Source: Spirosoma fluviale
GTDB taxonomy: Bacteria; Bacteroidota; Bacteroidia; Cytophagales; Spirosomataceae
DNA: 39,478 nucleotides
Direction of reading: 5' to 3'
Assembly (NCBI GenBank): GCA_945883625.1
Contig: CAMCXW010000002.1
Location: 1 to 39,478 of the forward strand
In this document: in pieces, positions 1-39,478 of the stretch
Layout: each line of letters starts with the position of its first letter
Position numbering within the stretch: position 1 is the stretch's first letter
Position numbers and translations under genes: made by a program
Notes under the pieces: generated by a model
Told to the model about the DNA's origin: nothing
Database searches by the model: none
What the model saw: only the letters and a program-made list of their open reading frames with translations

Positions 1-114
1 GATAATCTTGGCTTGAATCACCACCTCCCCTTTTTACTGATCTTCACCAAAGACAATCTATTAATTCCTTTGGGACCACCAGAAATAAAACTAAATCTCG
101 GCTTCAAGGGTTAA
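1..114 (+). CDS. Possible 3' end of a plus-strand gene (partial)
   Basis: One frame is open from the first base to a TAA at 112-114 and would encode the last 37 residues of a protein ending in IKLNLGFKG. It would converge on the YitT gene, leaving 37 bases between the two stops. The other two plus frames are closed almost at once. The stretch is short enough to be open by chance and I recognise no family, so this is only a candidate tail of a gene lying outside the window. Confidence 0.28.
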   Translation, partial: DNLGLNHHLPFLLIFTKDNLLIPLGPPEIKLNLGFKG

Positions 115-151
115 ATCAAGACCAAAAAATAGCTTTATGTATTATTTTAAA

Positions 152-1024
152 TTAATGATCCCCTTTTCTTTTCAATAAAACCCCACCAGCTGCTTCTTTG
201 ATGATATTGGTAAAAATGAACGCATTAGGGTCATATTCAAGTACTAAATTACGTAAGTGTCTAACCTCAAAACGCGTCATAATGGTGTAAATAATATCGG
301 TAGGATGACTGATTTCAAAACTATCTTTCATGAAACCCCGCTCCCCTTTATAAACCGTAATACCCTTTCCCATTTGCATGACGACAGCCTTTTTAATGTC
401 GTCATGATTTTTGGAAATAATCGTAACACCAATATATTCTTCCAAGCCTTCCACCACATAATCGATGCTCCGAGTAGCAATAAAATAGGTCAACATAGCA
501 TATAGTGCTGTAACCATTCCCAAGCCAATCGCAGCGATTAAAAATAAGATCACATTAATACCTAAAATAATTTCTGAGATCGTAAAGCCGGAACGCTTTA
601 GCGTATACAATGCTAATACCTCAATCCCATCAATGGCACAACCTCCGCGCATCCCCAAGCCAATACCTAAGCCTAAAAAGACCCCTCCAAAAATAGAAAC
701 CAATAATTTATCTGAAGTGATGACAGGATATGGGACGAATGTAAGTACCAATGCCAAACCGATAACTGCTAATAAAGTGCGTATCGCAAAACTTCTACCA
801 ATTAAATATCCACCCATGATGATAAATGGCACATTACACAAGATCACCAGCATGGTGATTGGAATATGATACGTTTCATGAATTAAAAGAGCCCCACCTG
901 TCACTCCACCATCCAAAAAATGGTTAGGGACTAAAAAACTCTTTAAAGCAAATCCAGCAAACAAAATGCCTGAAACTGAATAGAAAAAATCTTGAATATT
1001 TTCTTTGGTTGAATGAGTACTCAT
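152..1024 (-). CDS. YitT family membrane protein (DUF161/DUF2179)
   Basis: An inner-membrane protein of 290 residues with five or six hydrophobic segments in its first two thirds, followed by a soluble C-terminal domain of the DUF2179 type (around GITVYKGERGF and the ISHPTDIIYTI stretch). This is the usual YitT architecture and length. The biochemical role of the family is not established; transport has been suggested. I place the start at the ATG at 1022-1024 because it gives the classic ATGA overlap with the stop of the upstream cyclase gene. A longer reading to 1141 would lie wholly inside that gene. The overlap implies translational coupling and co-transcription with the cyclase. The family call is confident; the function in this operon is unknown. 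Confidence 0.88.
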   Translation of the reverse strand: MSTHSTKENIQDFFYSVSGILFAGFALKSFLVPNHFLDGGVTGGALLIHETYHIPITMLVILCNVPFIIMGGYLIGRSFAIRTLLAVIGLALVLTFVPYPVITSDKLLVSIFGGVFLGLGIGLGMRGGCAIDGIEVLALYTLKRSGFTISEIILGINVILFLIAAIGLGMVTALYAMLTYFIATRSIDYVVEGLEEYIGVTIISKNHDDIKKAVVMQMGKGITVYKGERGFMKDSFEISHPTDIIYTIMTRFEVRHLRNLVLEYDPNAFIFTNIIKEAAGGVLLKRKGDH

Positions 1025-3117
1025 GAATATTTTGATTTTATTAATTGTAAATGTTTCTCTTTTTGCGTTGCTCTTGATTTTTGGGAAGTCTTCGTAAAGA
1101 ATTGATGGTTTTCTAAGAATTTGATTTGAATTTGATCCCAATCAAATACATTGTCAACAACCTTTCTTGCTTGTAATTCATTAAATAATTGATCTCCAAT
1201 GGCAAAAAAATCATTCCTTCCTAAATAATCTAAATCAGCATCAGCGATAATTTCTTCTAATTTATTCAGTGGTTTTTGCGGAATCTTAGTGGCCATAATC
1301 ATGCCACAAATAAGATCAATTTGATTTTTAGTAAAGCCAATCCTAAACAAATGATCTTGGGCAAATTGGCATGAGATTTCCTCATGTCCATCCGCTTTTA
1401 CTAAAAAACCGGTATCATGAAAAAGAGCAGCAACTAACAATAGTTCTAATTCATCTTCAGCTATACCTTCTAAAATAGCAATTTTACGAGCGCTTATAAA
1501 TACATCTACCGTATGCGAAATAGAATGGTAGTACAGATCAGGAGATAAGTTGATTAGTAAATCAGAAAGCACTAAATCATGCACCTCCAGCACTTTAGGC
1601 GTACAGAAGCATTTTACAAGTGCAAAAATCTGGACCTCTTGTTCTTTCCCTTTTACTTTTATGGCCTCTAACTTTTGAAAATCAAAAAGCCCTAAATTTT
1701 CGACTTCAGAAACAACAGATTCCGAAACAAGAATTTGACCTGCATCTGCGTTAGAACATAGCCGGGCAGCTAGATTTACCGCATCACCTATGACGGTATA
1801 ATTCATTTGATCTTTTGATCCAATATTCCCTGCAATGGCTTTACCTCGATTAATACCAATACCAATCTCAATGGGATCTATTCCGTTTAACTTCCTTGCA
1901 GCATTGAAATCAAGTAACAAATGTTGCATTTCGATGGCTGTCAACAAAGCTCTTTTCGTATCATCATGCCCATAAATAGGTGCCCCATAAATGATCATTA
2001 ATGCATCACCAATAATCTTATCAAGCGTTCCATTGTACTTGAACACGACATCAATCATTAAATCAAAATATTCATTGAGCGTCTTCACCACATCGATGGG
2101 ATCCATTTTTTCACTCATATTCGTGAAACCACGGATGTCCGTAAAGATTGTTGTCAAGGTTAACTCTTGTCCACCCAGATTCAACAAATCTTCATTTTCT
2201 AATATCTTATCAACTATCTGCTTCGAAACATATTTCTTGAAGGTGCTCTTTATTTTATCGAGGTAAGAAATGTCCTCCATGGCTATGACCGTTCCAATCT
2301 GCTCCCCTTGATCATCAATGAGCGGAGAGATGGTTAAGTTGACATTTACAGATTCAACACCAACTTTAATCAGAAAATTCTGCTCAGAATAAACGCTGAT
2401 TTCCTGTTCAACTTTCTCCAATAGTTCAATTAATACAGGATCTTTTTCAAATACAATTTGGTAATGATTACCCAGGCATTCTTCAGCTGAAATATGCGCT
2501 ATTTTCATAGCGGTTTTATTGATGTAATCAATTTCGCCAAACAAATTCGTGGTTATCACTCCTGTTTGAATCGATTCCATGATATTATCATTAAATCGTT
2601 TCGACTCAATCAGGGTGTCCAACAAATAAGTATTGTTATAGGCCACACTTGCCTGAACCGAAATAGCCGATAACATGGCCGCGTCCTCTTTTGAAAAATC
2701 AGACGTACCATTTCTAAGTTCCTTATCAAAAATGATGATGGAACCCAACAATTGATTTTTTCCGGTAATGGGTGCAGCAAGTGCAAATGATTTTTCTAAT
2801 CTCTCGAGGAGAATATTTTCAATATTTTGACAAGCGTGCTTATCCTTTTGAATGGCTAATTCATGTAAAAATCCTCTCCGTTTATTGAAAATGATCCTGG
2901 ACAAGACTTTTTCATCCACATTAAAAACTGCCTTAGGAATAAACAAGTCAGAATTTTTTTCTTCAATCAAAATAAACCCACAAGATGCGTCTAAAATCCC
3001 GCAGGTTCGAATTAAAATATCCTGTAATAAACCATCTAAATCCTCATGTTCAATCAGGGTATTGGTGATTTCAAGTAAGGTTTCTAATTCAAGCTGCTTG
3101 AAGGCAATATTGTTCAT
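1021..3117 (-). CDS. GAF-PAS-class III adenylate cyclase-HD signalling protein
   Basis: A soluble 698-residue protein. Visible domains are a GAF-like sensor (about 15-165), a PAS domain (about 170-285), a class III nucleotide cyclase (about 318-500) and a C-terminal HD-type metal-binding domain (about 530-640). In the cyclase the metal aspartates are D327 (in TDIRGFT) and D371 (in IIGDALM). K367 and D445 fit the adenine-selecting Lys/Asp pair, and N448 and R452 fit the transition-state pair, so cAMP synthesis is predicted. The HD domain keeps H535, H567-D568 and D626, so it may hydrolyse a phosphodiester or only regulate. It lies 99 bp after the STAS gene and overlaps the YitT gene by 4 bp. 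The domain calls are firm; the substrate of the HD domain is unknown. Confidence 0.92.
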   Translation of the reverse strand: MNNIAFKQLELETLLEITNTLIEHEDLDGLLQDILIRTCGILDASCGFILIEEKNSDLFIPKAVFNVDEKVLSRIIFNKRRGFLHELAIQKDKHACQNIENILLERLEKSFALAAPITGKNQLLGSIIIFDKELRNGTSDFSKEDAAMLSAISVQASVAYNNTYLLDTLIESKRFNDNIMESIQTGVITTNLFGEIDYINKTAMKIAHISAEECLGNHYQIVFEKDPVLIELLEKVEQEISVYSEQNFLIKVGVESVNVNLTISPLIDDQGEQIGTVIAMEDISYLDKIKSTFKKYVSKQIVDKILENEDLLNLGGQELTLTTIFTDIRGFTNMSEKMDPIDVVKTLNEYFDLMIDVVFKYNGTLDKIIGDALMIIYGAPIYGHDDTKRALLTAIEMQHLLLDFNAARKLNGIDPIEIGIGINRGKAIAGNIGSKDQMNYTVIGDAVNLAARLCSNADAGQILVSESVVSEVENLGLFDFQKLEAIKVKGKEQEVQIFALVKCFCTPKVLEVHDLVLSDLLINLSPDLYYHSISHTVDVFISARKIAILEGIAEDELELLLVAALFHDTGFLVKADGHEEISCQFAQDHLFRIGFTKNQIDLICGMIMATKIPQKPLNKLEEIIADADLDYLGRNDFFAIGDQLFNELQARKVVDNVFDWDQIQIKFLENHQFFTKTSQKSRATQKEKHLQLIKSKYS

Positions 3118-3216
3118 ATTCTTATTTAATCGCTACCAATTTTACCATTCTTACGCACTCAAAAGGCAGTAATTGATAAGGCAAAAACTAAATAACGCGC
3201 GTTGAAATTATTAAAA

Positions 3217-3558
3217 TCAAAAATCAGCCAAAGCCTCTTCTTTCGTTGAATAAACAGAGGAGTATTTCGTTAAGCCCATAATCTTAAATGTCTTATCCAC
3301 AATGGGGGCTAAATTATAATACCCTAGTTTTCCATCAACCTCCTGGAGTTTTTCAATAATTTCAATCAAAATCGAAACTCCAATACTATTCACGACCTTC
3401 GTTTGGGCCATATCGAGTAAGAATTTGATACTGCCGTTGGAAATATGTTCATAACAAATATTAGAAATCATTTCTCCCCCTTCATTATTTAAATAACCCT
3501 CTGTAATTAATATTACTACATCGTTTTCTACTTCTGTATTTACGTTAAATTGGCTCAT
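3217..3558 (-). CDS. STAS domain anti-anti-sigma factor-like protein
   Basis: A 113-residue single-domain STAS protein of the SpoIIAA/RsbV type. In this family a serine is phosphorylated by a partner HATPase kinase and dephosphorylated by a PP2C phosphatase. The segment VVNSIGVSIL matches the phosphorylation loop, with S58 as the likely site; the residue before it is Asn rather than the common Asp. Its start codon overlaps the stop of the upstream kinase gene by 4 bp (3555-3558), the normal gene pairing for a partner-switching unit. No sigma factor is nearby, so the final partner is unknown. The family call is confident; phosphorylation of S58 is inferred from the family. Confidence 0.9.
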   Translation of the reverse strand: MSQFNVNTEVENDVVILITEGYLNNEGGEMISNICYEHISNGSIKFLLDMAQTKVVNSIGVSILIEIIEKLQEVDGKLGYYNLAPIVDKTFKIMGLTKYSSVYSTKEEALADF

Positions 3559-3971
3559 GATTCTTTCTTTTTTGTCATTGTTACAGTTGTACCTTCATTC
3601 GTAGATTCAAACTCTACGGTATCCATTAATTCTTTTATTAGTTGTAAGCCCCAGCCTCTTTTACGCTCTTCAGTGCCCAACTTGTTTTCAATTTTAGGTA
3701 TTTGAACTTTTGATTTGTCAAAACCAATTCCTTGATCAATCACTTTAATGACTAAGGTATCATCCTCTAAAATAAAATGTATAAATACATTATTCTGTGC
3801 TTGAGAATGCTCAAATGCATTAATGCACGCCTCAATAAGCGCCATACTGATTTCAGCAGCTTTATCTTCGCTTAAATCCATGTGTTTGGCTACCACCTCA
3901 GCTGTATTTATAGCCACCAATTCCATGTTGGCTATAATAGGTAGTTTTAATTCAATTTTCGGTTTGTCCAT
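3555..3971 (-). CDS. RsbW/SpoIIAB-like HATPase serine kinase
   Basis: A 138-residue protein consisting of a single GHKL ATPase domain, the length of RsbW-type anti-sigma kinases. The N box is present (E47 and N51 in ALIEACINAFEHS), as are the G1 box (D79-x-G81-x-G83 in VIDQGIGFD) and the G2 box (RGWGLQLIKEL, G106 and G108). No histidine-phosphotransfer domain is present, so this is not an ordinary sensor kinase. It is translationally coupled to the STAS gene and lies 86 bp after the propeller-phosphatase gene. By family knowledge it should bind and phosphorylate the STAS protein and alternatively bind a downstream target. That target is not evident here, since Bacteroidota generally lack a SigB-type system. 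Confidence 0.9.
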   Translation of the reverse strand: MDKPKIELKLPIIANMELVAINTAEVVAKHMDLSEDKAAEISMALIEACINAFEHSQAQNNVFIHFILEDDTLVIKVIDQGIGFDKSKVQIPKIENKLGTEERKRGWGLQLIKELMDTVEFESTNEGTTVTMTKKKES

Positions 3972-4057
3972 TTTTCCATTATTATAAATTCGTTAATCTA
4001 TTTTTTTTGGTAATCCATCAAGTCAAATCGGCTTAGTTATGTAAGCATATTATTGCC

Positions 4058-7000
4058 TTAAACATGTTTAATAACCACAATTGTAATGTCGTCAGGGGTT
4101 GTTTGGCCTGCCAACCAGTCACTTCCTAATACTACCAAAGCATCCTTAATTTCTTCAGCAGACTTGTTGGCATTCATTAAAATACAATCTTCAACAGCCT
4201 GGTAGCCAAGTTGAACTCCATTTAAATTGGGAGCTTCAGGTAAGCCATCTGAAGCAATGACAAAAATATCTCCCTTTGAAAATGAACGCTCTTCCATGTC
4301 AAAAGTAGCCCCATATAAGCCACCTAAAGGCAAACCACTAATTTGAATTTCTTCGATTTTGTTCGTTTTTGCTGCATACAAATAACAAGGTGGCATGGCC
4401 GCCGAGCTAAGTTTCAATTTGTTTTTCTTAAAATGAACAATATTTAAACTCATCCTCAAAATCCCCAAATCCACCTTTTTAACAAGTCGGTTTAAATCAA
4501 AAAGCATTTTATTCGGTTCATCCAAAGGAAGACCTATCAAACCAGCTTTGGTAATGGATACGAGCATACCTGCTGCTGTTCCATGCCCGGTGGCATCGCC
4601 ACAGACAGCGACCAAACTTCCATCAGGCTGAGGATGAAAATCATAATAATCACCACCCACTTCGGATGAAGTTTGTAAAAAACTTGCTATTTCTAAACCA
4701 TCTATTTTAGGCAACGTTTTAGGCAACATTCTGTTTTGTAAATCTTTAGCCGCCTCTAATTCTGCCATTCTACGCTCATCTTCCGCCTTTCCTCTTGACT
4801 TTTTCGCTTGGTATTTTCCAAATAAAATAAAGAGATATACCAAAATTCCTATGTAAATAAAATAGGCGAATAACGTCCGATACCAAGGAGGAGAAATTTT
4901 GAATTTGACACTGGTCTCGTCACTAACATGGCCAGAAGCATCCATCGCGCGCACATGAAATACATAAGAGCCCTCTCTTAAATTGGTGTATTCTTTTTTA
5001 GAGTCTCTCGTGTAAGCCGACCACGTATCATCTTGATTTTCAAGCCAATAACTAAAAGTGGTTTTATTCTCAGTCCCAAATAAAGGATAGGCTACCTCAA
5101 ATACAAGGTTGTTTTGATCAAAAGGAAGTTTTTCAGGAACGATTGGAATAAGTTCCCCATTGGAAGAAATAGAACGAATTAAAGCTTTAAATTTTTGAAC
5201 GGGTTCTTTTAAAGCCAAAGACGGGATATACCGATACAATTTACTATCCTGCGAACCCATCCAAATTACTTCATCATCCCCACTTCCTTCAGGTAAAATT
5301 TGGTAACTCAATTCATCTAAATCCACTTTATAAAAAGGGTACTTTTGGAATGTAAATCCCTTTTTAACGTCAAAATAGGTTTTAAATAATCCTTTTTGAC
5401 AGATGAGCCACGCATAACCAGCATCTTTATTATAGGTATAATTCGCTAGCTCGGTAGAAACCATAGAGTCTAAGCTAAAACCTGAAAACTTAAGTTTTTT
5501 GGCTTCAGCATCAACAATAAAGATTTTATTTGAAGAATCAGAAGCAGCCAAAAGGCCTTCATTTAAATAAAAAAGCCTTTTTAACTGCTTGGTTTTCGCA
5601 AATGATTTATCTTGACTAATAGGAGTAAATGTACCTTGGCCCGTTGAATCGTATGTGAACATCACGATTCCTTTCCGCGTAGATATCAATATTTTCCCTG
5701 GCTCAGGCTCAATAATTTCCCTACCACTATACTTTTCCCCACCTATGATTTTGATTTCTTTCCAGACGCGGCCGTTAAACTGATGCATTAAAAGCCCATA
5801 GGCAGTATTGCTACTAAACAAAAGGCTCGGATTCAACTTCGATTGTATGGATTCCGAGCTTCGATACGTATCTGAAATTTTAATCTTCTTCCCATTTAAT
5901 ACGGCGTTAATTGAATAATTATCTGTACTAACAATTTGATCATCAAATACACTTAACGCCCCACCCAACTCTTTAACATCCAGTGACTTAAAAACGGAAG
6001 TTTCGGTAATCGACTTTTTGGGAACAAATTGGAATAAATCATCGGTAGTACGAACGTATAATTTCCCTTGATGTCTTATAATATCTCTCACCCCACCTTG
6101 GATTCCGTTTAATGAAGAAAAGTTAGTCAATGAAGGATCAAATGAAATTTTAGTAGCTCCAGAATTTGCTCCCCAAATATCTCCAACTCGATCCTGGGTA
6201 ACGAAACTAAAACCTGTTTCCAATAAACCAGACTTCAAACCCACCTCGGCGTTGGTGCTTAAATCTTGATTTAGAAATAAAATACCCTTATCAGTAGTAA
6301 TAATAGGGATTTTACCATTTCGCATGACCTTATCATTGATGTAGGACTTCCCTTCAATGACATATTTATTGGCATAAGGATTATTCACAGGCATAAATTC
6401 GCCTTTCTTCGTCATCCGAATCAATCCAATGTTTCTAGAGACGAGCAAGTGATCACCATTTGCCAATAGATAGTTTGCTTCAATACGATTTTGAGCAAAT
6501 AACTTTTCCGAACCTTTTATAACTGAAAATCCAGATTTTTGGGAGAATTTAAACAAACCTTTGCCCCAAACTCTTAAATAGACTCCATCAGGTGAACTAA
6601 ATATAATATGAATTTCGTCCTTAAACTTATAGGAACGTAGGTACTTTTTGTCTTTAAATAAATAAACCGCATTTTCTGTTTGAAAAAATACGGTATCTTG
6701 ATGTATGGCTATGCCCCATAAAGTAGCTGTAATCTCATCTTTCTTGGGTAATTTATCGGAGAGAGATATGTATTCATTTTGACCAAATTTATTTTTTTGA
6801 AGATAACCAAAATTAAAACTGGCAGATGCTACATAAAGGGTATTTTTTGAATCTGCCTCAACATCACGAATAAAAGCATTCATCGGCTTACCATTCTGCA
6901 ACACCCTCCTTACTCTTTGTCCATCAAATTCGATTAAACCATTTCTAACATTACCTACATAAATGACGCCATCTTTATCTTGATGTACAACGTAATTTCC

Positions 7001-7132
7001 AAAAGACGAATTCAAAAAATCCCTTTTGTAATGCGAAATAAAAAAGTTTCCAATTTCTAAATCTTTATCGGTGCTGCTTTTAGAAAATAATCCAAATGGA
7101 AGTATCAGCAAAATAGCGATTACTATTTTCAT
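4058..7132 (-). CDS. Propeller-sensor SpoIIE-type protein phosphatase
   Basis: A 1024-residue membrane protein. After an N-terminal signal (MKIVIAILLILPFGLF) there are about 650 residues of repeated blades of the two-component-regulator-propeller type, then a Y_Y_Y domain (about 665-745), one transmembrane helix (about 752-772), a short coiled linker, and a cytoplasmic PP2C/SpoIIE phosphatase (about 800-1024). Metal-binding motifs are intact: GGDYYDF with D828, GDATGHG with D846, ASDG with D962, and PDD at 1013-1015. The periplasmic part resembles the sensors of hybrid two-component systems, but the output is a serine phosphatase. It is the first gene of the run that continues with the HATPase and STAS genes, whose phosphoprotein it should act on. 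The ligand is unknown. Confidence 0.93.
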   Translation of the reverse strand: MKIVIAILLILPFGLFSKSSTDKDLEIGNFFISHYKRDFLNSSFGNYVVHQDKDGVIYVGNVRNGLIEFDGQRVRRVLQNGKPMNAFIRDVEADSKNTLYVASASFNFGYLQKNKFGQNEYISLSDKLPKKDEITATLWGIAIHQDTVFFQTENAVYLFKDKKYLRSYKFKDEIHIIFSSPDGVYLRVWGKGLFKFSQKSGFSVIKGSEKLFAQNRIEANYLLANGDHLLVSRNIGLIRMTKKGEFMPVNNPYANKYVIEGKSYINDKVMRNGKIPIITTDKGILFLNQDLSTNAEVGLKSGLLETGFSFVTQDRVGDIWGANSGATKISFDPSLTNFSSLNGIQGGVRDIIRHQGKLYVRTTDDLFQFVPKKSITETSVFKSLDVKELGGALSVFDDQIVSTDNYSINAVLNGKKIKISDTYRSSESIQSKLNPSLLFSSNTAYGLLMHQFNGRVWKEIKIIGGEKYSGREIIEPEPGKILISTRKGIVMFTYDSTGQGTFTPISQDKSFAKTKQLKRLFYLNEGLLAASDSSNKIFIVDAEAKKLKFSGFSLDSMVSTELANYTYNKDAGYAWLICQKGLFKTYFDVKKGFTFQKYPFYKVDLDELSYQILPEGSGDDEVIWMGSQDSKLYRYIPSLALKEPVQKFKALIRSISSNGELIPIVPEKLPFDQNNLVFEVAYPLFGTENKTTFSYWLENQDDTWSAYTRDSKKEYTNLREGSYVFHVRAMDASGHVSDETSVKFKISPPWYRTLFAYFIYIGILVYLFILFGKYQAKKSRGKAEDERRMAELEAAKDLQNRMLPKTLPKIDGLEIASFLQTSSEVGGDYYDFHPQPDGSLVAVCGDATGHGTAAGMLVSITKAGLIGLPLDEPNKMLFDLNRLVKKVDLGILRMSLNIVHFKKNKLKLSSAAMPPCYLYAAKTNKIEEIQISGLPLGGLYGATFDMEERSFSKGDIFVIASDGLPEAPNLNGVQLGYQAVEDCILMNANKSAEEIKDALVVLGSDWLAGQTTPDDITIVVIKHV

Positions 7133-7191
7133 GTAATTAATATAATTGAATAGGTTAGAGGGTCTTATAAAATGGTAAAATCTGTACGAAT

Positions 7192-7218
7192 TAGTAAGTT
7201 TCTTTCTGAAACTAACTA
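7192..7218. repeat. 27-bp imperfect palindrome upstream of the phosphatase gene
   Basis: Arms TAGTAAGTTTC and GAAACTAACTA flank a 5-base centre, with ten of eleven positions paired (one A/A mismatch). It lies about 60 bp before the start codon of the propeller-phosphatase gene. It could be an operator or a hairpin in the mRNA leader. The symmetry is seen directly; the role is inference. Confidence 0.5.
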
Positions 7219-7271
7219 GTGAATTTAAAAAAATATTCGGAATTCAAAAACACTATGAATATTTCATTATT

Positions 7272-7288
7272 ATTTAATAATATTAAAT
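7272..7288. repeat. 17-bp AT-only palindrome
   Basis: ATTTAATA, one central A, then TATTAAAT: a perfect palindrome about 140 bp upstream of the phosphatase start codon. AT-only symmetry is common by chance in DNA of this composition, so a role as a binding site is only possible. Confidence 0.3.
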
Positions 7289-7626
7289 GATTTAGTATAG
7301 ACTATTTTCGACTTTAAAAATCCTATTTTGACATAATCACGAAGATATCATCCAATGAATTTAGACGCTAATTCGTAAAATAGCAACCTAAGTAATCCTT
7401 TGTGACCACAGAAACCACCTCAAACGAAACGGTTTAAATAAGTATGTGGCACATTCGGAATTTAACAGCGGCAAACAATGACCCAATCAATCTTACCTTT
7501 AAAACGAGAGATAAACAATCCCAACAAAGTTAAATACTTACTGCTTACTGACTTTAATGGATTGGGTATAACCGAGATTAAAAAAAATGGATAAACAAAC
7601 GAGATTAATGAAAACTAGGTAAACTC

Positions 7627-7658
7627 AAAAAAAATGGCCAATTAAAGGCCATTTTTTT
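7627..7658. terminator. Bidirectional intrinsic terminator
   Basis: A perfect 6-bp stem (ATGGCC at 7634-7639, GGCCAT at 7647-7652) with a 7-base loop. On the plus strand it is followed by a run of T, and on the minus strand by eight U (complement of 7627-7634). It begins immediately after the stop of the sulfatase gene at 7657, so it closes the long minus-strand sulfatase run and separates it from the signalling block. Confidence 0.8.
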
Positions 7659-9156
7659 ATTTATTCAATTCTATTTCTAGTAGCGTTTTTAATTCATTAA
7701 GTTTTTCTTTTTGCTGAAGCGCTAAATTAATTTTTTCTTCCGGATCTGTTTTTAAATTGTAAAGTTGATCTTCCAAATCATTCCCAAGTTCAATATTAAC
7801 CAAGGGATTAAATTTAGCACCTTTCCCACTTCTGATAAATTTCCAATCCCCCTTTTTAATGGCTAAGCTACCCGCTTGTTCAACAATATATTCTCGCCCT
7901 AGCTTATTTTTTCCTACCCATGTACTTAAATTGGCCCTAGAATCTTTTGCAGAGTTCTCATTAAAAGTAGTCCCGAGCAATTGGCTCATTGTAGCTAGAA
8001 AATCAATTTGAGAGATTAGTGCATTTGACTTACCCACTGGGACTTTTTTAGGCCAACGGACAATAAAAGGAACACGTGTGCCTGCCTCAAATGAACTATA
8101 TTTTCCACCTCTCAAATTACTAGCTGGTTGATGTAATCCTAGGTTTTCCTTAGAGCCATCGATGTATCCATCATCCACAACTGGCCCATTATCGCTTGTT
8201 AAAATAACCAATGTGTTTGAAGTTAAATGCAATGAATCAAGCGTTTTCATTAATTGACCCACCGAATCATCCAGTTGCAACAGTGCATCTCCCCTAGTGC
8301 CAAATCCGCTTTTTCCTAAAAAGCGTGAATGAGGAATTCTTGGAACATGAATATCATGCGTAGCAAAATATAGAAAGAAAGGATTTTTCTGATTACGCAC
8401 CATAAAAGACTTTGCTTTATCAGCAAAAGTTTGAGCCATATCCTCATCATCCCATAGTGCCTGTTTCCCACCCACCATAAATCCAATTCTACCCACGCCA
8501 TTTACAATGGTATTATCATGTCCATGCGAATGCTTCATTTTTAAAAGTTCTGGATTTTCTTTACCCGTCGGTTGGTTACCAATTTTCTTAAGGTAACTCA
8601 CTTGGATAGGATCCTGACTAGCTAGATTACGAACATGGTCATTTTCAACATAAACACAAGGAACTCGATCACCCGTCGCTGGCATAATAAATGCTTCTTT
8701 GAAACCAATATCTAAGGGTCCATCGGCGATTTTTCCATTCCAATTAGGCCCGCCCAAAGGTCCCAAACCTAAATGCCACTTGCCTATAACCGCTGTATTA
8801 TACCCCGCTTTCGAAAAAATAGTCGCAACAGTTTGTTGGCCCCCAGGAATCAGCGCCACGGCATCTCCTGTCGCCACGCCTGTATCTTTCCTGCGAAAGG
8901 CGTATTCACCCTTCAACAAAGAGTATCGAGAAGGAGTACATGTAGCCGAAGTCGTATGCGCTTGCGTGAATATTAGTCCTTTTTTTGCTAACTGGTCTAT
9001 ATTGGGTGTTTTAATCGTCTTAGATCCGTAGCAACCTAAATCACCGTAGCCTAAATCATCCACATAGATAAAAACGACATTGGGTTTTTGACCCAATGCA
9101 CAAAGAGGAATAAATACCAATAAGTATTTAATTACGCGGCCAAATTTCTTTTTCAT
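7657..9156 (-). CDS. Secreted S1-family sulfatase
   Basis: A 499-residue exported sulfatase of the formylglycine-dependent S1 family. It has an N-terminal signal peptide (about 1-22), the metal aspartates D33-D34 in YVDDLGYGD, and the catalytic CTPSR motif at C73-R77, where the cysteine is converted to formylglycine. Further typical segments are GKWHLGLG, THDIHVPR and SDNG. It would hydrolyse a sulfate ester on a carbohydrate in the periplasm or outside the cell; the sugar position cannot be read from the sequence. It is the last gene of the polysaccharide utilization locus, 103 bp after the next sulfatase and just before a strong terminator. A maturation enzyme for the formylglycine is not in this window. 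Confidence 0.93.
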   Translation of the reverse strand: MKKKFGRVIKYLLVFIPLCALGQKPNVVFIYVDDLGYGDLGCYGSKTIKTPNIDQLAKKGLIFTQAHTTSATCTPSRYSLLKGEYAFRRKDTGVATGDAVALIPGGQQTVATIFSKAGYNTAVIGKWHLGLGPLGGPNWNGKIADGPLDIGFKEAFIMPATGDRVPCVYVENDHVRNLASQDPIQVSYLKKIGNQPTGKENPELLKMKHSHGHDNTIVNGVGRIGFMVGGKQALWDDEDMAQTFADKAKSFMVRNQKNPFFLYFATHDIHVPRIPHSRFLGKSGFGTRGDALLQLDDSVGQLMKTLDSLHLTSNTLVILTSDNGPVVDDGYIDGSKENLGLHQPASNLRGGKYSSFEAGTRVPFIVRWPKKVPVGKSNALISQIDFLATMSQLLGTTFNENSAKDSRANLSTWVGKNKLGREYIVEQAGSLAIKKGDWKFIRSGKGAKFNPLVNIELGNDLEDQLYNLKTDPEEKINLALQQKEKLNELKTLLEIELNK

Positions 9157-9259
9157 ACGATTAGTTTAACTATTTATTTAATTGCAAACACTCTGATTTT
9201 TGAAAACAATGTTAGTAAGGATAAAGCTGGAATGATATTATGGCTAATGATTTGTTTAG

Positions 9260-10822
9260 TTAATTATCTTTAATCACTTCTTTTTCAAAGTCACTTTCGT
9301 TGACCCAACCCAATTTGAATTTTTCGCCTTTCATAAATCGTTCATAAAAACCGTTTATTTCAGCTCCTGGATATTGCTCATAGAGGTGTCCATATCCTTG
9401 CATACGGAGGTCACCTTGAGCCAATAGTTGAGCTTCCATTTCATTCATTATTGATTTTTTAATTGTTTGAAATTTAGGATTTTTAGCTAAATTATTAACA
9501 CAATCAGGATCTTTTGATAAATCATACAATTCTTCTCCAGGTCGTTTGCCAAAAGACAGTTGCCAATAATATTTATCGAGACCATTACGTCTATGGTCCA
9601 AAAGCAGGGATTTGACAGGTCCGCCGTCGCAATTCAAATAGCCAGTTTCGGGATTGCAGGCAGGCCAACGGTCAGGCTCATAGTTTTTTAGGTACAAAAA
9701 TCCATTTTTGTGCATTCCCCGTACAGGGTACCCCACATCGTTTGGACGACCAATGTCGTGTCTCTCTTGTCCTACCAACTGAAAGTTTCGTGCAACTTCA
9801 ATTTGTCCCGATTTTGTGGAATTGAAAATAGTAACTAAACTTTTCCCAGTGATCGGTCGCATACCCGATTTTTTAGGAGCGATGCCTGCAACCTCCAGAA
9901 AAGTGGGAGCCAGGTCAGTCATGTTTACATAGTCAGTTACAATTCTACCAGCATTTTTAATACCATTTTTCCACATGATAGCAAAAGGAATATGATTTGA
10001 ATTGAGATATTGATTGCCCTTGACTCTTGGGAATGGCATTCCATGGTCAGACGTAAAAACGATGAGTGTATTTTTCAATTGACCCGATTCTTCAAGTATT
10101 TTCAGTACCCTTGCTACATGACTATCCATATATTCAATTTCCATGGCATAATCGAGCAAGTCGTTTCGGGTTGTATCTGAGTCGGGATAATATGTAGGAA
10201 TTCGATCTATCATCTCAACTTTTTTACCCCCCTTGGCAACACCACTTCCGTATTCGTAAGCCCTATGCGGCTCTGTGAAACCTAACCAAAAAGCCCACGG
10301 CTTATTACTATCAGAGGCTTTCAAAAATGCCCCAAAATTACCTGCATAGTCGTTGGCAGAGATTTCCTTTGTAGGTGGGATCGTTTTTAGGGTAGAAAAT
10401 TCTTTAAATAACATATCTCGTTTGCTGCCATCTTCTTTGAAAGCTTTGCCAGGTGCATAACCTTTGCCAGTATACCCAACATAATAGCCGTTTTCATGCA
10501 GTACTTCAGGGTAAGTTTTGAAATAATTTGGAAAAAAAATCGAGTGATTCATGGCGGCGTCCAACTGCCAGGGATTTCTACCCGTGAGCATACAGGCGCG
10601 AGAAGGGGCACATTTGGCGTTGGGTGTATAGGCATTTTGAAATAAAATTCCTTCTTTGGCAATTCGGTCGAATGCAGGTGTATTTACCCATTTTCTGCCA
10701 TAAGCGCTCATGTCAAGTCCCGCATCGTCAGCAACAATATATAGAATATTGGGCTTTTGAGCGAAGCCAGTACTTAAAATACCTACGAGAGCAGCTAATG
10801 AAAATAAGAATTTTTTGGTCAT
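9260..10822 (-). CDS. Secreted S1 sulfatase, N-sulfoglucosamine sulfohydrolase-like
   Basis: A 520-residue exported sulfatase with a signal peptide ending near GFAQ (residue 22), metal aspartates D32-D33 and the CAPSR active-site motif at C71-R75. The motif context (NAKCAPSRACMLTGRNPW) and the following VGYTGKGYAPG segment resemble human heparan N-sulfatase (SGSH) and its bacterial relatives more than ordinary arylsulfatases, which usually carry GKWHLG here. That suggests action on N-sulfated glucosamine, but it is a judgement from remembered motifs, not an alignment. It sits between a PhoD-like phosphatase gene and another sulfatase in a same-strand run controlled by the SusCD locus. Sulfatase family: very sure. 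N-sulfatase activity: tentative. Confidence 0.9.
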   Translation of the reverse strand: MTKKFLFSLAALVGILSTGFAQKPNILYIVADDAGLDMSAYGRKWVNTPAFDRIAKEGILFQNAYTPNAKCAPSRACMLTGRNPWQLDAAMNHSIFFPNYFKTYPEVLHENGYYVGYTGKGYAPGKAFKEDGSKRDMLFKEFSTLKTIPPTKEISANDYAGNFGAFLKASDSNKPWAFWLGFTEPHRAYEYGSGVAKGGKKVEMIDRIPTYYPDSDTTRNDLLDYAMEIEYMDSHVARVLKILEESGQLKNTLIVFTSDHGMPFPRVKGNQYLNSNHIPFAIMWKNGIKNAGRIVTDYVNMTDLAPTFLEVAGIAPKKSGMRPITGKSLVTIFNSTKSGQIEVARNFQLVGQERHDIGRPNDVGYPVRGMHKNGFLYLKNYEPDRWPACNPETGYLNCDGGPVKSLLLDHRRNGLDKYYWQLSFGKRPGEELYDLSKDPDCVNNLAKNPKFQTIKKSIMNEMEAQLLAQGDLRMQGYGHLYEQYPGAEINGFYERFMKGEKFKLGWVNESDFEKEVIKDN

Positions 10823-10983
10823 TTATGTAACGTTGAAACTAACAAAGGTTGGTACTGAATTAATCAACATAAAAATTATAAATATCTGAATATGTCACCT
10901 TCTACTTAACAGTCGTATTAAAAATCACCAACAAACGTCAAAATTTCCGTCAGTTTTGAGAGAAAAAATCAAGAAATTAATCA

Positions 10984-12657
10984 TTAAAGTTGATCGATCT
11001 TCCAAATTACTGATTGGCCGTCATTCAACTGGCGAATTGTCCGTGGCCACCCTTGCATTTGTTTGGCCCCCGTTTTCGTTACATCGACAAACCTATCCCA
11101 ACACTCAAAAGTTACGCTCTTTGCTTTTTTATTAAATCGGATAAGCCCGAATCCATCGCTGAGTTTATTTGGTCCTTCGATGTTTGCATAGGCATGCATG
11201 GTCAGTTTGTTACCCAAACCATCCAAATAATCCCCTGTAAACGCTAGTGGATTAGCATCTTCTTTATTCTTGCCTGCTTGTTCATCAAGTGGATGCCACC
11301 ATCGCTTGTAATAATTATTTACCAATGCGGGCCCCACAAATGCAAACGGACCATCTCGGAAATTATCAATGCCATGCTGAATTAATGTAGGGAGATGCTG
11401 GTCTCCTGCTAAATGAATCGCTCCTGCTTCTTTGATAGCCCTAAGTGCATCATTTCTGCCTTTTTGTGGCCAGCCATTACAGTCTAGGTCCGCATGTAAA
11501 TAATTATCAAATGTACCATGTCTATGAGCTCCACCACAAAACCCTGTTTGAGATAAAACTGCGCGCATCGAAACTCCCTCAGACTGCTTACCCCAATGCT
11601 TTAAAAATGTCATTTGGCGAGAACCAAGTAATTCTAAACCAGCTAAATCAATTGATTTGGGATCATATTGCGTATTGAGAATGTGGTCGGGACGAGGGCC
11701 TTGTTGGGGTATTTTCCCTGCCGGACCCGTCTTAAACTTACGATCCTCGATAATCGCAAAATCTATTCCGCCAATGTTAAGATTGGTATAATAAACACCA
11801 ATACCTTGTTCAATCGGAGTCGGGTCAAAAGCATCCGGCAAATGGGCCGTCTGGCAACGCTCAACCATTTTTACATATTCATGATGAAAAAAATATCCAC
11901 CGTCGTCACCTGCTGGCGTATTTGATTTTTTACCGTTTTCACCCCAAAGATTACCATGGCCAATATCGTGGTCATCAGGAATAGTCACACACGGTCGATT
12001 GCGAAACAACTCACGAAATTGCATTCCAAAAAGCAACCACGCAGCTGTGTGTTCTTTGTGATCGTAACTTTGATCTCCCGCAAAAAAAACTAAATCCGGA
12101 TTCAAGTGATTGACATTTCGAGTAAATTCTTCCCGCATACCCCTGTCTTTATTAGAATTACAGCTAAACATGGCCACGACTATTTCGTTTTTGTCAACTA
12201 TCTTTTTTCTAACTAGCCCTTCAAAGATTGCAGTTTGGCCATGTCGCAAGCGATAAGGTGTATCTTTAGTTTCGTCCCAATTTTCGATCCTAAATAAAGC
12301 TGACCATCCAATATCATTGACCATTGCTTTGGCTACTTCATTCCATTTTCCGTTTTTCTTTACCTCCAAACGCACTTCTCGAGTCTCGCTTGGGTAAAGC
12401 GGAAAAAGTTGAGCTGTCATTTTCATAACTTTGTTTTGGGTAGTATAAATACCAAAACATATCGCCTGATCCCGCGGCACATCTACATTAATTATTTTAG
12501 TAGGATTGTCCTTGATCGTTCGTGCATGGTTCCACCAGTCATTTGTACAGTACACATCAATACCGGCGAATGGTGCTTTTACAGGTGGTTCACCTGTTTG
12601 AGCTTGAGAGGTTGAGAATAGGTATAAAAAGATAAGAATCGAGCTTAGAATTTTCAT
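10984..12657 (-). CDS. Secreted PhoD-like metallophosphatase
   Basis: A 557-residue exported protein (signal peptide about 1-20) with an N-terminal beta-rich domain and a PhoD/metallophosphoesterase catalytic domain from about residue 158. Metal-ligand motifs are visible: FSCNSNKD, FAGDQSYDH (D195), PDDHDIGHGN (D228 to D231), and AGDQHLP near residue 415. PhoD enzymes are Ca/Fe-dependent alkaline phosphatases or phosphodiesterases. Its place in a run of sulfatases under one SusCD locus suggests it removes a phosphate or phosphodiester group from the same glycan, or scavenges phosphate released with it. The substrate is unknown and PhoD relatives vary widely. The intergenic spaces on either side are about 150 bp with no clear terminator. 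Confidence 0.88.
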   Translation of the reverse strand: MKILSSILIFLYLFSTSQAQTGEPPVKAPFAGIDVYCTNDWWNHARTIKDNPTKIINVDVPRDQAICFGIYTTQNKVMKMTAQLFPLYPSETREVRLEVKKNGKWNEVAKAMVNDIGWSALFRIENWDETKDTPYRLRHGQTAIFEGLVRKKIVDKNEIVVAMFSCNSNKDRGMREEFTRNVNHLNPDLVFFAGDQSYDHKEHTAAWLLFGMQFRELFRNRPCVTIPDDHDIGHGNLWGENGKKSNTPAGDDGGYFFHHEYVKMVERCQTAHLPDAFDPTPIEQGIGVYYTNLNIGGIDFAIIEDRKFKTGPAGKIPQQGPRPDHILNTQYDPKSIDLAGLELLGSRQMTFLKHWGKQSEGVSMRAVLSQTGFCGGAHRHGTFDNYLHADLDCNGWPQKGRNDALRAIKEAGAIHLAGDQHLPTLIQHGIDNFRDGPFAFVGPALVNNYYKRWWHPLDEQAGKNKEDANPLAFTGDYLDGLGNKLTMHAYANIEGPNKLSDGFGLIRFNKKAKSVTFECWDRFVDVTKTGAKQMQGWPRTIRQLNDGQSVIWKIDQL

Positions 12658-12712
12658 TTTTGAATATTTATAATATTTGGGTACTAGATTAAGACTACCA
12701 ATCGAATTTTAA

Positions 12713-12770
12713 ATGATTATTACTACTTATACTTAACTTGAAGAATTCCGTTTTTCAGAAGAATAATCAT
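12713..12770. repeat. Long-spaced inverted repeat between sulfatase and PhoD genes
   Basis: ATGATTATT (12713-12721) and AATAATCAT (12762-12770) are perfect 9-bp inverted repeats 40 bp apart in the gap between the sulfatase stop and the PhoD-like gene. They could form the base of a processing stem, but the arms are AT-rich and there is no U tract, so function is uncertain. Confidence 0.3.
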
Positions 12771-12803
12771 AAAGTATCCTGTGAAAATAATTGCAGTAAA
12801 AAA

Positions 12804-14186
12804 TTACTTTTTCTTTAATGGCCACATAGTGGAAACGATTCGGTTCTCAGCAAATGCCTTTTCTGCTTTTGCAACAATCTTAGGATATTTAGCTGCCACA
12901 TCATTTTCTTCGCCTACGTCAGTTTTAAGGTTATAGAGCTCTAGCTTGCCTCCTTTTGCACTCAACTTTACAGCTTTCCACTCATCTCCTAGTCTTACGG
13001 CCTGGTCAAAACCGCGCTCATAAAACTCCCAATAAAGCGATTCATGTTTCTTCTTTAATGGTTTACCTTTGAGTGAATTGGCAAAAGAAAGCCCATCTAG
13101 ATTTAAGGGTTTGCGCCCACCCGTTAATTCCGCTGCCGTTGGGAAAAAATCCCAATTGGCCAACACGTCGTTATTAATCAAGCCTTTTTTTACTTTACCT
13201 CCCCAAGCAATCAGTGGAACCCGAATTCCGCCTTCATACATATCGCGTTTGATACCTTTTAAAGGGCCATTACTATCAAAAAATACAGGGTCTGCGCCAC
13301 CTTCTTGGTGTGGTCCATTGTCAGAAGTAAAGAAAACATACGTGTTTTCTGACAAATTCAAAGATTTTAATAACTCCATCAATCGTCCCATATCTCGGTC
13401 CAAGTGAGTGACCATACCTGCGAAATTAGCCCTTGGCTGTGCTTGTGATCTATAATTACCTGCTTTCTGAACAAAAGGAATTTCTGGAAATGCACTCGTT
13501 TTATCTGCAGTTAAAAAAGGTGTAATTGACTCAGGCGTAGGTGCGAATACTTCAGCATGCGGCATTGTGATGGCTAAATACATAAAGAAAGGTTTCGCTT
13601 GATTGTTTTTGATAAAATCAAAAGCAGCATCCATAACATACAAGTGTGAATGACGCATAGAATCAACAGGCAGTGGCACAGTTTTGCCACCTTTGATTAC
13701 CCATAAGTTGTTCGTGTAAAAATGATGCGCATGAACATGGTTGGTATATCCCAAAAATTCATCCCAGCCTTGTTTCTCTGGAGATCCGGCATTTTCAGCT
13801 TGACCTAAGCCCCATTTCCCAAAGATACCCGTATGATAACCGTTTTGCTTAAAATATTCAGCTACGGTATAATCTTCATCACGTAATGGTACTTCTCCAT
13901 TACCTCGAATATAGGCATGACCCATGTGCTTACCAGTCATTAAAGCACAGCGAGAGGGAGCACAAACCGTGCTCCCAGAATGGTAATCGGTGTATCGAAT
14001 ACCCTCCTTAGCCATTTGGTCGAGATAAGGTGTTTTGAATTTTTTCTGCCCATAACAGCTTAAATCTCCATACCCTAAATCATCAGCCATGACGTAGATA
14101 ATATTGGGTCTGGAAGCGGGCTTTGTATTTTTAAAACCAAAAATTCCTATAGTAAGAAGCAATACAACAAGTAGTGAGTATTTCAT
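12804..14186 (-). CDS. Secreted S1-family sulfatase (arylsulfatase A-like)
   Basis: A 460-residue exported sulfatase. It has an N-terminal hydrophobic signal, metal aspartates D35-D36 in MADDLGYGD, and the active-site CAPSR at C75-R79 followed by CALMTGKHMGHAYIRG. Other family marks are GKWGLGQ, the TMPHAE segment, TSDNGPHQ and a C-terminal YNLKTDVGEENDVA region. The motif style matches arylsulfatase A/N-acetylgalactosamine-6-sulfatase-like enzymes acting on sulfate esters, but the substrate cannot be assigned without subfamily placement. It is the first of the three sulfatase genes in the downstream part of the polysaccharide locus, 59 bp after the putative glycoside hydrolase. Confidence 0.93.
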   Translation of the reverse strand: MKYSLLVVLLLTIGIFGFKNTKPASRPNIIYVMADDLGYGDLSCYGQKKFKTPYLDQMAKEGIRYTDYHSGSTVCAPSRCALMTGKHMGHAYIRGNGEVPLRDEDYTVAEYFKQNGYHTGIFGKWGLGQAENAGSPEKQGWDEFLGYTNHVHAHHFYTNNLWVIKGGKTVPLPVDSMRHSHLYVMDAAFDFIKNNQAKPFFMYLAITMPHAEVFAPTPESITPFLTADKTSAFPEIPFVQKAGNYRSQAQPRANFAGMVTHLDRDMGRLMELLKSLNLSENTYVFFTSDNGPHQEGGADPVFFDSNGPLKGIKRDMYEGGIRVPLIAWGGKVKKGLINNDVLANWDFFPTAAELTGGRKPLNLDGLSFANSLKGKPLKKKHESLYWEFYERGFDQAVRLGDEWKAVKLSAKGGKLELYNLKTDVGEENDVAAKYPKIVAKAEKAFAENRIVSTMWPLKKK

Positions 14187-14245
14187 TTAAAGTGATTTAT
14201 TTTTAATTTAGTTACCATAACCTGGATTTTGATAATCAATAAATG

Positions 14246-15334
14246 CTAATTGCCTACTTTTGAAAAACACGGTAATAAATCTTGTTCAAAATAGGGAGGT
14301 TGGTTTGTCCAAAATATGTAATTGACTTTCAAAAAATCTTTTGCAAAAGCGTGAAGTAACGGTACAATATTATTTCGATTTTTCGTGGCAATGTTGGTAG
14401 ATTCATTTCCTGTTTTGCCCACATAATTTCCGTCCTGTATAGCAATTCCGATTGGTACGCTGTAACGCTCTTCATGCAAAAGCGTGATGAGGTGATTCAA
14501 TTGTCCTTTTCTTGTCACCATCAAATCTGGCCCTCCAATTCCTACGCCAATCTCCTCACCGTATTTGTATATAGATCTCAAGTAGCCTTTGTCATCAAAA
14601 GGGAGCCATTCGCCGGGCATAAAATTTGCGTAAATCATCGTTGTGGAATTCCGAAATGCTTTTTTTAGAGAAAGCATATTTTCTTTTAATCCAATGAGAT
14701 ATTCTTTCGCTGAAAAACTGGCATCTTTTACTCCAACGGCAGTTTCTTGCAAGTTGATTCCTTCAATTTTTCCGTCAAACTCTTGTCCCATTGCTTGAAG
14801 AAGTAGAGCAAATCGTTCTCTCACTTTCTTATTCCAACGTTTTGCCACCCAGCCTTCTGGTTTTCCATTATCACTGTATTGAGCTACGGCCCCTCCGTCA
14901 TATTCATAAGTCAATAAATAGTCGGGTAGTGCTTTATACTTAGAATCGAATGTAACATCTTGTATCTGTACAAATAATTTCTTGTTGAATTTTTTAAGAT
15001 ACTCATAGTCATGATTTAAAATACTAAAATCGTATTGTCCTTTTTGAGGCTCGAAGTTTTTCCAAGAGTACATAATTTGGGCCCCCTCAAACATGAAATG
15101 TGAAAGTAAAGGGTGGTCAATGATTGATTCTCTGTCCCTTGCAAAATAAACAAAATGTCGAATACTATCTTTTTTGATTGGGCAAGTAGCACCTAAATAT
15201 AGTTTATATGCTTCAGCATATTTTTCGCTTGGATTTTGCCATTTCTGGGCGTTGACAATTACCCCAACTTTGATGAAAAGTAAAAGCAAAAAATATTTTT
15301 TGGGGAAGTTATATCTAAAAATTGTTGTACTCAT
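14246..15334 (-). CDS. Secreted putative TIM-barrel glycoside hydrolase, family not recognised
   Basis: A 362-residue exported protein. After a signal (about 1-29, ending IVNAQ) it shows features of a clan-A-like glycosidase barrel: SWKNFEPQKGQYDF at about 90-103, typical of the beta2-alpha2 region, and INLQETAVG with E197 as a candidate catalytic acid. E350 near the C-terminal FWTNQPPYFE is a possible second acid. I cannot name the family, and no close relative comes to mind. The ATG at 15332-15334 is preferred to one at 15370, because the latter lies inside the hairpin that follows SusD. It is the only obvious backbone-cleaving candidate in the SusCD locus, so it may be the endo-enzyme that opens the sulfated polymer. 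Confidence 0.75.
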   Translation of the reverse strand: MSTTIFRYNFPKKYFLLLLFIKVGVIVNAQKWQNPSEKYAEAYKLYLGATCPIKKDSIRHFVYFARDRESIIDHPLLSHFMFEGAQIMYSWKNFEPQKGQYDFSILNHDYEYLKKFNKKLFVQIQDVTFDSKYKALPDYLLTYEYDGGAVAQYSDNGKPEGWVAKRWNKKVRERFALLLQAMGQEFDGKIEGINLQETAVGVKDASFSAKEYLIGLKENMLSLKKAFRNSTTMIYANFMPGEWLPFDDKGYLRSIYKYGEEIGVGIGGPDLMVTRKGQLNHLITLLHEERYSVPIGIAIQDGNYVGKTGNESTNIATKNRNNIVPLLHAFAKDFLKVNYIFWTNQPPYFEQDLLPCFSKVGN

Positions 15335-15365
15335 TATTGGCAACTTGAATTTCTTGATTTTGTGT

Positions 15366-15398
15366 AACATCCCGAAAGCTTTAAGCTTCCGGGATGTT
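15366..15398 (-). terminator. Hairpin between SusD and downstream enzyme genes
   Basis: AACATCCCG (15366-15374) pairs perfectly with CGGGATGTT (15390-15398). An inner 5-bp stem and a TTA loop follow after one mismatch. It starts 43 bp after the SusD stop. No U tract follows on the minus strand, so it is more likely a leaky attenuator or an mRNA-stabilising 3' end for susCD than a full terminator. Confidence 0.55.
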
Positions 15399-15440
15399 CA
15401 AAAGATTTTTCTAAAAAAATACGTTACGGATTTCAAGTAC

Positions 15441-17108
15441 CTATTTCAATTTTGGATTGACGTTAACTTCGGACTGAGGAATAGGCCAGCGGTCGTCAAT
15501 TCCTTTTCTAAAATTCTTAGAAGTAACAAACCATCTAAACTTAGGATCAAGTTTTTTAGAAGTTTTGGCATAGAGCTGAGAATTGGGAAATGGTGCACCC
15601 CAAAAATCTCCTTTCAGCACTTGATCGCCAATGTCCCAACGAAAAATATCCCAAAGACGAATGCCTTCAAAGGCTAATTCTATTCTGCGCTCATTTCTAA
15701 GAATAGGTCGAAGCAAATTGGAGTCTGTTACTCTGATTGGAGGCATCTTTACAGAAGCGCGTCCACGTACAGCATTAATAGTTTGGTCTAATAGTGCTTG
15801 TGATATGGGTTTGCCAGCTTCCAATTCAGCCTCTAAATAGCTCAGCAACACCTCGGCATATCTTATAATAGGCAAATTTCCGCCATAATCAGTCACCAGA
15901 CCACCAGTAAAATTTTCGTCAAAAAACTTACGTAAGCCATAACCAGTTCTAGTAGCTTGTTTGGAGTAAGTAAGTTGATCCAATGATTTAGTAGAGTCAG
16001 GGTGACATACATATGTTTTTTGACCAAATTTTGTGCCGTCCCACAAGAAATTATAGCGGAATCGTGGGTCCCTGTTTTCGCCCATGTTTTTATAATTGAA
16101 TTTGGGATTATCATAAGACAGGGGTGTGCCGTCGTTAAAACCGTAGGCATCAGCTATACTTCCTGTTGGATTAACGATATGCCAACCTGAAGCTACTGCT
16201 GGGAAAGCATGTTGCGTAAGAGCATTGGAGGTTTCTCCGGGTACATATTGCATACTAAATATATTCTCACTGCTATTTTCATTGGCAGGGGTAAAAAGTG
16301 TTTGATAGTCAGGATCTATTTTGTTTGCCCCTAAATCAATGATTTGCTTGTATGCGGCGGCGGCTTCGGTAAACTTCTTTTCTGCGAGATAGATTCTTCC
16401 CAAGAACGCTAGTGCGGCCTGTTTGCTAGCTCTACCTGTTTCGTCAGCTTTTAGTGCACCAAACGAAGGAAGTTTGGACGCAGCAGACGTCAACTCGTCA
16501 ATCACAAATTTTACTACCTCACTTTTAGGTGCTTTGTCCACATTATTGGCTTCAATGGGCGTAAGTTTTTTCTTTACTAAAGGAACAGCACCAAAATATT
16601 GAGATAAATAGAAGTATTGAGTAGCTCTGATAAACATAGCCTCTGCTTTCATGCGGTCAATTTTGGCCTGTTCTATCTTAACCTTATCTATGTTTTCTAA
16701 AAAATCGTTACAAATGGCAATTCTCCTGTAAGAACCTGACCAATAACCAAGTATCACAGCGTTGTCAGGGAGCAAAGTGCCATTTGTAAGCCTATTTTGC
16801 ATCGAATTGTCTCCACGGCGATCGTAAAGATTATCAGTAGCAAACTCTAAAAATATCAAACCTGCATAATTCCACCAATCTGTTGGGTTTACCTGCGTGC
16901 CGTAGGTCATACTGCCTCTATACATGCCCGCTAGCGCAATTTTGGTATTGGGTTCAGAAGTCCAAAAATTATCATTGGCAAAAGCATTGCTAGGAAACTG
17001 TTCCAGTGATTTTTCACAAGAAAATAAGACGGTCATTAGAAGCGTCAATACTATGGCTTTACCATATTTAGACGTTTTTGGGAAAAGATTATGTGTAAAA
17101 AAGTTCAT
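15441..17108 (-). CDS. susD: SusD/RagB family glycan-binding lipoprotein
   Basis: A 555-residue surface lipoprotein that forms the lid on the SusC transporter and binds glycan. It has a signal with a lipobox at VLFSC (lipidated C31), followed by the usual LEQFPSNAFANDNFW start of the mature chain, alpha-helical TPR-like stretches, and the C-terminal hallmark NERRIELAFEGIRLWDIFRW. Its length fits the family. It starts 4 bp after the SusC stop, so the two are co-expressed. Family assignment is firm; the symbol is generic for the family and does not imply starch as substrate. Given the neighbours, a sulfated glycan is the likely ligand. Confidence 0.95.
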   Translation of the reverse strand: MNFFTHNLFPKTSKYGKAIVLTLLMTVLFSCEKSLEQFPSNAFANDNFWTSEPNTKIALAGMYRGSMTYGTQVNPTDWWNYAGLIFLEFATDNLYDRRGDNSMQNRLTNGTLLPDNAVILGYWSGSYRRIAICNDFLENIDKVKIEQAKIDRMKAEAMFIRATQYFYLSQYFGAVPLVKKKLTPIEANNVDKAPKSEVVKFVIDELTSAASKLPSFGALKADETGRASKQAALAFLGRIYLAEKKFTEAAAAYKQIIDLGANKIDPDYQTLFTPANENSSENIFSMQYVPGETSNALTQHAFPAVASGWHIVNPTGSIADAYGFNDGTPLSYDNPKFNYKNMGENRDPRFRYNFLWDGTKFGQKTYVCHPDSTKSLDQLTYSKQATRTGYGLRKFFDENFTGGLVTDYGGNLPIIRYAEVLLSYLEAELEAGKPISQALLDQTINAVRGRASVKMPPIRVTDSNLLRPILRNERRIELAFEGIRLWDIFRWDIGDQVLKGDFWGAPFPNSQLYAKTSKKLDPKFRWFVTSKNFRKGIDDRWPIPQSEVNVNPKLK

Positions 17109-17112
17109 ATCA

Positions 17113-20100
17113 TTAAAATTTTAAATTGATACCAATAGTATAGGTTCTTAAAATAGGATAGTAGTCGCCACCCGTGTTGATTTCTGGGTCCCAACCTTGC
17201 CTAAAGCTGTTAAAAGAGAACATATTTTCTCCCGTAACATAGAGTTTTAGATTATTTAATCTCATCTTTTCAAGTATATTCTTAGGTAAATTGTACCCAA
17301 GTTGAATATTTTTAACCCTCAAGTATGCAGCATTAATTATCCAAAAATCAGAGGTTACGGTATTGGGCGTACCGCTATTTGTTACCTCTTCCAATCTAGG
17401 ATAGTCTGGATACCTCTCTGGTTGGTCTGGCTTAAATCTTCCATCCATTTGCCATTTTTGGATGTTACCCAAGTTGAAAAAAGCATAGCCAGCGTAACCA
17501 GTCAATGTACCTTTAACCCCGGCTACACCTTGCATAAAAACTGAAAGGTCAAAATTACTATATGAAAGTCCTAAATTGGCACCGAAAGTATATTTTGGAA
17601 TTCGGCTTCCAAGATAAGCTCTGTCGTAAATTGGATCTACTTTGCCATCTGGTACACCATTGGGACCACTAATGTCTTTGTACCTAATGTCGCCTGCTTG
17701 TGGCCTTGGTGTTACGGCCGTTTGAACGGGCCACGAACTAATATCACTAGCATTTAAGAAAACACCATCTGAAAGGTACCCATAATACATTTGCATGGGA
17801 AAGCCAATGAACAAATCAGAGCCATTACCCACATAGCCGTTGGGTTGGTTTACATTACCAAGTCCCAAAGTCAGCACCTTGTTATTGATAATTGAAAAAT
17901 TCCCATTAAAAGAATACTTCCACTTCCCTTTTTCACCCCTGTACCCAATATCAAATTCCCAACCCGTGTTTTCAACAGCTCCTGTGTTAGTTTCACTAAT
18001 CCCTACTCCCAATATAGTGGATACACTTGAGGATGGTCTAAAAAGAATATCTCTTGTGTTTCTGTTAAAGTAAGTAACATTTAAGTTTAAGCTACCATTG
18101 AAAAAACTGGACTCAAAACCAAAGTCATTGGTTTCTGTTGATTCCCACTTGATGTTGGGGTCACGATAGAGGGCGTATGCAGCACCTACACTTATAGTGT
18201 TTCCAAAAGGATAATTTCTACCCGAATTTAGTACCTGTTGGTAAGGATAATTCCCAATATTTTGGTTGCCCAATATACCCCACGAAGCCTTCAATTTCAT
18301 ATCTGTAATCCAAGTAAGGGATTTCATGAAAGACTCTTCCGAAATTCTCCAACCCACGGCAGCCGATGGGAAAGTTGCGTATTTATTTCCTGTAGGAAAT
18401 CTTGAGGAACCGTCGCGACGTATGGTAGCCTCAAACAGATAACGATCATTAAAGCTATATTTGGCTCTCGAAAAGAACGATTGAATGGCCCAGTCAGCAT
18501 CAAAACCACCCACTAACTGGTTGGCAAATCCACCTAAATCTAAGACTGTATAGTCGTTACTTGGAAAATCTTGCTTGTAACCATTAAAATATGTCTCGTT
18601 TTGCTCTTCAAATGAATAACCTGCCAACAAACTAAAGTTATGTCTATTGATTTCTTTGGAATACTCTCCCGTGTATTGCATCGTTTTAAAAATCACTTTA
18701 TCACTCGATTGATTCAAATACGCTTGACTCTGAAAAACGTTAGCATTTAATCGCTGGGAAGCTAAATAAGACCTCTGCTCGAAAAGCGAAAAATTGTACC
18801 CCCCAATTGCCGATAGCGTTAAACCATTAATAGGTTTCCAATCCAACTTACTATTGATACCAAATCTTGAGTTGGGATTTCTCAAATAGGAATCAGAGGC
18901 AAGCCAAGAAACAGGTGTACCACCGCTTTCAGGTCCTACGCCGTAATCGCCGTTAGAGGTCCTTCCTGCAAAAATGGAAGGGTATCGTATGGCATTCTGA
19001 ATAAGCTGATCTAAGAATCCACCTCCTTTATTTGCGGTTGCTTGTGGTTCCCTACGTGTTTCTAATGTGCCAAATATCCGTGTATTTAACTCAATTTTAT
19101 TACTTAGCTTATTTTGCATCGTCAATCGCTGGTTGTAACGATTGAAACTGTTTTTTGCGACAATTCCTTCTTGGTTTAAAAACCCACCTGACAAGTAAAA
19201 ACGGTTTTTATCGTTACCGCCATTTAACGTAACGGTATGAGCAGTTTGCACGCCCGATCTTGAAAAAACTTCATCTAAAAAACGGGTATTGGGAAAATTG
19301 TCGGGATCACTTTGATTGCGATATTTTTCAATCGAAGCAGGCGAAAAACTCTGACTTCCTGAGGCAATATTAAACATGGATGCGTAATCGGCAGAATTAA
19401 CAAAATCAGGAAAAGCTGTTGCATTGTTGAAACCCACATAGCCATCATAACTTACAGATAGCTTGTCGGACGTACCATTTTTCGTGGTTATCAAAATAAC
19501 ACCATTGGCAGATCTCGCGCCAAAAATAGCCGCCGAAGAAGCATCTTTCAGTACAGATATCGTTTTAATATCGTTGGGGTTAATGTCGTTCATTGTTCCT
19601 GCTATTCCATCTATTAATATAAGCGCATCGGGAGTAGCACCAAAAGACCCCACACCTCTTACGCGAATTTGACCACCACTACTACCTGGACGACCTGTAT
19701 TTTGAATCACTGTGACACCTGGCATTTGACCTGTTATAGCCTGTGAAGCTTGAGTAACAGGGCGATTATCAATATCTTTTGAAGAAATTTGTGATACAGA
19801 ACCGATTACATTGACCTTTTTTTGTGTACCATAACCGACCACTACAACCTCATCAAGGGCTTTAGCATCTACTTTAAGACTTACATTGATTTGGCTTTGA
19901 CTACCTACGATCACTACTTGCGACTCGTAGCCTACAAAAGAAATCAAAAGAGAAACATTACTATCCGGTACCGTTAAACTAAAATTACCATTTGAGTCTG
20001 TCTGTGTCCCTTTCGTTGTTCCTTTAATACTAATATTAACACCAGGTATTCCCTGACCTTTTTCATCTTTAATTTTTCCAGTAAGCGGCTTATCTACTAA

Positions 20101-20502
20101 CTGATTTATATTTATGGATGGTATATTTAATTCTACTACCTTTTCACTTCGAAGAATTATTCGATTTTCTTTTACTAAATATTTTATAGCAAACGGCATT
20201 AGTAAATCATTCAAAACTTGATCAAGTCTTTTTTGGGTCACATTGATATTGACTAATTGTGATGTATTAATGTTACTAGAACTATATACAAATTTGACTT
20301 TGACTTGTTTTTCAATCGTCGATAGCACTTTTTTTATTTCTGCATTTTCCATTTGCAATGAAACCGTCTTGCCTAAATCAAATTGGCTATAAGCGGTATG
20401 TGCATAAGAAAAAGTGCAAAAAACTAAACAGAGGACTAATTGTTGTAGTGTGATTTTCATAATTACCAAAAACAATTTTGGAAACAGATGTGATTTGTTC
20501 AT
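17113..20502 (-). CDS. susC: SusC/RagA TonB-dependent transporter with STN signalling domain
   Basis: A 1129-residue outer-membrane transporter for glycan fragments. Order of domains: signal sequence (about 1-40), STN secretin/TonB short domain (about 45-117), carboxypeptidase-D-like regulatory domain (about 139-209), a DEVVVVGYGTQKK segment (218-230), plug (about 235-350), then a 22-strand-type beta barrel ending in a terminal phenylalanine (IGINLKF). The STN domain is the extra part found in transporters that signal through FecR to an ECF sigma factor, which matches the two genes just upstream. A second possible start is M15. Substrate is inferred from context to be a sulfated polysaccharide. 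Confidence 0.96.
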   Translation of the reverse strand: MNKSHLFPKLFLVIMKITLQQLVLCLVFCTFSYAHTAYSQFDLGKTVSLQMENAEIKKVLSTIEKQVKVKFVYSSSNINTSQLVNINVTQKRLDQVLNDLLMPFAIKYLVKENRIILRSEKVVELNIPSININQLVDKPLTGKIKDEKGQGIPGVNISIKGTTKGTQTDSNGNFSLTVPDSNVSLLISFVGYESQVVIVGSQSQINVSLKVDAKALDEVVVVGYGTQKKVNVIGSVSQISSKDIDNRPVTQASQAITGQMPGVTVIQNTGRPGSSGGQIRVRGVGSFGATPDALILIDGIAGTMNDINPNDIKTISVLKDASSAAIFGARSANGVILITTKNGTSDKLSVSYDGYVGFNNATAFPDFVNSADYASMFNIASGSQSFSPASIEKYRNQSDPDNFPNTRFLDEVFSRSGVQTAHTVTLNGGNDKNRFYLSGGFLNQEGIVAKNSFNRYNQRLTMQNKLSNKIELNTRIFGTLETRREPQATANKGGGFLDQLIQNAIRYPSIFAGRTSNGDYGVGPESGGTPVSWLASDSYLRNPNSRFGINSKLDWKPINGLTLSAIGGYNFSLFEQRSYLASQRLNANVFQSQAYLNQSSDKVIFKTMQYTGEYSKEINRHNFSLLAGYSFEEQNETYFNGYKQDFPSNDYTVLDLGGFANQLVGGFDADWAIQSFFSRAKYSFNDRYLFEATIRRDGSSRFPTGNKYATFPSAAVGWRISEESFMKSLTWITDMKLKASWGILGNQNIGNYPYQQVLNSGRNYPFGNTISVGAAYALYRDPNIKWESTETNDFGFESSFFNGSLNLNVTYFNRNTRDILFRPSSSVSTILGVGISETNTGAVENTGWEFDIGYRGEKGKWKYSFNGNFSIINNKVLTLGLGNVNQPNGYVGNGSDLFIGFPMQMYYGYLSDGVFLNASDISSWPVQTAVTPRPQAGDIRYKDISGPNGVPDGKVDPIYDRAYLGSRIPKYTFGANLGLSYSNFDLSVFMQGVAGVKGTLTGYAGYAFFNLGNIQKWQMDGRFKPDQPERYPDYPRLEEVTNSGTPNTVTSDFWIINAAYLRVKNIQLGYNLPKNILEKMRLNNLKLYVTGENMFSFNSFRQGWDPEINTGGDYYPILRTYTIGINLKF

Positions 20503-20509
20503 ACTTTTA
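20477..20509 (+). promoter_or_regulatory. Bacteroidota-type promoter on the strand opposite susC
   Basis: TTTG at 20477-20480, then 21 bases, then TACTTTTA at 20502-20509. This matches the Bacteroidota consensus TTTG...TAnnTTTG except for the last base of the -7 box. Transcription would begin near 20513, run away from susC towards fecR, and end at the hairpin at 20569-20594. It overlaps the susC start codon on the other strand. Confidence 0.4.
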
Positions 20510-20512
20510 CGT

Positions 20513-20600
20513 AGTTAAGGTTATACAATCATTAACTAAGTTTTACCAGTTATTGGTAGAAACTTTCGGCCGGAGATGCGTCAACATCTCCGGCTTTTTT
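20513..20600 (+). ncRNA. Predicted cis-antisense small RNA in the FecR-SusC gap
   Basis: A promoter-like sequence (20477-20509) and a textbook terminator (20569-20600) on the plus strand define an RNA of about 88 nt complementary to the susC leader. It could fold into three stems: TAGTTAA/TTAACTA (20512-20518 with 20532-20538), TTTTACCA with TGGTAGAA (20541-20548 with 20554-20561, one G.U pair), and the 10-bp terminator stem. Antisense RNAs at this position (for example DonS) are known to repress susCD-type genes in Bacteroides. Existence here is inferred from signals only. Confidence 0.42.
20569..20600 (+). terminator. Canonical intrinsic terminator facing away from susC
   Basis: A perfect 10-bp GC-rich stem (GCCGGAGATG at 20569-20578, CATCTCCGGC at 20585-20594) with a 6-base loop, followed by six T on the plus strand. 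On the minus strand the stem is followed by CGAAAGTTTC, which lacks a U tract. It therefore works best for plus-strand transcription, where no protein gene exists, though it could also attenuate read-through from fecR into susC. Confidence 0.7.
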
Positions 20601-20633
20601 ATTCTGCTTTAAGAACTATTCATTTTTATATTT

Positions 20634-21656
20634 TTATTTACACGAATTTCCTATGACAAATATTTTTGACCCACGTAATTCATATCTCGCATTAATAGAC
20701 GAGAAAGCAACGTCTAACTGCTCGTAAAAGTCCAAACCACGTAAATCACCCGTAAATAGGCAATTTTCAATTTCGCTATTCACAAATATGATATCAACTC
20801 CATAAAATAATTTGAGGCGGTCTCTCAAGGTACCAAATCGAATTTCATCAAATAAGAAATCCGCAACTTGAATATTAGGGACTAATATGCGCGGTTTCAC
20901 TGCAATTGTCTCTTCAATTGTTTGATTTTCAATATTATAGATGGCCTTTAAATTAGATGTCAAAACAACACCTTTTAATTTTTTTGAACTTCTATTTTTT
21001 GTGTATGCATAAACAGAAACTTTTCCACTTGTTACCACTGCCTCAATTAATTTACTCTGACTATCTATCCCAACACTAAAACTAGTACCCAAAACTTCTG
21101 TCACAAAATTCCCAATCCTCACTAAAAAAGGTTTTTTTTCGTTTCTAGTTACATTAAAAAATCCCTTACCTTTTAAAAACACCGTCCGGTTAACCTTTCC
21201 AAAATCTTCTGAAACAACAATACTTGAATTCTTTTCCAATAGAACTGTACTACCATCTGGAAGCTTAAAAGTCTGATTAGACTTCGTTTGATTTTTGGTT
21301 TCTAATCCTCTATTTTCAATGGATGCATTCGGTTGAAAAAAATCTGGCGAATATAAATAGACGCTGAAAGTGGCTACGACTATCAATAACGCAGCAATTG
21401 TTAATTGAACAAATTTACTTTGGAAGGTAAAATTTCTTATTTGAGGCTTATTAAATAGTTCATCATTAAGTTTATTCCACAACCTATCCTCCTCTAATTG
21501 CAATTCCTTTTCATCTTTTAAAATGGCTAAATCAGCATGCTTTTCTATACTTTCATTAACAATACCTTCCAAAAAAAGGATCTCCTCCGGGGTGCATTGA
21601 CCGTTCTCGAATTTTTGCAATAAAATATCGAATTCCTTCTTGTTCATCAGATTCAT
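20634..21656 (-). CDS. FecR family anti-sigma factor
   Basis: A 340-residue single-pass inner-membrane protein that holds the ECF sigma factor inactive until signalled by SusC. The cytoplasmic part is about 1-80, one transmembrane helix lies at about 83-103 (QLTIAALLIVVATFSVYLYS), then comes a periplasmic FecR domain (LPDGSTVLLEKNSSI through VLGTSFSV) and a C-terminal DUF4974/STN-like domain (about 265-335). Two start codons (M1 and M4) are possible; the longer begins 1 bp after the sigma stop. The gene is followed by a hairpin and then susC. Family and role are firm, from the gene trio sigma-FecR-SusC(STN). Confidence 0.95.
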   Translation of the reverse strand: MNLMNKKEFDILLQKFENGQCTPEEILFLEGIVNESIEKHADLAILKDEKELQLEEDRLWNKLNDELFNKPQIRNFTFQSKFVQLTIAALLIVVATFSVYLYSPDFFQPNASIENRGLETKNQTKSNQTFKLPDGSTVLLEKNSSIVVSEDFGKVNRTVFLKGKGFFNVTRNEKKPFLVRIGNFVTEVLGTSFSVGIDSQSKLIEAVVTSGKVSVYAYTKNRSSKKLKGVVLTSNLKAIYNIENQTIEETIAVKPRILVPNIQVADFLFDEIRFGTLRDRLKLFYGVDIIFVNSEIENCLFTGDLRGLDFYEQLDVAFSSINARYELRGSKIFVIGNSCK

Positions 21657-21657
21657 A

Positions 21658-22215
21658 TTAATTAACTGAATAAAAATCTTTAAAATTTTCTCTTAAAAAT
21701 TTCAAAGATTTAGTTACGTGATATTCAACTGCTTTTTCAGATAACTCCAGTTGAGCAGCAATCTTTTTGACAGGAATTTCTTCGATTTTGCTCATTCTAA
21801 ATATCAAAGCAGTCTTTTCAGGCATAGTTAACATAAGCTCATTAAGTCTTTGCTCAAACTCTTTTGAAAATAGCAACTCCTCAGTAGGACATGACTCATT
21901 TATTTGATTCAACAATTGAAACTCTCTAAACTTCCTAATATTAATTTGATTCCGGAGAGATTTATTAATTAAATTCCTACTCGCAATAAATAAGTATACT
22001 TTAAGATTTTCAATTTTACTTTCTTCACGCTTATTCCATAAACTAAGCATCAAATCATGGAGTATTTCCTCTGAATCTTCTTTTGATCCAAGATTCTGGT
22101 AAACAAACCCGTAAATAAACTTCCAATACCTTTTGTAAACTACCTCAAATGCACCGCTATTACCCGTTTTTAGGAGTGTTACTAATTCAAAATCAGATAA
22201 CTCATTTAAATTCAT
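21658..22215 (-). CDS. ECF-type RNA polymerase sigma-70 factor
   Basis: A 185-residue sigma factor of the extracytoplasmic-function group, Bacteroidota FecI-like. It has region 2 (about 20-85, with FVYQNLGSKEDSEEILHDLMLSLW) and region 4 (about 120-180, with the helix-turn-helix EIPVKKIAAQLELSEKAVEYHVTKSL). Lengths and motifs are normal. It is the first gene of the locus, 1 bp from its FecR partner, and should direct transcription of the downstream susCD and enzyme genes when the polysaccharide is sensed at the outer membrane. Its own target promoter is not known; I see no obvious repeated motif upstream of both this gene and susC. Confidence 0.95.
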   Translation of the reverse strand: MNLNELSDFELVTLLKTGNSGAFEVVYKRYWKFIYGFVYQNLGSKEDSEEILHDLMLSLWNKREESKIENLKVYLFIASRNLINKSLRNQINIRKFREFQLLNQINESCPTEELLFSKEFEQRLNELMLTMPEKTALIFRMSKIEEIPVKKIAAQLELSEKAVEYHVTKSLKFLRENFKDFYSVN

Positions 22216-22350
22216 TAGGTCAACTAGCTAGCATATTTGGTGTAAGGTTCCACAAGTTTCAATAATCCCTAAGATTAATTATATTTTATTTAAGAATAGT
22301 AATGAAACTAACTTCATCAAGGTAATTGGGTACGCTATATATTTTATACA

Positions 22351-22379
22351 TAAAATTAATATGACCCTACTTAATGCAA
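22351..22379 (-). promoter_or_regulatory. Candidate promoter of the ECF sigma gene
   Basis: Reading on the minus strand, TTG (22379-22377), 18 bases, then TAATTTTA (22358-22351), one base off TAnnTTTG. It lies about 135 bp before the sigma start codon. A perfect -7 box alone (TATTTTTG, 22430-22423) lies further upstream without a clear -33 partner. Weak support. Confidence 0.28.
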
Positions 22380-22440
22380 TCATTTGTACTTTAAATAAGT
22401 CATCGTACTGATTTCTTGCCAACAAAAATAAGTTTGAAAA

Positions 22441-23904
22441 TTAGCTCCCTGCCGACTTTTGATTCGCACTCCTTCCCCAATCTGGAAGATCAATTTGGAG
22501 GTTGTCATGCTTTTCAAGCATTTCCTTTTTCAATAGGTTACGCATCCGTTTTATTCTCCCTTGCTGCGTTTTATCTTGTGCCAAATTATACTTTTCCCAC
22601 GGATCCGTTTTGAGATTGAATAGTTGGCTTGTCAACACGCCATTCACATTATATAAAATTAATTTGTACCCATCCTTCGTTTTCAAACTCCTACTCCAAT
22701 GCCCATAAACATTGTAAATTTGATCCCTTACAGCCTTTTCTGGATGATGCAAAATCGGTAATAGACTTTTTGCCTCCACCGTTTTAGGTGCTTTAATTTC
22801 TAAATAATCATAAATAGTAGGAGCAATATCACTTAAATAAACAAAGGAGTTATTTCGGACGTTTTTAGGTATTCCCGGACCTGAAAATATCATGGGAACC
22901 CGGATGCTATGCTCATATAAATTTTGCTTTCCCAAAAGACCATGTTGGCCCATCGCCAACCCATTATCTCCCGCATAAACAATCAACGTATTTTTCAACA
23001 AGCCTTCTTTTTCCAATGTTGACATAATTCGCCCAATCTGCTCATCAAGCTCCGAAATCATTCCATAATACGCAGCAATATCTTCTTTAACCGCTATTTC
23101 TGTTCTGGGATGAGGCAATAAATTTTCATCCCGCACATGTAGATCCCCATTATTAAAGGGATGTTCCGGCAAGAAATTGGGCGGTAATGAGATTTTCGAA
23201 GGATCATACGCTTTAGAAAATCTTGCCGTAGGTGTACGCGGATCATGCGGTGAAGTAAAAGCTACATAACAGAAAAATGGCTTTTCTTTGGCTTCCTGAC
23301 TACCTAAAAAATCAATAGCTGTTTGTGCATATAAATGCGAACTGTAAGTATCACTTAGGAAACTTTTCTCAGGAGGATAACTCCCTGTTGGATCAAAGTG
23401 GTTAACCCGCGGATGTTCCTGACCTCCCTCTTTAGGAAAATGCATGCCCCCAAAAAAGATATTATCAGCCTTTGAAAACATCCGTGCATAGGATTTTTTA
23501 TCGCTATGCCACTTCCCCGTGTGAAAGGTAGTATATCCTTTTTGGCGTAAAACCTCAGGCAAACTAATCAAACTATCGTGAATCACATTTCCATCACCAG
23601 GCAATCGATTTACATACCGGCCCGTCAACAACATCACCCGCGAAGGAATACAAACCGCTCCCTGGTGACCACCCATCACATGGGCTTGTTGGAAAGTCAA
23701 CCCACTTTTCACCAAATGATCTAAATTAGGCGTTTTGATTTCTTTATTCCCCAATGCCTGAATAGTTCGATAAGATTGATCGTCGCTGTAGATAATAATA
23801 ATGTTTTTTGCGGGGAAATTAGTTGATGCAGATTGAGCCCAAACAGAAGGAATGCCCATAATCAATACACAGCAAATGAATAGATTTTGAATACTATTTT
23901 TCAT
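22441..23904 (-). CDS. Secreted S1-family sulfatase
   Basis: A 487-residue exported sulfatase with a signal peptide ending near VWAQ (residue 24), metal aspartates D41-D42 in YSDDQSYRT, and the active-site CIPSR at C85-R89 inside HVMGGHQGAVCIPSRVMLLTGR. Other marks are GKWHSDK, TSPHDPR and GDNGLAMGQHGL. The DDQ..T start and the GDNGLAMGQHG block are like those of iduronate-2-sulfatase and N-acetylglucosamine-6-sulfatase relatives, so a glycosaminoglycan-type sulfate is plausible but unproven. The gene is transcribed divergently from the permease gene (128 bp between starts) and lies upstream of the sigma gene with no terminator seen between them. Confidence 0.92.
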   Translation of the reverse strand: MKNSIQNLFICCVLIMGIPSVWAQSASTNFPAKNIIIIYSDDQSYRTIQALGNKEIKTPNLDHLVKSGLTFQQAHVMGGHQGAVCIPSRVMLLTGRYVNRLPGDGNVIHDSLISLPEVLRQKGYTTFHTGKWHSDKKSYARMFSKADNIFFGGMHFPKEGGQEHPRVNHFDPTGSYPPEKSFLSDTYSSHLYAQTAIDFLGSQEAKEKPFFCYVAFTSPHDPRTPTARFSKAYDPSKISLPPNFLPEHPFNNGDLHVRDENLLPHPRTEIAVKEDIAAYYGMISELDEQIGRIMSTLEKEGLLKNTLIVYAGDNGLAMGQHGLLGKQNLYEHSIRVPMIFSGPGIPKNVRNNSFVYLSDIAPTIYDYLEIKAPKTVEAKSLLPILHHPEKAVRDQIYNVYGHWSRSLKTKDGYKLILYNVNGVLTSQLFNLKTDPWEKYNLAQDKTQQGRIKRMRNLLKKEMLEKHDNLQIDLPDWGRSANQKSAGS

Positions 23905-24032
23905 ATGTTCGGTCTACAATGTGATATGCGAATGTGCGTTAAAAATATAAATAATTCAATGAAAAGTATAAATACATTGCTTCTTTAAATAAATCAAATT
24001 AAATTAAACATTAAATAAACCTATCTAAATTC

Positions 24033-25346
24033 ATGAATAAGCCGATAGCGATAAGCTCATTAAGCAAACGAGATACTCAAGTTTCAATTTTTCTTATTGG
24101 ACTTATGTTTTTCATTTTTGGGTTTGTATCCTGGGCCAATGCCATTTTAATTCCCTACTTTAAAATTGCCTGCGAATTAAGCAATTTCAGAGCCTATTTA
24201 GTCACATTTGCATTTTACATTTCCTATTTTGTCATGTCAGTTCCTGCCTCTTACCTATTAAAATCCCTTGGATTTAAAAAGGGCATGATGCTGGGTTTTT
24301 GGATCATGTCAATAGGGGCTTTTATTTTTATTCCTGCGGCGATGGGCCGCACCTACTCCATTTTTTTAGTTGGTTTATTTACCTTAGGGACAGGTTTAGC
24401 CATTCTTCAAACGGCCGCTAACCCGTACATTACCTTGCTTGGACCCAAAGAAAATGCTTTGCAACGAATCAGCATCATGGGGATTTGCAACAAAGGAGCC
24501 GGAATTTTAGCCCCATTGGTATTTGCGGCAGTCATATTAAAAGCTACCGACAGTGATTTGTTCAAAAATTTGGCATTTATGTCAGGTGAAAATAGAAATA
24601 TTGCGTTAAACGAACTGATTTCAAGGGTCATCGAACCCTACTTTTACGTGGGTATCATACTCTTTTTACTAGGCCTAGCCATTCGTTTTTCCCCTTTACC
24701 TGAGATCGATACGGACCAAGAAAGTCTGGAATCAACGCAAAGCAACGCATCCAAAAAAAGTATTTTGCAATTCCCACATTTAATTTTAGGCGCTTTTGCT
24801 ATTTTTCTACACGTAGGAACGCATATCATCGCGATTGATACCATTATCGGATATGCAGGATCCATGCAGATTCAACTCCTGGAGGCCAAGGTATTTCCAG
24901 CGTTTACCCTTGGAGCAACGATTTTAGGCTATATCATTGGCATCATCTGTATTCCAAAGTTTATCAGCCAAGTGAATGCATTGCGTATTTGCACGGTCTT
25001 AGGTTTACTTTTTTCAATTGGTATTTTAGTCAGTCACGGGATGGTCGAAATTGCTGGATTAAAAGCGGACATCAGTATCTGGTTTGTCGTGGCACTGGGC
25101 TTGGCCAATTCGTTAATTTGGGCAGGAATATGGCCATTGGCACTTGATGGCTTAGGGAAATTTACCAAAATTGGAGCCTCCATTCTCATTATGGGATTAT
25201 GCGGAAACGCCATTATGCCGCTTGTTTATGGCTATTTCGCGGATCTCTATGATTTAAAATCTGCCTATGCCGTTTTATTACCTTGCTATATTTACCTTAT
25301 CTTTTATGCCGCAAAAGGACATCAAATTAAAAATTGGACATTTTGA
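24033..25346 (+). CDS. nagP: Sugar MFS permease, FucP/NagP-like
   Basis: A 437-residue inner-membrane protein with about 12 hydrophobic segments. It matches the fucose/glucose-galactose/N-acetylglucosamine permease branch of the major facilitator family, most clearly in LQTAANPYITLLGPKENALQRISIMGICNKGAG. FucP-type proteins are sugar:proton symporters. Because nagA, nagB and a nagX-like gene lie only 2 kb away on the other strand, N-acetylglucosamine is the likely cargo, hence the tentative symbol; fucose or another sugar remains possible. A GlcNAc kinase, needed after such import, is not in this window. The stop lies 8 bp before the preferred start of the next gene, so they form an operon. 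Confidence 0.85.
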   Translation: MNKPIAISSLSKRDTQVSIFLIGLMFFIFGFVSWANAILIPYFKIACELSNFRAYLVTFAFYISYFVMSVPASYLLKSLGFKKGMMLGFWIMSIGAFIFIPAAMGRTYSIFLVGLFTLGTGLAILQTAANPYITLLGPKENALQRISIMGICNKGAGILAPLVFAAVILKATDSDLFKNLAFMSGENRNIALNELISRVIEPYFYVGIILFLLGLAIRFSPLPEIDTDQESLESTQSNASKKSILQFPHLILGAFAIFLHVGTHIIAIDTIIGYAGSMQIQLLEAKVFPAFTLGATILGYIIGIICIPKFISQVNALRICTVLGLLFSIGILVSHGMVEIAGLKADISIWFVVALGLANSLIWAGIWPLALDGLGKFTKIGASILIMGLCGNAIMPLVYGYFADLYDLKSAYAVLLPCYIYLIFYAAKGHQIKNWTF

Positions 25347-25354
25347 AAACGAAT

Positions 25355-26347
25355 ATGAATCAAAAAATAACCCGCAGAAATTTTATGGGACCACTCGTGA
25401 TGGCAGGGCTTAGTTTACCATTTGCCAAATCCCGAGTTGATTCAATGTCAATTGCAGGAAAACGAATTGGAATCATTGGTCTAGATACCTCCCATAGTGT
25501 CGCATTTACCAAATCATTAAACGCTGATTCACCCAATCCCGTATACGATGGATTTAAAGTTGTCGCAGCTTACCCCCATGGAAGTAAAGACATTGTATCA
25601 AGCACAGAAAGAATTCCTGCTTATACCGAACAAGTACAAAAATTAGGTGTTGAAATTGTAGGATCCATTCAAGATTTACTCAACAAAGTAGATTTTGTCA
25701 TGCTTGAAACGAATGACGGAAGGTTACATTTAGAACAAGCCATTGAAATCTTCAAAGCAGGAAAAACGACCTTCATAGATAAACCTGTTGCCGCTTCGTT
25801 GAAAGATGCCAAATCCATTTTCAAAGAAGCAAAGAAATACAAAGTCCCTGTATTTTCTTCCTCCTCACTTCGCTACGCAACGGGTATGCAAGAAATTAAA
25901 CAGGGTAAAATTGGGGCAATTTCAGGAGCAGACACCTACAGCCCAATGAAATTCGAAAAGACCCATCCTGATCTTTTTTGGTATGGAATACACGGCGTTG
26001 AAATGTTATTTACGGTTATGGGCCCTGGCTGCGTATCTGTTCAACGAACTATTTCAGAGGAACAAGAAGTTTGCACAGGTATTTGGGACGATGGCCGTAT
26101 TGGCACATTTAGGGGGATAAAATCTGGAAAACAAGATTATGGCGGAATTGCCTATGGAAAAAGCGGCATCCTACATCTAGGTCCTTATAACGGCTATGAT
26201 CCTTTATTAATTAAAATAATCGAATTCTTTAAATCAGGAATTCCACCCGTAGATGAACGGGAAACCTTGGCCATTTTGGCCTTTATGGAGGCCGCTGATG
26301 TAAGTAAAAATACAAAGGGTGCACGTGTTACTTTAGCGCAAATCTGA
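25355..26347 (+). CDS. Tat-exported Gfo/Idh/MocA family oxidoreductase
   Basis: A 330-residue NAD(P)-dependent sugar oxidoreductase-type protein. The N-terminus carries a twin-arginine signal (TRRNFMG, R7-R8, then a hydrophobic stretch ending PFAKS). The Rossmann core begins GKRIGIIGLDTSHS, a variant of the usual GxGxxG, and the family's catalytic-lysine motif appears as DKP at 142-144. I start it at the ATG at 25355, which puts the Tat motif at the N-terminus and leaves 8 bp after the permease stop; an upstream start at 25334 would overlap it. The next gene encodes a DUF1080 protein, a pairing known from 3-keto-glycoside pathways, so it may oxidise a sugar at C3. Substrate unknown. Confidence 0.87.
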   Translation: MNQKITRRNFMGPLVMAGLSLPFAKSRVDSMSIAGKRIGIIGLDTSHSVAFTKSLNADSPNPVYDGFKVVAAYPHGSKDIVSSTERIPAYTEQVQKLGVEIVGSIQDLLNKVDFVMLETNDGRLHLEQAIEIFKAGKTTFIDKPVAASLKDAKSIFKEAKKYKVPVFSSSSLRYATGMQEIKQGKIGAISGADTYSPMKFEKTHPDLFWYGIHGVEMLFTVMGPGCVSVQRTISEEQEVCTGIWDDGRIGTFRGIKSGKQDYGGIAYGKSGILHLGPYNGYDPLLIKIIEFFKSGIPPVDERETLAILAFMEAADVSKNTKGARVTLAQI

Positions 26348-26357
26348 AAATAATCAC

Positions 26358-27080
26358 ATGAGGAAATTAGTTTTAATCAGTTGTATAGCTTGTTTGTTTG
26401 CTGCCTGCCAAACAAATAAATTAAGTCATTGGGAAGAAAAAAATGGCTATCAATTACTGTTCGATGGGAAAACAACTAGTGGCTGGCGAGGTGCCTACCT
26501 AAGTCAATTTCCTAGCCACGGGTGGATCATAAAGAACCAACAGCTTTTAGGCGAATTGTCTGCCGGAAAAGAATCTGGTGATGGCGGGGATATTATTACA
26601 CTAAAAAAATATCAAAATTTTGACCTGACTTTTGATTGGAAATTAGGGAAATTAGGGAATTCAGGCGTTAAATATTTTGTCGAAGAACTGCCTGTAAAAC
26701 CCATTAATTCCAGCTCATTAGTTGGTTATGAATACCAATTAATCGATGATGCCGATTTTATCTATAATGAAAAACATTTACCTGAAGATCACAAAACAGG
26801 TTCCCTGTACAATATCATTCCCGCTAAAAAACCCAATGTCAAAATAGGTCAATGGCATACGTCGCGCATCGTTGTGAAAGGAGATCAAATCGAACATTAT
26901 TTAGATAAACAACTTATTATATCGATCAATCGTAGCACCCAGGAATTCAAAAATGGCTTTTTAGCCAGTAAATTTAAATCCATCGCAGGCTACGATAAAC
27001 GAAAAGAAGGATATATTTTATTGCAAGACCATGGACACAATGTCTCGTTTAAAAACATAAAAATTAAAGAGCTTGAATAG
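26358..27080 (+). CDS. DUF1080 (3-keto-disaccharide hydrolase-like) lipoprotein
   Basis: A 240-residue lipoprotein with a lipobox FAAC (lipidated C17) and one DUF1080 concanavalin-like domain. Family marks are LLFDGKTTSGWRG, FDLTFDWKLGKLGNSGVKYF, VGYEYQLIDD, and the closing VSFKNIKIKEL. Some DUF1080 members cleave 3-keto-glycosides formed by Gfo/Idh/MocA dehydrogenases. The adjacent exported oxidoreductase, 10 bp upstream, fits such a pathway, in the periplasm or at the outer membrane. Its last 17 bp overlap the 3' end of nagA on the other strand. Family firm; the reaction is inferred from family and context. Confidence 0.88.
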   Translation: MRKLVLISCIACLFAACQTNKLSHWEEKNGYQLLFDGKTTSGWRGAYLSQFPSHGWIIKNQQLLGELSAGKESGDGGDIITLKKYQNFDLTFDWKLGKLGNSGVKYFVEELPVKPINSSSLVGYEYQLIDDADFIYNEKHLPEDHKTGSLYNIIPAKKPNVKIGQWHTSRIVVKGDQIEHYLDKQLIISINRSTQEFKNGFLASKFKSIAGYDKRKEGYILLQDHGHNVSFKNIKIKELE

Positions 27081-28266
27081 TTTTTTCGTAAACTGAATGA
27101 CCTTTTACAAAGGTTTGTTGAATCTCAATTTGCTGATTGAAAATGACCACATCTGCGTCCGATCCTTTCGAAAATGACCCTTTTTGGGCGCTTATCCCCA
27201 TAATTCGTGCGGGGGTAGTCGTCATCATTTGAACAGCCTCAACCAAAGGCACCTCGGCCATATCCAACATCGTTTTTAGTAAACGATCTGCCGTAGCAAC
27301 ACTTCCAGCAAATGTTGTTCGATCCGGTACCTTGGCAACACCATCCTCAACAATCACGTGTAAGCCATTTTTATACGATCCTAAAACGGACTTCCCCTCA
27401 GGCATGTCGGCAGCACGCATTGCATCCGTAATTAGAGCAATTCTGTCTGGACCTTTTATTTTATAAATCAATTTTAAGAGTGGAGCAGGTAAATGAACGC
27501 CATCTGCAATTATTTCCACATCCATGTCATCCAATAAATAAGCCGATTCAATGACACCCGCGTATCGAAACGCATTTCTACGTGTGACACCTGACATTGC
27601 TGAATAAAAATGGGTAGCCAAGGTAAATCCACCATGTTCAAAAGCCTCAATTACCTCCTCATAAATAGCATCTGTATGCGCAATAGCGGCCAAAACGCCT
27701 TTGGAGCTTACATATTTCCCAAATTCAACGGCCCCTTTTAGTTCTGGTGCAGCAGACCAGCGCTTGATAAAATCAAAAGATTCCAAAATCTCACGATATT
27801 CAGCAGGATCAGGGTCTCGGATAAATTTAGGGTCTTGTGCCCCACGCTGAGCAAGGGCAAAATAGGGGCCCTCCAAATGCATCCCTATAAAATCAGCCCC
27901 CTTGGTATTGGAAAGTTTGGCTTGCTGATATGCTTCAAGTGTTTGAATTAAATCAACTTTTTCGCAAGTCAACGTCGTAGGCAAAAGGGAGCATGTCCCA
28001 TGTTTGGCATGAGTTTCAGCAATTTGCAAATATGCCTCCACCGTGCCATCCATAAAATCAGCACCGCCCCCGCCATGAATATGGATATCAATAAAACCGG
28101 GTGAAACAAAATTCCCACGTGCATCGATCAATTTGGCATCCGGAAAATCGACATCCTCGCGAACCACGTCTGAAATCTTTCCATTTTCAATCAAAAGACA
28201 AGCACCATATTGAATCTGTTGTTGATGAATAATCGGACCATTAAAAATTTTGACTCTATTTAGCAT
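27064..28266 (-). CDS. nagA: N-acetylglucosamine-6-phosphate deacetylase
   Basis: A 400-residue amidohydrolase that converts GlcNAc-6-phosphate to glucosamine-6-phosphate and acetate in the cytoplasm. The metal and catalytic residues are all visible: HIHGG (H62, H64), HLEGPY (E132), IAHTDA (H197), ATHFYSAM (H219), ADGVHLP (H258) and the catalytic D281 in LITDAM. Full length and intact. The ATG at 28266 is chosen because it gives the normal MLNRVKIFNG start and only an 11-bp overlap with nagB; a start at 28302 would add 12 residues inside nagB. It ends the minus-strand operon and overlaps the convergent DUF1080 gene. Very confident. Confidence 0.95.
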   Translation of the reverse strand: MLNRVKIFNGPIIHQQQIQYGACLLIENGKISDVVREDVDFPDAKLIDARGNFVSPGFIDIHIHGGGGADFMDGTVEAYLQIAETHAKHGTCSLLPTTLTCEKVDLIQTLEAYQQAKLSNTKGADFIGMHLEGPYFALAQRGAQDPKFIRDPDPAEYREILESFDFIKRWSAAPELKGAVEFGKYVSSKGVLAAIAHTDAIYEEVIEAFEHGGFTLATHFYSAMSGVTRRNAFRYAGVIESAYLLDDMDVEIIADGVHLPAPLLKLIYKIKGPDRIALITDAMRAADMPEGKSVLGSYKNGLHVIVEDGVAKVPDRTTFAGSVATADRLLKTMLDMAEVPLVEAVQMMTTTPARIMGISAQKGSFSKGSDADVVIFNQQIEIQQTFVKGHSVYEKTIQAL

Positions 28267-29014
28267 CTTGCAGAAAATTTTCGGGCAAACGAGAAGCCGC
28301 ATCTAAATCTAAATAAATATCAACATTGGGATGATTTTGCAGTACACTTGCAGGAAACAGATTAGAAACTTCTTGCGTTAAGCAATCCGCAACCGCCTGA
28401 GATTTTCGTTCATCCGGCACCGTACAAACGATGTGTTTTGATTTCATGATTTGTTTGATCGACATGCTAATGGCCCTTTTGGGCACATCCTCCATCGTAT
28501 CAAACCAACCCTCACCCATCTGTTGCGCTCGACACCCTTCATCCAAATTCACAACGATATAAGGCGATTCTGTATCAAAATCAGCGGGAGGATCATTAAA
28601 GGCCAAATGTCCATTTTCCCCGATCCCAACAAAAGCTAAATCAATTGGGTTTTGACTTATCAATGCCCCCAAACGATCGCACTCAGTCTCTGGGTCAAGT
28701 TCCCCGTCGATCAAATGGCTACTTTTCAAGTTCGGCACCAAATTGATAAACCGCTCAATCAAATAACGACGAAAGCTAGCCTTGTGCGTGATGGGAAGAC
28801 CTATATACTCATCCAAATGAAACATTTGAACGCGATCCCAAGCGATCGCTGGATCACGAAGCAATTGCTGGATAACTTCGAATTGGCTCGTACCGGTAGC
28901 CAAAATAATAGAAGCAAAACCTTTTAATTCAATGGCTTTTTTGATCAATTCAGCTGCCCTCAAACCAGCTACCCTTCCTAAATCCACAGCATTATTACTG
29001 ATATGTATTTTCAT
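28256..29014 (-). CDS. nagB: Glucosamine-6-phosphate deaminase
   Basis: A 252-residue enzyme that turns glucosamine-6-phosphate into fructose-6-phosphate and ammonia, the step after NagA. Motifs: ATGTSQ phosphate loop (39-44), FHLDEYIG with the general base D68, and GIGENGHLAFNDPP with H136 and D141. The position matching D141 of the E. coli enzyme is N134, as far as I can align by eye. This ENGH form is common in other bacterial deaminases. The protein is shorter than E. coli NagB, lacking some allosteric segments. It overlaps nagA by 11 bp and follows the nagX-like gene by 11 bp, forming a compact amino-sugar operon. Confidence 0.93.
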   Translation of the reverse strand: MKIHISNNAVDLGRVAGLRAAELIKKAIELKGFASIILATGTSQFEVIQQLLRDPAIAWDRVQMFHLDEYIGLPITHKASFRRYLIERFINLVPNLKSSHLIDGELDPETECDRLGALISQNPIDLAFVGIGENGHLAFNDPPADFDTESPYIVVNLDEGCRAQQMGEGWFDTMEDVPKRAISMSIKQIMKSKHIVCTVPDERKSQAVADCLTQEVSNLFPASVLQNHPNVDIYLDLDAASRLPENFLQDAK

Positions 29015-29025
29015 AATTTAGAATA

Positions 29026-30162
29026 TTAAACACGTAAAAATATTTTTTTCTGATATAAAAAGCGGAGGAAAATCCATTTAAGAAATAAAATTGAAAGGGT
29101 GGCACCAACAAGCATGCCAGACTCTCCTGACCAAACATACCCCCATTCAAATAATTTTTTGGCTGTAAATTCCCAATCAATAAATTTTTCGGAAATATAA
29201 ATCAAAATCGAATTTACGCCGATAACCTGAAAAGGAAAGGCCCATTTTTTGTAGCCTAATACATCGATTACGTAGTAAAACACGGCGAAAAATAAGAGAC
29301 TTAATCCCACGGTTTGCATGACAAAAGAACTAGACCAAAGATTTTTGTTGATCGGAAAATCCAAGTTCCAAAGCTGAGCAAGTAGTAAAGAAAAACATCC
29401 TGAAGCCAATAAATAAAAGGTTTTTCTCCTTCCATTACTATTAGGTTTTCTCAAATATACCCCGACCATTATACCTGCAAGCGCATTGCAAATTGCGGGA
29501 ATGTTATTAAAAAATCCCACCGTATCGTGAATTCCTTTACTCAATTTACCGGGCAAAATTAGTCGGTCAACATATGACGCAAAATTTCCAGGCATAGTCA
29601 AATCTCCTGCGGCATAACCAGGTGCAGAAGCGAATTTAAGAATCAAATAATACCCAATCAAAAGTCCACAAAACCAAATGAGTAGCCAAGCTTGTTTGCT
29701 ATAGAGGTAAATGAAATTAGCCAACATATAGGCAATACCTATTCTACCTAATACAGAAGAAAAACGAACATCCGCAATGGGTTTCAAGATTAAGCCATTA
29801 TTGTATATAATTCCCAATATCACTAAGGCAAAACCACGCAAAAGGATTTTTTTCAATAGGACATGTTTGGCAATCCCCTTTTCCAACGCATTACCGATGG
29901 AATATGGCGTTGAAACTCCAGCCAAAAAAATAAACAACGGGAAAATAAGGTCGTAACATGTGAAGCCATTCCATGCAGGATGACGAAGTTGGTCAGAAAA
30001 AGATTGAAAAAAAGCAAAATGTGTTGTTTCAGCAAGTCCATGCACCACCTCCTCAGCACCCATGATCCAAAACATATCGAATCCTCTCAACGCATCCAAC
30101 GAATATAAACGTTCATTCAAAAAACTTTCTTGCTTATTTAGTAAATCCCTGGACCCTCCCAT
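29026..30162 (-). CDS. nagX: NagX/HGSNAT-like membrane protein (DUF5009, COG4299)
   Basis: A 378-residue integral membrane protein with about ten helices. It starts with the family motif RLYSLDALRGFDMFWI (about 18-33), followed by HPAWNGFTCYDLIFPLFIFLAG (from H61). The histidine in HPAWNG appears to match the active-site region of human heparan-alpha-glucosaminide N-acetyltransferase (HGSNAT), which acetylates terminal glucosamine across a membrane. Bacterial homologues called NagX occur in N-acetylglucosamine regulons, where they are usually considered transport or acetylation proteins of unproven function. Here it sits 11 bp before nagB and 3 bp after an oxidoreductase gene, fitting amino-sugar use. 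Family firm, activity uncertain. Confidence 0.87.
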   Translation of the reverse strand: MGGSRDLLNKQESFLNERLYSLDALRGFDMFWIMGAEEVVHGLAETTHFAFFQSFSDQLRHPAWNGFTCYDLIFPLFIFLAGVSTPYSIGNALEKGIAKHVLLKKILLRGFALVILGIIYNNGLILKPIADVRFSSVLGRIGIAYMLANFIYLYSKQAWLLIWFCGLLIGYYLILKFASAPGYAAGDLTMPGNFASYVDRLILPGKLSKGIHDTVGFFNNIPAICNALAGIMVGVYLRKPNSNGRRKTFYLLASGCFSLLLAQLWNLDFPINKNLWSSSFVMQTVGLSLLFFAVFYYVIDVLGYKKWAFPFQVIGVNSILIYISEKFIDWEFTAKKLFEWGYVWSGESGMLVGATLSILFLKWIFLRFLYQKKIFLRV

Positions 30163-30165
30163 GTC

Positions 30166-31509
30166 TTAAATTTTAGGCTCCCATCCAGCTTGGTACTCGC
30201 GTGACCAATACTTCATCGCTTCTCGATCATTTAAAATACGTCCATTTTTAGGATTAATAGCCAAGGTCCGACCTACTCGTTGGGAAATATTCCCCAATTG
30301 AACCAAAAGAGTACTTTGGTGGCCACTGACAATATCCGAATTCAGACGCGTACCTAAACGAATGCCATCAAAGAAATTGAGAATGTGTAAGGCATCTAAA
30401 TTTTGAGAAGGATCAGAAAGATTACGGGCATCCACAAGAAAATTGTTTTTAACCTCCTTGACCAAATTATTTTTTAAATCATAAATTTTATACGAGTTGC
30501 CACTTTCGATAACCATACTTCCCTGCTCAGCGTAAAAAATAATTCCCACACTATTTGACTCGACGGACTTTCCATTGCAACTTCTACCCTCCCATGAAAT
30601 CATGGAATTATTGTCAAACTCCAAATTAATCATTTGGGTATCAGGCGTTTGCCAATCATCTTGATACCTAAAGCGGCCACCCGTCGAACTAACTTTTGTT
30701 GGGTATTCCACATTCAAGCCCCACCTAGCTAAATCGACCATGTGCGTTCCATTATTCAATGCTTCTCCCGTTCCCCAATGCCAAAACCAATGCCAATTGT
30801 AGTGAATCAAATTATCCTTGAAGGCTTTTCGAGGTGCGGGACCTTGCCATAAATCATAATTTAACCATTCTGGAACAGCAGTCTCTTTCCCAATACCAAT
30901 GGATGCCCGGTTATTTGTGTACCAAGTTTTCGCAAAATAGGGCCGACCAATGACTCCTCCGTGTAGTTCTGCGATGGCGGCAGCTACATTAGGCCATGAA
31001 CGCCTTTGGTTTCCCATTTGTAAAATTCGTTTGTGTTTTTCGGCAGATTTAACCAACATCTCCCCTTCATTCGGGTTGTGGCTACATGGTTTTTCTAAAT
31101 ACACATGTTTTCCTGCTGAACAGGCCAACAAAGCAGCGGGTGCATGCCAGTGATCAGGAGCTGTTACAATAAGCGCATCCAAATCTTTATCTTCTAAAGC
31201 ATTCCTGAAATCAGGTGTCGCTTTGGGCTTTATCGATTGTATTTTATGGATTGCATCAATGCAAATTTCAGCTGCACGTGAGTCCACATCGCATACATGC
31301 AAAACCTCACAATTTTTTTGAAGGGCGAAATTTTTACCAACAGCCAAACCGCGGCTATTAACACCCATGCAAGCCACTCGAATTTTTTCGTTAGCTCCTA
31401 AAATTTGATGATAACTTTTCGCAGAAAATGAAGGAAGGATACCGCCCAAAGTTAATGCAAAGGCACCAGATGAGGCCTTTTTAATAAAGGTTCTACGTGT
31501 ATTTTTCAT
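30166..31509 (-). CDS. Tat-exported Gfo/Idh/MocA family oxidoreductase
   Basis: A 447-residue exported oxidoreductase with a twin-arginine signal (NTRRTFIKKASSG, R5-R6, with a hydrophobic core to about residue 30). The nucleotide-binding domain begins EKIRVACMGVNSRG, and EKP at 139-141 carries the conserved lysine. Further family segments are APDHWHAP, NGTHMVDLARWGL and the C-terminal YWSREYQAGWEPK, typical of the long Tat-secreted subgroup that keeps its cofactor tightly bound. It is the first gene of the operon with nagX, nagB and nagA (3-bp spacing to nagX). This suggests it modifies an amino-sugar-containing oligosaccharide in the periplasm before uptake. Substrate unknown. Confidence 0.9.
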   Translation of the reverse strand: MKNTRRTFIKKASSGAFALTLGGILPSFSAKSYHQILGANEKIRVACMGVNSRGLAVGKNFALQKNCEVLHVCDVDSRAAEICIDAIHKIQSIKPKATPDFRNALEDKDLDALIVTAPDHWHAPAALLACSAGKHVYLEKPCSHNPNEGEMLVKSAEKHKRILQMGNQRRSWPNVAAAIAELHGGVIGRPYFAKTWYTNNRASIGIGKETAVPEWLNYDLWQGPAPRKAFKDNLIHYNWHWFWHWGTGEALNNGTHMVDLARWGLNVEYPTKVSSTGGRFRYQDDWQTPDTQMINLEFDNNSMISWEGRSCNGKSVESNSVGIIFYAEQGSMVIESGNSYKIYDLKNNLVKEVKNNFLVDARNLSDPSQNLDALHILNFFDGIRLGTRLNSDIVSGHQSTLLVQLGNISQRVGRTLAINPKNGRILNDREAMKYWSREYQAGWEPKI

Positions 31510-31539
31510 TTAAATAGGTTTAAAATCAACTAAAGATTA

Positions 31540-31547
31540 CAAATTTA
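31540..31547 (-). promoter_or_regulatory. Bacteroidota -7 box before the oxidoreductase-nag operon
   Basis: TAAATTTG, a perfect match to TAnnTTTG on the minus strand, 30 bp before the start codon at 31509. It would give a leader of roughly 25 nt. No good -33 TTG is seen at the usual distance; instead an ATTTAT/ATAAAT inverted repeat (31561-31566 with 31571-31576) occupies that area and might be an activator or repressor site. Confidence 0.42.
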
Positions 31548-31662
31548 TTCGACTATTTTCATTTATTATTATAAATAAGATGGTCTTACTCTTTTCTTCA
31601 CTAAATCCATTAACTACTCGGAATCAAACGCCAATAAATAAGCGCCATCGGCACACTTTTTA

Positions 31663-31678
31663 ATGACTATTTAGTCAT
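31663..31678. repeat. 16-bp perfect palindrome after the alpha/beta hydrolase gene
   Basis: ATGACTATTTAGTCAT, two 7-bp arms with a TT centre, beginning 3 bp after the hydrolase stop codon. It could be a weak transcription end for the upstream operon or a dyad binding site in the gap before the nag operon. The stem is weak and has no proper U tract. Confidence 0.4.
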
Positions 31679-31681
31679 AAA

Positions 31682-32554
31682 CTAGCGAACCGGATATACT
31701 TTTTTAAGCCAATCAGCTGTTTTTACAAATACATCAGGTAAACTTTTTTTCATTTCATGCGTCTCTTTTGGATATAAAACCAATTCTGTTTTGATTCCCA
31801 ATTGGCTTAATTTAGCATGTAAATTTTTTGCCTGTCGAACGTCCACTAGCTCATCATCTTCCCCATGAAAAATGATTGTGGGTACACCTGTTTTTTTTGT
31901 CAATTGAAATATAGGACTTGAAGTCTTAGCTATCTCCGCTTTCGCATCCGGGTTTCCCAAAAAATAACTGATTGTCGCATCCGCAATTCCTTGTCGGCCA
32001 CGCGTAATTGAATCAGATAAATCAGTAGGGCCAACGATATCCACCACAGTCTTCGTCATTTTTTTCGGGTCATTTGCATACGCATACATGAGTGCCAAAT
32101 GTGCCCCCGCACTGGCACCAATCAACGCAAATGACTTCTTTTTATATCCAATACTATCGGCTTTATTGGAAAGAAATTGCAAGGCTTGGCTTACATCATC
32201 CATTTGAGTCGGATACTTATTAGCCCCCTTTTTGACAAACCGATAATTTATAGAGGCCATAGAATATCCCATTTTGCCTACCAGTAAATCAATCAAAGGT
32301 CTAGGCAATTGATGCTTTCCCCCTTTTGACCAAAATCCACCATGAATAAATACAACCATGGGAGTTTTTTTAGTATGCTTGCTGGGAAGGTAAATATCTA
32401 ATTCATTCCGATGATCGGGCGCATTGCCGTAGACCAAATTCGAAATTAGTTGAAAGTTACTTGAATCCGCCTTCGCAATTTCTGCAAAAGCCCATGCGGG
32501 TATCAAAAAAAATGAAACGCCTAGAAATACCCAAAAACGTATTTTTTTGTTCAT
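31682..32554 (-). CDS. Secreted alpha/beta hydrolase (carbohydrate esterase-like)
   Basis: A 290-residue exported hydrolase with a signal peptide (about 1-24). It shows the HGGFW oxyanion motif (71-75), the nucleophile elbow GASAG (S148), the acid in FHGEDDELV (D234 most likely) and H266 in KETHEM. This pattern belongs to the BD-FAE/hormone-sensitive-lipase-like esterases, many of which remove acetyl or feruloyl groups from polysaccharides. It is the last gene of the PSD1-DUF1501 operon, 20 bp after DUF1501, so deacylation of the same glycan is a reasonable guess. A peptidase or lipid esterase role cannot be excluded. Confidence 0.88.
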   Translation of the reverse strand: MNKKIRFWVFLGVSFFLIPAWAFAEIAKADSSNFQLISNLVYGNAPDHRNELDIYLPSKHTKKTPMVVFIHGGFWSKGGKHQLPRPLIDLLVGKMGYSMASINYRFVKKGANKYPTQMDDVSQALQFLSNKADSIGYKKKSFALIGASAGAHLALMYAYANDPKKMTKTVVDIVGPTDLSDSITRGRQGIADATISYFLGNPDAKAEIAKTSSPIFQLTKKTGVPTIIFHGEDDELVDVRQAKNLHAKLSQLGIKTELVLYPKETHEMKKSLPDVFVKTADWLKKVYPVR

Positions 32555-32574
32555 GTTGTTTTTTTTATGTCATA

Positions 32575-34029
32575 CTAACTTAAAATCGCCTTAACTACAT
32601 TTCCATGCACATCAGTTAATCGGAATCGCCTTCCTTGATATTTGAAAGCCAATTCTTCATGATCTATCCCCATAAGATGTAGTAAAGTGGCTTGGAAATC
32701 GTGTACATGAACAGGGTCTTTCAAAATATTATAGGAGAAATCATCTGTTTGGCCATATGTAATTCCGGGCTTAACACCCGCACCAGCCATCCACATGGAA
32801 AAGCACCTCGGATGATGATCCCTGCCATAGGCATTCGCAGATAATTTGCCCTGCGAATAAACCGTTCGTCCAAATTCCCCTCCCCAGATGACCAAGGTAT
32901 CTTCGAGCATCCCTCTTCGTTTTAAATCCAAAATCAACGCGGCTGTCGCTTGATCCGTTTGCTGACATTGCTTAGCCATATTTCGCGGCAAATCACCATG
33001 ATGGTCCCAACCTTGGTGATACAATTGCACAAAACGAACGTCTTTTTCCAATAACTTTCTAGCCAATAAACAATTGGCAGCGAAAGATCCTTTATCCCTA
33101 CTCGTAGGTCCGTACATGGCAAAAGACGCATCACTTTCACCCTGCGTATCCATCACCTCAGGAACAGAAGTTTGCATCCGAAAAGCCATTTCGTATTGGG
33201 AAATGCGTGCGTCAACTTCCGGATCACCCCATGCATTATTTTGAATTGAGTTCAATTTTGTCAAATAATCCAACATCTCTTTCCGGTCTTCCCCATCATA
33301 ACCCTCCGGATTATTTAAAAACAAAACAGGATCTTTACCCGATCGAAACTGAACACCCTGATGCTCCGAAGGCAAAAAACCATTGCCCCAAAGACGCGCA
33401 TATAAGGGTTGATCTTTAGCCGCATCACTCGAAACCAACACAATAAATGCAGGTAAATTCTGATTTTCAGATCCCAAACCATAGCTGAGCCATGATCCAA
33501 TAGAAGGCCGACCGGCTAATTGATGACCCGTTTGTAAAAAAGTAATCGCCGGATCATGATTTATTTGCTCTGTAAACATGGAATTAATAATGCACAAATC
33601 ATCCACAACTTGGGCCGTATAAGGCAATAAATCGCTCACCCACGTGCCCGATTTTCCATGCTGGCTAAATTCAAATTTAGAGGGTACAACTGGCAAAATA
33701 GCTTGATTCGCACTCATGCCCGTCAGCCGCTGACCTCGCCGGACAGAATCCGGCAAATCTTTTCCATAAAAAGATTTTAAAGTAGGCTTGTAATCAAAGG
33801 TCTCAAATTGTGATGGACCACCAGCCATAAACAAATAAACAACGCGCTTGGCTTTGGGAGCAATCGCTGGCAACATGCGCATTATTTCTTTTTCCAAACT
33901 CGCAGCGTTCGCTTGCTGGGAAAAAATACTATTCAACGCCAAAGCACCAAAACCCATGCCGGTCTTTTGAAGAAAATCTCGACGATCCAACTTTCGATGC
34001 AATTCCGACAAGTCATTAAATGGTGCCAT
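32575..34029 (-). CDS. DUF1501 family Tat-exported protein
   Basis: A 484-residue protein of the DUF1501 family, which has the alkaline phosphatase/sulfatase-like fold. The N-terminal twin-arginine signal is LDRRDFLQKTGMGFGALAL (R16-R17). Family segments include YLFMAGGPSQFETFDYKP, QGWDHHGDLP, VIWGGEFGRT and GRDHHPRCFSMWMAGAG, rich in likely metal ligands. No CxPxR is present, so it is not a formylglycine sulfatase. The activity of the family is not settled. It starts 1 bp after the PSD1 stop, the standard Planctomycetes-type gene pair, and is probably folded in the cytoplasm before export to act with its partner. Confidence 0.92.
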   Translation of the reverse strand: MAPFNDLSELHRKLDRRDFLQKTGMGFGALALNSIFSQQANAASLEKEIMRMLPAIAPKAKRVVYLFMAGGPSQFETFDYKPTLKSFYGKDLPDSVRRGQRLTGMSANQAILPVVPSKFEFSQHGKSGTWVSDLLPYTAQVVDDLCIINSMFTEQINHDPAITFLQTGHQLAGRPSIGSWLSYGLGSENQNLPAFIVLVSSDAAKDQPLYARLWGNGFLPSEHQGVQFRSGKDPVLFLNNPEGYDGEDRKEMLDYLTKLNSIQNNAWGDPEVDARISQYEMAFRMQTSVPEVMDTQGESDASFAMYGPTSRDKGSFAANCLLARKLLEKDVRFVQLYHQGWDHHGDLPRNMAKQCQQTDQATAALILDLKRRGMLEDTLVIWGGEFGRTVYSQGKLSANAYGRDHHPRCFSMWMAGAGVKPGITYGQTDDFSYNILKDPVHVHDFQATLLHLMGIDHEELAFKYQGRRFRLTDVHGNVVKAILS

Positions 34030-34030
34030 G

Positions 34031-37000
34031 TTATCTTTTCGTTAGCGTTGCATCTGAATTCATAATGGTACTTGCCACAACAGCATTCGCCGCCACAGTC
34101 GAAATATCTAAGTCGGCGGGAATTTTAGCCAATCCAGATCGAAGCCAACCTGTCGCTTTTTGGGGTGACAGCTGAAACTTCTTAAACTGTTTGGCCTGTA
34201 ATTCCAACAATAATTTCAATTGCTCCAGGGGAATCTCCCTTCCCGTTAATTTCTGAAAGGCTAAATTAATCGCAATTTTGGGATCTTTTTCACGGCTCAT
34301 TTCAATGGCCAAAACTTTGGCCGCTTCTACAAATGTAGGGTCATTCAAAACCACCAAGGCCTGTAATGGCGTGTTTGTTTTTTGTCGCCTAGGTAAACAA
34401 GATGTGCGCGCTGATGCATCAAATGTGCTTAAAGTAGGATTTGGCACCGTACGTTTAACAATGACATACAAACTTCGTCTGTACACAGCATCCGTAGTGT
34501 CTTGGAGGTAAGTTGAACTATTTATCTCCCATAAACCAGCTGGCTGATAAGGCTTTATACTTTTTCCTCCAATTTTAGTATTCAGTAATCCACTAGCTGC
34601 CAATGCGTTATCTCGCAACATTTCAGCGGTCAACCGCTTCGATGGCCCTCTAGCTAAGTAGCGATTTTCGGGATCAAGCTCCAACAATTTCGGACTAGTT
34701 TTAGAGTCTTGTTGGTACGTTTCTGACAGAACAATCTCACGCATCAGCCGCTTTATATCCCATCCTTTTTCTACAAAATCAGCAGCAAGCCAATCCAATA
34801 ACTCCGGATGACTTGGCATTTCACCTTGGTTTCCAAAATCTTCAGAGGTTTTGACTAAACCTATTCCAAAGAAATTTTGCCATATTCGGTTGACTAACAC
34901 GCGGGAGGTTAAGGGATGATTTTTATCCGTTAACCATTGAGCCAAACCCCATCTATTTTTTGGCAAATGAGATGAAAAAGGGAGCACGCTTTCCGGAGTG
35001 GAAGGAAAAACAGGAATAGTCGGAGCATCATATTGCCCCCTAGCTAGTAAAAAGGATTGTTTGGGTTTAGGCATTTCTTGCATGACCATAAGCTCCTGCA
35101 CGTTTTTCGTCGAATCAGCAAGCTCAGTTCGAAGCGCCGTTAATTCGGACCATTTAATCACGTAATCAATATCATGATTTTGGGTATAATAATCGTGTAA
35201 TACCGAAACTTCGCCTTCCTTGAGCGAGCTAAAATCTTTTAAAACGATGTCCTTCCAGGAAGCTTTTTTCGCCAATACCTTCACCTCAAATGGACTCAGC
35301 TCGCGTTGATAAACGAATAAATCATCAACTTTACCCCCTTTAAATCCTAGGCCTCTCCACCATCCGCCAACTTGTATAGCGGGTTCCGATTTGGAATTGA
35401 AATTTATGTCTTTGTACAACTGATCAATTTCGGTTTCCATAGCTAATTCTTCGCCATCAAGAAATAATTTAAAGCCTTGGGCAGAAGAGGAACCATCGTA
35501 AGTCAGTGTTAATTGAATCCATTTATTTTTGGGAACCTCTTTAAGCGACAACTTCGTAATGGCATTCGAAGGAGCTGTATGTGCCATCGTAATTTCAAAT
35601 TTCCCATCCCGTATATACAAATGAAACCCTTTGAAATTATATAAGCGTTCAGCTATCGACTTGTGGAAAATTACGCCCTCATTTAAATCAGTAGGGATAT
35701 TAACTGAAATTCCAATTGTAAATGCATTCGATTTTCGAAAGATCCCTACCGTGTTTAAATCCAAATAAGCATCCCCATCAAACACTAAATGATTCCCTGA
35801 TTCAAAGTTTGGCAAATCCCCTTTTTGACCAGCTTCGTGCTTCATTTCAGCTTTTTGGCTCGAATCAATTAAGTTTATTAAGTTATTTTGAAAGGTATAA
35901 TGACCAATAAGTCCTTTCTGTGGTATCATTTGATTGGATAAAGCGGCTGCATTCCCCTGGGCTACCCAATCCGAAAACTGACCCAAATTATTCTTTTTCC
36001 GTTGGCCCAATTCATCCTTTTTTACTTGAATCTTTTGCTCAATAAATGCCAAAATTTCCTCTTTTTGCTTTGTTGGCAACATCAACGTAGGCGTAGGCAT
36101 ATCGTCATTGTAGGAAATCTGTCCCGCCTCTCGTACGTTATTAAAAAAACTAAATAATTCGTAGTAATTCTTTTGGGAAAAGGGATCGTATTTATGATCA
36201 TGGCAACGGGCACAGCCAACAGACAAGGCCATAAACGCTTCACCGAAAGTGTTTGCACGGTCCATGACATACTCTGTTTGGAATTCTTTCTCAATAATCC
36301 CTCCCTCTGTATTTTGCTGGTGATTTCGATTAAAGGCCGTGGCGATTAACATGTCCTTTGTTGGATTAGGCATTAAATCTCCAGCTAATTGATAATTTAT
36401 AAATCGATCGTAAGGCATATTGGTATTAAATGCGCGTATAACCCAATCGCGATAGGGCGACATATCGCGAATTCGATCAACCGTATATCCATGCGAATCT
36501 GCAAATCGAGCAATATCCAGCCAATCCCCAGCCATTTTTTCTCCTAAATGTGGTGATGCAAGTAATTTATCCACTTGTTTTTCATAGGCATTAAGATCAT
36601 TGTCTTTCAAAAATTGATTGATATCATTCAAACTCGGTGGCAAACCCGTTAAATCCAAATACAATCTCCGAAGCAGTAATTCATTGGACGCCTTGGGAGC
36701 AGCTTTCAGTCCTTGTTCTTGACGTTTATTCTCAACAAAATAATCAAGTACTTTCCGTGGATTAGCCTCCAAAAGAGTAGGAACACGTTGCTTATTTGGT
36801 TTCAAAAAAGCCCAATGCGGCTGATAGACAGCACCATCTTGAATCCATTTTAGAATAGTCGCTTTCTCTTTGTTAGATAATGATAGATGCGACTTAGGCG
36901 AAGGCATTCTATATTTGGGATCATTCGAAATAATTCGATGATATACTTCGCTTTGGAGTAATTTGTTCGGTTTAATGGCAAATTTCCCAGGACTTTCAGG

Positions 37001-37243
37001 CAACTCAGCAAAAGCATTTTCAGGAAAATCAAGGCGTAAGCCTGCTTTTTGCTTGGCTTTATCCGGACCATGACAAGCAAAACATTTATCCGAAAGGATG
37101 GGCTTTACATGGCGATTATAATCTAACTCTTTGGGTAAAAGTTGCCATTCTGCCGAAATTCCAGCAGGCAATTTTACCGCCAATCCAGTTTTGTTTTGAG
37201 CAAATATCAAACTCGGAAAAAGTAACAAAAGATATTTAATCAT
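34031..37243 (-). CDS. PSD1 cytochrome-like protein (PSCyt1-DUF1549-LamG-DUF1553)
   Basis: A 1070-residue exported protein with signal peptide (about 1-15). It has a planctomycete-type cytochrome c domain with a CxxCH haem site at C54-H58 (DKCFACHGPDKAKQKAGLRLD), a DUF1549 domain (about 165-375) that holds a second CxxCH at C344-H348 (GCARCHDHKYDPF), a LamG/concanavalin domain (about 440-665), and DUF1553 (about 770-1020, with NRIWQNFFGIGLVKTSEDFGNQG and RRSLYVIVKRT). Such proteins abound in Planctomycetes and Verrucomicrobia grown on sulfated polysaccharides; their activity is unproven. It overlaps the upstream gene by 4 bp. The haem sites suggest electron transfer and the LamG domain suggests glycan binding. 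Confidence 0.93.
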   Translation of the reverse strand: MIKYLLLLFPSLIFAQNKTGLAVKLPAGISAEWQLLPKELDYNRHVKPILSDKCFACHGPDKAKQKAGLRLDFPENAFAELPESPGKFAIKPNKLLQSEVYHRIISNDPKYRMPSPKSHLSLSNKEKATILKWIQDGAVYQPHWAFLKPNKQRVPTLLEANPRKVLDYFVENKRQEQGLKAAPKASNELLLRRLYLDLTGLPPSLNDINQFLKDNDLNAYEKQVDKLLASPHLGEKMAGDWLDIARFADSHGYTVDRIRDMSPYRDWVIRAFNTNMPYDRFINYQLAGDLMPNPTKDMLIATAFNRNHQQNTEGGIIEKEFQTEYVMDRANTFGEAFMALSVGCARCHDHKYDPFSQKNYYELFSFFNNVREAGQISYNDDMPTPTLMLPTKQKEEILAFIEQKIQVKKDELGQRKKNNLGQFSDWVAQGNAAALSNQMIPQKGLIGHYTFQNNLINLIDSSQKAEMKHEAGQKGDLPNFESGNHLVFDGDAYLDLNTVGIFRKSNAFTIGISVNIPTDLNEGVIFHKSIAERLYNFKGFHLYIRDGKFEITMAHTAPSNAITKLSLKEVPKNKWIQLTLTYDGSSSAQGFKLFLDGEELAMETEIDQLYKDINFNSKSEPAIQVGGWWRGLGFKGGKVDDLFVYQRELSPFEVKVLAKKASWKDIVLKDFSSLKEGEVSVLHDYYTQNHDIDYVIKWSELTALRTELADSTKNVQELMVMQEMPKPKQSFLLARGQYDAPTIPVFPSTPESVLPFSSHLPKNRWGLAQWLTDKNHPLTSRVLVNRIWQNFFGIGLVKTSEDFGNQGEMPSHPELLDWLAADFVEKGWDIKRLMREIVLSETYQQDSKTSPKLLELDPENRYLARGPSKRLTAEMLRDNALAASGLLNTKIGGKSIKPYQPAGLWEINSSTYLQDTTDAVYRRSLYVIVKRTVPNPTLSTFDASARTSCLPRRQKTNTPLQALVVLNDPTFVEAAKVLAIEMSREKDPKIAINLAFQKLTGREIPLEQLKLLLELQAKQFKKFQLSPQKATGWLRSGLAKIPADLDISTVAANAVVASTIMNSDATLTKR

Positions 37244-38283
37244 TTTTTTAAGGAGTCCGGTTTTGTTAGCAACTGACTTCCTCCTTCAATCTGAAGCTGA
37301 GGACGTGCTTTTTGTAATTCACTCAAAGCTAATGGGCTAATATTTGTCTGCCAAACATATAACTTTTTTAAAGAAAACACATTGTGTAAAGCCATAGCCG
37401 TTTGATCCGTTATAGGATTACCATATAAATTAAGTTGCTGTAATTTAGGTAATTGTAAAATCAAACCTACTAATTCATCCGTCAAATGTGCGTTGGAGAG
37501 TTGGAGTATTTCTACATTTTTAAACCCAAACAAACTACGCATCGCTTCCTGATTCAGGACCAAATTAGTAATTCGAAAGCCTGCAATTTGATCTTTAATT
37601 GGATAAAGTACCTCAAACATCGTAGGTTCAACTTGCTTCACATTGACAAAATTAATGAACAATTGCTGGGTAGTCGGATCCATCACTTGGGCAATTATTC
37701 CTTGACTTTTCAATTCCTTGATCATCGGCTCCGTTACTGCCGCATAAGAGGCTTGCTCCTCCACTTTCAATGGCGTATCAGGTAACGAAACAATCTTTTT
37801 CACGGCATCTTTATCCTTCGTTTCAACCGGTTTTGATATGATCTCGTTAATCTGTTGGACTACTTTTTCCTTCCATTTCAAGAAACTTCCATGCGTTAAA
37901 ACTGTCCCAAAATATAAGGTAAACAGCAAGACAATCCCTCCTAATCCTATGCTAATTTTTTGCCATTTCGGATAAAAAAAAGCAGTTGAAAAGAGTATAA
38001 ACGTAGCTATTCCTAGCCATTGATGTGAGGTGAATATTGCCGACTGCTTATTTTGCGATTCAGCTAAAAAGTACCCGCTGATACAAGAGAGCAAGGAAAA
38101 GAAAGCTCCTATGCCTAGTAAATATTGAATTGCTAGTTGATAATCCCTATTTTTTGATTTCGGCAAAAAAGCAAAAACAACAACAATAGAGAAAAGACCC
38201 ACAGGAAAATGAACGAACAGCGGATGTAACTCAGAAAAAAATTCCAAGGGGCCAAACTGATCAATTAATTGTTTCTCCTCCAT
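37240..38283 (-). CDS. DUF2231-like membrane protein with C-terminal leucine-rich repeats
   Basis: A 347-residue protein. The N-terminal third has four hydrophobic helices with conserved histidines (HPLFVHFPVGL at about 20-30, HQWLGI, THGSF), as in DUF2231/cytochrome-associated membrane proteins. The rest is an extracytoplasmic linker and leucine-rich repeats (for example VEILQLSNAHLTDE and LQQLNLYGNPITDQ). Proteins of this arrangement that accompany PSD1 genes often have a c-type haem domain in the middle; none is seen here, as there is no CxxCH. It overlaps the PSD1 gene by 4 bp (ATGA), pointing to a membrane anchor or electron-transfer partner for that protein. Function inferred from context only. 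Confidence 0.8.
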   Translation of the reverse strand: MEEKQLIDQFGPLEFFSELHPLFVHFPVGLFSIVVVFAFLPKSKNRDYQLAIQYLLGIGAFFSLLSCISGYFLAESQNKQSAIFTSHQWLGIATFILFSTAFFYPKWQKISIGLGGIVLLFTLYFGTVLTHGSFLKWKEKVVQQINEIISKPVETKDKDAVKKIVSLPDTPLKVEEQASYAAVTEPMIKELKSQGIIAQVMDPTTQQLFINFVNVKQVEPTMFEVLYPIKDQIAGFRITNLVLNQEAMRSLFGFKNVEILQLSNAHLTDELVGLILQLPKLQQLNLYGNPITDQTAMALHNVFSLKKLYVWQTNISPLALSELQKARPQLQIEGGSQLLTKPDSLKK

Positions 38284-38305
38284 TCTAGTTACCTATACGC
38301 ATTTT

Positions 38306-38337
38306 CAAAAATATGATTCATTAATCGTTGCCATCAA
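38306..38337 (-). promoter_or_regulatory. Promoter of the DUF2231-PSD1-DUF1501-hydrolase operon
   Basis: On the minus strand, TTG (38337-38335), 21 bases, then TATTTTTG (38313-38306), a perfect TAnnTTTG. The start codon at 38283 would follow a leader of about 16 nt. This is the best Bacteroidota-type promoter match in the window, and it separates the operon from the sulfatase gene, whose stop is at 38381. Confidence 0.52.
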
Positions 38338-38380
38338 CTGGATTTCATTCTAATTTTTCTGACGATTTATTCCCAAGAAA

Positions 38381-39478
38381 TTATTTCTTAATGGGCATAT
38401 TGGCCTGAACATTTTGCCGCCAATCTTTTAATAAGCGATGTAATTCGTCTCTTTTCAAAGGAAAATCATTTGATAAATCATGGCGTTCCCCTACATCATT
38501 TTTTAAATTATATAATTCAACATGGGAAGTTTCGAAATTATCCACCAACTTCCAATCCCCTAATCTTACCGATCCGGCTGGTCGGCCTAATTGATTTGAA
38601 AAATGCGGATAATGCCAAAACAAAGCGCGGGTTTCATCTTTTACATTTGGATGATTAATTGAAGGCCAAATACTTTTGCCATCCGTAAATTCAGGCGGTC
38701 TTTGATCTAACAAATCTAATATCGTGGCCGTATAGTCCGTATTCATAAAATAAGCATCGTTCACCTGATTGGGCAAAATCTTGCCCTCCCAAAACATGAT
38801 GGTAGGAATTCTCACTCCGCCTTCATAGACATGGCCTTTCCATTTCCTCAGGCTATCATTTTGTGTGGGAGTTGGCCCCAACTCAGGCAAACCTACTCCC
38901 CCATTATCAGATGCAAAAATGACTAAGGTATTTGCCAACAAGCCTTTTTGTTTTAACAACTCCATAATTCGACCAACGCCGTCGTCCATACTCTCCACCA
39001 TTGTCGCATAATACGGATTAAATTTGCCCTTGAATTTTTCGTATTTCATGAAATACTTATTCAGTTTGGTTGCTTTAGGAACGATAAATACATGGGGCGC
39101 TGAGTAGCACATATACATAAAAAATGGATTTGACTGATTTTGATTTCCTATAAACTCGACCGCATAATCACTTAATTTATCCGTCATGTAGGTTTTGCCA
39201 TCATCTTCAAAAACAGTTTTAAAGCTATTTTCATAGATCCCATAATTATAATAATCTAGCCCATTTTTACCAATCATCCGGGCATAATCGAAACCTCGAT
39301 TCCAAGGAGCTAAGCTGTCGCCAGAACCCAAATGCCATTTCCCAATCATCCCCGTTTGGTAACCCAAGGACTTTAGTCGCTGTGCCAACGTGATTTCTTT
39401 TGACCGTAAATAGGTAGTCCACAGAGCGGGTAATAATGGGGAATCCGCCTCTGTCCGATTTCCAATTAAAAAGTTGGT
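38381..39478 (-). CDS. S1-family sulfatase, 5' end outside the window
   Basis: The reading frame is open to the window edge, giving the C-terminal 365 residues of a sulfatase. Visible marks are IGNRTEADSP and LAQRLKSLGYQTGMIGKWHLG near the left limit, APHVFIVP, FASDNGG, YEGGVRIPTIMFWEG, and the C-terminal VELYNLKNDVGERHDLS. The missing part must hold the signal peptide, the metal aspartates and the CxPxR motif, so activity cannot be confirmed from here. The type resembles arylsulfatase A/N-acetylgalactosamine-6-sulfatase relatives. It lies upstream of the PSD1 operon on the same strand, 97 bp away, with a separate promoter in between. Confidence 0.9.
   Translation of the reverse strand, partial: TNFLIGNRTEADSPLLPALWTTYLRSKEITLAQRLKSLGYQTGMIGKWHLGSGDSLAPWNRGFDYARMIGKNGLDYYNYGIYENSFKTVFEDDGKTYMTDKLSDYAVEFIGNQNQSNPFFMYMCYSAPHVFIVPKATKLNKYFMKYEKFKGKFNPYYATMVESMDDGVGRIMELLKQKGLLANTLVIFASDNGGVGLPELGPTPTQNDSLRKWKGHVYEGGVRIPTIMFWEGKILPNQVNDAYFMNTDYTATILDLLDQRPPEFTDGKSIWPSINHPNVKDETRALFWHYPHFSNQLGRPAGSVRLGDWKLVDNFETSHVELYNLKNDVGERHDLSNDFPLKRDELHRLLKDWRQNVQANMPIKK

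What the first reader, a model, noticed from the sequence alone, without database searches (positions are those of the whole stretch)
20477..20600. Likely cis-antisense small RNA between the anti-sigma gene and susC
Seen: on the strand opposite the locus there is a TTTG-N21-TACTTTTA promoter-like pair (20477-20509) and, downstream, a perfect 10-bp terminator stem with six T (20569-20600). Between them lie two more possible stems. No protein gene exists on that strand. Known: antisense RNAs such as DonS in Bacteroides lie at this site and repress susCD-type genes. Inference: an RNA of about 88 nt pairs with the susC leader and lowers expression of this sulfated-glycan locus. This would extend that control outside the gut Bacteroides.
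Basis: partly seen in the sequence, partly recalled or inferred. Interest (0 to 1): 0.75.

Follow-up and report, generated by a model that had tools for sequence, protein, structure and literature searches.

The report
Antisense RNA opposite a sugar-uptake gene
A freshwater bacterium probably makes a short RNA opposite the leader of its sulfated-sugar uptake gene, and many relatives keep the same signals, so a brake known from gut bacteria may reach much further.

Summary
Comparison shows more than chance. I recognised the hairpin in 61 of 84 fecR-susC gaps. Its imperfect pairs are A.C on the susC strand 41 times and G.T 3 times, hence G.U on the antisense strand: the antisense RNA is what folds. 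A T-run of 3-8 stands within 10 nt on the antisense side in 61 of 61. The 5' hairpin shows the same bias (32:2); the middle one does not (14:19). A TAnnTTTR box covers the susC start in 49 of 61 such gaps, against 5 of 252 other ORFs. A covariance model without Aquirufa sequences gave 23 distinct hits at E<=0.001, all antisense in fecR-susC gaps. Best reading: a DonS-like cis-antisense RNA of about 85-90 nt that dampens susCD. No transcript or repression was measured. The kind is known in Bacteroides; I found no report from Cytophagales or other Bacteroidia in the papers searched.

The parts
20477..20480 (+). -33-like TTTG, 21 bases before the -7 box; lies inside the susC coding region
   Evidence: Sequence. 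Weak: antisense TTG in about that place in 38 of 58 gaps, confounded by susC coding.
20502..20509 (+). -7-like box TACTTTTA (TAnnTTTR), overlapping the susC start codon
   Evidence: TAnnTTTR over the susC start in 49 of 61 hairpin-bearing gaps against 5 of 252 (named loci), 0 of 22 (window) and 0 of 37 (Aquirufa loci) other ORFs.
20514..20600 (+). predicted antisense RNA, about 85-90 nt (5' end +/- 3 nt)
   Evidence: Between -7 box and T-run; 85 nt by the rule; fold z -6.8; found by an independent covariance model at 34.6 bits, E 1.6e-4 in 421 kb and best hit of its own genome, E 8.8e-4 (150 of 1026 candidates scored).
20512..20538 (+). hairpin H3 (5' end of the RNA)
   Evidence: H3-like hairpins in relatives (17 unique stems): 32 A.C against 2 G.T on the sense strand.
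20539..20564 (+). hairpin H2 (middle)
   Evidence: two pairs change C-G to U-A on both sides in Aquirufa orthologs, a number shuffles reach in 242 of 500; no strand preference across the wider set (14 against 19).
20568..20600 (+). hairpin H1 and T-run: intrinsic terminator of the antisense RNA
   Evidence: 41 A.C against 3 G.T on the sense strand over 46 unique stems, antisense T-run of 3-8 within 10 nt in 61 of 61.
17113..20502 (-). susC-type TonB-dependent transporter with STN domain (target)
   Evidence: Pfam STN (27.6 bits, just under its cut-off of 28.4), CarbopepD_reg_2, Plug
15441..17108 (-). susD-type lipoprotein
   Evidence: Pfam SusD_RagB, SusD-like_3
20634..21656 (-). FecR-type anti-sigma factor
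   Evidence: Pfam FecR, FecR_C
21658..22215 (-). ECF sigma factor
   Evidence: Pfam Sigma70_r2, r4_2
20609..20623 (-). mini-ORF MNSS-stop in the susC-strand leader, just beyond the antisense terminator
   Evidence: Present in 7 of 7 orthologous gaps, differences mostly at third codon positions and in the stop codon

Best explanation
A cis-antisense small RNA of about 85-90 nt is transcribed on the + strand from a Bacteroidota primary-sigma promoter whose -7 box lies over the susC start codon, runs back through the susC leader and ends at an intrinsic terminator just short of fecR. Its three hairpins pair with the complementary hairpins of the susC leader, beginning at loops; the duplex covers the leader from about -12 to -98 but not the start codon, so it would act by blocking ribosome loading on the leader and/or by double-strand RNA cleavage, with promoter collision as a possible addition. 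It sets a ceiling on leaky susCD expression, which ECF-sigma induction overrides. Shown: sequence, structure, strand of the structure, terminator, promoter box, conservation. Inferred: transcription, pairing, repression and its route.
For: A.C against G.T on the sense strand: H1 41:3 (p 1.6e-9 under equal chance; 33:3 as distinct events), H3 32:2. Antisense T-run 3-8 within 10 nt in 61 of 61 against sense T-run 0-4. Consensus fold better on the antisense strand in 8 of 9 groups (53 of the 61 gaps grouped). Aquirufa orthologs: 98.3% of pair cells kept, reached by 19 of 500 shuffles. -7 box tied to the hairpin. Model R1, built without Aquirufa, finds the window; all 20 hits in 148 order genomes and the 3 new hits in 395 class genomes are antisense in fecR-susC gaps, 19 of the 23 ending within 6 nt of a susC ATG. 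Separate class sample: A.C 38 against G.T 10, antisense T-run >=4 in 21 of 33 hairpins, sense T-run >=4 in 2 of 33. Precedent: DonS represses its PUL in B. fragilis (PMC7366714, PMC11697453, passages).
Against: No transcript data. H2 shows no strand preference (14:19); group B folds equally well on both strands; in one ortholog, L042, model R1 scores the sense strand higher (37.4 against 31.1 bits). 12 of 61 gaps lack the box, including all 7 of group F2. The -33 element is weak. Both-side pair changes in the Aquirufa alignment are no more than shuffles give (242 of 500). The RNA does not cover the start codon, so translational repression is not obvious. The sense start site is unknown; if the ECF promoter lay downstream of the hairpins, the mRNA would not contain the target. 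In B. theta some such RNAs correlate positively with their PUL (PMC10994844). One Aquirufa paralog gap (L045, same contig as L085, A. beregesia) has no such hairpin and keeps the box.
Confidence: 0.74

Rival explanations
1. A terminator only: the hairpin stops antisense read-through arising anywhere in susC so that it does not run into the fecR-sigma genes; no discrete regulatory RNA is made.
For: H1 plus T-run is the most regular part; 12 of 61 gaps with H1 lack the -7 box.
Against: The 5' hairpin next to the box shows the same antisense bias (32:2), and the box is tied to hairpin-bearing gaps (49 of 61 against 5 of 252 other ORFs). A bare insulator needs neither.
Confidence: 0.13
2. A structure of the susC-strand mRNA: an intercistronic hairpin that sets the stability or processing of the fecR and susC parts of one transcript, or a leader attenuator.
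For: The sense strand also folds (z -4.7); H2 has no strand preference; L042 fits the model better on the sense strand.
Against: H1 and H3 imperfect pairs are mostly G.U on the antisense strand and A.C mismatches on the sense strand (41:3 and 32:2); no T-run of 5 or more follows the stem on the sense strand (0-4 in 61 of 61).
Confidence: 0.07
3. A DNA-level palindrome or a chance set of motifs in an AT-rich gap.
For: Terminator-like and sigma-70-like sites are no more numerous than in shuffles.
Against: A DNA palindrome has no reason for strand-biased imperfect pairs; conserved place and orientation in 23 of 23 model hits.
Confidence: 0.03

Closest known systems
DonS and the PUL-associated cis-antisense RNAs of Bacteroides (Cao et al. 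2016, not held; described in PMC7366714, PMC11697453, PMC10994844, passages read)
   Same: Short RNA encoded opposite and divergent to a susC homolog; described family length 78-128 nt, predicted here 85 nt; primary-sigma -7 box and intrinsic terminator; in an ECF sigma/anti-sigma locus (recalled as the DonS setting; PMC11697453 links such pairs with host-glycan PULs).
   Different: Host is a freshwater Cytophagales genus; locus is rich in sulfatases; repression is not shown; DonS letters were not available, so no sequence comparison was made.
IstR-1/tisB and CopA/CopT (classical leader-binding antisense RNAs; recalled)
   Same: Would bind a leader upstream of the start codon; H1 loops are enriched for the YUNR U-turn motif (motif recalled) on one strand or the other (23 of 44 unique loops, shuffled 11.9 +/- 2.8).
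   Different: Plasmid or toxin systems; no homology; here the link is by analogy only.
FopS (Rfam RF04319)
   Same: A Bacteroidota small RNA family tied to PUL control (PMC11697453).
   Different: A family of paralogous, mostly intergenic RNAs; the window scores 18.9 bits against a gathering score of 56.

Membership tests
DonS-like PUL-associated cis-antisense RNA | Encoded antisense and divergent to a susC homolog | tested here: met
   same place and strand in 23 of 23 model hits, the window included
DonS-like PUL-associated cis-antisense RNA | Length 78-128 nt (PMC7366714) | tested here: met
   Predicted from box and T-run only: window 85; relatives 66-135, median 105, n = 49
DonS-like PUL-associated cis-antisense RNA | Primary-sigma promoter TAnnTTTG at -7 | tested here: met
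   Window TACTTTTA, 7 of 8; TAnnTTTR in 49 of 61, exact TAnnTTTG in 4 of those 49; exact form in 10 of 21 antisense-terminator gaps of the class sample against 4 of 45 others
DonS-like PUL-associated cis-antisense RNA | Intrinsic terminator | tested here: met
DonS-like PUL-associated cis-antisense RNA | Transcript detected | not testable with these tools
   No RNA data held
DonS-like PUL-associated cis-antisense RNA | Lowers expression of its susC/PUL | not testable with these tools
   Needs a mutant
DonS-like PUL-associated cis-antisense RNA | Common descent with Bacteroides DonS | tested here: inconclusive
   Genomes that carry the Bacteroidales-1 RNA show the same antisense-terminator layout in several gaps, e.g. 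L226, L232, L238, the last with the same ATG-TTGACG-CAT stem-loop core; no DonS sequence compared
Rfam families | Match at gathering score | tested here: not met
   0 matches in the window; best sub-threshold match 22.7 bits against 58.7

The most novel reading that the evidence does not exclude
The RNA is one case of an ancient antisense brake present in fecR-susC loci throughout Bacteroidia, from soil and freshwater Cytophagales to Bacteroidales, and it works together with a leader mini-ORF on the susC strand: the antisense RNA ends just where the mini-ORF begins, so ribosome entry at the mini-ORF and antisense pairing could compete for the leader, as in leader-peptide-coupled antisense systems.
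Probability: 0.22. Interest if true: 0.75.

Novelty: new member of a known kind. Interest (0 to 1): 0.52.

Why it matters
PUL-associated antisense RNAs are described for Bacteroides (32 in B. theta, PMC10994844, passage), and how DonS represses is stated to be unknown (PMC11697453, passage). The comparison gives a structure-level definition (three hairpins, -7 box over the susC start, antisense terminator) and a covariance model that finds such RNAs without RNA-seq, in cultured environmental genera such as Runella, Dyadobacter, Emticicia and Aquirufa. The conserved features (which loops, which stems, leader mini-ORF) say what to mutate to learn the mechanism. Six paper searches (open-licence library, listings of at most 20) listed no report of this RNA class outside Bacteroides.

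Tried and rejected
Generic sigma-70 and terminator counts: not informative. BLASTN of the element in its own genome: itself and 8 chance-level matches of 14-22 bases, so it is not a multicopy repeat. Rfam: nothing. Idea that the -7 box is only the usual A-rich start-codon context: tested against other ORFs and rejected (0 of 22, 5 of 252, 0 of 37; starts there were taken as first ATG, a rougher rule than for susC). Among the 23 gaps without hairpin 1, 10 have the box; all 10 are Aquirufa paralog gaps, L045 and L052-L060, and L052-L060 carry another hairpin. Idea that H2 is antisense-specific: not supported. A motif count used a wrong pattern; redone. Class-wide use of R1 is insensitive: 9 candidates per genome were scored (25), so 6 of 395 and 12 of 148 genomes are floors. 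R1 E-values are rough.

Rows dropped or chosen by hand: of 40 regions fetched, L068 and L077 were not processed and L062, L063, L074, L078 were not carried past. Of 80 named loci, 55 were processed; most of the other 25 are the same contigs as the G regions, and L111 and L137 were left out as well. L085 was left out as a copy of L045; L102, L106, L107, L151, L152 for lack of a clear next susC start. Start offsets of several loci were set by hand; L104 and L108 were one base off and corrected; L039 is broken past the hairpin. The split of 84 gaps into 61 with and 23 without hairpin 1 was made by eye; some gaps are identical (L099, L100), and pair counts use unique stems only. In the class sample 80 regions, chosen by hand for spread from a longer list, were fetched, 78 processed, 75 had a susC-like next ORF by hmmsearch; 66 of these had a usable start and were classed (33 hairpin, 23 none, 10 gap under 40 or over 400 nt). 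susC starts in that sample are rough.

Full report
SETTING. The window is G000:C2:1-39478 of a 2.3 Mb draft genome. Contigs of its same-genus genomes match, by length and coordinates, records named Aquirufa rosea, A. ecclesiirivi and A. beregesia; NCBI places the genus in Cytophagales. On the - strand run a sulfatase, an ECF sigma factor, a FecR anti-sigma factor, susC with an STN domain, susD, a gene of unknown function, and then sulfatases and a PhoD-like protein. The gap between fecR and susC is 131 nt.

OBSERVATION. The + strand RNA from the -7 box to the T-run forms three hairpins, MFE -33.4 kcal/mol, z -6.8. The reverse strand scores z -4.7, so folding alone does not give the strand. Motif scans are no better than shuffles in number.

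CONSERVATION. fecR-susC gaps were collected from congeners and order members and from named genomes: 84 gaps entered the comparison (what was left out is told under Tried and rejected). Hairpin 1 was recognised in 61 of them, by record title in Aquirufa, Runella, Dyadobacter, Persicitalea, Telluribacter, Emticicia, Flectobacillus, Arcicella, Arundinibacter, Fibrisoma and, outside Cytophagales, Niabella and a Chitinophagales MAG among others. All 7 orthologous Aquirufa gaps (the window and 6 with FecR 58-71% identical) have it.

STRAND. A wobble pair is strand-specific: G.U on one strand is A.C on the other. Hairpins were found with a rule that treats the two alike. In 46 unique stems the inner imperfect pairs were A.C on the susC strand 41 times and G.T 3 times (p 1.6e-9 under equal chance); counted once per group, position and pair, 33 and 3. 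The 5' hairpin H3 gave 32 and 2 over 17 unique stems. The middle hairpin H2 gave 14 and 19: no preference. The T-run is on the antisense side in 61 of 61 (3-8 long, within 10 nt of the stem), while the sense side has runs of 0-4. RNAalifold energies favour the antisense strand in 8 of 9 groups, which hold 53 of the 61 gaps; group B is equal. In the six intact Aquirufa orthologs 98.3% of pair cells are kept (19 of 500 shuffles as high), but both-side changes (2 pairs) are no more than shuffles give (242 of 500). Sequences are related, so p-values are nominal; the consistency across groups is what counts.

PROMOTER. A TAnnTTTR box lies over the susC start in 49 of 61 hairpin-bearing gaps (after two one-base corrections; 47 of 61 before). 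Other ORFs have that context in 5 of 252, 0 of 22 and 0 of 37 cases. Among the 23 gaps without hairpin 1 it is in 10, all Aquirufa paralogs L045 and L052-L060. The box is missing in 12 of the 61, including all seven of the Runella zeae/Dyadobacter group F2 and the broken L039. The 5' hairpin starts just after the box, where a transcript would begin. Predicted length: window 85 nt; 66-135 nt, median 105, over 49.

MODEL SEARCH. A covariance model, R1, was built from 14 Persicitalea, Telluribacter, Dyadobacter, Emticicia and related sequences, none from Aquirufa. Over 79 loci it hit the window at 34.6 bits, E 1.6e-4, on the + strand; the window's mirror strand scores 22.3 bits. Mirror hits in other loci score lower than the antisense hit except in the ortholog L042, where the sense strand wins (37.4 against 31.1 bits). 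In the window's own genome the best hit is 20491-20605 +, E 8.8e-4; weaker ones are C38:16790-16892 (E 0.046, a second fecR-susC gap, L071), C38:5302-5392 (E 0.018, no fecR or susC ORF found beside it) and the window's mirror strand (E 0.45). In 148 order genomes 12 had hits, 20 in all at E <= 0.001; all 20, the window included, lie antisense beside a fecR and a susC ORF found with separate protein profiles. In 395 class genomes 6 had hits, 8 in all, 3 of them new and in the same setting. Placed on the gene starts, 22 of the 23 begin after the fecR stop and one (L178) overlaps it by 5 bases; 19 of the 23 end within 6 nt of a susC ATG, the others within 22 nt. Both genome searches are floors because few candidates per genome were scored.

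CLASS SAMPLE. FecR_C hits in 158 class genomes gave 80 further regions; 75 of 78 processed had a susC-like ORF next. Of 66 classed, 33 had a strong hairpin; 21 of the 33 had an antisense T-run of 4 or more, 2 of the 33 a sense one; A.C 38, G.T 10 (p 6e-5); the TAnnTTTR box was in 13 of 21 antisense-terminator gaps and 8 of 45 others. Genomes G286, G213, G253 and G347 carry the Bacteroidales-1 RNA, so Bacteroidales gaps are included and show the same layout in part (for example L226, L232, L238 of G286). The phenomenon therefore reaches across Bacteroidia, with many gaps lacking it.

MECHANISM. The simplest reading is a cis-antisense RNA made by the primary sigma factor and ended by H1. H1 loops are enriched in the YUNR U-turn motif on one strand or the other (23 of 44 unique loops, class sample included; shuffled 11.9 +/- 2.8, 0 of 2000 as high); U-turn loops speed loop-loop contact in classical antisense systems (recalled). 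The duplex would cover the leader but stop about 10 nt short of the susC start, so action on ribosome loading, on mRNA decay or by promoter collision are all open. Transcription, pairing and repression are inferred.

A FURTHER LEADER FEATURE. Between the fecR stop and H1 on the susC strand a mini-ORF (ATG, up to five codons, stop) is present in 41 of 63 gaps, those with at least 20 nt there out of 82 (shuffled 19.6 +/- 3.4); between H1 and susC it is not enriched (15 of 61 against 13.7; 4 of 21 against 4.2). In the 7 Aquirufa orthologs it reads ATG-AAY-AGN-TCY-stop, varying mostly at third positions and in the stop codon. The seven bases GCCTATG start such an ORF in 10 of 55 gaps of the class sample (0.5 expected) and occur in 3 of 78 of the other set (0.75 expected), with none on the other strand in either. 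The mini-ORF is also above expectation in gaps without the antisense terminator (19 of 34 against 10.5 +/- 2.5), so it is a separate feature.

KNOWN WORK. Passages read: PMC7366714 (DonS is one of a family of 78-128 nt cis-antisense RNAs divergent to susC; ten DonS-like in B. theta; TAnnTTTG at -7), PMC10994844 (32 PUL-associated antisense RNAs; both negative and positive correlations), PMC11697453 (DonS represses its PUL by an unknown mechanism), PMC9723704 (Flavobacterium psychrophilum antisense RNAs in general). Cao et al. 2016, the primary DonS paper, is not held. Paper searches. None listed a report of this RNA class outside Bacteroides; the library is limited to open licences.

VERDICT. 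Observation confirmed; antisense RNA strongly supported by comparison; repression plausible but untested; a new member of a known kind in new lineages.

Noticed in passing
window 20609-20623 (-) and 63 fecR-to-hairpin regions: A mini-ORF of one to six codons sits between fecR and the antisense terminator on the susC strand (41 of 63 regions, shuffled 19.6 +/- 3.4); the bases GCCTATG begin it in 10 of 55 gaps of a class-wide sample (0.5 expected) and occur in 3 of 78 of the other set. Possible leader peptide or start-stop element.
   Followed up: partly
window 20576-20587; L046-L051, L086, L093, L096, L097, L189, L206, L238: The terminator loop core ATGCGNCAACAT recurs in either orientation in different lineages (ATGTTGNCGCAT in others), as if the same 12-mer is kept but free to flip.
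   Followed up: partly
G000:C38:16790-16892 (L071 gap): A second fecR-susC gap in the same genome with antisense terminator and an exact TAnnTTTG box over the susC start.
   Followed up: partly
L039 (G004:C197), past the hairpin: The orthologous gap breaks after GTTAATGATCGT and runs into unrelated sequence near the contig end; insertion or assembly break.
   Followed up: no
window 20963-20934 (-): A 12-of-12 TTGACA-18-TATAAT match inside fecR, the best such site of 15000-26000; by a passage of PMC7366714 the classical boxes are absent from Bacteroidetes promoters, so probably chance.
   Followed up: no
window 32575-38283 (-): A planctomycete-like gene set in a Bacteroidota genome: PSCyt1/PSCyt2/PSD1 protein (1070 aa), DUF1501 protein and DUF2231/LRR protein.
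   Followed up: no
window 4058-7132 (-): 1024-aa Y_Y_Y plus SpoIIE phosphatase protein near the sulfatases, a possible signalling protein of the locus.
   Followed up: no
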